Origin: Chitinophagaceae bacterium
Lineage (GTDB): Bacteria; Bacteroidota; Bacteroidia; Chitinophagales; Chitinophagaceae
NCBI GenBank assembly: GCA_024707305.1
Contig: JANPZZ010000026.1
Coordinates: 124,001-188,000 of the forward strand
Direction: 5' to 3'
Length of the DNA stretch: 64,000 nt
Each line of letters starts with the position of its first letter. Positions within the stretch are counted from its first letter, which is position 1. This document shows positions 1-64,000 of this stretch, in pieces. The notes under the pieces were generated by a model. The model was not told where the DNA came from, made no database searches, and saw only the letters and a program-made list of their open reading frames with translations. The translations under genes and the position numbers were made by a program.

Positions 1-87
1 ACTTATTACTGGTGGTTTGCAGGATTGATGTTGCTGTTGTTAGTGCTTGAGATTTTTATTTCAGAACGAAAAAAGCAAAAAGCATGA
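1..87 (+). CDS. C-terminal end of a membrane protein, probably BatA/BatB (VWA family)
   Basis: Only the last 28 codons are inside the window. They read through a hydrophobic stretch (WWFAGLMLLLLVLEIFI) followed by a basic tail and TGA, the usual ending of VWA-domain Bat proteins, which finish with a C-terminal membrane anchor. The stop overlaps the start of the next gene (ATGA at 84-87), so the two are translationally coupled. The assignment to BatB rests on the TPR protein that follows, the normal order in Bacteroidota bat (aerotolerance) operons. The VWA domain itself lies outside the window. Confidence 0.6.
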   Translation, partial: TYYWWFAGLMLLLLVLEIFISERKKQKA

Positions 88-740
88 AGCCTCGTCCATC
101 AACCAACCATCAATCATCGAACAACGACCATCGATCATCGATCTTCGGATTCTTCCTTTTGCTCATGCTCCCCATCACCATCACTGCCCAGGATGCGCAG
201 TCGAAGATGGTGGAGGGAAATGACTTCTACCGGCAGCAACAATATGCCGAAGCGGAAGCTGCCTATGCCGAAGCGATCCGTATCCGGTCTACACGTTTGG
301 ATATTCGTTTTAATCGTGCTTCAGCGTTGGTGCGTTTGAACAAAAATGATGAAGCCTTAAAAGAGTTTGATGATATCGCATTTAAAACGAATGATGCAGA
401 TTTAAAATCGAAAGCATATTACAATAAAGGTGTTTTGCTTTCAGGCCAGAATAAACTGGAAGAAAGTATTGAAGCCTACAAACAAGCCCTGCGATACAAT
501 CCCGCTGATCAGCAGGCACGGGAAAACCTACAGAAAGCTTTGACTGAACTGAAAAAGAAACAGCCTAAGCAACCCAAGCCCGATCAATCGAAAAATCAGC
601 AGAAAAAACAGCAGCAGCCGAAGATGAACCAGAATGAAGCGCGCCAGCGCCTCAAGCTGCTGGAACAAAAAGAAAAAAATGTAAAAGACCGCCTCCAAAA
701 GCAGCGCCAAAAGACCGGCGGGCAGGGGAAGGATTGGTAG
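84..740 (+). CDS. batC: TPR-repeat protein, BatC-like
   Basis: A 218-residue exported TPR protein. After a hydrophobic signal segment (about residues 22-35, ending ITAQ) come two to three TPR units (about residues 38-155, e.g. GNDFYRQQQYAEAEAAYAEA and YNKGVLLSGQNKLEESIEAY), then a Lys/Gln-rich charged tail (residues 156-218). BatC proteins are periplasmic partners of the VWA proteins BatA and BatB. The start overlaps the upstream stop by 4 bp. Odd: the n-region of the signal peptide is unusually long (about 20 residues) and is encoded by a 7-nt CATCNNN array like those in intergenic regions, giving the residues NNDHRSSI. No batD or batE follows; an intergenic array and ispG come next. Confidence 0.75.
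   Translation: MKPRPSTNHQSSNNDHRSSIFGFFLLLMLPITITAQDAQSKMVEGNDFYRQQQYAEAEAAYAEAIRIRSTRLDIRFNRASALVRLNKNDEALKEFDDIAFKTNDADLKSKAYYNKGVLLSGQNKLEESIEAYKQALRYNPADQQARENLQKALTELKKKQPKQPKPDQSKNQQKKQQQPKMNQNEARQRLKLLEQKEKNVKDRLQKQRQKTGGQGKDW
108..149 (+). repeat. In-frame 7-nt CATCNNN array inside the BatC signal-peptide region
   Basis: Units begin in exact 7-nt phase at 108, 115, 122, 129, 136 and 143 (CATC, CATC, CAAC, CATC, CATC, CTTC), with a looser CATC at 97. The words CATCGAT and CATCGAA are the same as in the intergenic arrays at 742-899, 8869-8988 and 22026-22164. Here the array is translated as part of BatC. Confidence 0.8.
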
Positions 741-741
741 A

Positions 742-899
742 ATCGATGGTCGATGGTGGATGATCGATGACTGTTGAAAGTGCAGATTTATCGCTCTTGC
801 AAGTAGTTAGGGTATCTAGCATTGTCAGACACCCTCGATCATCGATCATCTACCATCCCCCATCCCCCATCCCCCATCCCCCATCTACCATCACCCATC
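742..899. repeat. 7-nt word array, inverted arms around core element A
   Basis: The array begins one base after the BatC stop codon (738-740). The left arm (742-770) is built of GATG-type words; the right arm (835-857) is its complement. Bases 752-770 and 839-857 pair at 18 of 19 positions. The right arm passes into CCATCCC-type heptamers (about 853-899) that stop 10 bp before the predicted -7 box of ispG. The 64-bp centre (771-834) is core element A. Confidence 0.85.
771..834 (+). other. Core element A (two potential stem-loops), related to cores B and C
   Basis: Shares the scaffold TGTT-AAAGTG-GAT-CG-TGCAA-GGGTA with the cores at 21841-21911 and 29975-30036. Stem 1 is TGCAGA (781-786) with TCTTGCA (795-801), one bulge. 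Stem 2 is AGGGTATCT (809-817) with AGACACCCT (827-835), 9 bp with one mismatch and a 9-nt loop. No start codon with a convincing ORF lies in it. Function unknown. Confidence 0.55.
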
Positions 900-908
900 T
901 CTTCTCCC

Positions 909-916
909 TATCTTTG
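909..916 (+). promoter_or_regulatory. Predicted Bacteroidota -7 box (TATCTTTG) for ispG
   Basis: TATCTTTG fits TAnnTTTG and lies only 7 bp before the ATG at 923, implying a very short or absent 5' UTR. The place where a -33 TTTG would be expected is occupied by CCATCCC repeat words. Confidence 0.6.
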
Positions 917-922
917 CCCATT

Positions 923-2927
923 ATGCAACTTTATACTGAATCGCTGACGCAATATCGAAGATTGAAGACCGGGAAGTAAAGGTGGGAAACCTGTTATTGG
1001 GAGGAAATAACCCCCCTGCGTGTGCAAACGATGACCACCACGGATACGATGGACACGCTGGCCACCGTAGAGCAAACGATTCGTTGCATAGAAGCGGGCG
1101 CAGAACTGGTGCGTATTACAGCTCCCTCCAAACGCGAAGCAGAAAACCTGAAAGCGATTCGTGATGAATTGCACCGACGTGGTTATTTTACACCGCTTGT
1201 TGCCGATATCCATTTTACACCCAACGCTGCAGAAATTGCTGCGCGCATTGTAGAAAAAGTGCGCGTGAATCCTGGCAATTACGTTGATAAGAAAAAATTT
1301 GAATTGATAGAATACACGGATGCCGACTATGCTGAAGAGATCGGGCGCATCCGTGAGCGGTTCACACCGCTGGTGCGCATTTGTCGCGAACATGGAACTG
1401 CCATGCGCATTGGTACCAACCACGGTTCATTGAGCGATCGCATCATGAGCCGCTATGGTGATACACCCATTGGCATGGTGGAAAGCGCGATGGAGTTTCT
1501 GCGTATCGCACGTGCAGAAGATTATCACCAGATTGTACTCAGCATGAAGAGCAGCAATCCCCAGGTGATGGTGCAGGCATATCGCCTGCTGGTGCGCAGT
1601 ATGCAGGAAGAATTTGGCGAATGTTACCCACTTCACCTCGGTGTAACCGAAGCCGGGGATGGAAGACGGACGAATAAAAAGTGCAATCGGTATTGGCACA
1701 CTTCTCGAAGATGGAATTGGCGATACGATTCGCGTTTCACTTACCGAAGATCCGGAATTTGAAATTCCTGTTTGCCGCGACCTGGTAAAACGATACAGCG
1801 AAAAAACATCGGCACCAACGACGGAAGAAAATTCATTCCAACATTCCGGTTACGATCCATTTATCTATAAACGCCGCGAGAGTATTGAAGTTGGAAATAT
1901 TGGCGGCAAGCATGTGCCGGTAGTAATTGCAGATTTAAGTAAGCTTGAAAAGATAACACCTGCACATTTGCAGAGTGTGGGGTATAGTTATGATGCTGTT
2001 ACCGACAAGTGGAAAATTTCAGATGCGGCTGCAGATTATATTTTCACTGGTCACCAGATTATTGATTTTTCGCTTCCGGGAACGCTTCGCGTAATTCTTT
2101 TTCCGGCTGCATGGGAGCAGGCTATACAAACAGAATTGCCGGATATCAGTAAATTTTTTCCTATCTACGAAGACAGTGGTTTTGCAAAAGCCACAAAAGT
2201 GCACACTTCGCTCAATTTTGTTATGGTTGATGCTGAAAATGCCGGCGACGACAATCCCTGGATCGGGAGAATTGCGAACAGGCGGGACGTGGTTTTGTGT
2301 TTGAGCAGTAAGCGTAGTAATGCAATGCAAACGGTTCGCCACGCATTTACGCAATGGATAAAAAAGGATTTTCAGAACCCGGTAATACTCATCACTGATA
2401 GTGGCTGGACAACACCCGATGAACATCTGATTCATTTTGCTACAGAAACAGGCGCACTATTACTGGATGGACTGGGTGATGGTATCTGCCTTGGTTATAC
2501 CGGCAATGCAGTAATGGAAAATCACCGCGTGCAGGGAAGGACTTACCTTCCCGTAAATGATATTTACCAGTTTACAAACAATACAGCCTTTTCTATTTTA
2601 CAGGCTACACGTACACGTATCTCAAAAACAGAATATATCAGTTGCCCCAGCTGCGGACGTACATTGTTTGATTTGCAGGAAACAACCGCAAAAATCCGCT
2701 CGGTTACTCATCACTTAAAAGGAGTGAAGATTGCCATCATGGGTTGTATTGTAAACGGCCCGGGTGAAATGGCTGACGCCGATTTTGGCTATGTAGGAAG
2801 CGGTCCCGGCAAGATTACCCTTTACAAAGGGAAAGAAGTGGTGAAACGAAACGTAAACAGCGAAACTGCTGTCGACGAGTTGATCGGGCTTCTGAAAGAG
2901 AACGGAGCCTGGGTGGAAAGAGAGTAA
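923..2927 (+). CDS. ispG: 4-hydroxy-3-methylbut-2-en-1-yl diphosphate synthase, long form (three apparent frameshifts)
   Basis: Catalyses the reductive ring opening of MEcPP to HMBPP in the MEP isoprenoid pathway. About 668 codons once merged, matching the long plant/Bacteroidota form with an extra domain between the TIM barrel (about residues 1-270, with MTTTDTMDT) and the C-terminal 4Fe-4S domain. Cluster ligands are visible: SCPSCG, then GCIVNGPGE near the C terminus. The start [11 protein letters not shown] at 923 sits right after a TATCTTTG promoter. The reading frame breaks at about 970, in the C6 run near 1010-1016 (C5 restores GGNNPLRVQTM), and near 1660 ([15 protein letters not shown]). 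Each break is repaired by a one-base change, so sequencing error is likelier than a pseudogene of an essential enzyme. Confidence 0.9.
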
Positions 2928-3037
2928 TCCTCATTATTTTTGGCGTGTCAGTACGTAGTTACCCTCAAAACTGCGTTGGAGATTAATCATTCTTAAGTTA
3001 TTTTTAAAGCATCATTGCAGGCGGAAAAACTAACTGC

Positions 3038-3045
3038 TATCTTCG
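3038..3045 (+). promoter_or_regulatory. Predicted -7 box (TATCTTCG)
   Basis: TATCTTCG differs from TAnnTTTG at one base and lies 24 bp before the ATG at 3070. It probably drives the lipoprotein/YhhN pair. Confidence 0.45.
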
Positions 3046-3069
3046 CCTTCTCACTACTAAAACTTATTC

Positions 3070-3864
3070 ATGAGAAAATTATTATTGCTGGCCTTTGTGG
3101 CCTGCCTTGGTCTGGTTGCCTGTATTGAAACGGAATCGAATACCACTGTAAATGCCGATGGCTCGGGTAGTATTGTATCTGTTATTGATATGTCGCAAAT
3201 GATGGACTTTCTGGCTTCTCAAAAATCGGATGATGACAAAGAAGTTGTTAAGTTAGATTCCGTGATCCATTTTAAAACAATTTCCGATACTGCAAAAGGT
3301 TTTACCGCACGCCAGAAGGAATTATTGCGCCCACTTCAACTGCGTATGCAATTGAATTCGGAAACCAATGAAATGCGTTTCACGATTACTTCTCCTTTTA
3401 AAAAAATGGAAGAGGTACAGGAGCTGAATGAATTGCTGGCAAGTAATCAGTTTGATAAATATTTCGACCAGGCTTTTCAACTGGCAGGACTGGACGATAA
3501 AAAAGATGAAAGTGCTGACGAAGTAAAAGCCGAAGAATCATCCAGTAATATTTTTGGTTCATTATTCCCCGACTATTATGTTTGGCAATATAAAAAAGGC
3601 CAGATTGCCTGCAAGACGGATCCAAAAAAGGTGGACGCTTTTCGTCAACGGTGGAACGCGGGTAATGACGATGATGAAGATGCGAGACAAATGGTGATGG
3701 AAATGGTGTCATTCACCAACCGTTTTGTAATACCGGCGAATGCTAAAGACGTAAAAGGGGAGAAACTGGAAGAAGGATCATCGCGGAAGGAGTGGATTCA
3801 AAAAGGTACTTTGCTGGATCTGATCGAAAATCCTGCAAAATATGAATACAGCATCACGTACTAA
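3070..3864 (+). CDS. Putative lipoprotein of unknown function
   Basis: 264 residues. The N terminus is a lipoprotein signal peptide (MRKLLLLAFVACLGLVAC) with lipobox LVAC and the acylated Cys at residue 18. The mature protein is acidic with Asp/Glu-rich stretches (SDDDKE near residue 53, KKDESADEVKAEE near 142, NDDDEDA near 199). I recognise no catalytic motif. The 3' end overlaps the start of the YhhN gene by 23 bp, so the two are probably co-transcribed. The function cannot be inferred. Confidence 0.75.
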   Translation: MRKLLLLAFVACLGLVACIETESNTTVNADGSGSIVSVIDMSQMMDFLASQKSDDDKEVVKLDSVIHFKTISDTAKGFTARQKELLRPLQLRMQLNSETNEMRFTITSPFKKMEEVQELNELLASNQFDKYFDQAFQLAGLDDKKDESADEVKAEESSSNIFGSLFPDYYVWQYKKGQIACKTDPKKVDAFRQRWNAGNDDDEDARQMVMEMVSFTNRFVIPANAKDVKGEKLEEGSSRKEWIQKGTLLDLIENPAKYEYSITY

Positions 3865-4547
3865 TCAATCATCTTCTGTTGCCATCAGGCTCTTGTTATT
3901 GTATGGCCTGTTGTTAACGTTGAACCAGGTTTGTATTATCTGGGACTGGGAAACCGGTCGGTTTGTGAGCAAATGCCTGCTGATGCCGGCTTTGCTCATT
4001 TACTTTTATCTGCCGGTAGTCATGTGCCAGCTAAACAAAAAAGGGCTGATTGTCGCGGCGTTGCTGGCCTCCTGGGCGGGTGATGTTTTTCTTTTGTTTG
4101 ACGCAATTGACTCGCTCTATTTTATGCTCGGGCTGGGGTCGTTTTTTATTAGCCCATGTTTTCTACTGCATTTATTTCGCAGGTGCGTATAGAAAAATCG
4201 CAGCGGCTTCAGGTTTAAGTGTTCTACTGCTGGTGGCAGTATACGGAGGATTGTTACTTTATATTTTATCACCTTACCTCGGCGCGCTGGTATGGCCGGT
4301 TCGTGTGTATGCGTTGGTGATCAGTGTGATGTTGTTGCTGGCATTATACGTTCACGTTTCATACCACAACAGGGCCAGCATGTTGTTGGCACTCGGTGCC
4401 TGCTTTTTTATTATTTCCGACTCGGTGCTTGCGATCAATAAATTTTATGCTGCATTTCCCTTTGCCGGAGTGGTTGTGATGAGCACATACGGCGTCGCGC
4501 AGGCTTTTATCGTATCTGGTGCTTTGCGGCTACCAATAAAGGAATAG
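3842..4547 (+). CDS. YhhN/TMEM86 family membrane protein (lysoplasmalogenase-like), one frameshift
   Basis: A multi-spanning membrane protein of about 235 residues. Family marks are WAGDVFLLF in the middle and SDSVLAINKF near the C terminus; these conserved acidic positions define YhhN/TMEM86 proteins, some of which hydrolyse the vinyl-ether bond of lysoplasmalogens. The frame breaks at the T6 run around 4141-4148; T5 restores LGLGSFLLAHVFYCIYFAGA. The start at 3842 lies inside the end of the upstream lipoprotein gene. Substrate in this organism unknown. Confidence 0.8.
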
Positions 4548-4580
4548 GGCCTGGAGAAATTGACATCGCGCCCGGATTCC

Positions 4581-4588
4581 TATCTTCG
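4581..4588 (+). promoter_or_regulatory. Predicted -7 box (TATCTTCG) for the WYL regulator
   Basis: TATCTTCG sits 20 bp before the GTG at 4609, in the short gap after the YhhN gene. Confidence 0.45.
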
Positions 4589-4608
4589 TTTTTTTAAAAT
4601 ATACAATC

Positions 4609-5575
4609 GTGAACCGAGTCGACAGGTTACATGCTATACTCGTGCATCTTCAAAGTAAGAAGAGGGTGACAGCGCAGGAAATTGCGGACCGCTTCGAATT
4701 GAGCCTGCGAACTGTATATCGCGACATTAAAGCACTGGACGAAGCAGGTGTACCTATTATCGGCGAAGCAGGCATCGGTTATTCGGTGATGGAAGGTTAC
4801 AGGTTGCCACCCATTTTATTTACCAAAAGAAGAAGCATCGTCTTTATTGCTGGGAGCAAAACTGGTTCAGCGGTTTACAGATCAATTTGATCGTCGCAAT
4901 TTTGAAACCGCGATGTTCAAAGTGAAAGCGGTGTTACGATCATCCGATAAGGATTTTGTAGAAGAACTGGATAACCGCATCGTAATACGCGTGCATCCGA
5001 TGCATATGCAAAACGATACAGAATTGCATATGTCTTTATTGCGACAGGCACTTGTAGAAAAACGCGCAGTCCGTATGCGTTATTACAGCGCCTATAAAGA
5101 TGAAGCCACCGATCGTGATGCAGAGCCTATTGGTCTTTTGTACTATAGCATGAGCTGGCACCTGATTGCCTGGTGCCGGTTGCGAAACGACTATCGCGAC
5201 TTCCGCCTCGACCGGATTAAGCAAATAAGTTTGCTGGATGAGGTTTTCAACGACGATTCGCATCCTTCGTTGCAGGAGTACATGCAACAGTTAAGATCAG
5301 AGCAGGAGTTGCAGGAGATTATTTTAAGCTTTGAGAGAGATATAGCCCGCATCATCACAAGAGAAAAATACAATTATGGATTTGTATCGGAAGAAGAAAA
5401 AGACGGACGAATTCATATGCGATTTCTTTCAGCCCATCCCGATTACCTCTGCCGATGGTTGTTGATGTTTACCAACGGTGTAAAAATTGAAACCCCCGAA
5501 CCGGTAGCACCCATTGTAGCGAAATTGCTTCAAGAGCTTGAGAAAACATATACCCATGTGAAAATGTGGAAATGA
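4609..5575 (+). CDS. HTH/WYL-domain transcriptional regulator (YafY/DeoR type), one frameshift
   Basis: GTG start. An N-terminal winged helix (MNRVDRLHAILVHLQ, then ELSLRTVYRDIKALDEAGVP) precedes a WYL domain (about residues 140-210, RAVRMRYYSAYKDEATDR; LIAWCRLRNDYRDFRLDRI) and a WCX extension. The frame breaks near 4820-4826; A4 to A3 restores ILFTKEEASSLLLGAKL. Such regulators usually sense a small ligand and control adjacent genes, here probably the GyrI-like and VOC genes that follow. Odd: the last residues (HVKMWK) and the stop codon are encoded by the first two units of the 8-nt array that begins at 5560. Confidence 0.85.
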
Positions 5576-5631
5576 GAAAATGTGGAAATGAGAAAATGTG
5601 GGAATGAGAAAATGTGGGAATGAGAATATGT
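5560..5631 (+). repeat. 8-nt word array (GRRAATGN), left arm
   Basis: Nine units in perfect 8-nt phase: GAAAATGT alternates with GGAAATGA or GGGAATGA, and the last unit is GAATATGT. The TGA of the WYL gene (5573-5575) is the end of the second unit. Confidence 0.9.
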
Positions 5632-5686
5632 AAGAGCGTTTTAAGTCCGGGCAAAATATGCTAAAAGGGGAATGAGGGATTGAGGG

Positions 5687-5822
5687 CCGGCAAACGTGAA
5701 GCCGCAAACGTGAAGCCGCAGAAGGATGAAGGTTTCGAGCAAATAGACAACTTGCTCATTTACACATTTTCCCATTTCCACATTTCCTCATTTTCCCGTT
5801 TGCCGGTTGCCGGTTGCCGTCT
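5687..5822. repeat. Nested inverted repeats and right arm of the 8-nt array
   Basis: CCGGCAAACG (5687-5696) pairs perfectly with CGTTTGCCGG (5797-5806). Inside are two copies of a 14-nt word (AAACGTGAAGCCGC, 5692-5719) and the complementary 8-nt arm of CATTTTCC/CATTTCC words (about 5758-5796). A run of TTGCCGG heptamers ends the block (5800-5819). No gene is visible between 5632 and 5861. Confidence 0.75.
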
Positions 5823-5861
5823 GCAAGTCTCACTTATATTCACATTTTTCAAAAAACTTGT

Positions 5862-5877
5862 TGACATACTGCTGTCA
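5862..5877. promoter_or_regulatory. Palindrome TGACA-N6-TGTCA upstream of the GyrI-like gene, probable operator
   Basis: Perfect 5-bp dyad with a 6-bp spacer, 40 bp before the ATG at 5917. TTTCTTTG (about 5889-5896), a weak -7 box, follows it. Its position suggests a binding site for the neighbouring WYL regulator; this is inference. Confidence 0.45.
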
Positions 5878-5916
5878 CCACCCTGATTTTTCTTTGTGTA
5901 AACAAAAACACAAACA

Positions 5917-6378
5917 ATGATCAGGACCGTTCCTGCAATGCAGGTGATTTATTTCAGTACCACCGCCACTTTACAGACTTTATCTTCCCTGGTGGGTACT
6001 GTGGCCGAAGAATTATATCAACAGGCCGCGGCCAGTAAAGTGCTACCCGTTGGACCCATTCAGTGGATTTATTACGGCGCCGATGGCAAGCCGGAAACAA
6101 CTTTCCTGCTGGAGATTGCGCTGCCGCTTGCCGCCAGACCTAAAGATACCGGCCGATTTCAATTCAGGGAGCTTCCTGCTTTTCAGTGCCTTTCACGCAT
6201 ACATAAAGGCGATTGGAAATTTATGTACGAAACATATGAGCATCTGATTGATGACGCAATCACTGCGCGGTATGAACTCGCAGGCGTCAATCGCGAACAA
6301 TACCTGCTGATGGATTTCAATAATCCCGCAAACCACTGCACAGAAGTTTGCGTAGGCATACAGGAAATTGCTTCCTGA
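5917..6378 (+). CDS. GyrI-like/effector-binding-domain protein
   Basis: 153 residues, a stand-alone GyrI-like (AraC effector-binding) fold: alternating strands such as PVGPIQWIYYGADGKPETTF and TTFLLEIALPL, ending in GRFQFRELPAFQCLSRIHKG and a C-terminal helix and strand (CTEVCVGIQ). These domains bind amphipathic small molecules and are often paired with WYL or MerR regulators. The likely regulator is the WYL gene just upstream. No export signal, so it should be cytoplasmic. Confidence 0.65.
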   Translation: MIRTVPAMQVIYFSTTATLQTLSSLVGTVAEELYQQAAASKVLPVGPIQWIYYGADGKPETTFLLEIALPLAARPKDTGRFQFRELPAFQCLSRIHKGDWKFMYETYEHLIDDAITARYELAGVNREQYLLMDFNNPANHCTEVCVGIQEIAS

Positions 6379-6427
6379 TACCGAAGTCCTACATCATTTA
6401 CACACACTAAACCTTAACCGCTGAGTC

Positions 6428-6979
6428 ATGTTTACCAAATCCCTTTACATTGCTACAATCGTTTCTTTCGCCTGTCTTTTTATGGAAGACAAAAGCGATC
6501 ATTTACACGCGTGGAAAGAACCTTACGGACAGTACGAAGTAAAGTATGAGTTCGATCAGGCATTATATCAGCAAAATCAATCAAAAAACGAAAAAATGAA
6601 ACTGAGTTTAACTGCCGGCGTAATCACGTCTAACCTGCAAGCGACAAAAGAATTTTATACAGCCATTTTTGGTTTTAACGTAGTGTATGAATCAGACTGG
6701 TTTTTATTGATGAGTACGGCTGATGGTGTATACCAGATCAGTTTTTTGCAGCCAGATCATCCGTCGCAGCAAAAAATATTTCAACCTGCCTTCGATGGTC
6801 GCGGAATGTATTTTACAATAGAAGTTGAAAATGTAGACGATGAATACATGCGGTTGAAAGAAATGGGAGTTTCCATTGAAATTGATCTGCGTGAAGAAGC
6901 ATGGGGCGACCGGCATTTTGCTATAGTTGACCCCAATGGGATTGGAATTGATATCGTAACCTATACGCCGGTGAATTAA
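6428..6979 (+). CDS. VOC (glyoxalase/bleomycin-resistance fold) family protein
   Basis: The VOC domain starts at residue 57 (MKLSLTAGVITSNL, ATG at 6596) and ends in DPNGIGIDIVTYTPVN. The beta-alpha-beta-beta-beta signature is visible (ATKEFYTAIFGFNVVYESDW and AWGDRHFAIVDPNG). Metal-ligand positions are only partly conserved, so the activity is unclear. The reading frame extends 56 codons upstream to 6428 with a hydrophobic start (YIATIVSFACLF) and an unusual stretch (HAWKEPYGQYEVKYEF). I cannot tell whether this is a real leader or whether translation starts at 6596. Likely partner of the GyrI-like gene 49 bp upstream. Confidence 0.7.
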   Translation: MFTKSLYIATIVSFACLFMEDKSDHLHAWKEPYGQYEVKYEFDQALYQQNQSKNEKMKLSLTAGVITSNLQATKEFYTAIFGFNVVYESDWFLLMSTADGVYQISFLQPDHPSQQKIFQPAFDGRGMYFTIEVENVDDEYMRLKEMGVSIEIDLREEAWGDRHFAIVDPNGIGIDIVTYTPVN

Positions 6980-7068
6980 ATCATATGGTCATCATTGCGG
7001 CCCATCGAGAGAAAAAGGGTGAATTTCCAGCCCGGATTACTTGCCCCGTCCCATAAGTCGGTTTGCAT

Positions 7069-7076
7069 TATTTTTG
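7069..7076 (+). promoter_or_regulatory. Predicted -7 box (TATTTTTG) for nadB
   Basis: TATTTTTG matches TAnnTTTG and lies 16 bp before ATG 7093. It argues against the in-frame ATG at 7063, which would lie upstream of the transcription start. Confidence 0.6.
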
Positions 7077-7092
7077 GGATTCAATTCAGAAT

Positions 7093-8691
7093 ATGCAAAC
7101 AGACTTTTTGGTAGTAGGATCAGGTATTGCAGGATTAACCTATGCGTTAAAGGTAGCAAACCGTTTTCCTGACAAACAGGTGCTGGTAATGACAAAAGCA
7201 GCAGCCGACGAAACGAATACCAAATATGCGCAGGGCGGGGTGGCTGTTGTAAATGACCTGGAGAAAGATAGTTTCGAAAAACATATTGATGATACACTCA
7301 TCGCCGGTGATGGATTATGCAACCGGCAGGTAGTGGAAATAGTAGTGAAGGAAGGCCCCGACCGTGTAGGCGAACTCATTGAATGGGGTGCCCGTTTTGA
7401 TAAAGAAAAAGATGGTGATTATAAACTGGGGAAAGAAGGCGGACATTCTGAATACCGCATTATTCACCATAAAGACATTACAGGTTGGGAAATGGAACGT
7501 GCGTTGCTCGAGAGAGTGGAACGTCAAACTAATATCAAAATCATTAAACATTGTTTTGTAATTGATATTATTACCCAACACCATCTTGGTTTCCTGATCA
7601 CAAAATCTTCACCCGACATTGAATGTTACGGTGTGTATGCGCTCAACCTGGAAACACAACAGGTGGAAAAAATTTTAGCAAAAACAACGTTGCTTGCCAC
7701 TGGTGGTAATGGCCAGGCATATCGTACCACCACCAATCCTGCAATTGCTACAGGCGATGGAGTAGCGATGGTTTATCGTGCGAAAGGCCGGATTGAAAAC
7801 ATGGAGTTTATCCAGTTCCATCCCACCGCATTATATGAGCCGGGATTGCGCGGACAGGCTTTCCTGATTACTGAAGCAGTACGTGGCGACGGCGGCATTC
7901 TTCGCAATAAAGATGGCGAAGCATTTATGGAGCGATACGATGAGCGCAAAGACCTTGCACCACGTGATATTGTTGCGCGCGCCATCGATAGTGAAATGAA
8001 ACGCACAGGTACGGAGCATGTATGGCTGGATTGTCGCCATTTTGCAAAAGAAAAATTTACAGAGCACTTCCCCAATATTTATCAAAAATGTTTGAGCATC
8101 GGTATCGATATCACAAACAGTATGATACCGGTAGCACCTGCCGCGCATTACAGTTGTGGTGGAATTAAAACAGATGAATGGGGACGTACTTCTATCCGGA
8201 ATTTGTACGCATGCGGCGAATGCAGCAGTACCGGTTTGCATGGTGCCAACCGTCTTGCCAGCAATTCACTATTGGAAGCGATGGTGTTTGCACATCGCTG
8301 CTATCTGGATGTTGCAGAACGCGTGGGTGCACTCGCCTGGAAAACGGAAGTGCCCGACTGGGATGCGCAGGGGACCAGCGATCCGCGTGAGATGATCCTT
8401 ATCACGCAAACGCAAAAGGAATTGCAGCAAATCATGAGTGACTATGTGGGTATCGTGCGCAACAGTGTGCGTTTACAACGTGCCATGCGCCGGTTAGATT
8501 TGTTATGGGAAGAAACCGAACTCTTATACCAGGGCGCATCGCTTTCGCCGCAGCTATTGGAAATCCGCAATCTTATAACCGTTGGATACCTAATTGTAAA
8601 AGGCGCTGCCTTCCGCAAAGAAAGCCGCGGCCTCCACTTCACCACCGATTTCCCAGAGAAGAGTGAGTTGGTGCAGAATATAGTGCTTTAA
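7093..8691 (+). CDS. nadB: L-aspartate oxidase
   Basis: An FAD flavoprotein oxidising L-aspartate to iminoaspartate, the first step of de novo NAD synthesis. 532 residues, a normal length. The N-terminal FAD motif is VVGSGIAGLTYALK; further marks are QFHPTALY, the substrate-loop region VAPAAHYSCGGI, and the FAD-binding GLHGANRLASNSLLEA. The C-terminal helical domain carries the MRRLDLLW segment. Start 7093 is chosen because it lies just downstream of a TATTTTTG promoter. No nadA or nadC nearby. The gene ends 2 bp before a long repeat block. Confidence 0.93.
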   Translation: MQTDFLVVGSGIAGLTYALKVANRFPDKQVLVMTKAAADETNTKYAQGGVAVVNDLEKDSFEKHIDDTLIAGDGLCNRQVVEIVVKEGPDRVGELIEWGARFDKEKDGDYKLGKEGGHSEYRIIHHKDITGWEMERALLERVERQTNIKIIKHCFVIDIITQHHLGFLITKSSPDIECYGVYALNLETQQVEKILAKTTLLATGGNGQAYRTTTNPAIATGDGVAMVYRAKGRIENMEFIQFHPTALYEPGLRGQAFLITEAVRGDGGILRNKDGEAFMERYDERKDLAPRDIVARAIDSEMKRTGTEHVWLDCRHFAKEKFTEHFPNIYQKCLSIGIDITNSMIPVAPAAHYSCGGIKTDEWGRTSIRNLYACGECSSTGLHGANRLASNSLLEAMVFAHRCYLDVAERVGALAWKTEVPDWDAQGTSDPREMILITQTQKELQQIMSDYVGIVRNSVRLQRAMRRLDLLWEETELLYQGASLSPQLLEIRNLITVGYLIVKGAAFRKESRGLHFTTDFPEKSELVQNIVL

Positions 8692-8693
8692 AT

Positions 8694-8838
8694 AGATGGG
8701 GGAGGGAGGATGGGGGATGGTGGTTGGGGATGGTGGATGGAGGATGGAAGATGAGGGATGGGGGATGGGGGATGGAGGATGAGGGATGGGGGATGGAGGA
8801 TGGAGGATGGAGGATGATGGATGGTGGATGGTGGAGGA
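8694..8838. repeat. Purine-rich 7-nt array (GGATGGG/GGATGGA words)
   Basis: About 20 heptamers of the form GGATGRN, starting two bases after the nadB stop. This is the complement of the CCATCCC words at 853-899 and 22168-22247. Confidence 0.85.
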
Positions 8839-8845
8839 TGGATGC

Positions 8846-8867
8846 CCGTCCCGGAGGAACGAAATGT
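8846..8867. repeat. REP-like fragment (CCGTCCCGGAGG-ACG-AAT)
   Basis: Matches, with about four differences over 22 bp, the reverse complement of the hairpin-bearing element at 22000-22021 (CCGTCCCGGAGGGACGG plus AATAT). The hairpin is degenerate here. It joins the purine-rich and the CATCGAN arms. Confidence 0.6.
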
Positions 8868-8868
8868 A

Positions 8869-8988
8869 ATCGATCATCGGACATCGGACATCGGTCATCG
8901 ATCATCGGTCATCGATCATCGATCATCGACCATCGATCATCGACCATCGATCATCGATCATCGATCATCGACCATCGATCATCGATCC
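8869..8988. repeat. 7-nt array (CATCGAT/CATCGAC/CATCGGN words)
   Basis: About 17 heptamers in phase, ending 12 bp before the -7 box of the acyltransferase gene. With a 7-nt unit every frame reads the same 7-residue peptide repeat (DHRSSII-like), which creates spurious ORFs on both strands. Confidence 0.88.
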
Positions 8989-9000
8989 CCCGATTCCCTC

Positions 9001-9008
9001 TATCTTTG
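9001..9008 (+). promoter_or_regulatory. Predicted -7 box (TATCTTTG) for the acyltransferase
   Basis: Identical to the box before ispG and only 4 bp from the ATG at 9013, so the transcript is probably leaderless. Repeat words occupy the -33 region. Confidence 0.55.
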
Positions 9009-9012
9009 CCCC

Positions 9013-9895
9013 ATGTATTACATCGTTTTTGGATTATTGTACCTGTTATCCTTATTGCCGTTACGCGTTTTGTATCTTTTTTCCGACCTGGCTTATTGGT
9101 TTATTTACCGGGTGAAGGGTTATCGGAAAAAATGTGGTGATGTCGAACCTGAAACATGCGTTTCCTGAAAAAACAGAGGAAGAGCGTGAAAAAATTGCGC
9201 GGGAGTTTTATCATCTTTTTACAGATACATTCATTGAAACTATCAAACTGATTTCAATGAGTAAAAAACAGGTTGCAAAACGCGGTCTGGCGGATGTAAC
9301 TTATCTAAATGAACTCATCGATAAAGGACATAATATTCATATCCTCGCAGGACATCAGTTTAACTGGGAATTTGCCAATCTATCTTATGCTGCAAACCTG
9401 AAGATTCCCTTTGTGGGAGTATATGCGCCAATCGGCAGCAAAATTTTTGATCGCATATTTTATCGTACAAGAAGCAGAAACGGAACCGTGTTGATATCCA
9501 ATCGTGAGTTCACTTCTAAAATGCATACTGTTTTTACACAACAATATATCCTTGCCTTAGCGGCCGACCAGAATCCCAATAAACTTGCACGTTCTTACTG
9601 GGTGAATTTTATGGGAAGGCCTGCTCCATTTGTAATGGGCCCCGGCAAAGGTGCTGTAAAGAACAACACTGCTGCTGTGTATGTGGGATTCCACCGCGTT
9701 CGTCGGGGGTATTATGAATTTAAAACCTTTCCAATAACGGAAAACGGTGCGGCGCATACGCCGGAGGAATTGACCGTTTTATATAAAAGGGCACTTGAAA
9801 AAGTAATCCGTGAAAATCCATCTAACTATTTATGGTCACACCGCAGATGGCGGCACGAATGGAAACCTGAATACGGCCCGGTGCTCGATCAATAA
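9013..9895 (+). CDS. Lipid A biosynthesis acyltransferase (LpxL/HtrB family), one frameshift
   Basis: Inner-membrane late acyltransferase that adds a secondary acyl chain to lipid A or a related lipid. About 294 residues. An N-terminal membrane segment (MYYIVFGLLYLLSLLPLRVL) is followed by the family core with the catalytic H-x4-E motif (GHQFNWEFA), then ALAADQNPN and a C-terminal SHRRWRHEW. The frame breaks in the A6 run at 9127-9132; A5 restores YRKNVVMSNLKHAFPEK. ATG 9013 follows a TATCTTTG promoter. Exact acyl substrate cannot be told. Confidence 0.85.
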
Positions 9896-9896
9896 T

Positions 9897-10535
9897 TTAC
9901 ACACCTTTTACTACTTCGGCTTTCTCTTCTTTTGAAATCGCATCCCATCCGCCAGTCACCTGGCGCAGGTTGTGATAGCCATGCTTTTTCAAAAGCGAAG
10001 CGGCAATCATACTGCGGTAGTTGATGGCACTGTGGATATAGAGGTTTTGATTTTCTTCAAAATTGGCAATTTCAGCAACATCGGTCATCTCCTCGAGAGG
10101 GAGATTTAGCGCATTTTTTAAATGGCCACTTTCAAATTCAGCATTCGTACGCACATCTACCACCTGCAATTGCGAATCGAATGGTATATCCATGATGAGT
10201 TCATCGGGCTCAACAGTAATGACGAGGTCAATTTCTTCCCCGGCTTTCACCCATGCATCAAATCCATATTGTAAATATCCTGCAATCTCTTTTACTCCCG
10301 CTTTAGAAAGTTGAGCTATCGTTTCTTCTTCCTGCCCATCTTCCGCCACCACAATACATTTAACTGCCTGAGGCAGCACAGCCTGCGCCCATTTTATAAT
10401 ATCACCATTAAGGCCCATATTTACAGAACCCGGAATAAATCCTGCAGCAAATATTTGTGCCGGGCGACTGTCGATGATGTAGTAATCCTTTTCTGTGAAT
10501 GCTGTAAACTGTGTAAGAGTGAGTGCTTGTACCAT
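9897..10535 (-). CDS. Tandem rhodanese-domain protein lacking the usual MBL domain and catalytic Cys
   Basis: 212 residues with two rhodanese domains: residues about 5-100 (YYIIDSRPAQIFAAGFIPGS) and 112-205 (VVDVRTNAEFESGHLKNALN). The sequence matches the C-terminal half of Bacteroidota MBL-fold/rhodanese proteins (about 450 residues), but no metallo-beta-lactamase domain precedes it here. The active-site loop of domain 2 reads HSAINYRS where HCxGGYRS is expected, so the catalytic Cys is Ser (about residue 169); domain 1 has no Cys in its loop either. Sulfurtransferase activity is therefore doubtful. It follows an ArsR regulator on the same strand, with a terminator and its own promoter between them. 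Confidence 0.8.
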   Translation of the reverse strand: MVQALTLTQFTAFTEKDYYIIDSRPAQIFAAGFIPGSVNMGLNGDIIKWAQAVLPQAVKCIVVAEDGQEEETIAQLSKAGVKEIAGYLQYGFDAWVKAGEEIDLVITVEPDELIMDIPFDSQLQVVDVRTNAEFESGHLKNALNLPLEEMTDVAEIANFEENQNLYIHSAINYRSMIAASLLKKHGYHNLRQVTGGWDAISKEEKAEVVKGV

Positions 10536-10539
10536 GCTG

Positions 10540-10547
10540 CAAAGTTA
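10540..10547 (-). promoter_or_regulatory. Predicted -7 box (TAACTTTG) for the rhodanese gene
   Basis: Exact TAnnTTTG on the minus strand, 4 bp upstream of the ATG at 10535. Confidence 0.55.
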
Positions 10548-10584
10548 GCGTTCAAAAAAGGAAAGCGGGAAAATGCAAATAAAA

Positions 10585-10609
10585 AAGGCTGTCGTTTTTC
10601 GACAGCCTT
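10585..10609 (-). terminator. Intrinsic terminator downstream of arsR
   Basis: 10-bp perfect stem AAGGCTGTCG / CGACAGCCTT with a TTTTT loop. On the minus strand it is followed by a T run (complement of 10579-10584). It lies 20 bp after the arsR stop. Confidence 0.8.
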
Positions 10610-10628
10610 CTATTAATAAAGTAAGAGA

Positions 10629-10974
10629 TTAATTCAGCAGCGATTCTACAAAATTGTTCAACTCCTCTATTCTTGCGGTGTTCACTGTATAATAAATATA
10701 CTTACCGTCTCTTTCAGTATTCACAAATCCCGCTTTCCTTAAAATTGAAAGATGTTGTGATGCTACTGATTGTTCCAATCTAAGCTTTACATAAATTTCC
10801 GTAACAGTAATTCTTCCGTTTTCATCAATCAGTTTCAAAATCTGCTGACGCAGTTTATGATTGATGGCACGAAGAACGAGTGATGCTTTTCTTCACATTC
10901 AACAAATCCACTTTCAGTGAATTACTATTATCGGGCGATGCATTGAGCATTAGCGTGTAGTTGTTCATAGTCAT
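10629..10974 (-). CDS. ArsR-family winged-helix repressor, one frameshift
   Basis: A small metal- or redox-type ArsR/SmtB repressor of about 114 residues. The core is KLRQQILKLIDENGRITVT, the recognition helix SVASQHLSILRKAGFV, and the wing RDGKYIYYTVN. The frame breaks in an A4 run near 10890 (minus strand AAGAAAAGC; A3 restores NVKKASLVLRAINHKLRQQ). Start options are ATG 10974 (MTMNNYT) or 10968. No CxC metal site is visible in the readable part, so the ligand is unknown. A dyad overlaps its own promoter (10996-11017), suggesting autorepression. Confidence 0.8.
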
Positions 10975-10995
10975 AACCGATTAAAATATAAATTA

Positions 10996-11017
10996 CAAAA
11001 ATAACTATGTATTAGTT
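10996..11017 (-). promoter_or_regulatory. arsR promoter with overlapping dyad AACTA-N5-TAGTT
   Basis: TATTTTTG on the minus strand (11003-10996) matches the -7 consensus. The perfect dyad AACTA (11003-11007) / TAGTT (11013-11017) touches its upstream edge, a typical position for an ArsR operator. Confidence 0.55.
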
Positions 11018-11065
11018 GTTTTCCAGAGTAAAAAATGTTAATTCGTTCTCACTTAGTATAAACCA

Positions 11066-11731
11066 TTATTTAGCAGGAGAGTAAAACTCTTTTAAGTAGT
11101 AAGGCTCACTGTATGCGAGATCCGACCACTCCTGCTTTTCGCATTTTTTCATCGCAGGTTGTACCATTGCAGCTGCATCCATTTCTATTTTGCTTATTAG
11201 CAGATTTGGATGATGATGAATTGCTGCAGCTTTTTCTGCGCCATCACCAGAAAGAACTAAACTTCCTTTTTCAAGCCATTCATTTAAACATCCCTCTTGC
11301 AGGATAATTGCACCCGGAGGTGAAACTTCAGAGAGATTGTTGTCGTAAACAGCAGCAAACACTTCCATTCGTCTTGCGTCAATCATCGGGCAATAGAAAT
11401 CTCCTTTCAAATCTTTCTGCGCAGCGATTGCCATTATCTCCAGGGTAGGAATGCATATCAATGGTTTTGAAAGTGCAAAACACAAACCCTTTGCTGTTGC
11501 CATTCCCAGGCGTAGGCCGGTGTATGAACCCGGCCCCATACTCACTGCTATGGCTGTCAACTCGTTGAGACTCTTCTCCTGTTCTTTCATCATCTGTGCA
11601 ATTGCATCATGTAACCATGCTGCATGTCGTTGCCTGTCTTCATTTTTCTTCACCGCCACTACCTGACCATCAATGGTGAGGCAAATACTGGCGGTTTTGC
11701 CAGATGTCTCTATATTAAGAATGTTTGCCAT
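11066..11731 (-). CDS. tsaB: tRNA N6-threonylcarbamoyladenosine biosynthesis protein TsaB
   Basis: Non-catalytic Kae1-like partner of TsaD and TsaE in t6A37 tRNA modification. 221 residues with the diagnostic MGPGSYTGLRLGMATAKGL and N-terminal ILNIETSGKTASICL. The start MANILNIETS at 11731 is preferred; a 38-codon extension upstream would run into the preceding gene. It begins 2 bp after the stop of the 3HCDH-like gene, so the two form an operon. Confidence 0.92.
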   Translation of the reverse strand: MANILNIETSGKTASICLTIDGQVVAVKKNEDRQRHAAWLHDAIAQMMKEQEKSLNELTAIAVSMGPGSYTGLRLGMATAKGLCFALSKPLICIPTLEIMAIAAQKDLKGDFYCPMIDARRMEVFAAVYDNNLSEVSPPGAIILQEGCLNEWLEKGSLVLSGDGAEKAAAIHHHPNLLISKIEMDAAAMVQPAMKKCEKQEWSDLAYSEPYYLKEFYSPAK

Positions 11732-11733
11732 TT

Positions 11734-12369
11734 TTATGCCAAAGCCGCGTTTTTGAGCAATGAAGATGGAGTATATCTTTTTTGCCGGGTTGATAACTTC
11801 TCTAAAAGCCTGTATATCTGTTTCAATCCAATCTTTTTCCCCCATTCAATGGGTCCGTAGGGGTAATTTGTCCCCAGTTTCATTGCGATATCAATTTCCG
11901 CTGCTGTACTCACTTCATCTTCCATTGCGAAATACGCTTCATTAATGATGGATGCGACAACACGCGCAGAAATCATACCGCAACTATCTGTTACCCACTC
12001 AGTTTCGCGTCCAAAATGGGCTATAACAGATTCAACCTGCCCGCGATCCACCGTTTCTGAAGCAGCCATCTCCACTCTTTCACCTAAAAACCCCGGCCAG
12101 GCGTTAATTCTCACCAGATTTTCACCCAATTCGGCTGTAGTGGCAATCACGGCGTTAACTATACAAACGGACACCGGTAATTGTTGTAACCAGTTTATCA
12201 CGTCCTGGTCATATTCCTGAAAGAGATACAATACCGCATCAGGCTGCCCCGGCAGTTGCTGTATTCCCTCATTTTCGGAATAAAACACCTCAGTATGTTG
12301 ATCTGTGGAGGCCGGCAGTTTTTTCCATTCTTCCAGAATTTCGGATGGCGCTATGACTACTACTTTCAT
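11734..12369 (-). CDS. 3-hydroxyacyl-CoA dehydrogenase C-terminal-domain protein with a divergent N terminus
   Basis: 211 residues. The C-terminal half is a 3HCDH domain (IINEAYFAMEDEVSTAAEID, then YPYGPIEWGKKIGLKQI). The N-terminal half has some Rossmann-like strands (MKVVVIAPSEILEEW; SVCIVNAVIATTAELGENLV) but no GxGxxG dinucleotide motif, so classical dehydrogenase activity is doubtful. Start 12369 is chosen because longer forms run through the divergent promoter region shared with ridA. It forms an operon with tsaB. The gene pair is familiar in Bacteroidota, but the role is not known to me. Confidence 0.75.
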   Translation of the reverse strand: MKVVVIAPSEILEEWKKLPASTDQHTEVFYSENEGIQQLPGQPDAVLYLFQEYDQDVINWLQQLPVSVCIVNAVIATTAELGENLVRINAWPGFLGERVEMAASETVDRGQVESVIAHFGRETEWVTDSCGMISARVVASIINEAYFAMEDEVSTAAEIDIAMKLGTNYPYGPIEWGKKIGLKQIYRLLEKLSTRQKRYTPSSLLKNAALA

Positions 12370-12416
12370 GATCGCGTTTTTGCAAAGAAAAAAGCATAAA
12401 CCTATATTCGTTTCTC

Positions 12417-12424
12417 TAAATTTG
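12417..12424 (+). promoter_or_regulatory. Predicted -7 box (TAAATTTG) for ridA
   Basis: Exact TAnnTTTG, 6 bp before ATG 12431. A weaker TTTCTTTG on the opposite strand (12383-12390) may serve the divergent operon. Confidence 0.55.
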
Positions 12425-12430
12425 AAATAC

Positions 12431-12817
12431 ATGAAGAAAGTGGTAATAAATACCAATATGGCTCCCGCGCCGATAGGGCCGTACAACCAGGCGATATTAA
12501 CCGGCAACCTGCTTTTTATATCCGGTCAGATTTGTATTGATCCCGCAACGGGAAATTTGGACAATAAGGACATTCAGGCAGAAACACATCGCTGCATGCA
12601 AAACCTGCGTGCAATATTGAATGCTGCAGGAATGAATTTTAGTCATGTGGTAAAAACAACCATTTTCATTACAGACATGAAACAATTCTCGGAAATAAAT
12701 GAAATCTATGGGCAGTATTTCACTGGCGACTTTCCAGCCCGCGAAACGGTTCAGGTTTCTGCACTTCCAAAATTTGTAAATGTTGAAATCAGTATGGTCG
12801 CAGAAAAAGAATCGTAA
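12431..12817 (+). CDS. ridA: RidA family enamine/imine deaminase
   Basis: 128 residues, full length. Hydrolyses reactive 2-aminoacrylate and related enamines released by PLP enzymes. Family marks are APAPIGPYNQA near the N terminus and the conserved Arg near residue 104 in FPARETVQVSALP, followed by VEISMVA. ATG 12431 is preferred over an upstream in-frame ATG at 12305 that lies inside the divergent gene. A strong bidirectional terminator follows. Confidence 0.92.
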   Translation: MKKVVINTNMAPAPIGPYNQAILTGNLLFISGQICIDPATGNLDNKDIQAETHRCMQNLRAILNAAGMNFSHVVKTTIFITDMKQFSEINEIYGQYFTGDFPARETVQVSALPKFVNVEISMVAEKES

Positions 12818-12840
12818 AACATTTCTGCAAACGAACAATA

Positions 12841-12874
12841 AAAAAGGAGCCAGCACCGCTGGCTCCTTTTTTTA
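12841..12874. terminator. Bidirectional intrinsic terminator between ridA and the metalloprotease gene
   Basis: 9-bp perfect stem GGAGCCAGC / GCTGGCTCC with ACC loop, flanked by A5 on the left and T8 on the right. It serves both convergent genes. Confidence 0.9.
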
Positions 12875-12893
12875 TTGTAGAGTGGTGCGATGA

Positions 12894-15878
12894 TTAATGC
12901 GCTACCACCATTTTGATTACTTCTTTTTCACCACCAATGTTTACAGAGATCAGGTAAATACCATTGGCAAGTGAACCTGCATCAATAGTTTGAATGTACT
13001 GGCCGGCAGGCAGGTTCTGACCAGGCTGGTACTGACGAACCAATTTACCGGTGTTGTCGTAAATAGCAATGCTCAAATCGTAGCTGCTTGCAGAGATCAC
13101 TTCCAGGCGTGTATTACCACCGGTAGGATTCGGGAACAACCGGATGTAACGACCATTGGTCAGTGCTTGTGTAGTAAATGGTTGACCCGCTGTAGCTACG
13201 TACGTAGTGGTAGTGCCACACAACGCAATTACATTGTATTCATAGTTAGCTGATGGCTGGAGTCCTGTCAATTCAACCGAATTGCCATCTACATGAACTT
13301 CGCTCCAGGTAGTGGTTCCTTCAATACGGTATTGAACATTTGCCGAGCTCGATCCCTCAGGATATGTCCAGCCCAGTAATACACGTGAGGGGCTGTATGG
13401 TTGTGCTGTAAAGTTGCTTACAGGTCCGCAGCCGATAACATTAATCGTTGCGGTAGCGGTATTACGACATCCATTTGCAGCAATACCTTCAATGGTATAT
13501 TGCGTTGTTTCAAGGGGGCGATAGGTGCCGGATGTTTGTGTAGAGCTTACCATATCGGGCAGCGACGACCAGTTGTAGTTTACAGCACCAGTTGCTGTTA
13601 ACGTTTGAGAAGAGTATTTCTCAATGGTGCTTACAGCAGGTGTTACTACCACATTAGGACGGGGCAGAACGGTTACGTTTTGCAGTTCAGAAGATACGCT
13701 GCAAGAACCCAAGGTAGTAGTTACACTGTATTCACCGGATGCGTTCGCAACGTATGTACTTGTGGTTGCACCTGAAATTTCATCGCCATCCACAAACCAC
13801 TGGTAGCTATATCCGGCACCTGTTGAAGTGTTGAAAGTAACGGTGCCGCCTTCGCAGAAGCTGAGGTTGCCTGTACGTGTAATCGTAGCTGTCGGGCTTG
13901 GGTTTACCGTTACAGCCACAGCTGATGAAGTGGTTTGACAGGTAGCACCCGCAGATACGCTAACGGTATAGTTTCCTGATTGAGATGCATTATAGCTGTC
14001 GCTGGTAGCGCCGGTAATTGCAGTTCCGTTGCGGAACCACTGATAGGAATAACCGGCGGTTGAGTTAGCATTAAGTGTTACAACAGTGCCTTCGCAAATG
14101 GTGGTGCTGCCCACTGGTGTAATCAATGCTGTAGGAGAGGTAACTTCTAGTACCTGCACGTTCAATGTACCGCTGCAGGCGCCAGAGGTTGCGCTAACAG
14201 AATAGTTGCCTGCCGCAGTTACGTTGTAGGAAGAACTGGTTGCTCCCGCAATCGGACTACCTCCCAGATACCATTGATAAGTATAGGCGGGGTTATCGGT
14301 AGCGCTGATGGTGATATTTCCACCTGGGCAAATAGCTGCAATGCTGCCGGTATTCAATGCAAAGGATAATGTGGTGCCCGTGTTGCCAACAACAACATCA
14401 TCTGTTACTTTACAACCAGTACCATCTGTTACAGTAACGTGGTAAGTGCCGGGAGCCGCGTTCGTCAATGTGGCGCCAGTATGACCGGTACTCCAGAGAT
14501 AGGTAAGGTTACCGGTGCTATTGGCTGCATTTACGGTAACGATACCATTGCTTTGGTTACAGGAGGCGTCCACTTTAGCAAAGCTGACCGTCATGCGGCA
14601 TGTGCCCAGACAGGCAGCTCCACCGACAACAGACCTGATACGATCACCAGGCTGAGGCCCAAATCCATTCGCGAAATTGATACCATAACCCGTAAGGTGA
14701 CAATAACTCATGATTGTACCACCATTACCGGGAGCTGGCCCGGGAGTACATCCTGCGCCATTTACAGGTTCGGTGGGTACACAGTTGTCGAGCGCTCCAC
14801 CATTCCAGCCGCACCACTGTGTGTGATTACTTCCCAAATTGTGGCCCATCTCATGCGTTACCACCTCCACGGTCCATGAATACGTGGGTAGGTTTTGATA
14901 AGTATTCTGGATACCGCTTACAGCTGATTTAAACTGGCGCGGTGACCCACAAGGATTGGGAATTATATAAGCGATACCACCACCGATATTTCGCGTAGAC
15001 AAAAGGTGCGCATAATCACCATTGTAGGTTGTATTAACCAGCCTGTCACGGAATGAATACAACATCGGCTCTGTATTTGTAAATGATGCTTCAGGATCCG
15101 TTGATGTCCACACGCGGATATGCGATACCTGCACCAGGATGTCTTCATTTGCATACAACTGCGCTACGTTGTTAAAGAAGCCTAACACGTAGTTGATGGT
15201 ATTGACAGTGTTGCTGCCTTTATCCTGGTACATTCTGTAATCGCACTCAAAATAAATTTCAACCGGTTGGCCCACCGCTTCGCCGCGAGCCATTGTGTTG
15301 TTTTGAACATGATGATTGATTTCACCAATGGTATGGCCATCATCATTCGTAAAACAACCCAACGGGTTTTTTACTCTCATATCGCGTTCACGATAAAAAG
15401 TGTATTCAGCGGTTGCGAAACCATCTTTTTCAATAGCACCGAGAACCATATTGCCATTTTCATCAGCAATAAGACCCATTACCTGGCCATCAACAAAACT
15501 AAAAGAAGCCATACTTCCTGGTTTCCCTTTCACTTTTCCACGATAAAAACTTCCTTCAGGAATGGCAACATCACGAATGTCTCCCTGTATCGAAGTCTCA
15601 GTAACTTTAAAATTATCACTGGTGATTTTTACTTTTTCCATTTCCAGTTCGATCAATGTACCCTGGTAAGGCAACTGAAGTTTTAACTGCTGGGGCGAAC
15701 TGCTGCGAATACTTTGAAGTCGTTCACTTTTTAATTCAAGTGCTTCATAAACTGAAACAACTGAATGCTGGTCGCGGGAAAGAGTAGTGCGGGTTTCGAA
15801 AAGATCGGAAATAACCTGTGCACGAAGGTTGGCTGCTCCAACAAGAAGCAGTGACAAAACAATAAAAGCTTTTCTCAT
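12894..15878 (-). CDS. Secreted reprolysin-like zinc metalloprotease with Ig-like repeats, FN3 and T9SS sorting domain
   Basis: 994 residues, intact. Signal peptide MRKAFIVLSLLLVGAANLRA, a propeptide-like region to about residue 190, then a metzincin domain with zinc motif HEMGHNLGSNH (around residue 342) and Met-turn TIMSYC. Four or more Ig/PKD-like modules follow (repeated YSYQWF or YTYQWY and GNYTVSV), then a fibronectin type III domain (about residues 820-905) and a C-terminal type A T9SS domain (LFPNPTGGNTRLEV to the end). It should be exported by Sec, cross the outer membrane by T9SS and be anchored or released outside. The host substrate is unknown. Convergent with ridA. Confidence 0.92.
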   Translation of the reverse strand: MRKAFIVLSLLLVGAANLRAQVISDLFETRTTLSRDQHSVVSVYEALELKSERLQSIRSSSPQQLKLQLPYQGTLIELEMEKVKITSDNFKVTETSIQGDIRDVAIPEGSFYRGKVKGKPGSMASFSFVDGQVMGLIADENGNMVLGAIEKDGFATAEYTFYRERDMRVKNPLGCFTNDDGHTIGEINHHVQNNTMARGEAVGQPVEIYFECDYRMYQDKGSNTVNTINYVLGFFNNVAQLYANEDILVQVSHIRVWTSTDPEASFTNTEPMLYSFRDRLVNTTYNGDYAHLLSTRNIGGGIAYIIPNPCGSPRQFKSAVSGIQNTYQNLPTYSWTVEVVTHEMGHNLGSNHTQWCGWNGGALDNCVPTEPVNGAGCTPGPAPGNGGTIMSYCHLTGYGINFANGFGPQPGDRIRSVVGGAACLGTCRMTVSFAKVDASCNQSNGIVTVNAANSTGNLTYLWSTGHTGATLTNAAPGTYHVTVTDGTGCKVTDDVVVGNTGTTLSFALNTGSIAAICPGGNITISATDNPAYTYQWYLGGSPIAGATSSSYNVTAAGNYSVSATSGACSGTLNVQVLEVTSPTALITPVGSTTICEGTVVTLNANSTAGYSYQWFRNGTAITGATSDSYNASQSGNYTVSVSAGATCQTTSSAVAVTVNPSPTATITRTGNLSFCEGGTVTFNTSTGAGYSYQWFVDGDEISGATTSTYVANASGEYSVTTTLGSCSVSSELQNVTVLPRPNVVVTPAVSTIEKYSSQTLTATGAVNYNWSSLPDMVSSTQTSGTYRPLETTQYTIEGIAANGCRNTATATINVIGCGPVSNFTAQPYSPSRVLLGWTYPEGSSSANVQYRIEGTTTWSEVHVDGNSVELTGLQPSANYEYNVIALCGTTTTYVATAGQPFTTQALTNGRYIRLFPNPTGGNTRLEVISASSYDLSIAIYDNTGKLVRQYQPGQNLPAGQYIQTIDAGSLANGIYLISVNIGGEKEVIKMVVAH

Positions 15879-16091
15879 AAGTCGTTTAAGTAGTGTGTAA
15901 ATTTAGGTGATTTTACCAGCGTAACCAATCGGAATAACAAACTGCGTAAGGGGGGCACCAATTATTGATTCGGCTCATGGCCTCCGGCACGCACATATTT
16001 GTTTTTTAAGCCCTAAAAATCATTTATTATTGACTGTATTACAATTGGTTGAAGAGCTGTTAATCGATCCGTCGAACATTTTAAATAAATT

Positions 16092-17186
16092 ATGAAAGCA
16101 TTGCTCAGAAAAAGCGGTACTGTGGGCGACAGTAAAATTCTCCTCGCGCCCATCGCGTCCGCGTATTTATGAGTCCATGGATTACCTGTTCGATGAAATT
16201 GATCGAAACAATGACAGCCTGGGTATTACTATTCCTTTTGAATGGCGCACCGGACGATTCGTTTTATTTTCAGATCAACATAAAGGTGCGGGTGACGGAG
16301 CCGATGATTTTATCAATGCTGTACCAAATTACCTCGCAGCGCTGCAATATTATGATACGCATGATTTCACACTAATCAACCTGGGCGATAATGAAGAGCT
16401 TTGGGAAAATACATTAGGACCTGTGAAAAAATTTCATGCGGCAAGTTTTGAGGCAGAACGAAAATTTGTAGATCGGGGTGCGTTTGTAAAAATTATTGGC
16501 AACCATGACCTCTTCTGGGGAAACGATCCGTTTGCATGGTGGCAGATCCGTGATATTTTCAAAAAGAATATCAAAATCTATGAAGGCGTAGTGCTGGCAA
16601 CACTTATCAATGAACGTCCTTTATATATTCGTTGCACCCATGGGCACCAGGGTGATCTGAATAGTGATGGTAACTGGTTTTCCAAATTTTTTGTTTCGCG
16701 AATATGGGCGCCTCTTCAGGGCTGGTTGCGTGTGAATCCCAACACACCAGCTTATGATAAGGAAAAAAAAAGACCCTTCATAATGAAATCATGTATGAAT
16801 GGTCTACAACACAAGGCGATGGCATCCTTATTACCGGCCATACACACCAGCCGGTATTTGCATCGCTCACACACCTTGAGCGACTGTATAAAGAACACCA
16901 GATAGCAAAGCAGGAGGGGACTGAGCTAGAGATTGCGCGACTGGAAGCAGAAATAACCAAACGCGAACGCGAATACAGTTCTGTATCCGTCGACTATGCA
17001 AAAATGAAACCTACTTATTTCAACACCGGTTGTTGTTGTTTGCCCGATGGCGATATGACGGGTATCGAAATAGAAGCGGGAATGATCCGCCTGGTAAAAT
17101 GGACATCCGTCCCCGAAGGACCGCAAAGAATGGTGTTGGAAGAAAGAGGGTTAGAAACGCTCGTACCTTCGGTACGAAATGTGTAA
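16092..17186 (+). CDS. Metallophosphoesterase, two frameshifts
   Basis: A calcineurin-like phosphoesterase of about 365 residues. Metal-binding motifs appear in order: FSDQHKG (D-x-H), LGDNEE, IGNHD, CTHGHQGD and ITGHTHQPVF. The frame breaks between the MKALLRKSGTVGDSKI start (16092) and RPRIYESMDYLFDEID (near 16145), and again near 16775 (CCC to CCCC gives KKRPLHNEIMYEW). A coiled-coil segment (about residues 280-310) precedes the last strand. The substrate is unknown. Odd: the C-terminal residues LVPSVRNV are encoded by a hairpin (CGTACC-TTC-GGTACG) resembling the REP-like elements elsewhere, and the stop lies in the first repeat word of the following array. Confidence 0.82.
17162..17183. 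repeat. REP-like hairpin at the 3' end of the phosphoesterase gene
   Basis: CGTACC (17162-17167), loop TTC, GGTACG (17171-17176), then AAATGTG. The layout matches the CGTCCC-TTC-GGGAC element at 21956 and the ACGAAATGT tail at 8859-8867. Confidence 0.55.
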
Positions 17187-17573
17187 ATATGCAAATATAA
17201 ATGTGGAAATATGTAAATGTGCAAATATGTAAATGGGGAAATGCTCGCTTTTTTCACGCGGAGTCCGCAGAGAACGAATATGTAAATGTGGAAATATGTA
17301 AATGTGGAAATGCTCGCTTTTTTCACGCAGAGTCCGCAGAGAACGAAATGTGTAAATGTGGAAATATGTAAATGTGGAAATGCTCGCTTTTTTCACGCAG
17401 AGCCCGCAGAGATCTTATTAGAGTTGAGGATACGGCGACCTTTCAATAACGTTCAGAAAAGCTAAAGGAGAAAGAACATTTTCACATTTTCCCATTTTCT
17501 CATTTCCTCATTTTCTCATTTCCTCATTTTCTCATTTCCTCATTTTCTCATTTTCTCATTTCCTCATTTTCTC
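17178..17573. repeat. 8-nt word arrays in opposed arms with three copies of a CACGCAGAG motif
   Basis: The left arm (17178-17375) is made of AAATATGT/AAATGTGG octamers and contains three copies (about 17240, 17310, 17370) of a 34-37 nt insert with CTCGC, T6, CACGCAGAGTCCGCAGAGA. A unique centre follows (about 17405-17476), then a right arm (17477-17573) of CATTTTCT and CATTTCCT octamers. The last octamer supplies the TGA of the convergent nucleotidyltransferase gene. No gene in this stretch. Confidence 0.88.
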
Positions 17574-18288
17574 ACGCAAAAAGCGCTTCGGCCACCGCCA
17601 CACTCTCCGGTCTCCCTACATCCACCCATCTCTCGTGGCTGTGCTCAAATCCCCGAATGGGTTGTGTTGCTGCCAACGACAAATATGCGTCTACCAGTGA
17701 GAATTTACCCGTTAGTTCCAATACATCAAAAAAGCGTTCATTTAAAATACTCATGCCACTGAAAGCAAGTGGTGTTGCCGTCGGGTCTTCAATTGAAATT
17801 CGTTCCTGGCCGGTTTGTAAGTTGCGCCAGCCAGTGAGTTGTTTTTTCTCATTAAATAAAAAACAACGACTGCTTTTGCGGGTACTTACTGCCAGGCTGA
17901 TCAGTGCCTTTTCTTCTTCGTGAAAGCGAAGAAACTGGGGAATATTGAGATCGGTGAGAATATCGGCGTTGAGAGTAAGGAAGTTTTCACCGTTTGCAAA
18001 ATGCGCGCGCGCCTGTAAAAGCCCACCTCCGGTTTCAAGCACCTCATTGCGTTCGTCGCTGATGATGATATTGCTGCCCCATCCTTTGTTGTTGTAAACA
18101 GCATCTTCTATCTGGTCTGGAAAGTGGTGAACGTTTACTATCACGTCATATATGCCATGCGATTGCAGGAACTCCACATTGCGTTGCAGCAAAGATTTTC
18201 CGTTTACCAGTGCAAGTGCTTTGGGATGATGGTCTGTCCAGGGTTTAAAACGCGTTCCAAGTCCCGCGCAAAAGATCATTGCTTTCAT
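17572..18288 (-). CDS. MurU-like sugar-1-phosphate nucleotidyltransferase
   Basis: 238 residues, intact. N-terminal nucleotidyltransferase signature AMIFCAGLGTRFKPWTDHHP, then PKALALVNGKSLL, and the metal-site region TLNADILTD. MurU-type enzymes convert MurNAc-1-P to UDP-MurNAc in the cell-wall recycling bypass with the kinase AmgK. Here the gene overlaps the AmgK-like gene by 4 bp (ATGA), supporting that role. The stop codon is formed by the first word of the adjacent 8-nt repeat array. Confidence 0.83.
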   Translation of the reverse strand: MKAMIFCAGLGTRFKPWTDHHPKALALVNGKSLLQRNVEFLQSHGIYDVIVNVHHFPDQIEDAVYNNKGWGSNIIISDERNEVLETGGGLLQARAHFANGENFLTLNADILTDLNIPQFLRFHEEEKALISLAVSTRKSSRCFLFNEKKQLTGWRNLQTGQERISIEDPTATPLAFSGMSILNERFFDVLELTGKFSLVDAYLSLAATQPIRGFEHSHERWVDVGRPESVAVAEALFA

Positions 18289-19754
18289 GATGGGGTTCCG
18301 GGCAGGGGGTTTTGCCAGTTACAGGCATCCTGCACGGTATGGCTCAGCTCTATTTTTACTTTAAACTTGTTTCGTAAATGCCTCGCAAGCGCATCGGCTG
18401 CAAACACACTGCGGTGCTGTCCGCCCGTACAACCAAAACTCACCATCAGGCTGTCGAAACCTCGTTTAATATAATCTTCTACTGAGATATCTACAATATC
18501 AAAAACGCTATTAAGAAATTCAGGCATACGCGTTTGATGTTCGAGAAAATCTTTTACTTCTTTATCACGACCGGTTTGCGTTTTCATACTGTCGATGCGT
18601 CCTGGATTTAGAATGCCGCGACAGTCGAAAATGAATCCACCGCCATTGCCACTGTCGTCGGTGGGCAAACCTTTTTTATAACTGAAACTGCATATCTTAA
18701 CCACCAGTGGCGTGTCTGCGGTTGCCTGTACAGGTGTAAACTGTTTGATGATCTCATCTGCCACGCAGAGGTTCAACACTTTCCTGAACTCAGGTACTGC
18801 AATCCCGAGGCTTTGTTTCTGAAAAAACTCGCGCAGATTGCGCAATGCGAGTGGAATGCTGGTAAGGAATTGTGCTTTTCTTTCAAATAAACCCCGAAAA
18901 CCATACGCACCGAGTACCTGCAACAGGCGAATCAACACATATCCATTATACTGGCTGCGGAAAATGCCACGATCCATTGAATTGGGAACCCATTTTTCAA
19001 ATGCTGTCATGTAATCTTCCAACAAACGATCTTTCCATTCTTCAGGTAAGCCGGCTCTTGCCTGCCAAAGCATACTCGCCACATCATATTGCGGCGCACC
19101 TTTCATACCGCCCTGGTAATCGATGAAGTGAACTTCATTGTCATCGGTTACCATGATGTTCCTGCTTTGGAAATCGCGGAACATAAAATATTTATATTCG
19201 GTATGCGTGAGATAATTACTCAACGCTTCAAAATCATCAATCAGTTTTTGTTTATCGTATGGCTTTCGTAATGCGTCGAGAAAGTAATATTTGAAATAAA
19301 GCAAATCGGCCATGATGGCTTGTTTGCCAAATTCTTTATTGGTAAGACATTGGGAATAATCCAATCCTTTATCGCCATTCACCTGTAGGGCCGCGAGTGA
19401 TTCAAGGCTTTTACGGAATAAATCATAAACCGGTTGGGTAAATCCTTCTGCTTCGAGTTTATTGAGAAGAGAAGTATTTCCAAAATCCTGTTGCAGGTAA
19501 TAAGCGCCATCGTCGCTTACTGCATACACCTCGGGAACAGCCAGTTTTTTGTTAGTGAATTGCCTTGAGAAATAAATAAATGATTCGTTTTCCCTGATAT
19601 TCGCACCATAAGTGCCGATTACAGATTCATTTTGGCCATACAACCGAAAATAGCGTCGTTCACTTCCTGATTGTTGTATCACATCGAGCGATACAGGCTC
19701 TTTGCCTTTCCAGGAAGTATAGAGTGATTTAATATTCTGGATAATTTCCTGCAT
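18285..19754 (-). CDS. AmgK-like sugar kinase fused to a RapZ C-terminal domain
   Basis: 489 residues, intact. Residues about 1-315 form an aminoglycoside-phosphotransferase fold: phosphate loop QQSGSERRYFRLYG, catalytic MFRDFQSRNIMV and metal-binding HFIDYQGGMKGAPQYDVASM. Such AmgK kinases phosphorylate MurNAc or GlcNAc at the anomeric position. Residues about 340-489 match the RapZ C-terminal domain (CSFSYKKGLP, FDCRGILNPGR, VSFGCTGGQHRSV), which in E. coli RapZ senses GlcN6P. The N-terminal P-loop of RapZ is absent. With the overlapping MurU gene this makes a compact amino-sugar salvage pair. Inference: the RapZ module may sense an amino-sugar phosphate. Confidence 0.88.
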   Translation of the reverse strand: MQEIIQNIKSLYTSWKGKEPVSLDVIQQSGSERRYFRLYGQNESVIGTYGANIRENESFIYFSRQFTNKKLAVPEVYAVSDDGAYYLQQDFGNTSLLNKLEAEGFTQPVYDLFRKSLESLAALQVNGDKGLDYSQCLTNKEFGKQAIMADLLYFKYYFLDALRKPYDKQKLIDDFEALSNYLTHTEYKYFMFRDFQSRNIMVTDDNEVHFIDYQGGMKGAPQYDVASMLWQARAGLPEEWKDRLLEDYMTAFEKWVPNSMDRGIFRSQYNGYVLIRLLQVLGAYGFRGLFERKAQFLTSIPLALRNLREFFQKQSLGIAVPEFRKVLNLCVADEIIKQFTPVQATADTPLVVKICSFSYKKGLPTDDSGNGGGFIFDCRGILNPGRIDSMKTQTGRDKEVKDFLEHQTRMPEFLNSVFDIVDISVEDYIKRGFDSLMVSFGCTGGQHRSVFAADALARHLRNKFKVKIELSHTVQDACNWQNPLPGTPS

Positions 19755-19822
19755 GAATGGTTTTTCTTAGCCGAACTGCTTCGGCCTTTTGGTTTAGGGT
19801 TAAGCTTTATTTTTCTAACGAC

Positions 19823-20822
19823 TTATCTGCCTCCAACAACGCTGAGCCATTCTTCCAGCACGGTCAGTTCCCTTTCTTCTACCACACCGATGGCGTGTAA
19901 TGACTGATAAGCGGCGAGCAAATCATCTTTAATGGATCCACGTCCTACTGCTCCAGCAACAGCTTTCAACGATTTTTTCTGCATGTAGATACATGGGCAC
20001 TTCGCTTTCGAAATCTTTGAAGTAGTCATGCTCGTTTCTTTTCTGCACCACGGTGGCTTTCAAAAAACCGAGACGATAATTATGTTGCCACAAAATCGGC
20101 TGTGCAATAATTCCACGCAGTATATCTGTAAAACGAAAAGTTACAAATGATGGCAGGAACAACAAAGGGAATAGTTCTTTATGAAAAGCTGTATTCTGGG
20201 AGTTAAACGGCGTTACCGTTCCTTTTTCCAGCACCACAGGATCGCGGTCAATGAAATTGCAGGGTTCATTCGAAGTAAGTCTGTAAATAGCGTCCACATC
20301 GGGATCTTCATTAGCAAGGCCCTGCCAGATACCTACGCGGGCGGGGAGTGCCTGCGGTTGCCAGGTAAGTTTTTCTCGGCTGTCGGAAAGATTGCGCAGC
20401 GGAAGTCCTCGTGGCCAGATGCGTTGTTCACTGAAATGATGATAAATATTTACCCAGCCAAGATCAGCAGTTGAAGTTGTGAACGCACCTTCGAACGAAG
20501 GGAATGACCAATCCTGGTAAGGGATGTTGTCGTCGTCGGTATCAATGATGATGTCGGCCCCCTGCTGGATGGCATATACGTAACCCATCATTTTACGGCC
20601 GTAATGATTATAAGGAATCAGGGAAGCCAGGGGAGCATTTAAGTCGATTTGATCTTCAACGCCAAGGTATACGCATCCATCCTGGTGCCAGTTGGCGGGT
20701 GTTTTCCGGTCGCCCACTACTACCAGCTGGTAATCTTCGCGCGCGGCAAACGCACGCACAGCTTCGGTGGGCGGAAATATACTTGTGATAACGATAAACT
20801 TCTTCAGAGGTCGTTTTTCCAT
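19823..20822 (-). CDS. STELLO-type glycosyltransferase (DUF288), one frameshift
   Basis: About 333 residues. Starts MEKRPLKKFIVITSIFPPTE, with a DxD-like motif in ADIIIDTDDDNIPY (near residue 95) and the STELLO hallmark GWVNIYHHFSEQRIWPRGLP. The frame breaks near 19960 (HAEKIVES|VAGAVGRGS); one base fewer restores a C-terminal helix ending LEEWLSVVGGR. STELLO proteins in plants act near cellulose synthase; the bacterial role is unknown. Its start overlaps the preceding gene by 19 bp. Confidence 0.83.
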
Positions 20823-21740
20823 TTTGACAGTTTGACGGGGTGCAAAAATAAATGCCCCGGAGGGAAATGATTGGTTAAATGTTGCAGCGAGCGATCATGT
20901 TCGGTTTCCAACGCTGCGATTTCTTCGGGTGCCCACAATGCTTTGCCCTGCAATTTCAGTTCTTTCTCTTCCTGGATCTTTTTTTGAAGTTAATAGCAAG
21001 GCCGTAGGAATTGCTATTTCTACAAAGAGACCGGCCGCACCCATGATGCCGCAATAGCGGCAAAAATCGCGCACCGTATCCCGGGTAATCACGAGGATAT
21101 CCGAATAGGATCCGGCAATGGGGTAGGGTAATTCTATTTTCGATCCGTTCCGGAATTTCTTCCATTTATAGCGAAAATGAAACTGTTTGAAAAGCCAGAA
21201 CTGCCAGGCCTTCTTCCCACGCGGAGCCCGTTTTCCAAAGATGGCGTCTTTTGTAAGCGGCTGCACCTTCACGCCATTGGCTTCAAAGCGGGCAACTGCT
21301 TCTTCGCGCGATGGTAATTCGCGGATTATTTCAGCACCTTTCCGGTTGCCGAAAAAGTCCACGCCTTTAAAACCATGCCACCAGCCATAGTCGTGCTCAG
21401 GGCCAAAACGAATAAACTCGGGAATGAAATCGGCGCCCGGTGCCAGCCCCATCGCTTCCGCCACATTGTTTTCATTAATGGAGGGATTCAAAATACAGTC
21501 GTCGCCAATAAAAATATAATGACTGAATTTTTCATCAAAAAACCGGTGAAAGCCCTGCGCGAAGTAAGACTGGAAATAATGGGAACTCTCATAAACCGGT
21601 ATCACATCCGCCCGGTCGCCATCATAAAACGGCACAAGGAATCGGATATTCCGAAACCGCGGCGCATATAATTTCTCCAAAACAGGGATATTCTTATCAT
21701 AACGATGGTTAAAAACAATAACCAGGCAGGCGTTTGACAT
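20804..21740 (-). CDS. Putative glycosyltransferase-like protein coupled to the STELLO gene, one frameshift
   Basis: About 312 residues. The N terminus (MSNACLVIVFNHRYDKNIPV) and the motif YIFIGDDCILNPS look like a GT-A fold with an acidic metal site, but I recognise no named family. The frame breaks in the A run near 20985; one A fewer gives TSKKIQEEKELKLQGKALW and an ending HLFLHPVKLSKWKNDL at 20804, inside the start of the STELLO gene. A TACTTTTG promoter lies 4 bp upstream of the ATG. Probably makes part of a cell-surface glycan with its partner. Confidence 0.7.
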
Positions 21741-21744
21741 GGGG

Positions 21745-21752
21745 CAAAAGTA
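21745..21752 (-). promoter_or_regulatory. Predicted -7 box (TACTTTTG) for the STELLO pair
   Basis: Exact TAnnTTTG on the minus strand, 4 bp from ATG 21740. The 7-nt repeat block starts about 11 bp further upstream. Confidence 0.55.
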
Positions 21753-21840
21753 AGAGAAGAAGTTCGATGATCGAAGATCGATGTCCGATGTCCGATGACC
21801 GATGACCGATGTCCGATGATCGATGATCGATGGTCGATGA

Positions 21841-21911
21841 CCAATGTATGTTTCAAAGTGGTGATTGCCGCTTTTGCAATTGGAAGGGGTAAGCTACACT
21901 TCCGAACTTCC
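21841..21911 (+). other. Core element B (two potential stem-loops)
   Basis: Same scaffold as cores A and C (ATGTTTCAAAGTG, TGCAATTGG, AGGGGTA). Stem 1 is ATTGC (21864-21868) with GCAAT (21876-21880). Stem 2 is GGAAG (21882-21886) with CTTCC (21899-21903). Stem sequences differ from A and C while pairing is kept. Confidence 0.5.
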
Positions 21912-21955
21912 TCGATCATCGACCATCGAACATCGGTCATCGATTCCTCATATAT

Positions 21956-22021
21956 CGTCCCTTCGGGACTCAAAATAAAGCGGTATTCGGTTGCTACAGA
22001 TATTCCGTCCCTCCGGGACGG
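21956..22021. repeat. REP-like hairpin pair
   Basis: GTCCC-TTC-GGGAC (21957-21969) and, 35 bp on, CCGTCCC-TCC-GGGACGG (22005-22021). Two related short hairpins at close spacing resemble BIME-type repetitive extragenic palindromes. No REP-associated transposase is in the window. Confidence 0.65.
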
Positions 22022-22258
22022 CTAGCCATCCACCAAAAACATCAATCATCGCCCATCAATCATCGCCCATCGACCATCGATCATCGACCATCGATCATCG
22101 ACCATCGATCATCGACCATCGATCATCGACCATCGATCATCGACCATCGATCATCGACCATCGGTGATGCCCCATCCCCCATCCACCATCTTTCATCCAC
22201 CATCCTCCATCCCCCATCTTCCATCCCCCATCTTCCATCCCCCATCTCCTAACACTTG

Positions 22259-22287
22259 TTTGTCTCCCTCCTAATTCATTATTTTTG
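22259..22287 (+). promoter_or_regulatory. Predicted promoter of icmF (TTTG, then TATTTTTG)
   Basis: TTTG at 22259-22262 and TATTTTTG at 22280-22287 are separated by 17 bp, fitting a Bacteroidota -33/-7 pair. ATG 22310 lies 22 bp downstream. Unlike the ispG and LpxL promoters, the -33 element survives here because the repeat block ends at 22247. Confidence 0.6.
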
Positions 22288-22309
22288 CCGTTCAGCTTAC
22301 ACAATCAAT

Positions 22310-25300
22310 ATGGCATATACTCCGGGTAATAAGGTTAGGATCGTAACGGCAGCTTCTTTGTTTGATGGACATGATGCAGCAATCAACATCATGCGGCGGA
22401 TCATGCAAAGCAAGGGTGCAGAGATCATTCACCTGGGACATAACCGCTCAGTAAAGGAAATTGTAGAAACGGCCATTGAGGAAGATGTGCAGGGTATTGC
22501 TGTAACCAGCTACCAGGGCGGACATATCGAATTTTTCAAATATATGAAAGACCTGCTCCAGGAAAATGGATGCGGGCATATCAAAATATTTGGCGGCGGC
22601 GGCGGTACCATTTTGCCAGAAGAAATTGAAATACTACACCAGTACGGTATTACCCGTATCTATTCTCCCGACGATGGCCGGAAAATGGGTCTGGAAGGAA
22701 TGATTGAAGACGTAATCCGCCAGTGTGATATCGCTTTGAATGGAAATGGCAACTTTAACACACCGCTGCAACTGGGCGAAGCGCGCGACGTTCGTAAAAT
22801 TGCCCGCCTGATCACGAATGCTGAAAACGGGCTGGAAGTAAACCCTGCCGCCCCGGCAAAAACAATTCCTGTACTGGGTATTACAGGTACCGGTGGTGCA
22901 GGGAAATCGTCTGTAACAGATGAAATCGTGCGCCGCTATCTGCAACAATTTTCCGATAAAACCATTGCGGTTATTTCAGTCGATCCATCGAAGAAGAAAA
23001 CCGGTGGTGCCTTGCTCGGCGACCGGATCCGCATGAATGCTATTTCGCACCCGCGAGCTTATATGCGCAGTCTCGCAACCCGCGACGACAATACAGCACT
23101 GAGCTCACACGTAAGTGATGCAATCGCTATTTGCAAATCCGAAAACTATGACCTGGTGATTCTTGAATCGGCAGGTGTGGGACAAAGCGATGCGTCCATT
23201 CTCGATTTTTGTGACGTAAGCATGTATGTGATGACGCCTGAATATGGTGCCGCATCGCAACTGGAAAAAATAAACATGCTTGATTATGCAGATGTTGTTT
23301 GTATCAACAAGTTTGATAAAGCCGGTGCGCTGGACGCGCTTGCTGATGTGCGCAAGCAATACAAGCGCAACCATGGATTGTGGACGGCGCAGGACAATGA
23401 TCTGCCCGTAATTGGGACCGTCGCAAGCAAATTCAACGATGAAGGGGTAAACCGACTTTGCGATATTCTTTTTAAACGTATTGAAGAAAAAACCGGTGTT
23501 GTATTTGGTGAATTTTCCTTCGGTGAAACAGCGAAACTTTCACAATCGGTGATTCCTGCGGCACGGGTGCGCTATCTCAGCGAAATTACTGCGCAGGTGC
23601 GCGAATATGCCAACCAGGTAGACGAGCAGGCACAAATAGCCAGCCGCCTCTACCAGTTGCATGGTGCACTGGAAGCTGTGGGCGACAAAGACGGCTCAAC
23701 CGCGGCGACACTTCAAAAATTAATTGATGAAAACTGGGAATTACTCAACCCGGTAAGCAGAAAGCTGGTTCAACACTGGCCTGAAAAGAAAAAGGAATAC
23801 GAAAAGGACGCATACGAATACACGGTACGCGAAAAAGTGATCAGTCAGCCGATGTATACGCGAAGCCTGAGCGGCACGCGGATACCAAAGGTGTTGTTAC
23901 CGACATATAAGGACTGGGGCGATCTTTTTACGCTGGCAGTCGCAGGAAAATGTGCCCGGTCATTTTCCTTTCACCGCAGGTGTATTCCCATTAAAACGTG
24001 AAGGCGAAGACCCAACGCGTATGTTTGCTGGTGAAGGTGCACCTGAGCGTACCAATAAACGTTTCCACTACGTGAGTATGGGCCAACCGGCAAAGCGCCT
24101 GAGTACCGCTTTTGATAGTGTGACTTTATATGGCGAAAGACCCAGATCATCGCCCTGATATTTATGGGAAAATTGGCAACAGCGGTGTAAGTGTGGCTAC
24201 AATTGATGATGCGAAGAAATTATACAGTGGTTTTGATCTCTGCGATCCGAAAACATCTGTTTCCATGACCATTAATGGTCCTGCACCCATATTACTCGCA
24301 TTTTTTATGAATGCTGCCATCGACCAGCAATGTGAAAAGAAAATTACAGCGCTCGGATTATGGGATGAAGTGGAGAAAAAAACGCGCTGCAAAATTTGCT
24401 GATACGCCTGCACCTGTTTACATGAATCATCTTTTTCCCGGTGCACTGCCCGAAGGAAATGATGGCCTCGGACTTCGTTTGCTGGGAATGAGTGGTGCGG
24501 AAGTATTACCTCCAGATATTTACGAATCGTGCAGGGCTGCAGCCTTGCAGCAGGTGCGCGGAACCGTTCAGGCAGATATTCTCAAAGAAGACCAGGCGCA
24601 GAATACCTGCATCTTCAGTACTGAATTTGCGTTGAAGTTGATGGGTGATGTACAGGAATATTTTATTGAACAAAACGTACGTAATTTTTACAGCGTAAGT
24701 ATCAGCGGTTATCATATTGCGGAAGCGGGTGCCAATCCTATTACGCAACTTGCATTTACGCTGGCCAACGGATTTACTTATGTAGAATATTACCTGAGCC
24801 GCGGCATGAAGGTGGATGATTTTGCGCCGAACCTTTCTTTCTTCTTCAGCAATGGAATGGATCCTGAATACAGTGTAATCGGTCGTGTGGCAAGACGTAT
24901 CTGGGCCAAAGCCATGAAGTTTAAATACAAAGCGAATAAGCGCAGCCAGATGTTGAAATATCATATTCAGACTTCCGGCCGAAGCCTGCACGCACAGGAA
25001 ATTGATTTTAACGATATACGCACCACGCTTCAGGCATTGTATGCGATTTACGACAACTGTAATTCACTGCATACAAATGCTTATGATGAGGCGATTACAA
25101 CGCCCACCGAGGAAAGTGTACGCCGTGCAATGGCAATCCAGCTCATCATCAACCGCGAGTTGGGGACGGCTAAAACGGAGAATTTTATCCAGGGAAGTTT
25201 TGCAATTGAAGAATTGACAAACCTGGTGGAAGAAGCAGTGATGGCTGAATTTGACCGCATCACTGAAAGGGGTGGTGTATTAGGTGCGATGGAACGCATG

Positions 25301-25657
25301 TACCAGCGCAACAAAATACAGGAGGAAAGTTTGCATTACGAACACTTGAAACATACGGGGGAATTGCCATTGGTAGGCGTAAATACGTTCCTTAATAGCA
25401 AGGGTAGCCCAACGATTGTTCCGGGAGAAGTGATACGCAGTACCGCAGAAGAAAAAGAACAACAGATACAAAACCTGCGTGCATTCCAGGCGCGCAATGC
25501 AGAGAAAGCGAAAGAAAGCCTCGCGCAATTGCGTAAGACCGCTATCAGTAATGGAAATCTTTTCGATGCATTAATGGAAACCGTCAAATATTGCAGCCTC
25601 GGACAAATCACCAATGCTTTGTATGAGGTGGGTGGACAATACCGTCGAAATATGTAA
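22310..25657 (+). CDS. icmF: Fused isobutyryl-CoA mutase IcmF (B12 domain, G-protein chaperone, mutase), three frameshifts
   Basis: Adenosylcobalamin-dependent acyl-CoA mutase with a built-in MeaB-like GTPase. About 1116 codons, matching the usual ~1090. The N-terminal B12 domain carries [18 protein letters not shown] and IFGGGGGTI (residues 1-140). The GTPase P-loop is GTGGAGKSS (near 191), with ESAGVGQSD and [10 protein letters not shown] downstream. The mutase barrel runs from about residue 560 ([37 protein letters not shown]). Frames break near 23946 (A4 to A5 gives [18 protein letters not shown]), near 24135 ([14 protein letters not shown]) and near 24380 ([15 protein letters not shown]). 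Whether the substrate is isobutyryl-CoA or another acyl-CoA cannot be fixed by eye. Confidence 0.9.
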
Positions 25658-25660
25658 AAT

Positions 25661-25705
25661 AAAGAATAAAATAACCCGGCCTAAAGCCGGGTTATTTTAT
25701 TCTTT
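25661..25705. terminator. Strong intrinsic terminator after icmF
   Basis: Perfect 20-bp stem (25661-25680 with 25686-25705; inner part AACCCGGC / GCCGGGTT) and a CTAAA loop. A and T runs are built into the stem, so it can act in both directions. Confidence 0.88.
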
Positions 25706-25799
25706 ATGCTGCGAAGAAATGCTGCTCCACAGCAGGTACTCAACACAAATTACCGCTCTCCAAGAAAATAGATAATCCGCCATATGGGCAGGTTTATCT

Positions 25800-25826
25800 A
25801 TTTTCACATTTCCCCATCTCCACATT
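25800..25826. repeat. Short 8-nt-family remnant
   Basis: ATTTTCACATTTCCCCATCT and the following CCACATT are words of the 8-nt array family (right-arm orientation), ending just before the promoter of the next gene. No left arm is visible. The rest of 25706-25828 holds nothing I recognise. Confidence 0.5.
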
Positions 25827-25828
25827 GT

Positions 25829-25836
25829 TACATTTG
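25829..25836 (+). promoter_or_regulatory. Predicted -7 box (TACATTTG)
   Basis: Exact TAnnTTTG, 33 bp before ATG 25870. Confidence 0.5.
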
Positions 25837-25869
25837 TTTTAATTTAGACGTTCTTAATACGCACCACTG

Positions 25870-28254
25870 ATGAATAGATTTTGCTGGACCCTTATTGCTG
25901 GTTTTTTCCTCTCGTTTAGCGCATCGGCGCAGGATATTGAAGACAACCTGACCAAATACGCGTTGGAGTATGCACAGGAACGCGTACATATACATTTCGA
26001 CAAAGCGGCTTATACACCCGGTGATACCATCTGGTATAAAGTATATACGATGGAAGGGCCTTTTCCTGCAGATGCCAGCAAAACCTTTTACCTCGACTGG
26101 ACTGATGAGAAAGGGAAACTGATATCGCGGAATGTTAGTCCACTTTATGAGGGCACAACCAATGGACAATTTGTAGTACCGGATAATTTTACCGGACAGT
26201 ATGTGCATGCACGTGGGTATACAAGGTGGATGCTCAACTTCGACAGTAGTTTTTTATACAATAAAGACATTCGTGTATTACAAAAAACAACTGCAAAGGG
26301 TGCTCCTGTACAGGATACTTATACACTTAACTTTTTTCCTGAAGGGGGTGATATTATAAAAGGCCTGGTAAACAAGGTTGCTTTTAAAGCACATGATCAG
26401 TTTGGTAATCCCATTGTTGTAAAAGGAAATTTATTAAACCAGCAGGGCAAGGTAATTGATAGCGTACGTTCAATACACGATGGAATGGGGTTGATATTTG
26501 TGACTCCGCAGGCTGGCGAAAGCTTCAAGGTAAAATGGAAAGATCCGAAAGGGAAAGAGCACGAAACCGCGCTTCCTGCAGTGAAAACACATGGCATTGG
26601 ATTGCAGGTGTCTGTAGTTCGTGATCGTCGCTATTTCCAGGTGAATGTTGGCCGCGACAACCAATTTGATCCAGGCATTTTGCATGTGGTGGGTACGCTC
26701 GGTGGTTCACAGGTGTTTTTGATATCGAAAGATAGTCGCACTTCCGAAGTAAAAGGGGTGATTCCATCCAATCAGCTTCCTTCCGGCATTCTTACGATTA
26801 CTGTGTTTGATGATCAGTGGCGCCCCATGGCAGAACGGATTACAATGATCAATAACCCGGAAACAATTTTCAAACCTGAAGTGGAAGTAAAACACTGGGG
26901 CCTGAACAAGCGTGCACGCAACGATATTGAAATCGCCATTCCGGATTCACTGGTGTCTAACCTCTCTGTTTCTATTACTGATGCATCCATTGCTGGCGAC
27001 AGCACCGACAATATCATCAGTCGCCTGTTGCTTACCGGCGACCTGAAAGGGAATGTTTATAAACCCGGATATTATTTTTCAAACGACAGTGACAGTACTG
27101 CGCGTCATCTCGACCTGGTGATGCTTACGCATGGCTGGCGCAAAATAAAATGGGAAGAGCTGGTAAAAGGCGTAATGCCAAAAATCCAGTTCCCGCGTGA
27201 TACCAGTTATCTCACGCTCTCTGGAAGGGTATATGGTGCGAGCTCAGCTGAGCTCCGGGAAACGGGAGAGATTCTGCTGGTAGTAAAACAAAAAGACCAG
27301 GAAGGAGGTATCGTGGTGGTGCCTGTAAAACCTGATGGCACTTTCAACGATGGGCAAACGCTGCTCTATGATTCTGCAACCATTTATCATCAATTCCAGG
27401 GAAAAAATAAACTGGCGGGTGCAACGGTCCGTTATCTTGAAAATAAACTGCCGCCACTTCCTTCTACAGTGGCAGCTACCGGCCGTTACAGTACACTTGG
27501 TGCGGATACCACAGGCTTCGCACGACAGGCGCAGATTTCTGCAGAAGAAGCTGCATTCCTCAAACAATTTGAAGGGAAAACACTGGAAGCCGTGGTGGTA
27601 AAAGCAAGAACTAAAACGCCCATCCAGGAAATGGATGAACGATATACCTCCGGTTTATTCTCCGGAGGTGATGGTTACCAGTTCGACCTTGTAAATGATC
27701 CGCTTGCTGCAGCGCAAATGAACATCTTCACGTACCTGCAGGGAAAAGTAGCGGGATTACAGGTGCAGGGAGCCGTTTCTTCCACTCCTACATTAACGTG
27801 GCGCGGCGGTACCCCGCAACTTTACCTCAACGAAATTGCAACAGACGTTGAAATGGTTTCATCCGTCAGTGTTGCAGATGTGGCCTATATCAAAGTATTC
27901 CGCCCGCCATTTATGGGGGGCTTCAACGGAGGAAATGGGGCGATTGCGATCTATACACGTCGAGGAGGTGATACGAAGTCGGAACCAGGCAAAGGTTTGT
28001 CGAGCTCAGTGATAACAGGTTACTCTGAAATCAGGCAATTCTATTCACCAAACTACAGCACGTTTAAACCTGAGCATGAGAAAAAAGATATGCGGACCAC
28101 GCTTTACTGGAATCCACTCATCCTTACATCGCCCGGACGAAGCAGGTTACAGTTTTCATTCTATAACAATGATATCACCGAAGCATTCCGTATCGTAATT
28201 GAAGGAATGACCCGTGACGGAAGATTGACCCGTTACGAAGAAATTCTCTACTAA
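25870..28254 (+). CDS. Exported macroglobulin (MG2)-like protein with TonB-plug-like C-terminal region
   Basis: 794 residues, intact, signal peptide MNRFCWTLIAGFFLSFSASAQ. An MG2-like domain follows (HIHFDKAAYTPGDTIWYKVY; QYVHARGYTRWMLN). The central part has Ig-like modules and MLTHGWRKIKWEEL. Residues about 575-715 resemble a TonB receptor plug (LQGKVAGLQVQGAVSSTPTL; FMGGFNGGNGAIAIYT) but no barrel follows. It ends in a beta-sandwich (STLYWNP-like TTLYWNPLILTSPG; FRIVIEGMTRDGR). A paralogue sits at 37539-39908. The family is common in Bacteroidota and probably acts at the outer membrane; function unknown. Monocistronic here, with terminators before and after. Confidence 0.75.
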   Translation: MNRFCWTLIAGFFLSFSASAQDIEDNLTKYALEYAQERVHIHFDKAAYTPGDTIWYKVYTMEGPFPADASKTFYLDWTDEKGKLISRNVSPLYEGTTNGQFVVPDNFTGQYVHARGYTRWMLNFDSSFLYNKDIRVLQKTTAKGAPVQDTYTLNFFPEGGDIIKGLVNKVAFKAHDQFGNPIVVKGNLLNQQGKVIDSVRSIHDGMGLIFVTPQAGESFKVKWKDPKGKEHETALPAVKTHGIGLQVSVVRDRRYFQVNVGRDNQFDPGILHVVGTLGGSQVFLISKDSRTSEVKGVIPSNQLPSGILTITVFDDQWRPMAERITMINNPETIFKPEVEVKHWGLNKRARNDIEIAIPDSLVSNLSVSITDASIAGDSTDNIISRLLLTGDLKGNVYKPGYYFSNDSDSTARHLDLVMLTHGWRKIKWEELVKGVMPKIQFPRDTSYLTLSGRVYGASSAELRETGEILLVVKQKDQEGGIVVVPVKPDGTFNDGQTLLYDSATIYHQFQGKNKLAGATVRYLENKLPPLPSTVAATGRYSTLGADTTGFARQAQISAEEAAFLKQFEGKTLEAVVVKARTKTPIQEMDERYTSGLFSGGDGYQFDLVNDPLAAAQMNIFTYLQGKVAGLQVQGAVSSTPTLTWRGGTPQLYLNEIATDVEMVSSVSVADVAYIKVFRPPFMGGFNGGNGAIAIYTRRGGDTKSEPGKGLSSSVITGYSEIRQFYSPNYSTFKPEHEKKDMRTTLYWNPLILTSPGRSRLQFSFYNNDITEAFRIVIEGMTRDGRLTRYEEILY

Positions 28255-28298
28255 TCCGTTCAACAAATTTTACGGTTTTCTTTTAAAACCATAGATTT

Positions 28299-28365
28299 AC
28301 GTTCTGCATTTTGATTGTGTTTTATTCTTTTTAAGAAAAATACAATGCAATTGCAGAACGTTTTT
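28299..28365 (+). terminator. Long imperfect hairpin with T run
   Basis: ACGTTCTGCA (28299-28308) pairs perfectly with TGCAGAACGT (28352-28361). The interior continues imperfectly (ATTGTGTTTTATTCTT with AAGAAAAATACAAT), and T5 follows. It lies between the MG2-like gene and the M61 gene. Confidence 0.65.
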
Positions 28366-28388
28366 CGTTTTATATAACAACCGCTCAC

Positions 28389-29939
28389 ATGATTAGTCGC
28401 CGTTTTTTCTTCGCAGCAATCTGCTGCGTGGCAATTGTATTACCTGCATTTGCCCAAAAAAAATCACCCGTTCATTTTGTGGTGTCGCTTGAAAAGCCAG
28501 CTACACAAACCATGCAGATAAGCATGGAACTCGATTGGCAGCAAACAGGCCCGTTGCAATTAAAAATGCCGGTTTGGTCGCCTGGTTACTACCAGCGCCT
28601 CAACTATGCACAATATGTTTCTGGATTTTCAGCCCGTGATGCTGCCGGCAACAACATTGCCTGGAAAAAAGCAGATGAAAGCACCTGGGAAATGACGCCT
28701 GCAAAAAAGGGGAAGCTGAAAATTAATTACGAAGTAAAAGCGGCGAAAGCATTTGTTGCTCAATCATGGCTCGATTCCTCCCGTGGTTATATTATTCCCG
28801 GCGCTGTTTGTTTTTATCCCAAAGGCGAAATCAATCGCCCGATAAATATTACGATTCGCCCCTTTGCAAAATGGACAGATATGGCAACCGGGCTGGATCG
28901 CGTAAAGGGTAAAGCGAACACATTCTTCGCTGAAGATTATGATGTTTTATACGACAGTCCCATACTTGTAGGTAATCTCGATTCGTTAAAACCGTTTGAT
29001 GTAAATGGTGTGCCGCATTATTTTACCGGTCACAAGCTTGGCGAATTTGATAAGGAAAGTTTTATCGCCGATTTGAAAGCCATCACCAGCACCTCCGCTG
29101 CGCTTATTGGCGACATTCCTTTTAAACATTACACATTCATCGGTATCGGTCCGGGTGCGGGAGGTATTGAACATCTTAACTCCACCACCATCAGTTTCAC
29201 AGGACGCGGGCTTGATAACAGGGCTGGAAAAATTAAAATGCTGAATTTTATTGCCCACGAATATTTTCATCATTACAATGCCAAACGTATTCGCCCGTTT
29301 GAACTTGGCCCATTTGATTATGAAAATGGCAATCGTACCAACCTGCTTTGGATCGCTGAAGGACTTACGGTTTATTATGAATACCTGATTCTGCGTCGCG
29401 CTGGTATTACAACTGAAGAGGAACTTTTGAGTAGTGTTGCCAGCAACATCAGGGCACATGAAACGCGGGAGGGAAAATTGTATCAAAGCCTGGTACAGGC
29501 GAGTTATGAAACCTGGTCCGACGGGCCATTTGGCCGCACAGGAGATGGCGCAAAAAAGACCATCTCTTATTACGACAAAGGTCCTGTAGTGGGAATGTTA
29601 CTCGACTTCACCATTCGACATCATAGCGGAAATAAGAAGTCGCTTGATGATGTGATGCGGTATATGTATCACTATTATTACAAAGAAAAAGGCCGTGGCT
29701 ATACTGATGCAGAGTTTCAAATGGCATGTGAAGCAGCAGCAGGAACGTCACTGGCCACATTTTTTGAATACGTACATACTGTAAAAGAGCTCGACTACGA
29801 TACGATTCTTGCCTATGCCGGTCTTCAACTCGACCGTGAAAATTATGAGCTCAAAAAACTCCCTTCTCTGACCGCTGCGCAATCTGCGATTTGGGGAGAT
29901 TGGAGTAGGAATCGAAGATCGATGTCCGATGTCCGATGA
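28389..29939 (+). CDS. M61 family (glycyl aminopeptidase-like) metallopeptidase
   Basis: 516 residues, intact. Signal peptide MISRRFFFAAICCVAIVLPAFA, N-terminal beta domain (PVWSPGYYQRLNYAQYVSGF), zinc motif HEYFHH near residue 291 and the third ligand in WIAEGLTVYYEY about 35 residues later. M61 enzymes often carry a C-terminal PDZ domain; none is present here. Odd: the final residues (NRRSMSDVR) and the TGA are encoded by the 7-nt array starting at 29911, so the natural terminus has probably been replaced by repeat sequence. Confidence 0.88.
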   Translation: MISRRFFFAAICCVAIVLPAFAQKKSPVHFVVSLEKPATQTMQISMELDWQQTGPLQLKMPVWSPGYYQRLNYAQYVSGFSARDAAGNNIAWKKADESTWEMTPAKKGKLKINYEVKAAKAFVAQSWLDSSRGYIIPGAVCFYPKGEINRPINITIRPFAKWTDMATGLDRVKGKANTFFAEDYDVLYDSPILVGNLDSLKPFDVNGVPHYFTGHKLGEFDKESFIADLKAITSTSAALIGDIPFKHYTFIGIGPGAGGIEHLNSTTISFTGRGLDNRAGKIKMLNFIAHEYFHHYNAKRIRPFELGPFDYENGNRTNLLWIAEGLTVYYEYLILRRAGITTEEELLSSVASNIRAHETREGKLYQSLVQASYETWSDGPFGRTGDGAKKTISYYDKGPVVGMLLDFTIRHHSGNKKSLDDVMRYMYHYYYKEKGRGYTDAEFQMACEAAAGTSLATFFEYVHTVKELDYDTILAYAGLQLDRENYELKKLPSLTAAQSAIWGDWSRNRRSMSDVR

Positions 29940-30078
29940 TCGATGATCGATGACCGATGTCCGATGATCGATGACTGTTTAAAGTGCAGGATACCGATCC
30001 TGCAATTGGCAGGGGTATGCATTATACCAAACGTTTCATCGGATATCGGTCATCGATCATCGACCATCGATTATCGAT
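29911..30078. repeat. 7-nt arrays in opposed arms around core element C
   Basis: Left arm of CGATGNN words (29911-29974) begins inside the M61 coding sequence. Right arm of CATCGGN, CATCGAT and CATCGAC words (30037-30078). The block stops 14 bp before the -7 box of the glucosidase gene. Confidence 0.85.
29975..30036 (+). other. Core element C (two stem-loops)
   Basis: Stem 1 is TGCAGGAT (29985-29992) with ATCCTGCA (29997-30004), perfect 8 bp with ACCG loop. Stem 2 is GGTAT (30014-30018) with ATACC (30024-30028). The scaffold CTGTTTAAAGTG, TGCAATTGG and AGGGGTA is shared with cores A and B. Confidence 0.6.
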
Positions 30079-30092
30079 CCTTGATTTTCTCT

Positions 30093-30100
30093 TAATTTCG
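30093..30100 (+). promoter_or_regulatory. Predicted -7 box (TAATTTCG)
   Basis: One mismatch to TAnnTTTG, 8 bp before ATG 30109. Confidence 0.45.
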
Positions 30101-30108
30101 CAAAATCT

Positions 30109-32749
30109 ATGACGACAGCAGAACACCAACGGCTGGCAATCAATGCCACCAAAGAAATCCCGCTGGCTCAATGGGGGCCGTATCTGAGTGAGAGACAGTG
30201 GGGAACCGTGCGGGAAGATTATAGCAGCAATGGTGATGCATGGCATTATTTCCCCTTCGATCATGCACATGCACGTGCGTATTTATGGGGCGAAGATGGT
30301 CTGGCTGGCATTTCTGATTATTTCGGCAACCTCTGTTTCGGTATCGCTTTGTGGAATGGCAAAGACCGGATACTGAAAGAACGCTTATTCGGCGTTAGCA
30401 ATCCACAGGGAAATCATGGGGAAGATGTGAAAGAACTTTATTATCATCTCGATAATCTGCCCACGCATTTTTATATGGAATACCTGTATAAATATCCACA
30501 ACAGGCGTTCCCCTACGAACAGTTACGCGACGAGAATTACAAACGATCCAAACTCGAACCAGAATACGAAATACTGGATACTGGTGTCTTTGACAACAAC
30601 GAATACTTTGATGTTAAAGTTACCTATGCAAAACAGGACAAGCAGGATATATTTATCCGCATCAGTGTAACAAATCGTTTTACCGAAGCAGCAGATATTA
30701 CATTGTTGCCAACACTTTGGTTTTACAATCGATGGGTACAGGGAAGTTTTAAAAGAAAAACCCTCCATTGCTTACATCAATAAAACCACGGTAAGGGCCG
30801 AACACGAACGCCTGGGTGAATACTATTTTTATTTTGAACAGGCAGATAAAATTCTCTTTACCGAGAATGAAACAAACACAGAGATTGTTTCAGGCATTCC
30901 CAATAAAAGCATTTTTACAAAAGACGCATTTAACACGGCAATCGTAGAAGGAAAAAACCTGGCCGAACTTTCCCGTAAAAGAAAAGGAACAAAATTCTCT
31001 CCCGTGTACAAAGCAACCATTGCAGCAGGGGAAACACAGGAGTTCTATTGCCGCCTGAGCAATAAATGGGCCGATGATCCATTTGCTGAAGGGCTTAAAG
31101 AGGTATTTGTAGAAAGGAAAAAGGAAGCCGATGAGTTTTATGCTGCCATCCTGCCTTCGGGAATGAGTGATGAAATGGCGATGATACAACGCCAGGCGCT
31201 TGCAGGAATTTTATGGAGCAAACAATACTATCATTTCGATGTAGAACAGTGGTTGAATACCAGCGACGGTATTTCGCCCGTAAGCGGTTCTAAAAAAACG
31301 GGGCGTAATAATGACTGGACGCATTTAAAGAATCAGGACATCATTATGATGCCGGATAAATGGGAGTATCCCTGGTATGCTGCATGGGACCTGGCTTTCC
31401 ATTGTATTTCGATGGCGGTAGTTGATCCAACATTTGCAAAACACCAGCTCATACTGGTGATGCGCGAGTGGTATATGAAACCTGATGGGCAATTACCCGC
31501 GTATGAATGGAACTTCAGTGATGTAAATCCGCCCGTACATGCATGGGCGGCAATGCAGGTTTATAACATCGAGAAAAAACAAACCGGTAAAGGCGATGTC
31601 ACTTTTTTGAAACGCGTTTTTCAAAAGCTGTTGATCAACTTTACCTGGTGGATCAATCGCAAGGATGTGAATGGAAACAACATCTTTGAAGGGGGATTTC
31701 TTGGCCTGGATAATATCGGAGTGTTTAACCGAAGTTTTCATTTTCCCGGCGAGATTCAATTGGAGCAGGCCGATGGTACCAGTTGGATGGGCACCTATGC
31801 ACTCGACATGATGGAGATGGCGCTGGAGATTTCCATGAACGATCCCAGTTTTGAAGATACGGCCACTAAATTTTTCGAACACTTTGTATTGATAGCCGAA
31901 GCGCTGAATGAACATGGACTCTGGAATGAAGAAGACCGCTTTTTCTATGATACACTTTGTGTGGCAGGCGCCGATCCAGTGCCTTTACGCATACAATCCG
32001 TCGTGGGTATTACGCCCATTTATGCCGTTGCCAGTATCAGCCGGCAGGCATTAAATGCCCTTCCGGATTTTAAAAAACGTATTTCCTGGTTTGAAAACTA
32101 CCGGAAGAAGAATAAAAAGTTCTGGCCAAATGAAGAAAAGAGCGAGGATCTGGATATCCTGGTATCGTTGGTGCCGAGGGAGCGATTGGTAGACATGCTG
32201 CAGAAACTGCTCGATGAAGATGGTTTCCTTTCTGAAGGCGGTATTCGTGCACTTTCGAAGTATCACGACGAACATCCATATTCCGTGATGGTAGAAGGTA
32301 ATATGTATAGCATTCGTTATGACCCCGGTGATGCTACTTCCGATATGTTTGGAGGCAACTCAAACTGGCGTGGACCGGTATGGATGCCCATCAACTTCCT
32401 GATTATACAATCCCTCAGGAAATATGGTGATTTTTATGAAGATGATTTGAAAGTGGAATATCCCACTGGGTCCGGAACATTTTTGAACCTGAAGCAGGTA
32501 GCAAAAGAACTAACGAAACGAGTAATCAGCCTGTTCGAAAAAGATGTAACTGGAAGACGGAGACTGTTTGGTGACTACAGCTGGTTTTACGAACAACCCG
32601 GAAATGAGAATTTGGTAAACTTTTATGAGTACTTTCACGGCGATAATGGCCGTGGCCTGGGAGCTAGTCATCAGACGGGATGGACCGCCCTCGTTGCTGA
32701 ACTGATCAGCGAATATGGGGAACGGGAAAATGATTCCATGAACGGGTAG
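30109..32749 (+). CDS. GH63-type glucosidase (MGH1-like), one frameshift
   Basis: About 880 residues, no signal peptide, so probably cytoplasmic. The N-terminal beta-sandwich has [20 protein letters not shown] and [20 protein letters not shown]; the C-terminal (alpha/alpha)6 barrel has [19 protein letters not shown] and ends [13 protein letters not shown]. This is the pattern of bacterial GH63 enzymes that act on alpha-glucosides such as glucosylglycerate or mannosylglycerate-type solutes. The frame breaks in an A-rich run near 30752-30760 ([17 protein letters not shown] restored). The substrate cannot be named from sequence. Confidence 0.85.
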
Positions 32750-32770
32750 TGCAGTTCCAATAACAATAAA

Positions 32771-32778
32771 TACTTTCG
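32771..32778 (+). promoter_or_regulatory. Candidate -7 box (TACTTTCG)
   Basis: One mismatch to TAnnTTTG, 68 bp before ATG 32847. It could drive the 32847-39908 cluster. Confidence 0.35.
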
Positions 32779-32846
32779 GCACGCAACGTAGATCGCGTAA
32801 CGGCGGTCAGGCTGCGTAACCAAACACTAAACGACTAATATAGTCC

Positions 32847-33562
32847 ATGAGAAATTTGATCTGTGCCCTGGCAGGGCTACTCCTCACGCTGTCTGTATGC
32901 GCGCAGGGTAATGATGTTGTGCAACAGAAGAAATCTGCTTTCGCCGACAGCCTTTGGTCCCTTTATCAGGCATCACGTGGCGAAAACCTGGCACTCTTCC
33001 AGGGACGCCAGATTATGAGCGGTTATCCCGGAATTGGCGGTTCTGCTTTTTTATCCCTCACCCGAATGGGAAATTGGAAATGTGAAATACGAAGGCTACT
33101 GGTACTACGGACTGGAAGTTTTGTATGATACTTACCGCGACGAATTAATGGTTCGTCACCCCAATGGAGTTCCTTTTGTTCTGTATAGCCCCCGCGTACA
33201 GGAATTCGTTTCAAAGAATTTTCACTTCGTACGTTTCGACACCGATAAAGGCCCGATTAAAGCAGGTTTTTATGAAATAATGTCGGATGGTGAGCTTGTT
33301 ATTTACGTGAAACGTATGGTAACACTGCACGAAGAAATCGTTGACCAGACGATCATCCGCAATTTTGAGAAGAAACCAAAATTCTATGCCCAGCTTGGTA
33401 ATCAACTAATCGCAGTTACCAAACAGGGGCAGTTGATGGATCTCGTGAAATCAAAAAGAAGCACGGTGCAACAGGCGTTGAACTTACGGATTGAAATTCC
33501 GCAAGAACCCTGAAGCCGTTATTAAAATTATTGCCGACACTTACAACCAATCTAATCCATAA
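32847..33562 (+). CDS. Exported protein of unknown function, two frameshifts
   Basis: About 238 residues with signal peptide MRNLICALAGLLLTLSVCAQ. The frame breaks near 33044 (T6 to T5 gives GGSAFYPSPEWEIGNVKYEG) and near 33486 (QQALNYGLKFRKNPEAVIK restored, ending DTYNQSNP at 33562). The body (YDTYRDELMVRHPNG, PRVQEFVSKNFHFVRFD) has no domain I can name. The stop lies one base before the start of the TonB receptor gene, so the two belong to one operon. Possibly an accessory protein of that transport system. Confidence 0.7.
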
Positions 33563-33563
33563 C

Positions 33564-36336
33564 ATGCGTTTCATTTTTATCGCCTGTGTAAGCTTATTAA
33601 TTCTGACCGCAAATCCGGTTGCTGCGCAAACCAAGCAGGAACCGCGCATCAGTGGACAGTTTGAGAATCTGCTGCTACCCGAATTCTTCAACAAGATAGA
33701 GTCACTCGTCCCAGTCAAATTTTTTTATGATAAAGCTGTATTAGACTCCAGCCGTATCAACCTGACTGTTCAAAACGAATTGTTGTCGCAGGTACTTGAT
33801 AAAGTATTGCGCGATGCAAAACTTCAATTCAGCATTGATGATGAAGGTCGCGTGTTTGTAACACGTGGACTGAAGATTACAACAGCTCTTCCCGGGAATT
33901 TCTTTAGCTCAACGGAAACTGCTGCTAAACAGCCCGAAGCCGGTGCTGATAAAACGGTAGACTACGAGCTGGTTGAGAAGAAAGCACGTACCGTAACATC
34001 AGAGAACAAACTGTATGAAATAGGAACCCGTTCCAATGCATCACGCAGCACTGCTATCCTTACCGGTACTGTGCGCAATGCACGTTCTGGTGAACCGGTT
34101 GTAAATGCTTCCATCTTTGTTGATAGTAAAACTTATACCACAACAGACGGGTATGGTCATTTCTCACTTACTGTTCCTGTAGGGAACCAAACGTTGAACA
34201 TCCTGGGTACTGGCATGAAAGATGCAAAACTGCAACTCGCCGTTTTCAGCGATGGAAAACTGGATGTGGATATGGCGGAAACCATCACTACGTTGAAAGA
34301 AGTCATCGTTTCGTCACGTAAAACAAGCAATATCACAAATGTAAACATGGGTGTTTCACGGTTGAATATTGAAACCATCCGCAAAGTGCCTTCCGTGTTT
34401 GGCGAAGCCGATGTATTGCGTGTTATCACCAGTTTGCCCGGCGTAAAAACGGTAGGTGAAGCAAGTACTGGCTTCAACGTTCGCGGTGGTTCTGCTGATC
34501 AGAACCTGATTCTGTTTAACGAATCAACAATCTATAACCCTTCTCACTTCTTCGGTATTTTCTCTGCATTTAACCCTGAAGTGGTAAATGAGATCGAACT
34601 ATATAAGAGTAGTATTCCTGCGAAATTTGGCGGTCGACTTTCTTCGGTACTTGATATCAACAGCCGCGAAGGAAATAAAAAAGAAAATATCTGGTTCAGC
34701 TGGTATCGGTATGGTAACAAGCCGTGTACACCTGGAAGGCCCACTTGCAAAAGATCGTACTTCGTTCATCTTTGGCGCACGTGGTACATATGCCAACTGG
34801 TTGATGAATCTGCTGCCGGATGAATACAAAAACAGCACGGCTAATTTCAGGATGTAAACCTGGGCATCAGTCATAAAATCGATAGTACAAACAATATTTA
34901 TTTCTCTGGTTATTTCAGCAATGACCGCTTCTCATTAAACAATGATACACTCTATGGCTACAGCAATGCGAACTTTTCTGTAAAATGGAAGCGCAATCTG
35001 AGCCGTCGTTTAACTGCAGAATTTATTGCCGGTTTCGATAAATACCAGTATTCTGTAACAAGTGATGACAACAAAGTGAACGCCTATAAAATGAAGTTCT
35101 CGATTCAGCAGATCTATGCGCGTGCCAACTTTGTGTATTATCAAAGCCAGCAACATGGATTTGATTTTGGTGTGAGCACGATGCGTTACAAACTGAAGCC
35201 CGGTTCATTTATGCCTTTGGGAAGCGAATCGCTGGTATCTCCCGATGTAGTGGAAGATGAGCAGGCGCAGGAATCTGCGGTTTATGTAACGCATCGCTTT
35301 AACCCAACGAATAAATTATCCATCAATACGGGTCTTCGTTTTTCAGTATACAATTATCTCGGACCCAATTCGGTGAATTATTATGCACCCGGTCAGCCGG
35401 TGAATGAGGATAACGTTACTGAAACGATCGATCACAAAAAAGGGAAAGATCATCAACACCTATTCGGCACCTGAGTTTCGTTTCTCAATACGTTATGCGG
35501 TTTCACCTTCATTCTCAGTTAAAGCCGGTTACAACTCGCAAGCGCAATACATTCACATGTTGAGCAATACAACCGCGATTGCGCCAACCGATATCTGGAA
35601 ACTGAGCGATCCGAATATTAAACCTCAGCGTGGTGACCAGGTTTCACTTGGTTTTTATAAAAACCTGAAATCAAATACCATTGAAACTTCGGTGGAACTG
35701 TATTACAAAAACATTCGCGACTATCTCGATTATAAACCTGGAGCCACACTGCTGTTGAATCAGCAGATAGAAACAGACGTGATTAATACACGAGGTAAAG
35801 CTTATGGTGTGGAATTCCTGGTGAAAAAACCCGGCGGTAAATTAAATGGTTGGATCAGTTATACCTATTCACGGATTCTGCTGAAATCGGACAATCCCGA
35901 TCTTGGTATCCTGGTAAACAATGGTGATTTCTATCCGGCCAACTATGATAAACCACACGACGTAACACTTACCGGAAACTTCAGGCTTACACACCGGTTC
36001 AGTATTTCACTCAACTCCACCTACAGCACGGGTCGTCCGATCACGTTGCCAATAGGTCGCTACTATTATGCGGGGTCGCAGCGTGTACTGTATTCTGACA
36101 GAAACGCCTATCGCATTCCTGATTATTTCCGTACCGATCTTAGTATTAATATCGACGGAAACCATAAAGTACATCAGAAAACACACGGATCATGGACCAT
36201 CGGGTTTTACAACCTGCTGGGTAGAAGAAATCCATACTCCGTTTATTTTGTTTCTGAAAACGGCCTGATCAATGGATATAAATTATCCATATTCGGGTCT
36301 GTTATTCCATTTATCAACTATAATATCCGGTTTTAA
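33564..36336 (+). CDS. TonB-dependent outer-membrane receptor with N-terminal STN-like and carboxypeptidase-regulatory domains, three frameshifts
   Basis: About 924 residues. Signal peptide MRFIFIACVSLLILTANPVAA; STN-like domain (about residues 35-110, FFNKIESLVPVKFFYDKAVL); CarboxypepD_reg-like domain (ILTGTVRNARSGEPVVNASI); plug (VPSVFGEADVLRVITSLPGV, GFNVRGGSADQNLILFNEST); and a 22-strand-type barrel ending in YNIRF, the usual terminal aromatic. Frames break near 34680, 34848 and 35443. Start 33564 is chosen because the longer form lacks a clean signal peptide. With the DUF4249 lipoprotein 2 bp downstream and the MG2-like protein it forms a surface uptake or assembly locus; the substrate is unknown. 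Confidence 0.88.
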
Positions 36337-36338
36337 TT

Positions 36339-37468
36339 ATGAAAATTAATAATATAGTTACTTGCCTGCTGGCAGCGATTTTATTTACCTCATGCAGGGA
36401 TGAATATATTCCACCACTGATCAATTCTGATACAAATATCCTCGTGGTGGAAGGTGTGTTGAATGCGAGCGGCGGTACAACAACGATCCGTTTATCGCGT
36501 AGTACCAAGATCGACAATTTCAACAACATTGTGGCAGAAGAAGGAGCCCAGGTAACGGTAGAAGGTGAAACTGGTCCAACGCAGTCACTTACAGCCAGTG
36601 GTGGAGGTTTGTACCGCGGCACATTAGCGCTTTCAACCGGCGGAAAATATCGTGTTCGCATCACAACAACCAATGGAAAGGAGTATCTCTCTCTTCTTAT
36701 TCAACAGTGAAACAAACGCCTGTTATTGACAGCATCGGTTGGACAAGAGGGAATGATGGTGTTGTTGTTCACGCCAACGCGCATGATGATACCGGCAATA
36801 CAACTTACTACCGTTGGGAGTATGAAGAAACCTGGGAGATTCACAGCTTCTTCGCTTCTGGCCTGATCTATGACGATGGAAAAGTGCGCGATCGGGTTTT
36901 CCCGGATGAAGAAAGAATGGTTTGCTGGAAAGACGCACGTTCCACAAGCATCATCATCGCATCTTCTGCTAAACTTAATGGTGACCGGATTTCAGAAATG
37001 CCGATCGTAAACATTCCTAATGGCCATGAAAAACTTGCCTGGCGTTACAGCATTCTGGTTCGTCAGTATGCACTGGATAAAAATGCGTATGAGTTTTATG
37101 ACCTGATGAAGAAAAACACAGAAAGCATCGGAACCATTTTTGATCCGCAGCCTTCCGAGATCAGGGGAAATTTTGTTTGTGTAACAGATCCTGAGGAACC
37201 CGTAATTGGCCACGTTACCGCAAGTACAGTCGAAGAGCAGAGAATCTTTATCAACAGCTCACAGGTACCGAATTGGGTGTTTGTGCAAAACTGTCCCGAG
37301 CAAAACGTTACCCCGGATAGCATCGTATACTATTTTGAAGGTGGAGGATATATCCCTTACGATACAAAAGAAGACAATGGTAATATTGAATACTATCTCG
37401 CATCGTATGCAGGTTGCGTGGATTGTACAAAGAGAGGCGGCGGCAGACAACGTCCGAGCTTCTGGTAA
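36339..37468 (+). CDS. DUF4249 lipoprotein, one frameshift
   Basis: About 376 residues. Lipoprotein signal with lipobox FTSC (Cys near residue 19), followed by the DUF4249 N-terminal beta domain (TNILVVEGVLNASGGTTTIR; ARVTVEGETG-like AQVTVEGETGPTQS) and the C-terminal half containing YYRWEYEETWEIHS and a Cys-rich end (CVDCTKRGG). The frame breaks near 36690 (KEYLSSYSTVKQTPVIDS restored). DUF4249 proteins are almost always encoded next to TonB-dependent receptors, as here. Confidence 0.85.
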
Positions 37469-37538
37469 TCGTAAGCCTGTAGAGGCCATCTTTCTGGTAA
37501 GAAAAATGAAGTAAAAAGTAAATCGTTTAACTGATAAC

Positions 37539-39908
37539 ATGACAACCAAAGGACGCTGCAAAGTTTTTTTATCATTGCTTACGCTGATCTTTTCATGCGC
37601 AGCTACTATTGCCGTGGCACAGCAGGGAACTGATCTGTGGAAATCACAGGCAAAGTCGGGGGAAGAGATTTATGTGCAAACGGATAAAACCAGTTACCTC
37701 GCCGGTGAAATTATCTGGTTCCGGCTTTTTTATATGGAAGCCGGCACCTGGAAGCCACTCGACCTCAGCCGCATCGGATATGTTGAATTGCTCGATCGCA
37801 ATTCACGCGCGCTGGTGCAGTCGAAAATAGAATTGAACAAACGTGGTGGTGCGGGTTCAATTTATATCCCTTCATCCTTAGCTTCTGACAAATACGTGTT
37901 GCGCGCATACACAAGATGGATGCGCAATGCAGGTGCGGGTGATTTTTTTGAAACACCACTTACGATCATGAATACAGTGGCTGCTGTAAATGCTACAGTA
38001 GTTGATGAGCACACGCCAGCCATTCATTTCTATCCCGAAGGCGGACAATTATTAGCAGGCCTTTCGTCTAATATTGGTTTCCGCGTTACAGATAGTCGTG
38101 GGTTGCCAGCTGATGTAACCGGATATGTTACAGGCCCCGCAGGTGATACAGTAACAACATTTTCAACCTTCCGTTTTGGAATTGGTAAACTCAATATCAC
38201 TGCAACACCGGGTGCTGTATATAAAGCACATTTTAAAATAGGCGAGAACAGCTATACGGGAAATCTTCCGGTGGCAAGTGATCGTGGATATGGATTGCAG
38301 GTTCGCGCGAATGGTGCAGGTTTTGAAGCAGTGGTTCGCCTTAAAGGATTGGATGCCCCTGTAGAAACCCTGCAATTGCTAACGCACACAGGACAGCAGC
38401 TTGCAAGCTCCAAACAGGTGCTGGCTATGAATGATCGCGAGACCGTAGTTCAAATCGATCCATCGCAACTGAAAGAAGGCGTAAACTATATCACATTAAT
38501 TAACCAGCGAAAAGAACCGGTTTGTGAGCGTCTCGTTTTTGTTCGGCCTGCTGCTGCATTACAAATGAATGCCAGCCTCAATAAACAATCATTTGGCAAC
38601 CGCCAGAAAGTGGAGCTATCAGTTGAACCACCTGCTGCAGGTGTTGTTGGCAACGACAGCATCAGTTATACAGTTTCCGTTTATCAAACGGCTCAATGGG
38701 ATGATAAATGGGCTGCGGGTATGGCCAGCAATCGTTGGCTGTTGCCTGCCCTGAAAGGTGCGGTGGCAGCGCCTGAATATTATTTTAGCAATGAAGAAGG
38801 CGTTAAAGAGGCAACAGATAACCTGCTCCTCACCCACGGATGGAGAACATTTGGTGATAAAGGCCTCGCAAAACCTGCGGCACCCAAATGGATGCCTGAG
38901 TTGAAAGGACATATTGTATTAGGTCGCGTAGTACGCAAATCGGATGGTTCGCCAGTGCCAGGTGAACTTTGCTATCTCTCTGCACCTGCCTATCCTTATG
39001 ATCTCGAATCTGCACGCAGCGATCGCCAGGGATTTGTAACTTTTGAAGTGGATAGATATTATGGCCCGGGTGAAATGGTAGTAAAAGCGGGTTCCGACTC
39101 TGCTGCATTTTTCAGAGTAGATATCCTGAATCCTTATTCAGAAGAAAAACTCAGGAGTAGCTATACCGGATTGCAATTGAATAAAGAATGGGCAAAAGAT
39201 TTACAATCGCGTAGCGTGGGCATGCAGGCACAGAATATTTACCGTGCCGACAGCCTGCGTCGTTTCAGTGCACCCGCACAAACGGATACCGTTCCTTTCT
39301 ATGGTTTTGCAGACTATAGCTACAATATGGACGACTACAAACGCTTCACCACGATGGAAGAAGTTTTCCGTGAGTTTGTAGCACCTATTAGTGTGGCCAT
39401 ACGTGGTGGAAAACATTACCTCACTATTATCGATGGTCTTTACAAACAGAACTACAGTGAGAATGTAATGGTACTGATTGATGGTATTCCGCTCACAGAT
39501 CACAATAAAATCTTCGCCTACGATCCCCAGAAAGTGAAAAAGCTCGACATCGTTACGCGCCGTTTCGTTTTAGGATCAGCAAACGTAGGTGGTATCGCAA
39601 GTTTTGAAACCTATAATGGTCGTTTCGACGCGTTTGAACTGGATCCTGCAGTGATCATGGTAGATTATGAAGGACTGCAATTACAACGCGAATTTTATTC
39701 GCCAGACTATAGTGTAACAAACGACGTACGCATTCCCGATTTCCGTTCAACATTGTTGTGGCAGCCTAATATCGTGCAGTCAACTTCCGATCGTGTTAAC
39801 CTTTCATTCTTCACTGGCGATCAGAAAGGTCGTTTTCGTGTAGTGATTGAAGGCGTTACTGATTCTGGTAAAATTGTTCATGCAGAGAAGGAACTTGTTG
39901 TAGAATAA
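37539..39908 (+). CDS. Exported MG2-like protein, paralogue of 25870-28254
   Basis: 789 residues, intact, signal peptide ending IAVAQQ. Same order of modules as the earlier gene: MG2-like start (EIYVQTDKTSYLAGEIIWFR), RAYTRWMRN, LLLTHGWRTFGD, a region like a receptor plug (YSENVMVLIDGIPLTDHN; KKLDIVTRRFVLGSANVGGI) and a C-terminal sandwich (STLLWQPNIVQSTSDR; RFRVVIEGVTDSGK). Last gene of the TonB receptor cluster, so likely works with it at the outer membrane. No enzyme motif seen. Confidence 0.75.
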   Translation: MTTKGRCKVFLSLLTLIFSCAATIAVAQQGTDLWKSQAKSGEEIYVQTDKTSYLAGEIIWFRLFYMEAGTWKPLDLSRIGYVELLDRNSRALVQSKIELNKRGGAGSIYIPSSLASDKYVLRAYTRWMRNAGAGDFFETPLTIMNTVAAVNATVVDEHTPAIHFYPEGGQLLAGLSSNIGFRVTDSRGLPADVTGYVTGPAGDTVTTFSTFRFGIGKLNITATPGAVYKAHFKIGENSYTGNLPVASDRGYGLQVRANGAGFEAVVRLKGLDAPVETLQLLTHTGQQLASSKQVLAMNDRETVVQIDPSQLKEGVNYITLINQRKEPVCERLVFVRPAAALQMNASLNKQSFGNRQKVELSVEPPAAGVVGNDSISYTVSVYQTAQWDDKWAAGMASNRWLLPALKGAVAAPEYYFSNEEGVKEATDNLLLTHGWRTFGDKGLAKPAAPKWMPELKGHIVLGRVVRKSDGSPVPGELCYLSAPAYPYDLESARSDRQGFVTFEVDRYYGPGEMVVKAGSDSAAFFRVDILNPYSEEKLRSSYTGLQLNKEWAKDLQSRSVGMQAQNIYRADSLRRFSAPAQTDTVPFYGFADYSYNMDDYKRFTTMEEVFREFVAPISVAIRGGKHYLTIIDGLYKQNYSENVMVLIDGIPLTDHNKIFAYDPQKVKKLDIVTRRFVLGSANVGGIASFETYNGRFDAFELDPAVIMVDYEGLQLQREFYSPDYSVTNDVRIPDFRSTLLWQPNIVQSTSDRVNLSFFTGDQKGRFRVVIEGVTDSGKIVHAEKELVVE

Positions 39909-39937
39909 TAAGCTTCTATTTAACCTGGCTCGAAAAG

Positions 39938-39968
39938 AAACTGCCGCATCTGGAAGATGCGGCAGTTT
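39938..39968. terminator. Bidirectional intrinsic terminator
   Basis: 13-bp stem AAACTGCCGCATC / GATGCGGCAGTTT with TGGAA loop and T run, between the convergent MG2-like and UmuD-like genes. Confidence 0.9.
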
Positions 39969-39991
39969 TGTTTTGGGTAAAATATACGTTA

Positions 39992-40423
39992 TCAGGCCAG
40001 TTGATGGATGGTATAGGTAACCACACCCCAAACCGTAAACTCGGTAAACTCGGCGAGATTGATAGGTTTATAGCGGCTGTTCTCAGGGATAAGGAATGCA
40101 GAACTGAAGTTTTTATGAAAGCGTCGTACCAGCAGTTCGCCATTTAATATCGCAACGATAATACGGCCTTCCACCATCTTCATAGATCGGTCTACAACGA
40201 GTATATCATTGTCGAAGATGCCTGCATCGGTCATCGCATCACCTTTCATTTTAAAGAAAAACGTAGCCGGTTTGTTGCGGATAAGCTGCTCATTGAGATC
40301 AATACCGCGTTCCATATAGTCATCAGCAGCAGTGCCAAAACCGGTTGCGCTGGCCGAAACCACATCATGTTGGGTAAATTGATTACTGCCGCGGTAGGAG
40401 GGGGATGAATAATTGGTGTCCAT
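39992..40423 (-). CDS. UmuD-like S24 family protein with catalytic Ser and Lys replaced
   Basis: 143 residues from MDTNYSSPSY. Aligns along its length with UmuD: GTAADDYMERGIDLNEQLI, then MKGDAMTDAGIFDNDIL and NGELLVRRF. In UmuD the nucleophile is Ser in GDSM and the base is Lys in VKK; here they are Ala (residue 63) and Arg (residue 100). The Cys-Gly self-cleavage site is also absent (SASATGFG). As read, it cannot autoprocess. No umuC follows. Start 40423 is preferred over 40468 because the family begins near there. Divergent from the 2H gene across a palindrome-rich region. Confidence 0.82.
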   Translation of the reverse strand: MDTNYSSPSYRGSNQFTQHDVVSASATGFGTAADDYMERGIDLNEQLIRNKPATFFFKMKGDAMTDAGIFDNDILVVDRSMKMVEGRIIVAILNGELLVRRFHKNFSSAFLIPENSRYKPINLAEFTEFTVWGVVTYTIHQLA

Positions 40424-40456
40424 ATAGATCAGGGAGTTTAATCGATTTTGAGACGG

Positions 40457-40489
40457 GAAACGGAGCACTTATTAATAAGCCTCCGTTTC
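40457..40489. promoter_or_regulatory. Nested dyad in the leader of the UmuD-like gene
   Basis: GAAACGGAG (40457-40465) pairs with CTCCGTTTC (40481-40489), enclosing the perfect palindrome CTTATTAATAAG (40468-40479). Confidence 0.5.
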
Positions 40490-40535
40490 GATTGCAAACC
40501 GAAAATAAAACTTTTTTTGGCAATACTAAAATAAT

Positions 40536-40551
40536 TAGTAAATTTATACTA
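40536..40551. promoter_or_regulatory. Palindrome TAGTAAATTTATACTA between divergent genes
   Basis: 16 bp with perfect 5-bp half-sites. It lies 15 bp before ATG 40567 in an AT-rich divergent promoter region; a second dyad ACTA/TAGT (40525-40539) overlaps it. Candidate operator for a shared regulator. Confidence 0.45.
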
Positions 40552-40566
40552 ACAATTCTAGTAGCT

Positions 40567-41208
40567 ATGCAAACACCCTTAACATTAAGAATGCAAACCG
40601 CCGGTATCAACATGCCTGGATACCGTGTTTTTGAATACCAACTGGTGCTGGCGCCACATGAGGCGTTGCGCAATAAGATCCGCGATCTACGCCAGGAGTT
40701 TAACCAGGCATTTGATATGGATACCCAGTCGAAAGGCCGTTGCAGCATCCTGCTTTGCAATTTTACCCAATATGAAATGATGGAAGAGAAAGTGCGCTCG
40801 CGCATGTGTTCTATAGCAATGGGTACCACTCCTTTTAAAATTGAGTTGCAGGATTTCGGAAGTTTTCCTGCCCACAGCATATTTATTAATGTAGCATCAC
40901 GCCTGCCGGTGCAGCAACTGGTGAAGGAAATTCGCCATCAGTCGCAGCGTTTGCTAAGACTGAATGATGAACACAAGCCATATTTCGCACTGGAACCGCA
41001 TCTCACGCTGGCGGCAAGGTTGAAGCCCTGGCAATATGAAAAAGCCTGGATGGAATACAGTAACCGTCATTTTTCCGGCCGCTTTATTGCCGATAATATG
41101 GTTTTACTCCGCCGCCCCCTCGGCGAATTTCAATACCAGATTCTCGATCGATTCCAGTTTGAAAATATGCCGGTAACAACGAAACAGGGAATGCTGGCGT
41201 TTGGTTAG
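40567..41208 (+). CDS. 2H phosphoesterase-superfamily (2'-5' RNA ligase-like) protein, one HxT motif altered
   Basis: 213 residues from MQTPLTLRMQTAG; a shorter start at 40591 is possible. Family features are NFTQYEMMEEKV, FKIELQDFGSFPAHSIFIN, EPHLTLAARLKPWQYEKAW and the end LLRRPLGEFQYQI. 2H enzymes need two H-x-T/S motifs. The second is present (HLT), but the first position reads SIL in GRCSILLCNF, so activity is doubtful. Divergent from the UmuD-like gene. It ends 3 bp before a long 7-nt array. Confidence 0.72.
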   Translation: MQTPLTLRMQTAGINMPGYRVFEYQLVLAPHEALRNKIRDLRQEFNQAFDMDTQSKGRCSILLCNFTQYEMMEEKVRSRMCSIAMGTTPFKIELQDFGSFPAHSIFINVASRLPVQQLVKEIRHQSQRLLRLNDEHKPYFALEPHLTLAARLKPWQYEKAWMEYSNRHFSGRFIADNMVLLRRPLGEFQYQILDRFQFENMPVTTKQGMLAFG

Positions 41209-41211
41209 TCG

Positions 41212-41430
41212 TTGATCGATGTCCGATGGCCGATGACCGATGTCCGATGACCGATGTCCGATGTCCGATGACCGATGTCCGATGACCGATGTCCGATGAC
41301 CGATGTCCGATGTTCGATGTCTGATGTCCGATGACCGATGTCCGATGTCCGATGTTCGATGTTCGATGTCCGATGTCCGATGACCGATCATCCCCCATCC
41401 ATCATCCCCCATCCCCCATCCCCCATCAAT
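41212..41430. repeat. Uniform 7-nt array without a core
   Basis: About 24 CGATGNN-type heptamers (CCGATGT, CCGATGA, TCGATGT) in unbroken phase to about 41387, then CCATCCC-type words to 41430. It fills the whole gap between the 2H gene and the radical SAM gene. No right arm or core. Confidence 0.9.
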
Positions 41431-41455
41431 AACCCTATTTCCCAACATCTCTTCC

Positions 41456-42505
41456 ATGCCCTATATCAAAGGCCGCGGCGCCCAATTAAATACGCAGAAT
41501 AAATTTCTCAAAGACGTCCATACCCGTGAACATGTGGAAGGTATTGATGACTGGACAGACGATGAAGTGCCCACACAATTCCTGGAACAGCATGCAAAGT
41601 CGATCGTGAATAAAGTGGACAGTCCAGATGTGCGGATGGCTTACAGCATGAATCCTTATGCTGGTTGTGAACATGGCTGCATTTATTGTTATGCCCGAAA
41701 TGTGCATGAGTACTGGGGTTACAGTGCCGGACTTGATTTTGAAAGAAAAATAATTGTCAAGACGAATGCACCAGCACTGCTACGAAAATTCCTGATGCAG
41801 CCGAAATGGGATGGCACTCCTATTATGCTAAGCGGTAACACGGATTGTTATCAACCAGCAGAACAGAAATACAGGCTCACGCGCAAGTTGCTGGAAGTAT
41901 GTAATGAATTTAACCAGCCTGCATCTATCCTTACAAAGAATGCTTGGATATTAAAAGATAAAGACCTCCTGCAGGAGATGGCAAAAAAGAACCTGGTAAG
42001 TGCGATGGTTTCTGTAACAAGCCTGGATGAAAGCCTTCGACGTGTAATGGAGCCACGTACTACAACATCTGCGCAGCGACTTCGTGTGATCAACGAATTG
42101 AGCAAAGCCGGCGTGCGCATGGGGGTGATGATGGGTCCGATGATTCCCGGCCTGAATGAACACGAGATGCAACGCATTATGAAAGCCGGAGCCGACAATG
42201 GTGCAACGTTTACAGCCTATACATTTATTCGTCTGAATGGGTCTGTGAAACTTTTATTTCACGATTGGTTGTATAAAAATTTTCCGGATCGCGCAGATAA
42301 AGTCTGGCACATGATCGAACAATCGCATGGGGGCAAAGTAAACGATAGCGAATTTGGCCGACGAATGCGCGGCGAAGGAACTATTGCAGATATCGTTTCG
42401 CAGCAATATAAAAAATTCGGCAAACTCTATAATATGAACGCTGAAGAGTGGGGGCTCGATACCAGCCAGTTCAGAAGACCGGGCCAGCAGGGAAGACTAT
42501 TTTAA
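41456..42505 (+). CDS. Radical SAM protein, PA0069/Rv2578c family
   Basis: 349 residues, intact. The radical SAM 4Fe-4S motif is CEHGCIYCYA (C-x3-C-x2-C) near residue 71. Other family marks are MLSGNTDCYQPAEQKYRLTR and the C-terminal FGRRMRGEG. These proteins are often near photolyase-like or DNA-repair genes, but their reaction is not established. The start at 41456 follows the repeat array by 25 bp, with no clear promoter. Confidence 0.9.
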   Translation: MPYIKGRGAQLNTQNKFLKDVHTREHVEGIDDWTDDEVPTQFLEQHAKSIVNKVDSPDVRMAYSMNPYAGCEHGCIYCYARNVHEYWGYSAGLDFERKIIVKTNAPALLRKFLMQPKWDGTPIMLSGNTDCYQPAEQKYRLTRKLLEVCNEFNQPASILTKNAWILKDKDLLQEMAKKNLVSAMVSVTSLDESLRRVMEPRTTTSAQRLRVINELSKAGVRMGVMMGPMIPGLNEHEMQRIMKAGADNGATFTAYTFIRLNGSVKLLFHDWLYKNFPDRADKVWHMIEQSHGGKVNDSEFGRRMRGEGTIADIVSQQYKKFGKLYNMNAEEWGLDTSQFRRPGQQGRLF

Positions 42506-42632
42506 TCATCTTTCCCTAAGAAACACAGTGCAAAACCCCGCGTAACAGGCGTTTTTTTCACGCGGCCAGTTGTTGTTTTTCACCTTGTTTTCGCAATCAG
42601 GCGATTTAGTTTCATCTTCTAAAACGAATCGT

Positions 42633-43469
42633 ATGGCTGATGAATTTTCTGGTTTATCAAATGCTGAAAGATTGCATGCAGAAAACGAATTTTTGCAACT
42701 GAAACTGATTGCTGAATTTGGTGCATCACCGGGCGCTGGCGATTTTGGTGATACTGGTTCGCCAGAGTTGACCAATATCTTTCTTAAACAGGTGCTCGAA
42801 TTTGAGCAGCATCACGCAACTGTAAAGGAAGTGCCACTGGGTGAAGTACATAACATGGCTTCTTTATTTCCGCCATTGTATTCCATCCCCGAAGAAAAAG
42901 TACAGGAGGCATGGGATAAAATGCTGGCTTTTCTGCAAGCCAACTGGATTAATGTAAACGCGATAAGTCCACGCGTTACCCCCGCTGAACTTTATCGTTT
43001 TGTAATGGAAGAGTTGGTGCACGAACCTGTTCCATCCGTTCCGCTGAGAGGAATGACGGTTAATTTTATTTATGATGAATTTCATCCCGATAGGGAATAT
43101 GATGCCTGTTGTCGCGCACAGGACGATTGTATACTTCCGCTTTTTGGTGTTTATCCTTTAGTTACCCGCTACTATATCCGCGGCGATGGCGTTTGGCTAA
43201 ACCAGGTTCAACTGGCAGATGGGAATGATTACACCCGAAAAGTGAAAGAATTTCAGTCGCGCTTCGATCAAATGATTCTCCAGGAATCGATCATCCGTAG
43301 TTGCGAAATGGGAAAAAACAATTGTATCGTGAAAGGTAACTACGTGGTTTTGGTTGAACATTCGGGTGAATCAACGATCCATCGTGGCGAATGGCTCGTC
43401 ACACTCTACAATGCCTCCGACGACAACTATTGGGAGATAGGCGGCGTTAGTATCGGTATGAACGTTTAG
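42633..43469 (+). CDS. Protein of unknown function
   Basis: 278 residues from MADEFSGLSNAERLHAENEF. No signal peptide or membrane segment. The N-terminal half is acidic and helical; the middle has a Cys cluster (YDACCRAQDDC) and the C-terminal half looks beta-rich (CEMGKNNCIVKGNYVVLVEH). I recognise no family. An in-frame ATG at 42570 would add 21 residues, but they look random. It ends at the first word of an 8-nt array. Possibly regulatory or structural; no evidence either way. Confidence 0.65.
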   Translation: MADEFSGLSNAERLHAENEFLQLKLIAEFGASPGAGDFGDTGSPELTNIFLKQVLEFEQHHATVKEVPLGEVHNMASLFPPLYSIPEEKVQEAWDKMLAFLQANWINVNAISPRVTPAELYRFVMEELVHEPVPSVPLRGMTVNFIYDEFHPDREYDACCRAQDDCILPLFGVYPLVTRYYIRGDGVWLNQVQLADGNDYTRKVKEFQSRFDQMILQESIIRSCEMGKNNCIVKGNYVVLVEHSGESTIHRGEWLVTLYNASDDNYWEIGGVSIGMNV

Positions 43470-43669
43470 AGAAAATGTGGAAATGTGGAAATGTGGAAAT
43501 AATATGAAAATGAGAAAATATGGAAATGTGAAAATATGCAACCGTAAGCCAGTTATGTGAGTGCGTCAATATGACCATTTGGCAATTAGTAATCTACCTG
43601 GAATGTGCGCGCTGAATATTTTCACATTTTCATATTTGATGATTTTCACATTCCCCCATTCCCACATTT
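43470..43669. repeat. 8-nt word arrays in opposed arms
   Basis: Left arm (43470-43538) of GAAAATGT, GGAAATGT and similar words starts right after the TAG of the upstream gene. A unique 78-bp centre follows (about 43539-43616). The right arm (43617-43669) of CATTTTCA, CATATTTG and CATTCCCC words ends at the TAG of the convergent acyltransferase gene. Confidence 0.85.
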
Positions 43670-44857
43670 CTAAACCTTCACGTATATCTTCTTCCTGTCC
43701 ATCCAGTAACACACCGCCCACATGAAAATGATTACTGTTATTGCAAACAACAACGACCCGAAACGTGGATCCGAAGGGAAGATGTGGATGTAAACATTCT
43801 TGTATATCCAGTTCCATGGCGTGCTGCCATCGCTGAGGCGAATCAGGTTAAGTCCTTTGGGGAGGAATGCGCTGAGTGCGAAAACAAACAGGGCATTTTT
43901 TCCAAAGACATCAAAGAACCGCGAGAGTCCGCTCTTTCCAGTTTCTGAATTCAATCAGGTAAATGATTGTACCGATTGTTAGCAGAGCGAGACCTGTGGT
44001 ATAAACCGTAAATGAGCTCGTCCATATTTTCTTATTGATCGGAAATGCCATATCCCAGGCAAAACCAACCACAAGTAATGCGATGCCTCCAATAAACAGG
44101 CCATTGAGCATTTCGGGCGTTTTCCCTTTTTTACGGATATAATATCCCGCCAGGTAACCGAATACGACCTGGGATACTGCACTTAGTGTGCTAAGCAATC
44201 CTTCCGGATCGAATGGAACTCCTTCACCTTTGTACATGTGCGCTTTTCCCAGAATTTTCATGTCAACAGCTTCAGTTCCTATCCAACCCTGCAGACTGTA
44301 GGGATCACCGGGGTTGCCATAATAACAAATGGCCCAATATCCGGTCAGCAGGAGCGATGCGGTCAACATCGCAGCTTTGGGTTTTAAGTAATAAGTGATA
44401 ATGGAAGCAAAGAGATAGCAAAGTGCAATTCTTTGCAGTACACCCAGTATGCGAACACCACTTTCAGGATTGTCGGGATTTACCCAGGCACGGAAAACAA
44501 GTTCGCCTTCTTTCCAGTAACAAAAAGGCCACCAGTTTAAAAACAGTCCGATCATAAAAATCAGGAATGTTCTTTTTCAACACCTTCTGCCAGAATGCGG
44601 CATCACCCGCTTCTCGCAAACGCGGCTGCACAAATGCCATTGCATTACCCACTGCAAAAAAAGGAAGAAAGGAAATACCAGATCAGTAGGGGTAAGGCCA
44701 TGCCAGGGTGCATGTGCAAAGGGAGGATAAATATGTGACCAGCTTCCCGGGTTATTTACCAGGATCATCAAGCAGACCGTTGCGCCGCGAAAAACGTCGA
44801 GCGAATAAAATCGTTGCAAAGGAGTTAGTTTTTGGTTTTGATCGTCGAATTCAACAT
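43670..44857 (-). CDS. HGSNAT-like multi-spanning acyltransferase (COG4299/DUF5009), four frameshifts
   Basis: About 395 residues once merged, with about ten membrane segments. The N-terminal signature [20 protein letters not shown] and [17 protein letters not shown] mark the heparan-alpha-glucosaminide N-acetyltransferase family, which transfers acetyl groups to glucosamine across a membrane. Frames break near 44831 (A5 to A6 in the minus strand joins [10 protein letters not shown] to LTPLQRFYS), 44665, 44573 ([16 protein letters not shown] restored) and 43930. A TTG at 44819 is the alternative start. In Bacteroidota these genes often belong to amino-sugar or peptidoglycan recycling. No neighbour clearly shares its pathway. 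Confidence 0.78.
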
Positions 44858-45016
44858 CTCTTTCAGTACACCACTTTTTAAATCATAACGGGAAAGTAAG
44901 ACAAAAGAAATTAGTGTTGCAACTTGCATCTGAATTTTCTCGTACGGCTCCCCTTGCCAGCCGGTTTGAGGTCGTCCCGCAACTGCAAATTGTTCGTTGT
45001 CTGTTCATTTTATTCT

Positions 45017-45047
45017 TTTGCCAGTCACATTTCCCCGAGTATATTTG
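45017..45047 (+). promoter_or_regulatory. Predicted promoter of the polysaccharide locus
   Basis: TTTG (45017-45020) and TATATTTG (45040-45047) with 19-bp spacing, the best -33/-7 pair in the window. It leaves a ~110-nt leader before the upxY-like start, room for UpxY-type antitermination. I see no clear hairpin in that leader. The rest of 44858-45162 holds no gene. Confidence 0.65.
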
Positions 45048-45162
45048 CAACCAGACGGCAATAGTTTTCGAAAATTTCCGTTCAATAACGCGCCTTTTTA
45101 CCGGCACATAAAAAAATCTAATATGTGACCGAGGTGGCGAAGCTTTGTAAATACGTATCGCA

Positions 45163-45666
45163 TTGAGTCGTAAGTGGTTAGCTGTATATAGTCGTCCGCG
45201 TTGGGAAAAAAAAGTAACTCAACTCCTCAAAGAAAATGGCTTCGAGTGCTATTGCCCGCTCAATAAAGTGCGGAGAAAATGGAGTGACCGGGTCAAACTG
45301 GTGGAGGAACCTCTTTTTAAATCCTATGTATTCGTTAAGGTAACTGACGAAGACCGTACTGCTGTGCGCATGACCCGCGGTGTCGTCAATTTTGTATACT
45401 GGAATGGCAAACCGGCGGTAATTAAAGAAAAGGAAATCAATGCGATCAAGCGATTCCTCGATGAGCATGAGAATGTGGAAGTGCGGGCCACCAGCCTGGA
45501 AACCCGTCAGCGTGTAAAGATTACCGGTGGACCTCTCATGGACCACGAGGGGGAGGTTTTGGAGCTCAAACATAAAACCGCCAAAGTGGCGATCGACAGC
45601 CTCGGGTATGTACTGGTGGCTTACATTGACAGAACTAAATTAACTTCGGCCCGACCGGCACAATAA
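45163..45666 (+). CDS. NusG-family antiterminator, UpxY-like
   Basis: 167 residues, TTG start (MSRKWLAVYSRPRWEKKV). The NGN domain (residues 1-105; CYCPLNKVRRKWSDRVK, PLFKSYVFVKV) is followed by a KOW motif (GGPLMDHEGEVLELKHKTAK). UpxY proteins are locus-specific NusG paralogues that let RNA polymerase read through the leader of long capsule operons. Being the first gene of a ~19-kb co-directional locus fits that role. The spacing to the Wza gene is 22 bp. Confidence 0.88.
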   Translation: MSRKWLAVYSRPRWEKKVTQLLKENGFECYCPLNKVRRKWSDRVKLVEEPLFKSYVFVKVTDEDRTAVRMTRGVVNFVYWNGKPAVIKEKEINAIKRFLDEHENVEVRATSLETRQRVKITGGPLMDHEGEVLELKHKTAKVAIDSLGYVLVAYIDRTKLTSARPAQ

Positions 45667-45688
45667 CCCGGTACGGGCTTTATCATTT

Positions 45689-46480
45689 ATGAAAATCGAA
45701 AGAAAAAATCCTATGGGGCGACTGTTGCTCCTGCTGCTGCCACTTTATGTGTTGTCATCATGCAGTACGCAACAACGTATTCCCAATTACCTACAGAATG
45801 TATCGGATACAACCAGACTGGGGCGTGTAGACTTCCCACAACTTCGTATCCAGAAGAATGATCAGTTATCCATACAGGTATTTAGTGCCAGTACAAAAAG
45901 GGAAATTTCTGATGCACCTTTTAACCTGCCCGCAACAGCAAGTACAGATGCTGCAACACAAGGTTACCTGGTAGATGCTGAAGGTAACATCGAATATCCG
46001 ATGCTGGGTTTTATAAAAGCTGAGGGATTAACGCGCCAGGAACTTGCGGACGTCATTAAACGTAAAATCAACGAAAATGATTCAGTACTCTACAATCCTT
46101 CAGTTGTGGTACGATTTCTGAATTTAAGAGTGACCGTTCTGGGTGAAGTAGGGAAACAGGGTATCATCCAGTTTCCCGGTGAACGTGTCAACATTATGGA
46201 AGCAATTGGACTTGCAGGCGGAATTACAGAATTCGGCCTGAAGAATAATATAAAAGTGATCAGGGAAGCAAACGGCGAAAGAGAAGTGGGGATTCTCGAC
46301 CTCTCTTCGGATACCGTTTTCCATTCGCGCTTTTATAATCTCATGCAAAACGATCTCGTACTGGTAGACCCAGCGCCTCGCAAAGCGAAGAAAACTGAAC
46401 AGGAAGCATTCTTCCGTCAGGCCGGTTTCGTAATCAGTATCATCACCGCCACAGCCGTTGTAATCCGTCTTTTCCAATAA
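45689..46480 (+). CDS. Wza-like polysaccharide export lipoprotein
   Basis: 263 residues. Lipobox LSSC (Cys at residue 25), PES domain (residues 50-130; LRIQKNDQLSIQVFSAST, GYLVDAEGNIEYPMLGF), one SLBB domain (VTVLGEVGKQGIIQFPGERV) and a C-terminal hydrophobic segment (FVISIITATAVVIRLF) replacing the outer-membrane helix of E. coli Wza. It should form the outer-membrane export channel with the Wzc-like kinase 24 bp downstream. Confidence 0.9.
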   Translation: MKIERKNPMGRLLLLLLPLYVLSSCSTQQRIPNYLQNVSDTTRLGRVDFPQLRIQKNDQLSIQVFSASTKREISDAPFNLPATASTDAATQGYLVDAEGNIEYPMLGFIKAEGLTRQELADVIKRKINENDSVLYNPSVVVRFLNLRVTVLGEVGKQGIIQFPGERVNIMEAIGLAGGITEFGLKNNIKVIREANGEREVGILDLSSDTVFHSRFYNLMQNDLVLVDPAPRKAKKTEQEAFFRQAGFVISIITATAVVIRLFQ

Positions 46481-46504
46481 ATGAATTTTCATAAATAGTC
46501 CGGA

Positions 46505-48910
46505 ATGGAAGAATCAATCAATAGTACAGGAACCAGGGCGGATGCCGGTGGTTTAAGCCTGAAAGATCTGTTCTATAAATACATCCGTTTTCTCCCTTAT
46601 TTTATACTCTCTGTAGCCATCGCACTGCTGGCCGCTTTTATGTATTTGCGTTATGCCGACCGTTCATATAGTTCCGTTGGGAGTATGCAGATCAAAAGTG
46701 CACAGGGAAATCAACGTTCCGACAAAGTAGAGGACCTGCTTTCCGGAGGCAACAGATCTCAAAATATCCAAAGTGAAATAGAAGTTATTTCTTCCCGTCC
46801 ACTAATGAAACGGGTCGTTCAACGGCTCAACCTTCAATTTTCCATCACAGCAGTTGGGCGTGTACGCGACCAGAACGTGTATGGACAGGCACCTTTTGAA
46901 ATTCTGGTGTACGAGTTGAAAGACTCTACCAAAAGTTTCACATTGAATGTCAAATTTATTGACGATAATAAATTCCGACTCAATAACAGTGAGCAGTCTT
47001 TTGCATTTGGCGATCTGTTGACAAATCGTTTTGGAGTTTTTGTAATTAAACAGCTCTCTGAGCCCGCAGTTGGTCAGGAATACCGCGTACAATGGAGACC
47101 ATTGGAATCAGTTGCACGTAGTTATGCCAGCGCCATCAAAGTGCAACCTAAAGGAAGTGGCACCGGCATATTGACTGTTAGCATGGAAGCAAACAATCCA
47201 CGTCTTGCTGCCGACATCATCAACTCATTGATGGTACAATATGATTCCCTTACGGTGGAACAAAAGAACCATTCCATTGACCAGCGAATCGCTTTCATCG
47301 ATGGCCGATTACACCAGCTAAAAGGTGAAACAGACAGCCTCCAGGAAATAAGTCTCGGTTTTCGTGACAAAAACAACGTAATTGATGCTCAGACACAGAC
47401 AGGTAATTCTTTCGCGATCATCAATGAAGCAGATCGTCGCATCATGCAGGAGGAAATCAAAATGGGGCTGGTGGATTATATCACGGATTATCTCAAACAA
47501 AAGGCAAATCAGTTTACCCAGGTTGTTGTACCCTCCGCATTAGGACTGGAAGATATTGTGTTGAATGATTTAATCTCTGGTTATAACCGTGCACAACTCG
47601 AACGTAAGTCCTTACTCGAATCGAATATTCCTCCCGGTAACCCGGCGGTGCGAGAGATTGAATCTCTGATTGAACAGCAGCGCCAGAGTGTACTCGAGAA
47701 CCTGAAAAACATAAAGGTTACTTACCTGGATGCAATTGGGCAGATCCGTCGCAATACTGATAATGAGCGTACACATTTGAAGGCATTACCAGGAAAAATG
47801 AAAGAGTTGTTAGATGTTGACCGTCAGATCAACACCAAACTTGCACTTTATTCATTGTTAGAAGGTAAGCGCGAAGAAGCTGCGATTGAACGTGCAGCAA
47901 CAACATCTAATTCTACGATCATCGATCAGGCTGGCGAAAACAGAACGCCCGTGAAACCGAACAAAAACATGATCCAGCTAATTGCGATTGTGTTGGGCAT
48001 CGGTATTCCAGCTGCGATACTATTTATCGCAGAGCTGATGAATGACAAAATTCAAACACGCAACGATATCGAACGAATGACTGAAGCACCCATCATCGGT
48101 GAAATCGGGCACTCGTATTCAGATAGCACACTCGTCGTCAATCGCACCAGCAGGAGCATGGTGGCTGAACAATTCAGGACCATCCGATCCAACCTCGACT
48201 ATGTACTCACACGATCTACAAAATTTGTCTGCCTGATTACTTCTTCCTTCAGTGGAGAAGGTAAATCATTTGTAAGTACAAATATGGGAGCTGTATTGGC
48301 TGTAGCTGGTAAGAAATCGGTAATTCTTGAGTTTGATATCCGCAAACCCAAAGTAATGTCGGGGTTGAAAATGGGTAAACATAAAGGTATCTCGAATTAT
48401 CTCGCAGGAAATGCAGAACTGGAAAGCCTGATCATCCCCGTACCCGATTGTGAAAACCTTTATGTACTTCCTTGCGGACCTATTCCTCCCAACCCATCTG
48501 AGCTTTTGTTGGATCCAAGAGTGACGGAGATGTTCGAAAAATTGAAAAGGGACTTTGATGTGGTGATCATCGATACGGCACCCGTTGGCATGGTGAGCGA
48601 TGCGATCACATTAGGCAAATTCGCGGATTGCACACTTTATCTCACACGCCAGGGGCATACATACAAAAAACAAATTGGCCTGGTTGATGAAATGTATCGC
48701 GAGAAAAAATTGCCAAAGGTTTCTATCGTTATCAACGATGTGAAACTGAAACCAGGATACGGTTACTATGGTTATGGTCGTTATGGATATGGATATGGTT
48801 ACGGCGCCCGAGGTTCATACTACGAAGAAGAAGTAACACCGAAGAAAAAGTCTGCTGGGCCGATTCTTTTCAGCCATCAACATATTCAAACGCAAATAAA
48901 TTATCAATAA
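46505..48910 (+). CDS. Wzc-like polysaccharide co-polymerase/tyrosine autokinase
   Basis: 801 residues, intact. Two membrane segments (near 32-50 and 492-515) bracket a Wzz periplasmic domain with coiled coil and GNVR-like region (about 60-480). The cytoplasmic BY-kinase has Walker A SSFSGEGKSFVSTN (near 584), Walker A' ILEFDIRKPK and Walker B VVIIDTAPVGMVSD. The C terminus has a Tyr/Gly tail (GYGYYGYGRYGYGYGYG) with around 13 Tyr, the probable autophosphorylation cluster. It controls polymer length and export with the upstream Wza. No cognate phosphatase (Wzb) is seen. Confidence 0.92.
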   Translation: MEESINSTGTRADAGGLSLKDLFYKYIRFLPYFILSVAIALLAAFMYLRYADRSYSSVGSMQIKSAQGNQRSDKVEDLLSGGNRSQNIQSEIEVISSRPLMKRVVQRLNLQFSITAVGRVRDQNVYGQAPFEILVYELKDSTKSFTLNVKFIDDNKFRLNNSEQSFAFGDLLTNRFGVFVIKQLSEPAVGQEYRVQWRPLESVARSYASAIKVQPKGSGTGILTVSMEANNPRLAADIINSLMVQYDSLTVEQKNHSIDQRIAFIDGRLHQLKGETDSLQEISLGFRDKNNVIDAQTQTGNSFAIINEADRRIMQEEIKMGLVDYITDYLKQKANQFTQVVVPSALGLEDIVLNDLISGYNRAQLERKSLLESNIPPGNPAVREIESLIEQQRQSVLENLKNIKVTYLDAIGQIRRNTDNERTHLKALPGKMKELLDVDRQINTKLALYSLLEGKREEAAIERAATTSNSTIIDQAGENRTPVKPNKNMIQLIAIVLGIGIPAAILFIAELMNDKIQTRNDIERMTEAPIIGEIGHSYSDSTLVVNRTSRSMVAEQFRTIRSNLDYVLTRSTKFVCLITSSFSGEGKSFVSTNMGAVLAVAGKKSVILEFDIRKPKVMSGLKMGKHKGISNYLAGNAELESLIIPVPDCENLYVLPCGPIPPNPSELLLDPRVTEMFEKLKRDFDVVIIDTAPVGMVSDAITLGKFADCTLYLTRQGHTYKKQIGLVDEMYREKKLPKVSIVINDVKLKPGYGYYGYGRYGYGYGYGARGSYYEEEVTPKKKSAGPILFSHQHIQTQINYQ

Positions 48911-48957
48911 AAAAAGACCGGGAATATTTTTGAAAAGACGTCCGGCGTTTTCTGACT

Positions 48958-49896
48958 ATGAAAATATTGGTGACAGGCGGTGCCGGTTTTATTGGGTCGC
49001 ACCTTGCTGAAAAACTGTTGTCGCTTGATCAGGTAACGGAAGTACGTGTGTTCGATAATCTTGCTACCGGTTCTTTGGAGAACATCGCAGGGTTTAAAGA
49101 TCATCCTAAGTTTCGTTTTATTGAAGGCGATATCCGTGATTATGAAGCATGTCTCGCGGCATGCGATGGAATTGACAGAATTACTCACCAGGCAGCACTC
49201 GGTTCTGTACCGCGCAGCATCAATGATCCCCTCACGAGCAATAATGTAAACATCACAGGTACACTCAATATGTTTACAGCAGCAAAAGAAAAAGGCGTGC
49301 AACGCGTGATTTACGCCGCCAGTTCATCTACCTATGGTGATCATCCTGGTTTGCCAAAAGTTGAGGATGTAATTGGTAAACCACTATCACCTTACGCAGT
49401 TACAAAATATGTAAACGAACTGTATGCACAGGTGTATGCGCGACTGTATAAACTGGAACTAATCGGCTTGCGATATTTCAACATTTTTGGACCCAGGCAA
49501 AATCCCAATGGCCCATATGCTGCAGTTATTCCTTTGTTTGTGCAGGCACTGAAACAAAAAAAGCCGCCAACAATCAACGGCGATGGTTCACATAGTCGCG
49601 ATTTTACTTTTGTAGCAAATGCTGTGAATGCTAATATCCTGGCGTTATTTACTGAAAACGCAGAAGCTGTAAACCAGGTATACAATATCGCTTGCGGGCA
49701 TCAGACTTCATTGCTCGAACTTTTCAATATTTTGAAACAACATGCAGGTTCAGATATGCAACCTGTTCTTGGTCCCGAGCGTGCAGGTGATGTGAAACAT
49801 AGTCTTGCAAATATTGACAAAGCAAAAACATTGTTGGGTTATGAACCTCTCGTTTCTGTTGAAGAAGGACTTTTGAAGACCTGGCAGGCAGGATGA
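48958..49896 (+). CDS. NAD-dependent UDP-sugar 4-epimerase (WbpP/GalE-like SDR)
   Basis: 312 residues, intact. NAD motif TGGAGFIGSHLAEKL, catalytic Ser-Tyr-Lys in SSSTYGDHPGLP and YAVTKYVNELYA, and RYFNIFGPRQNPNGPYAAVI. The SSSTYGDHPGLPKVED pattern is like UDP-GlcNAc/UDP-GlcNAcA 4-epimerases of the WbpP/TviC group rather than plain GalE. It supplies a nucleotide sugar for the locus; the exact substrate is not certain. Confidence 0.85.
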   Translation: MKILVTGGAGFIGSHLAEKLLSLDQVTEVRVFDNLATGSLENIAGFKDHPKFRFIEGDIRDYEACLAACDGIDRITHQAALGSVPRSINDPLTSNNVNITGTLNMFTAAKEKGVQRVIYAASSSTYGDHPGLPKVEDVIGKPLSPYAVTKYVNELYAQVYARLYKLELIGLRYFNIFGPRQNPNGPYAAVIPLFVQALKQKKPPTINGDGSHSRDFTFVANAVNANILALFTENAEAVNQVYNIACGHQTSLLELFNILKQHAGSDMQPVLGPERAGDVKHSLANIDKAKTLLGYEPLVSVEEGLLKTWQAG

Positions 49897-49909
49897 AGAG
49901 GCGCGAAAT

Positions 49910-49960
49910 GTGACGATATGATAATGTGATAATGTGGCAACGTGGTAATGTGAAAAATTG
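49910..49960. repeat. Degenerate 8-nt array (left-arm words only)
   Basis: Words of the form GATAATGT, GGTAATGT and GAAATGTG follow the epimerase stop. There is no complementary right arm before rfbB at 50007. Confidence 0.55.
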
Positions 49961-50006
49961 AATTCAGATCTTAAATAAAAACCATAAACCTTTACTTAAT
50001 CTTCCA

Positions 50007-51059
50007 ATGGAAAAAACAATTTTTATCACAGGTGGTGCCGGCTTTATCGGCTCGCATGTGGTTCGCCTTTTCGTAACGAAATATCCGAATTACCGCATTG
50101 TCAACCTGGATGCGCTTACGTATGCAGGCAACCTGGAGAACCTGCGTGATATTGAAAACAGCAACAACTATATTTTTGAAAAAATAAATATTCTTGACGC
50201 AGAAGGTTTGGCGAAGTTGTTTCAACATTACCAACCCGATGGCATCATCCACCTTGCAGCAGAATCGCATGTAGACAGGAGCATTCTTTCTCCACTCGAT
50301 TTTGTTTATACAAATGTTATTGGCACCGTCAACCTGCTCAATGCCGCCAAAGAAAGTTGGAAAGACAACTTTGAAGGCAAACGTTTTTATCATGTTTCAA
50401 CCGACGAAGTATACGGTGCACTCGGCGAAACAGGTTTCTTTACAGAAGAAACAAAATACGATCCCCATTCCCCTTACAGCGCCAGTAAAGCTAGCAGCGA
50501 TCATTTTGTGCGTGCTTATGGCGACACCTATGGCCTTCCTGTTGTGATCAGCAATTGCAGCAACAACTACGGCCCCAACCACTTCCCCGAAAAATTGATT
50601 CCTCTTTTCATTAATAATATTATTGAAAAGAAACCGCTGCCTGTATATGGCGACGGACTGTACACGCGCGACTGGCTTTTTGTAAAAGACCATGCGATCG
50701 CTATCGACCTGGTTTATCACAAGGGCGCAAATCACAGTACCTATAATATCGGCGGGTTTAACGAATGGAAAAATATTGACCTCGTTAAACTACTTTGCCA
50801 GCAGATGGACAAGAAGCTGGGCAATGAGCCCGGTACCAGTGATAAACTGATTACTTACATCAAAGATCGCCCCGGACATGACCGCCGTTATGCGATTGAT
50901 GCCAGCAGGATCAATAAAGAGCTGGGCTGGAAACCAAGTGTAACTTTTGAAGAAGGATTGCAACAAACCATCGACTGGTATTTTGAAAATCAGGAATGGT
51001 TGCGTCATGTTACCAGCGGAGAATATCAGCATTATTACGCGAATCAATACGAGAATTAA
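50007..51059 (+). CDS. rfbB: dTDP-glucose 4,6-dehydratase
   Basis: 350 residues, intact. NAD motif TGGAGFIGSHVVRLF, HLAAESHVDRSI, catalytic STDEVYGALGE and YSASKASSDHFVRAY, then NCSNNYGPNHFPEKLIPL. Makes dTDP-4-keto-6-deoxyglucose from dTDP-glucose. Paired with rfbA; rfbC and rfbD are not in the window, so the end product is open. Confidence 0.95.
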   Translation: MEKTIFITGGAGFIGSHVVRLFVTKYPNYRIVNLDALTYAGNLENLRDIENSNNYIFEKINILDAEGLAKLFQHYQPDGIIHLAAESHVDRSILSPLDFVYTNVIGTVNLLNAAKESWKDNFEGKRFYHVSTDEVYGALGETGFFTEETKYDPHSPYSASKASSDHFVRAYGDTYGLPVVISNCSNNYGPNHFPEKLIPLFINNIIEKKPLPVYGDGLYTRDWLFVKDHAIAIDLVYHKGANHSTYNIGGFNEWKNIDLVKLLCQQMDKKLGNEPGTSDKLITYIKDRPGHDRRYAIDASRINKELGWKPSVTFEEGLQQTIDWYFENQEWLRHVTSGEYQHYYANQYEN

Positions 51060-51153
51060 TAAATTAATATACGGTCGTTTAGCAGCTGCGTAAGTGGCTA
51101 GATGATTATATCCATACCTCTGAACCAACAACCTAAACCATAACTATTATTTT

Positions 51154-52025
51154 ATGAAAGGAATTATACTGGCGGAGGCTCCGGCACCAGGCTTTATCCT
51201 ATTACTAAAGCCATCTCCAAACAGTTGATGCCCATCTACGACAAGCCGATGATTTATTATCCGCTGTCTACACTGATGATGGCGGGAATTCGAGAGATTC
51301 TCATCATCACAACACCTGAAGACAACCTTTCTTTCCGCCGCCTGCTGGGTGATGGAAGCCAGGTCGGTTGCCGATTTGAATACGCAATTCAGGAAGTGCC
51401 AAACGGACTGGCACAGGCCTTTGTAATTGGTGAAAAATTTATTGGAAACGATAGAGTAGCACTTGTTCTTGGCGACAACATATTTTACGGCGTGGGCCTG
51501 GGAAGTCAGTTGAAGAAACTGGCGAACGTTGAAGGCGGTTACGTATTCGCCTACCAGGTGTCGGATCCTGAACGCTATGGCGTGGTTGAATTTGATGCTG
51601 ACGCAAAAGCGGTAAGTATTGAAGAAAAACCGGAGAAACCCAAGTCAAACTACGCGGTTCCCGGTTTATATTTTTACGACAATGAAGTGGTAAAGATTGC
51701 TAAAGAACTTAAGCCCTCACCACGCGGAGAGTATGAAATTACAGATGTGAATAAGGAATACCTGCGTCGTGGCACATTGAAAGTGGCTGTACTCGACCGC
51801 GGTACAGCATGGCTCGATACAGGGACTTTCGATTCACTGAGTGATGCGAGCGAATTTGTTCGCGTAATTGAAAAAAGACAGGGCACGAAGATTGGATGTA
51901 TAGAAGAGGTGGCTTATCGCAATGGGTTTATTGACAGCAACCAATTAGAAAAGACTGCGACTACTCTTGCTAAAAGTGGTTATGGCGCCTATTTGCAACG
52001 TCTTTTGCAAAGTTCTGTTAGATGA
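51154..52025 (+). CDS. rfbA: Glucose-1-phosphate thymidylyltransferase, one frameshift
   Basis: About 291 residues. Makes dTDP-glucose for rfbB. Start [19 protein letters not shown] at 51154 requires one extra G near 51178 (GCGGAGG to GCGGGAGG). Beyond it the protein is intact: [49 protein letters not shown]-type substrate loop and [10 protein letters not shown]. Confidence 0.93.
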
Positions 52026-52089
52026 AGTTTGATATTAAAGCAGAAAGAAAGTTATAAATTGCTAAATTCATCTAATATTCTAAATCTAT

Positions 52090-53035
52090 ATGTATTTCTA
52101 AAGTATTGTCGCCGGTAACCGGAAAAGATGGCGTTCAAAAATTTGATTCCGTAGATGCGGCGTCGATCGTAAATCTATATAAAAAGCAACTGGACGTAGA
52201 CGTTTCTCAGGTCTTTCAGGGTTTAAGTAAAATCGAAATTCTGAAATGCGGGCAGACCGGATATCATTTTTATTACCCATTCAATCTGGCTGGTGATGCT
52301 GCATTTTATGAAGAATTACAGCATAAAATGACCGGAAATCTCTCCTATTACAGAGGGTGGGGTTATGATCATGCATTTGCGATAAATAAAGTGCGGCCTA
52401 ACGAAGCTGTTCTTGATATTGGCTGTGGCTCGGGAAACTTTCTTGAAAAAGCAAGGGAGATTACTGATAATGTGACAGGATTGGAATTTAACGAAAAGGC
52501 TATCAACGAGTGTAGGAAAAAAGGATTAAGTGTCCAAAACGAGACCATTGAAAAACATGCTGGCAGCAATCCTGAAAAGTATGACCTGGTTTGCATCTTC
52601 CAGGTGCTCGAACATATTTACGATATAAAGCCGTTTTTGGAAGCTTCTGTAGCTACGGTAAAAAAGGGGGGCAGACTAATAATCGGAGTGCCAAACAATG
52701 AACCATACCTGCAAGGCTATCACAAGTACTCTACATTAAATCTTCCTCCCCATCATATGGGCATGTGGAACAAAAGCTCGTTTGAGAAAATTCAGGATGT
52801 ATATGGGATTAAGCTCCTGGAAGTTGTTTACGACGGTAAGGCTACCCTGACACTCGACATGTACTACAGAGCTAAAATGTTGTGGGGAATTAAATCTGAA
52901 ATTCAACATCACACGAAACTGGAAAAATTGAAGATGCTGCTTGCTGCGCCAATAACTTTCTTCCCGAGTTTTTACCGCAAAATAACCCGTGGACTAAGTT
53001 CTCGAAATATCGTGGTGGTATTTGAAAAGATCTGA
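52090..53035 (+). CDS. Class I SAM-dependent methyltransferase, probable 5' frameshift
   Basis: About 315 residues. SAM motif VLDIGCGSGNFLEKA, acidic motif II region TGLEFNEKAI and LVCIFQVLEHIYDIKPFL. The frame open from TTG 52106 joins, with one inserted base near 52094, to ATG 52090 giving MYISKVLSPVTGKDG; either start is possible. The N-terminal part (LKCGQTGYHFYYPFNLAGD) resembles sugar or lipid methyltransferases of polysaccharide loci. Substrate unknown. Confidence 0.8.
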
Positions 53036-53098
53036 TAACAGCCAACATTCTTCCACATCATCTCATAACATTTCAAATAATAATAACAATCAATTTCT

Positions 53099-53980
53099 AT
53101 GTTCAACTTTAACTATCAAACCCCCAAAGTCATTGCCGAGATAGGCTGCAACCACATGGGTGATTTTGGAATCGCAAAGGAGCTTTTGCAACTTGCCAAA
53201 AACTGTGGTGTACAATATGGAAAATTTCAAAAGAGAAATAATAAAGAGTTACTGACTGAAGAACAATATAATGCTCCACACCCCAACCCGCATAATTCTT
53301 ATGGTGACACTTACGGTGCTCATCGTGAATTTCTTGAGTTTTCACAGGATCAACATGCAGAGCTGAAAAAATTTGCAGAGTCAATTGGAATCGGTTATTC
53401 CACTTCCGTATGGGATCTCACTTCTGCTCGTGAGATTATCGCACTGGAACCTGAGTTTATTAAGGTTCCTTCAGCATGTAACAATCACTATGAAATGCTG
53501 CGTTGCCTTCGCGATGAGTACAAAGGTGGAATCCACCTCTCAACCGGAATGACTACGGGCGAAGAACTACAACAGGTAGTTGAATTTTTCGAAGAAACGA
53601 ATCAGGCAAAAGATCGCCTTGTGCTTTATAACTGCACTTCCGGCTACCCGGTTCCATTTAAAGATATTTGTCTGCTTGAAATTAATAGATTGTATGACAA
53701 GTATGAAAGCCGCGTTCAGGCAATCGGTTTCTCCGGACACCACCTTGGCATTATGGCTGATATTGCAGCTTACACCCTGGGAGCGCACTGGATCGAAAGA
53801 CATTTTACAAAAAATCGCGCATGGAAGGGTACTGATCACGCTGCCTCATTAGAAGTTCCAGGTTTGCAGAAGCTGATGCGTGATCTTGACCACGCATATG
53901 AGGCATTGCGCTATAAAGAAACAGAGATACTTGAAATTGAGCAGGTGCAGCGCGACAAGCTGAAGTTCAGAACAAAATAA
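53099..53980 (+). CDS. neuB: NeuB-family nonulosonic acid synthase without SAF domain
   Basis: 293 residues, intact. Condenses phosphoenolpyruvate with a mannosamine- or mannose-type sugar. The TIM-barrel marks are KVIAEIGCNHMGDFGIAKEL, KFQKRNNKELL, FIKVPSACNNHYEML, HLSTGMTT and IGFSGHHLGIMADIAAYTLGA plus HFTKNRAWKGTDHAASLE. Typical bacterial NeuB (~340 residues) carries a C-terminal SAF (antifreeze-like) domain; this protein stops at the barrel. The next gene is a CMP-sugar synthetase-phosphatase fusion, so the pair makes a CMP-activated nonulosonate. Confidence 0.9.
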   Translation: MFNFNYQTPKVIAEIGCNHMGDFGIAKELLQLAKNCGVQYGKFQKRNNKELLTEEQYNAPHPNPHNSYGDTYGAHREFLEFSQDQHAELKKFAESIGIGYSTSVWDLTSAREIIALEPEFIKVPSACNNHYEMLRCLRDEYKGGIHLSTGMTTGEELQQVVEFFEETNQAKDRLVLYNCTSGYPVPFKDICLLEINRLYDKYESRVQAIGFSGHHLGIMADIAAYTLGAHWIERHFTKNRAWKGTDHAASLEVPGLQKLMRDLDHAYEALRYKETEILEIEQVQRDKLKFRTK

Positions 53981-53998
53981 TTCTTACGATCGCATAAT

Positions 53999-55183
53999 AT
54001 GGCAATAGCGTTTATACCGGCGAGAGGTGGAAGTAAATCGATTCCCGGAAAAAATATCAAAAATTTCTGCGGTCGGCCGCTTTTGTATTGGTCTATACTG
54101 GCGCTCGAGAAAAGTGAAGAGGTAACGCGCATTGTTGTGGCAACCGATTCGCCTGAGATTCGACACACTGTCTTAGGTTTTGGATTCGAAAAGCTGGAAG
54201 TTTACAACCGAGAAGAGGAAAATGCACAGGATCATTCATCAACCGAAGCGGTGATGCTGGAGTTTCTTGCAGGCCATACGCTTCCCGACGACGAATTATT
54301 TATTCTGGCTCAGGCAACAAATCCATTTTTCACAACCGCAGATATTGATCAGGCTATCAAACAACTGCAACAGCAACGAGCCGATTCGCTGCTTACTTGT
54401 GTTCGTAACAAAAGGTTTTACTGGAAGGAAGATGGAACGTCGATTAATTACGATTATCGGCAACGGCCAAGGAGACAGGATTTTGATGGTATACTGATGG
54501 AAAACGGCGCATTTTATATTAATAAAATTGCCAGCATCAGGAGAGACCACAATCGTCTTAGCGGAAAAATTGCAGTCTATGAAATGCCGGAATTTACCGC
54601 GTTCGAAATAGATGAGCCTTCTGACTGGATTATCATGGAAAAACTTTTCCAGGTAAATGGCCTGGCAGGCGAATCCGGTTTCGGCAATATTAAATTGTTT
54701 GTATCAGATGTTGATGGTGTGCTGACGGATGCGGGAATGTATTACTCCGAATCGGGTGATGAGATGAAAAAATTCAATACACACGATGGAATGGGTTTCC
54801 AGTTACTGCGAAACGCCGGCATAAAGACGGGGATCGTGACCACTGAAAACACACAAATAGTTGAACGAAGAGCAAAGAAATTAAAAATTGATTATTTATT
54901 CCAGGGCAAAGGATTTGGAGGCAAACTGGAAGTGATTAAAGAAATGTGTTCATTGGAAAATATTCAATTGAATAATGTCGCTTATATTGGTGATGACCTC
55001 AATTGCCTGGAAGCATTAAACGCAGTAGGTGTAAAAGCATGTCCTGCCAACGCAGTTGATCGCGTAAAAGACATTCCGGGAATTGTGCACTTAACAAGGA
55101 GAGGCGGAGAAGGTGCCGTAAGGGAGTTTGTCGACCTGCTTTTGAATCATATACAGCATACTTCTAAAAGTCAAGACAAGTAA
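53999..55183 (+). CDS. neuA: CMP-nonulosonate synthetase fused to a KdsC-like HAD phosphatase
   Basis: 394 residues, intact. Residues 1-225 are an N-acylneuraminate cytidylyltransferase (IPARGGSKSIPGKNIKNFCG; LAQATNPFF; EIDEPSDW). Residues 233-394 are a HAD phosphatase of the KdsC type (LFVSDVDGVLTDAGMYYSE; THDGMGFQLLRNAGIKTGIV; YIGDDLNCLEA). The order matches animal CMAS. Since no NeuC epimerase is present, the HAD part may dephosphorylate a 9-phosphate made by NeuB before CMP transfer. Stop and next start overlap (ATG 55183). Confidence 0.9.
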   Translation: MAIAFIPARGGSKSIPGKNIKNFCGRPLLYWSILALEKSEEVTRIVVATDSPEIRHTVLGFGFEKLEVYNREEENAQDHSSTEAVMLEFLAGHTLPDDELFILAQATNPFFTTADIDQAIKQLQQQRADSLLTCVRNKRFYWKEDGTSINYDYRQRPRRQDFDGILMENGAFYINKIASIRRDHNRLSGKIAVYEMPEFTAFEIDEPSDWIIMEKLFQVNGLAGESGFGNIKLFVSDVDGVLTDAGMYYSESGDEMKKFNTHDGMGFQLLRNAGIKTGIVTTENTQIVERRAKKLKIDYLFQGKGFGGKLEVIKEMCSLENIQLNNVAYIGDDLNCLEALNAVGVKACPANAVDRVKDIPGIVHLTRRGGEGAVREFVDLLLNHIQHTSKSQDK

Positions 55184-56318
55184 TGAAGATTCTTCATGTA
55201 GCTTCTTTTTCGGGAAATATTGGAGACAATGCAAGTCATGCCGGATTCAAAACTATCCTCGATAAATTCATTGGCAAATACGAGATCACAGAACTTGAAA
55301 TCCGAAAATTTTATAAAAATTACCGCCTCAATGATAAACTTCGTTTCGATGAAGATTTTTTGAATCTTTTAAAAAATTATGACCTGCTCATTATAGGCGG
55401 TGGTGGTTTTTTTGACTATTGGGTTCCCGGAAGTGAAACCGGTACCACAATTGACATTGCACCTGAAATTCTTTCCCGGATATCAACGCCTTTGGTTATC
55501 AGTAGTGTGGGGTGCATGCCACATAAACAGGTACCAGAGGGAAACGTGGAGAAATTTCGAAACTTTCTGGATATTTTGCTCCAAAAGAAAAACACATTTG
55601 TAGCAGTACGAAATGATGGCTCCATCAAAACTTTGCGCAATTTTATCGGGGAGCGGTATGCGGATGCAATTCCGGAAATTGTAGACCATGGATTTTTCTA
55701 TCAAAATGACGGATCTTATTTCCGGCCTTTTGAAGGGAAATATGTCGCCATCAACTCCACTTCGGATCAACTCAATATGCAGAACGCAAAAGTTGGACCG
55801 ATAAATCACGAATTATATCATGATGAACTTCGCAAAGTTATCAATCATATAATTTCTCAAACCGATCTTAATCTCGCTTTTTGTTCCACATATTTATTCA
55901 GACGTAGAAGCGATATATAAAATTCTGAGCGGAATCGATGATTTTATTATCCGTACACGGATCGCTATCTCCCCGTATTCGTCGGGTATGCTTGCTTGTA
56001 ATCAGGCTTTTTCAACATACCACAATAGTGAATTTAATATCGGCATGCGTTTTCATGCCAATGTATGTTCAATAGCCATGCAAAAGCCAACCATCGGTCT
56101 TGCTGCCCTTGATCGCGTGCTAAACGTATTTGAGAATATGGGAATTGCAAAGGCCGCGATCCAGGTGGATGGAAAGTTCTCAGATAATGTCGTGAACAGC
56201 ATAAGCGACATTCAACAGGAAAAACGGAACTGGCGGGCTGTATGTAAATGCATCTGTGCTAAATGAGCGAAAGAATGACACCATTCGCTATTATGAATCA
56301 GTTTTTGATAAACTTTAA
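55183..56318 (+). CDS. Polysaccharide pyruvyltransferase family protein, two frameshifts
   Basis: About 378 residues. Starts MKILHVASFSGNIGDNASHA and has LLIIGGGGFFDYW, VAVRNDGS and, in the C-terminal half, NIGMRFHANVCSIAMQKPTI, the standard PS_pyruv_trans pattern. Transfers pyruvate from PEP to a glycan, adding negative charge. Frames break near 55880 (VPHIYSDVEAIYKILSG restored) and near 56222 (GTGGLYVNASVLNERKNDT restored, ending SVFDKL at 56318). Its start overlaps the end of the NeuA-HAD gene. Confidence 0.85.
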
Positions 56319-56345
56319 GTGAATTCTTTTTCAGGATAACAGACA

Positions 56346-57554
56346 ATGAGCAATAGCAAGAAGAAGCCGAGGGTTCTTTTAAATTGGGACACTACAAGAA
56401 AGGATTTGTGGGAGCCTTTTCTGGCCATGAAGGATGAAGTTGACTTCGTGGTAATATGGGGCGCAATTGATGAAAATCCATGGCACCCCTTCCCCCAGGT
56501 TTCTTTTGCGGATTATAAGTCTCCTTATAAATTGTTGGACGATGTTCAACCCGACCGGATCCTGTTTTTTAATATCAATGCTTTTACGCATATTGGATTA
56601 AATCTGGCGGCGAAGAACCGCGGCATTCCGACCTATATCATGCACCATGCAATCTTTCATTCCGACCTGATTGAACGCAACAGGGAGAAAGAAAAAGAGG
56701 GTGTAGAAAGCAAAGCCGAAGGAAGTGTTAACCCCAACACGGTTCAATTTTATTTATCAGCCCTGCGTCCAAAGAACATACTCCAGGTACGGAAGTACTT
56801 ATGGTTTATGTGGCTCAGGAGAAGACGTGAGCGTACACTGGCTCTTGAAAAGTGTGTCTTTGACGGACGATTACCTACCCGGTATATTAATCTTTCGCCC
56901 CATAATGCAATTCTCAATATTAAGGTGGATCATATTAAGAAGCTTGATAAGTTTATTTTTATTGGACATCCTTTTTTTGATTCGATTCTGCAAAGTCTGA
57001 ATAATCAGGTTGGCAAAGTCGCTTTAAAGGAAGATCCTTATTATCTATTGATTGATTTCCCGAATGATGAAAACGTTGTCATCTTCAGAAAAATGGGGGC
57101 AGAGAGGAAAAGGAAGTTTTACCAGAACCTTTCAACACTTGCCCGAAAAAAAGGCCGCCGACTAAAAATTAAACTACACCCAAGAGGATATTTTAGTGAA
57201 CACAACTATCAGGATGATAATATTGATCTCATAAGGGAAGCTGATATGGCGGCATTGATTCATCATGCTGACAAAGTATTGAGTTTTTTTTCAACGCTGA
57301 TTGTTCCTGCTATTTACCATAAAGGATATTGCCATATTATTTACACCGGGGATGACCGGAAGTTTCAGGATGAACTGGTTGAATTAGGAGTAGCAACTAA
57401 GCTTGATGCATATGATTTTGATGAGAGCGATCTTGAAAAAGGACTGGAAGTAAACAAAGAAAGTGAAAACTTCCGCATATTTATTGAAAGATATCTTTAT
57501 TATACTGACGGAAAAGCAAGTCAACGTTTAAAAGAATTGCTGGCGGGCCAATAA
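56346..57554 (+). CDS. Putative GT-B glycosyltransferase, candidate sialyl/nonulosonyl transferase
   Basis: 402 residues, intact. N-terminal half with LLNWDTTRKDLWEPFLAM, YIMHHAIFHSDLIER; C-terminal half with KIKLHPRGYFSEHNYQDD and ADKVLSFFSTLIVPAIYHKG. The KLHPR motif followed about 45 residues later by a Ser/Thr pair (SFFST) resembles bacterial sialyltransferase and capsule transferase families that use CMP donors. With NeuB and NeuA-HAD a few genes upstream this is a plausible nonulosonyltransferase. I could not assign a GT family by eye. Confidence 0.6.
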   Translation: MSNSKKKPRVLLNWDTTRKDLWEPFLAMKDEVDFVVIWGAIDENPWHPFPQVSFADYKSPYKLLDDVQPDRILFFNINAFTHIGLNLAAKNRGIPTYIMHHAIFHSDLIERNREKEKEGVESKAEGSVNPNTVQFYLSALRPKNILQVRKYLWFMWLRRRRERTLALEKCVFDGRLPTRYINLSPHNAILNIKVDHIKKLDKFIFIGHPFFDSILQSLNNQVGKVALKEDPYYLLIDFPNDENVVIFRKMGAERKRKFYQNLSTLARKKGRRLKIKLHPRGYFSEHNYQDDNIDLIREADMAALIHHADKVLSFFSTLIVPAIYHKGYCHIIYTGDDRKFQDELVELGVATKLDAYDFDESDLEKGLEVNKESENFRIFIERYLYYTDGKASQRLKELLAGQ

Positions 57555-57555
57555 C

Positions 57556-58812
57556 ATGATCCGATATATCCGAAACTTGTCACTTTACACGCTGGTGGGT
57601 GTCGTGAATGCGGGAATTGGTTTTTTCCTGCTCCCGGTTCTCACTGCTTATCTTACGCCTGAGGATTATGCTGTTATTTCTCTGGTCAATGTGTATGTTT
57701 CGGTGCTGATACCCATAGTCGGTCTGTCTACCGCGGGATATATTACAGTTGAATACTACAATCCAAAACTTCCGAAAGAACAATTCCCTTCTGTATTTAG
57801 CTCGGTTCGGGTGATTCCGCTATTTGGTATTTTGATACTGAGTTTGGTTTTTTTCGCAGGGCAACATTTCCTGCCACCCCTCATGGAACTGCCGGTTAAA
57901 GCGTACTGGCTCATTTTGCCCCTCACACTTTTCAGCCTGTATGTGGCCAACTTCAGCAGCTTTCTCGTTGCCACCAAACGTGCTGCATTGTTTACCTCAA
58001 CGTCCTTCACCAAACTTGCAGTTGAAATTGGCATCACTCTTTCACTGGTAATCGGCATAGGGATGCAATGGGACGGACGAATTTATTCTGCGTTTATTAC
58101 AGCTTTTGTCTTTACGTTACTCTCTGTTTATTTTTATAGAAAGTGGAATTTGCTCAACTGGGATATCAGAAAAGATATCATTCAAAAGGCGATTTTTTTT
58201 GGGACCCCGCTTATCATGCACCAGATAGGCAAGTTTGTAATCAACCAGTCCGACCGACTATTCCTGGCGAAAATGGTTTCAATGGATGAAATGGGTATCT
58301 ATAGCGTAGGATACCAGGTTGGAACACTGATAATGATTTTGGTAACAGCATTTTCTAACTTCTTCTCGCCCTATTTATATGAAAGACTTGCCAGGAATCA
58401 GGATAAAGATCGTCGTGAAATAGTGAAGATGAGCTATATGTTTATTGGAGGCATCCTTGTCGCATTGCTCATTTTGGTACTGCTAACACCCTTTCTATTC
58501 TCCATATTTATCAATGAACGATATGCAGGTGGTGCGAATTATGTTTTGTGGGTGGGGTTGGGTTATGTGTTTTGGGGGGTATACAGCATCTTTGGAGGTT
58601 ATGTTTTTTATTACAAAAAGACATATCTCCTGGGAAGGCTTGCCATCGTTAACGTTGCACTCAACTTCGCTTTCAATTATATTTTTATCAAAGAATATGG
58701 CGCGATAGGAGCAGCCTATGCAACCTGTCTTTCGTATTTTCTTGTGGCCTTAATGATGGTGTTCATTGTTGCACGTAAATATCCAATGCCCTGGATGTTG
58801 AAAAGGAGATAA
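57556..58812 (+). CDS. wzx: Wzx-type polysaccharide flippase
   Basis: 418 residues, intact, about 12 predicted membrane helices (first YTLVGVVNAGIGFFLLPVLT). MATE/MOP superfamily with the conserved start YLTPEDYAVISLVNVYVSVL and SDRLFLAKMVSMDEMGIYSV. Flips lipid-linked repeat units to the periplasm, implying a Wzx/Wzy pathway. No Wzy polymerase is recognised inside the window. It starts 1 bp after the upstream stop. Confidence 0.88.
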   Translation: MIRYIRNLSLYTLVGVVNAGIGFFLLPVLTAYLTPEDYAVISLVNVYVSVLIPIVGLSTAGYITVEYYNPKLPKEQFPSVFSSVRVIPLFGILILSLVFFAGQHFLPPLMELPVKAYWLILPLTLFSLYVANFSSFLVATKRAALFTSTSFTKLAVEIGITLSLVIGIGMQWDGRIYSAFITAFVFTLLSVYFYRKWNLLNWDIRKDIIQKAIFFGTPLIMHQIGKFVINQSDRLFLAKMVSMDEMGIYSVGYQVGTLIMILVTAFSNFFSPYLYERLARNQDKDRREIVKMSYMFIGGILVALLILVLLTPFLFSIFINERYAGGANYVLWVGLGYVFWGVYSIFGGYVFYYKKTYLLGRLAIVNVALNFAFNYIFIKEYGAIGAAYATCLSYFLVALMMVFIVARKYPMPWMLKRR

Positions 58813-58820
58813 AAATCAAC

Positions 58821-59889
58821 ATGCGTTTACTTCATATCATCGATAGTCTGAACACAGGTGGTGCGGAACGATTATTAGTGGATGTCATCAACGGTCTAAA
58901 TGGTGTTGAACATCATGTATTGACTATCTCCGACCAGCAGGAACTTTCGGGTTGCCTACCACCAGATGTTCAAATATCGGGAATTGGATTTCGATCAAAG
59001 AAAGATATTCCTCAAGCGATCAGAAAAATCCGTACGTACATCCGGCAACATAAAATAGCGCTTGTTCATTCTCACCTCGCAATGGCAAACGTACTGGCCC
59101 GTTTTGGCACACCTGCGGAGATACCACTTATCAATTCTCTTCACAGCCAGAATGGTATGCGCTTGTTTTTCTTCCAAATGGTCGCTCGCGACCATCATGG
59201 AAAAATGGTCATATCGTTCACGACATCATCTACTTGCGGTGTCAGAAGTTGTCCTGGATGACTACCGTCGTTATATTGGAGTGAAAGGGCCGGCAACTGT
59301 TTTGCACAACTTTGTGGCTGACCGTTTTTTTTCGCAGGCGCCCCGTCATTGGGCGCCGGGCAAGCCTCTAAAGCTGATATCTGTAGGAACTTTGAAACCG
59401 GCAAAAAATTATGCATTCCTGATTCGCGCATGCAAAAAACTTCCCCAGTATTGTACACTGGATATTTATGGGGATGGACCTCTTAAAGAGGAATTGCAGG
59501 ATTTAATTGAAAAAGAAAAGGCGCCGGTACGTTTGTGTGGTGGCCGTTCGGATATTGACACGCTCTTGCCATTGTATGACGTGTTTGTAATGAGTTCGTC
59601 AGTCGAAGGGCACCCAGTTGCACTAGTGGAGGCAATGGCTTCCGGATTGCCTGCAATTATGAGCGATATTCCTGTATTACATGAAGCGACCGGAGGAAAA
59701 GGTATCTATTTTTCACTTGAGAAGCCCGAAGCATTCACGAATGCTATCAGAGATATTCTGGATGGAAAAACAGATTTGAATGAGTTTGCTGTTCATAATC
59801 ATCAATATGCTCAACAAACGGCCCGAAAAGAAGGTTATCTAAATCGGTTGATGGAGCTTTATGAATCTACATTAAATAATCGCAAGTAG
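58821..59889 (+). CDS. GT4 family glycosyltransferase, one frameshift
   Basis: About 356 residues. N-terminal LLHIIDSLNTGGAERLLVDV; acceptor half ends LINSLHSQN. The C-terminal donor half has ISVGTLKPAKNYAFLIRAC, DIYGDGPLKEEL and the E-x7-E motif in SSVEGHPVALVEAMASGLPA. The frame breaks near 59203 (A5 to A4 gives DHHGKWSYRSRHHLLAVSE). Adds a sugar to the growing repeat unit. 8 bp after wzx. Confidence 0.87.
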
Positions 59890-59952
59890 TTTATCCTTTC
59901 ATTATTAAATGGTTTTTCGACAATGTGGTCTGATTTTGGAAGAAAATCGAAT

Positions 59953-62344
59953 ATGGAAAAAAGAGCATTCCTTTACGTTATATTAATAACAATCGTACTG
60001 CCATGGTGGGGCTGCAAAGGAAGCGGTACCGTACAGGCGAGACAATCACAAAGATTTATTTATGTGCCTGTAAAGACTGAAAAAGAAGTACTGGAATCTG
60101 TGCGGGATATGGCTTACTGGCTTGAAAAAGCAGACGGCAGTAAATATGAAATAAGAGAAGCTGATGTTCCGCCCGACAACGGGATCCGACTGGTGGATTT
60201 TAATAAAGTAAATCTGTCGACTGCACAGCGGGTTGATATGGAAACCAACGGGCAGAGTTTTCACCTGCTGGTTAATGGACCGGGTCAGGTCCGCATCGCC
60301 GGGTCGGGGAAGAACTCATTTATTAATGGAATTTACACTTACCTCCATGAACTCGGTTTTCGGTGGTATGCACCGGGCGAATTATGGACTAAAACAGGCA
60401 ACCCGGGAGCCAATATTACTATCAATAAACTCTACAAACCCGATTTTCAGGATCGATTTTACTTTGGTTCCGGGGGACATGCTGCAATTCCTGCCATCGA
60501 CCCCGACGGAACATTTTCGAAAGACTTTTCGCTTTGGAATCGACGTAATCTTTGGAACGCAGATTATACCAACAAAGGGCATTCCGGAAACAAATTCTAT
60601 AATGACAACAAAAAGGTGCTCGACCAACATCCTGAATATTTTTGTGATGGGAAAGTGAATCGCCAGGGTTGGATTGATGTAAACAACAAAGCAGTTGTAG
60701 ATATCTTCGTTCGATGGGCAAAAGGCCAGGTTACCGCAGGAGAACGATTTCCGTCAATAGGAGTAGACCCCGCAGACGGAAGCGGTGCGAAAGGTGATTG
60801 TCTGCCTGTGAATCACCCTACGATTAAGACATGGTCTGATAAATACTATTGGCTGGCTAATCAGGTGGCTGCTTCACTCCCCAAAAATGATCAGGCAACA
60901 CGTATACAGCTTTATGCATATAACAATCACGCAGCGCCTCCAGGCTTCGCCTTGCAATCGCAGGTATTCCCAACTATTATTCCTTATGCTTTTCAAAATG
61001 TAACCTCGCCAGAGAATTTCATATCACTTTGGGAAAAAAGATGAACGGGCGGCCGATGGGGTTATATGATTATTGGAATATTACACAATGGAGTAAAGGC
61101 TTACCGCAATTTGATATTTACCTGCTTCCAAAGAAGTTGAAAAGATGGAAAACAGCAAATGTTACTTCCATACAAATCGAAGGAACGTATGGAAAAGGTC
61201 CGATTGGACATGTAATGTGGATTGCATCTCGATTGCTGTGGGATGCTGACCAGGATTTTTGAAAAGCTTTATCAAACCTACTTAACGGATTGTTTTGGTG
61301 CCGCAGCAAGCGACATCAGGCGAATGTATGATCGATGGAGCAAAAATTTTGTGGAGGCTATTGAACCTTCCCTCGCTTTGTATGATCTTGACAGAGCTTC
61401 TGCCAAAGTAAGTGATCCTGCCATACAGGGGCGTATCAACGAACTAAAAGCTTATGTGCAGTATCTGAAATTGTATGAAGCACATCTCGAACAAAATACC
61501 GCCGCTTCTTACGAAACGCTGGTAAATTTTACGCTCAGCATTCATCATTTACGACTTGTGCATACTCACGCACTGGTTAATCTTTATCTCCCACTTCCCA
61601 AAGGCTATCAACGCGAAAAAGACAAGAACAAACTGCAAAAAAAATATTCGACCATTAAACCTTTACAGCCATCGGAGATAAATAGTGAATTCGCGCGCAG
61701 TTTACGTACAGCAATACCAGAAGTAAAATCATCGATTTTCACACCAGAATTGACAGCGCTGGTTCACATTGGAAATCCTAAACCAGTTGTTGCTCAGTTT
61801 ATCAATAGTCAGAATCGCTATGATTTCTTTTGCCCAGAGCAAAAAACGTTCGTAGTAAAGGCCGGTTCAACAAAGGCTACTAATATCTATGTTTTAAACG
61901 AGAGAAATGATACCGTTTTTTAAAAAGGCAGTGCTTGAAGACAAGGACAAATTTGAAAGTGTCTCTATCTCCTTACCACCGGGAAAATATAATCTGCTTG
62001 TAGGAGGGAAAAATTTGATGACGCACGTGGAATTTCCAGCAGATATCATTTTTACTTCGGTTGATAATTGGTACGATAATTATCAATATCCTGCCCTCTA
62101 TTTTTTCGTTCCCTCAGACGTTGAACAGGTTGTTTATTGGGATGAGCATGGTCCGGGCCAGAATAGAAAAGGTTACTGGATTAATCCAGATGGCAAGCGG
62201 ATCGAACCTATACAACTTACAAATAAGGTGTATAAAATTAATGTGGAAGAAAAGTATAAAAGGCAAAGCCTGGCAATTTATTGTTGGGCACAGATCCTAC
62301 AAGATGATCAATATACCTCACAGATATTCGCTTTCACCTTTTGA
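59953..62344 (+). CDS. DUF4838 lipoprotein (putative glycoside hydrolase-like), three frameshifts
   Basis: About 797 codons from MEKRAFLYVILITIVLP, with a lipobox-like WWGC (Cys near residue 20). The N-terminal alpha/beta domain (FHLLVNGPGQVRIAGSGKNS; YTYLHELGFRWYAPGELW) and the DUF4838 barrel (SIGVDPADGSGAKGDC; TRIQLYAYNNH) are visible; a C-terminal beta domain ends AQILQDDQYTSQIFAFTF. Frames break near 61036 (SLWEKKMNGRPMGLYDY), 61258 (DADQDFEKLYQTYL) and 61918 (NDTVFKKAVLEDKDKF). An exported hydrolase-like protein inside the polysaccharide locus could trim or modify the product. Activity unproven. Confidence 0.75.
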
Positions 62345-62366
62345 ATACAAGCCGCAGAAATAATTT

Positions 62367-63591
62367 ATGAGAAATCAACAGGTACTGTATGTATCATACG
62401 ATGGAATGACGGACCCGCTCGGGCAAAGTCAGGTATTACCCTATATATGCGGCCTTGCCGATTTAGGATACAGATTTACACTTCTAACATCCGAAAAGCC
62501 GGAACGAATGAAGGCGGTAGGAGGTCTGATCAGGGAGATTTGCAAGAAACACAATATCGACTGGGTGCCACTCATTTTCCATACACAGCCGAAATTAATT
62601 TCAAAAGTTTATGATGTGCGGTGCCTTAAAAGAAAAGCTGTTGCACTTTATAAATCGAAGAAGTTTGAGATGGTACATTGTCGTAGCTATGTTGGCGTGG
62701 ATGTCGGGCTGCATCTCAAAAGAAAATACGGCGTCAGGGTTCTATTTGATATGCGGGGATTTTGGGTTGACGAAAGGGTTGATGGCAATATGTGGAATCT
62801 TAAAAACCCGATTTATAAATACGCATTCAGGTACTATAAAAACAAAGAGAATAATTACGTTGCAAATGCGGACCATATCGTTTCCCTGACAGAAGCAGGT
62901 AAACGCGAAGTGCAAAAATGGAAAGGGTATAGAAATGCCGAAATTAGCGTGATACCGTGTAGTGCAGATTTTAATGTGTTTACATTATTAACAAAAGAAG
63001 AAAAACAAAAAGCAAGAATAGCGCTTGGCCTTCCAGAAGAAGGTTTGGTTTTGAGCTATCTGGGATCCATCGGAAGTTGGTACCTGCTACCGGAAATGTT
63101 GTCGCTTTTTGCACTCACCAAAGAGAAATATCCTGAAGTTAAATTTTTGTTTGTCACATCGGGTAATCCTGATTTAATTCTGGCTGAAGCAGAAAAAATT
63201 GCAGATAAAAAAAGAAGATATCGTAATACGTTTTGCTTCACGTAAGGAAGTGAACTTCTTTACAAAAGCTGGCGATATTAATCTGTGTTTTATTAAACAG
63301 GCCTATTCAAAAATCGCAAGTTCGCCTACCAAACTTGGTGAAATCTTTGCCATGGGGATACCTGTAGTTTGTAATGATGGTGTTGGTGATGTACGAGAGA
63401 TTGTTGAATCAGTTGATGCCGGAGCAATATTGTCCAATTTTAATACGGAAGAATTTAAAAGGGTAATCGCTGGTTTTGATACGTTATTGAAAAAAGATCC
63501 GGCCACAATCCGCAGCAGAGCCCTGGGTTATTATAGCCTGGACAAAGCCCTGGGGACCTATGCATCCATTTATAAGAAATTAATTGGGTAA
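62367..63591 (+). CDS. GT4-type glycosyltransferase, one frameshift
   Basis: About 408 residues. The start VLYVSYDGMTDPLGQSQVLP is characteristic of a polysaccharide-locus GT4 subgroup. MRGFWVDERVDGNMW marks the acceptor side; the donor half has LSYLGSIGSWYLLPEML and a degenerate E-x7-E region (SSPTKLGEIFAMGIPVVCNDG). The frame breaks near 63208 (KIADKKEDIVIRFASRKEV restored). Confidence 0.85.
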
Positions 63592-63596
63592 TATTC

Positions 63597-64000
63597 ATGC
63601 AAAAGGAAATAGTAGTATCCGATATCTGTGACACGCTGTTTTTCATGAATACCAGCTTCGACTTCCTGAATTTCTGTGTGAGAACGGAGAAGTTGCCGGC
63701 GGGGAAAAGAAGAATGCATGCTGTATTTCTAAATAGAAGGTCACCGGCATTTTGGTTGCTCGCGATTATTAATAAGTTAACCATAAAGGACCTGCATCGC
63801 ACAATAGCAGTAAAACTTTTGAAAGGACAGAAGAAAGAAAACGTGCAAAAATGGGCAACGGAATTTGTGAGTGGGGAACTTTGTGAAAATAAAGTTGAAC
63901 CGGTATTTACTGCCATAGCGAGTCGGAATACTGAATTGATTTTAGCATCAGCCAGCTTTGATGTCGTAGTGGAATCTGTGGCGAAAATGTTGAACGCTCG
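63597..64000 (+). CDS. HAD-superfamily phosphatase, truncated by the window edge
   Basis: 134 codons are visible with no stop. HAD motif I is SDICDTLFF (D-x-x-D-T) near residue 9 and motif II is LASASFDVV near residue 120, the spacing of SerB-like HADs with a helical cap. It starts 5 bp after the glycosyltransferase stop, so it belongs to the polysaccharide operon. Substrate unknown. Confidence 0.75.
   Translation, partial: MQKEIVVSDICDTLFFMNTSFDFLNFCVRTEKLPAGKRRMHAVFLNRRSPAFWLLAIINKLTIKDLHRTIAVKLLKGQKKENVQKWATEFVSGELCENKVEPVFTAIASRNTELILASASFDVVVESVAKMLNA

Follow-up and report, generated by a model that had tools for sequence, protein, structure and literature searches.

The window, by which is meant the whole stretch of DNA that was analysed (64,000 nucleotides from a Chitinophagaceae bacterium), contains genes for a polysaccharide export protein and a Wzc-like protein and, in the same locus, a compact series of genes encoding a NeuB-family nonulosonate synthase, a fused CMP-nonulosonate synthetase and HAD phosphatase (NeuA-HAD), a pyruvyltransferase, a predicted GT-B glycosyltransferase and a Wzx-type flippase (Table 1). 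The glycosyltransferase gene, which is the subject of this analysis, is a single unbroken frame of 402 codons running from ATG to TAA. A first-pass annotation of this DNA had placed it near NeuB, NeuA-HAD and a pyruvyltransferase, and the Pfam matches agree, with the qualification that the pyruvyltransferase frame is broken: the break lies between 55920 and 55988, and the C-terminal piece forms a frame of its own at 55988-56266. The same-genus genome G002 has a collinear locus encoding a protein 53-54% identical to the glycosyltransferase (53% over 399 aa). This relative, and the invariance of K276, H278 and P279 in all 16 aligned family members, exclude a chance frame. Among the frames of at least 100 aa examined from 40 kb to the end of the window, the glycosyltransferase (P0001) is the sole plausible carrier of a [KR]xHP motif, the other match being an epimerase with the motif at residue 47.

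Table 1. Coordinates of the genes and sequence features discussed in the text
Feature	Position	Strand	Basis
GT-B protein, 402 aa, candidate CMP-nonulosonate (probably CMP-KDN) transferase	56346..57554	+	intact frame, 16-member family, fold, NeuB linkage
NeuB-family nonulosonate synthase, 293 aa	53099..53980	+	PF03102 E 2.8e-63
Fused CMP-nonulosonate synthetase + HAD phosphatase (NeuA-HAD), KDN-type	53999..55183	+	PF02348 + HAD families
Polysaccharide pyruvyltransferase, broken frame	55183..56266	+	PF04230 on both pieces, scanned separately
Wzx-type flippase	57556..58812	+	PF01943 E 5.4e-13
Polysaccharide export protein + Wzc-like protein, same locus	45689..48910	+	PF02563, PF13807, PF13614
K276-L277-H278-P279-R280, KxHP cytidine-nucleotide motif	57171..57185	+	K, H, P in 16/16 members
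S316-T317, candidate phosphate-binding Ser/Thr pair	57291..57296	+	S 15/16, then S/T 16/16
Asp300 codon, candidate ribose ligand	57243..57245	+	D 12/16, N 4/16
Codon for His101 of the H-G/A motif, putative catalytic base	56646..56648	+	H 16/16

Four of the neighbouring genes look frame-broken, namely the pyruvyltransferase, a GT4 glycosyltransferase (58821-59889), a gene at 59923-62344 that occupies three frames in the window as against one 783-aa frame in the related locus L008, and a second GT4 (62367-63591). The glycosyltransferase and the flippase are both intact in their midst. The broken frames reflect either sequencing errors in a draft genome or decay.

Distribution of the glycosyltransferase family

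Searched as a single protein, and with its own genome counted, the glycosyltransferase found matches in only 4 of 59 relatives and 3 of 395 genomes of the phylum. A profile built from seven members (E <=1e-5) found the family in 18 of 294 genomes of the same taxonomic family, at 20 places, of which one only is in the source genome. A search with a subset of members gave nine loci, eight from Bacteroidota and one (L051) from a Polyangiaceae metagenome-assembled genome, whose protein is 42% identical to the query subset; the last suggests horizontal transfer or a binning error. The family alignment used below comprises 16 members including the window protein. In one locus, L010, a pair of family members is separated by about 3 kb (8449-9687 and 12890-14119). 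A single-protein search of genome contigs returned 11 pattern matches, none of them a relative; the plasmid and phage records searched gave no match to the window protein, nor did the viral contigs searched with alignment A1 yield a relative.

In four of the related loci a conserved companion of 315-331 aa is encoded just upstream of the glycosyltransferase (L009:8353-9345, L034:7773-8750, L036:8461-9405 and L037:8290-9276), and three of the four contain K-x-HP. For the L009 companion, neither Pfam (at 0.01) nor NCBIfam (at 1e-5) gave a match. In these loci the companion competes with the family glycosyltransferase as the candidate transferase; it has no counterpart in the window.

Predicted fold and database matches

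Two AlphaFold models (mean pLDDT 81.3 and 88.1, with pTM 0.87 for the latter) match solved GT-B proteins across almost the whole length, so that the fold is predicted to be GT-B, as the first-pass annotation had it. The models do not discriminate between TagF, TarL and UDP-sugar 2-epimerases: the best VIA-align match was TagF (3l7k_D, Z 18.7, rmsd 4.7, 323 residues aligned), followed by a UDP-sugar 2-epimerase (Z 18.6), TarL (Z 17.8) and the CMP-bound capsule enzyme 8a0c (Z 17.8). The GT38 polysialyltransferase 5wc6/5wcn was absent from the 50 VIA-align matches listed, which is no proof of difference; Foldseek, proposed earlier as a check, placed 5wcn at rank 42 (E 7.4e-7) in a mixed list.

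UDP-GlcNAc 2-epimerases and UDP- or TDP-sugar transferases make up many of the best fold matches, and PF02350 is matched by 3 of the 16 family members, as might be expected if the protein, as part of the same locus, were a GT-B transferase with a UDP-sugar donor or an enzyme with the fold of the UDP-GlcNAc 2-epimerases. We regard this as very improbable, in view of the invariance of the KxHP motif in all 16 members, of single-member PF02350 scores (20.2 and 24.0 bits) that lie under the cut-off of 30.6, and of the linkage of the family to NeuB described below.

The resemblance to GT38 that the first-pass annotation had seen is real but transitive. The window protein itself scores 15.3 bits against PF07388, under the cut-off of 23.3, while 10 of the 15 members scanned singly (L034 being left out) exceed it, and 11 of the 16 match at E <=0.01 (best 2.2e-12). 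For the window protein no other sialyltransferase Pfam family (GT52, GT80) was listed at E up to 1, and an NCBIfam scan gave no match. PF04464, the family of TagF and TarL, is matched by 4 of the 16 members (best 2e-7) and exceeds its cut-off in two of the 15 scanned singly, L009 and L042; at E up to 1 it gave no row for the window protein, nor any in the source genome. Against the PDB, the seven-member profile had TarL as its sole match under 0.01 (E 3.9e-6), confined to the C-terminal part (profile positions 179-403), while the 16-member profile gave eight matches, to CapG (E 2.1e-4) and 2-epimerases, with neither TarL nor a sialyltransferase among them. Searches of the PDB by phmmer with the window protein and with the L035 member produced nothing credible. 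An unmistakable match to transferases that use CDP-glycerol or UDP-sugars had been named at the outset as evidence against a sialyltransferase, and such evidence has in part appeared, in the TarL match of the smaller profile, the PF04464 matches and the TagF and 2-epimerase folds; TarL did not recur with the larger profile.

Conserved residues

Ten positions are invariant or nearly so in the alignment: P69, H101, G102, G207, K276, H278, P279, S316, D388 and G389, position 102 being glycine in 15 of the 16 members and alanine in the window protein. The KLHPR sequence and the downstream Ser/Thr pair picked out by the first-pass annotation are thus both present and conserved. The HP motif (K/R-x-H-P) is described as a feature of sialyltransferases (PMC2169525, PMC12887879), and (K/R)XHP is reported to contact cytosine both in these enzymes and in retaining Kdo transferases (PMC12887879). 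For the Mannheimia GT38 enzyme, contacts to phosphate and ribose are described for H291, S339, T340 and E323, and E153 of a D/E-D/E-G motif is given as the base (PMC5517516). K276, H278, P279, S316/T317 and D300 fit the nucleotide-contact layout of this enzyme, and D300 lies 16 residues before S316, the same spacing as that of E323 from S339. The CDP-ribitol enzyme TarL aligns with the same KxHP, S-S/T and DG..ER features, so the layout points to a cytidine (CMP or CDP) donor and does not single out sialic acid. The earlier proposal of a sialyltransferase, with CMP-KDN among the donors named, accordingly holds as a proposal of a CMP-nonulosonate transferase, and not as one that the motif can specify.

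The likeness to GT38 and GT52 fails at the base motif. D/E-D/E-G is kept in none of the 16 members at the aligned site, which reads E/H/Q/S/D-H-G/A; the two sites are taken as equivalent from position rather than from superposition. H101 falls 95-96 residues into the aligned ranges, close to H444 of TagF and H300 of TarL (93 and 92), which are the residues replaced in solved variants. Because x-H-G stands in place of D/E-D/E-G, at an offset near that of the TagF and TarL histidines, H101 is the candidate catalytic base.

These shared features raise the alternative that the protein transfers polyol phosphate from CDP-glycerol or CDP-ribitol, as TagF and TarL do, with NeuB merely present in the same polysaccharide locus. 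The TarL profile match with its common KxHP, S-S/T and DG..ER, the four PF04464 members, the tied first place of TagF by VIA-align and the position of the invariant histidine all favour it, yet we consider it improbable. PF07388 both outnumbers and outscores PF04464 in the family (11 against 4 of 16; 2.2e-12 against 2e-7). Glycerol-3-phosphate cytidylyltransferase (TIGR01518) was not found in the one source genome, 90% complete, with a model that matched in 12 of 14 control genomes, an absence that bears on CDP-glycerol supply only. The family is also tied to NeuB, as shown in the next section.

Linkage to nonulosonate biosynthesis

NeuB occurs in 90 of the 294 same-family genomes: in all 18 that have the glycosyltransferase and in 72 of the 276 that lack it (Fisher p 1.5e-10, own genome counted and kinship uncorrected). 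Five or six of the 18 rest on partial, weak matches; for the 13 genomes with strong matches the figure is 13 of 13 (p 1.1e-7). The association is also one of position. Of 20 glycosyltransferase places, 18 lie within 13 kb of NeuB, a limit set after the distances were seen, and 17 within 10 kb, while only 5 of 141 listed PF01943 flippases away from the family lie within 13 kb. This control comprised 150 listed rows, less nine beside the family. The rows come from 80 of the 90 genomes with NeuB; the ten contributing none have mostly weak NeuB matches and no family glycosyltransferase. The places without NeuB on their own contig are G621:C50 and a weak match, G486:C730.

By blast, NeuB was found in 13 of 15 fetched neighbourhoods; in the other two it lies 8.5 kb from the nearer of two glycosyltransferases, outside the stretch (G029), or on another contig (G621). 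Blast finds NeuA-type proteins in 10 of the 15, to which Pfam adds L008; homologues of the window flippase occur in 10, adjoining the glycosyltransferase in nine. L012 repeats the window cassette, with a short NeuB (70%) and a NeuA-HAD fusion (57%) followed by a divergent family member. In L009, PseC, PseG, PseI and PseF exceed their NCBIfam cut-offs, with PseH under, giving a pseudaminate set; in L041, LegC-family, NeuB_NnaB and NeuC_NnaA models do so, giving a legionaminate/neuraminate set; and in L042, PseI. More than one kind of nonulosonate thus accompanies the family.

A PF04464-like group of glycosyltransferases is also linked to NeuB, at 14 of 34 places (41 rows less seven at or beside places of the present family). 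In Bacillus, SpsB, a TagB-domain protein adjoining legionaminate genes, is described as unneeded for legionaminate transfer (PMC7439481), a case which shows that linkage to NeuB, strong as it is here, is no proof of function.

Which nonulosonate

Since the motifs indicate only a cytidine nucleotide, the argument for a particular donor rests on gene context. The closest PDB chain to the HAD half of NeuA-HAD is 3e81 (E 7.3e-40), deposited as an acylneuraminate cytidylyltransferase, which we take to be the KDN-9-phosphate phosphatase of B. thetaiotaomicron. Residues E56, R64 and K67 of 3e81 are all kept in the fusion; relative to 3e81, 4hgq has a different residue at position 56, and 4hgr at positions 56 and 67. 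The NeuA half is closest to 9t4z, PpNeuA (E 7.2e-38), by its name the CMP-Kdn synthetase of Prymnesium parvum. The best NCBIfam match of the fusion is KDN-9-PPhBT, at 171.3 bits just under the cut-off of 180; the general YrbI model is over its cut-off. Synthesis of KDN is known from Bacteroides thetaiotaomicron, and in this species and in P. parvum the pathway is reported to start from mannose-6-phosphate (PMC6200933).

The donor might instead be of another type (pseudaminate, legionaminate or neuraminate), which we think rather unlikely. The window NeuB is under every NCBIfam cut-off, other relatives lie in the pseudaminate and legionaminate/neuraminate sets described above, and the two closest, L008 and L038, adjoin NeuB proteins of another type; that of L008 has a SAF domain, and a Pfam scan listed no PF08666 match for the window NeuB. 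Set against this are the resemblance of the window synthetase-phosphatase to KDN enzymes and the scans of window frames, which showed no aminotransferase, NeuC or PseG.

Four further loci (L084, L085, L086 and L089) combine a NeuB of the window's KDN type (70-73%) and a separate KDN-type HAD protein (67-68%) with a different, R-x-HP glycosyltransferase of 467-493 aa, an alternative candidate group of nonulosonate transferases. The idea that a clade of the present family tracks the KDN type was rejected on account of these four genomes and of the other-type NeuB in L008 and L038.

Proposed role

The window protein is probably a CMP-nonulosonate transferase and, granted that, there is a good chance that its donor is CMP-KDN. 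In the explanation that we favour, and hold to be likely as a whole, it would be a GT-B glycosyltransferase acting in the cytoplasm as part of a Wzx-type surface-polysaccharide locus. Its donor would be the CMP-sugar, most likely CMP-KDN, of the nonulosonic acid that the products of the two synthesis genes immediately upstream make. The nonulosonic acid would be added to a lipid-linked repeat unit, which would then be exported by the neighbouring flippase. We infer the acceptor, the stereochemistry and the part played by each residue, as we do the donor. The C-terminal domain would bind CMP, with K276 and P279 at the cytosine and D300 at the ribose; H278 and S316/T317 would engage the phosphate and the leaving group; and H101 of the N-terminal domain would deprotonate the acceptor hydroxyl, allowing direct, inverting displacement.

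The functional class is a known one and the branch little described; this is most likely a poorly described group rather than an entirely new kind of enzyme, and a new GT family, as the first-pass annotation had suggested, is possible. A bolder and on balance doubtful reading would make the protein a dedicated KDN transferase, in a NeuB-linked family in which the histidine of x-H-G replaces the Glu/Asp base of GT38, GT52 and GT80, which bridges sialyltransferases and TagF-type polyol-phosphate transferases and has branches for KDN, pseudaminate and legionaminate/neuraminate. Among the open-licence papers listed in literature searches, none was on a dedicated bacterial KDN transferase. Many bacterial genomes hold genes for nonulosonate synthesis with no assigned transferase; a sequence-recognisable family tied to three pathway types would make their assignment possible and would provide tools with which KDN, pseudaminate or legionaminate could be attached, and a link between sialyltransferase-like and TagF-like active sites bears on the origin of both groups.

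Comparison with known systems

A functional precedent is provided by GtfS (Tanf_01245) and TFUB4_00887 of Tannerella forsythia, which are reported to transfer pseudaminate and legionaminate derivatives, the sugar being lost in knock-outs (PMC6388019, PMC6120980). Like the window protein they come from Bacteroidota, are described as GT-B proteins with an HP motif, and are encoded in a glycosylation cluster next to its CMP-nonulosonate genes (PMC6120980, PMC6388019); elsewhere they are described as TagB-domain proteins (PMC7439481). They differ in length (442-445 aa against 402) and, by their published description, in having DXD and D/E-D/E-G, the latter not present at the aligned place in the window protein.

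The GT38 polysialyltransferases (Mannheimia 5wc6/5wcn) share with the family the GT-B fold, KxHP, the S-S/T pair and the acidic residue 16 positions earlier, together with the PF07388 and Foldseek matches; they differ in the catalytic glutamate of D/E-D/E-G, which is histidine in all 16 members, and in the score of the window protein, which does not reach the PF07388 cut-off. TagF and TarL share the best or tied best fold and a histidine at a similar offset, and TarL the three C-terminal features; they are set apart by the linkage of the present family to NeuB and by the glycerol-3-phosphate cytidylyltransferase search, in which none was found.

The 'RCHP' group (alignment A4, 465-493 aa), from other genomes of the same taxonomic family, also adjoins NeuB, and in four genomes it stands beside the KDN-type NeuB and HAD of the window's kind. 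By profile comparison it is distantly related to the window family over the C-terminal part (hhalign probability 93.7, E 1.9e-7); its members have R-x-HP rather than K-x-HP and are about 65 aa longer. The NCBIfam model NF046086, whose tag BFO_1060 is perhaps a Tannerella name, matches 2 of the 16 members (best E 5.1e-6; model cut-off 200 bits) and is over its cut-off in 12 of the 395 phylum genomes. It was rejected as the same family: in the 12 loci, which are short and have short flanks, NeuB lies within about 1.5 kb in one only (L064), and K-x-HP is near residue 230 rather than 276. Adjoining the same-genus glycosyltransferase in L008 is a gene (11372-12787) for a 472-aa protein that has a GT2 domain (PF00535) and, after it, a weak cytidylyltransferase domain (PF02348).
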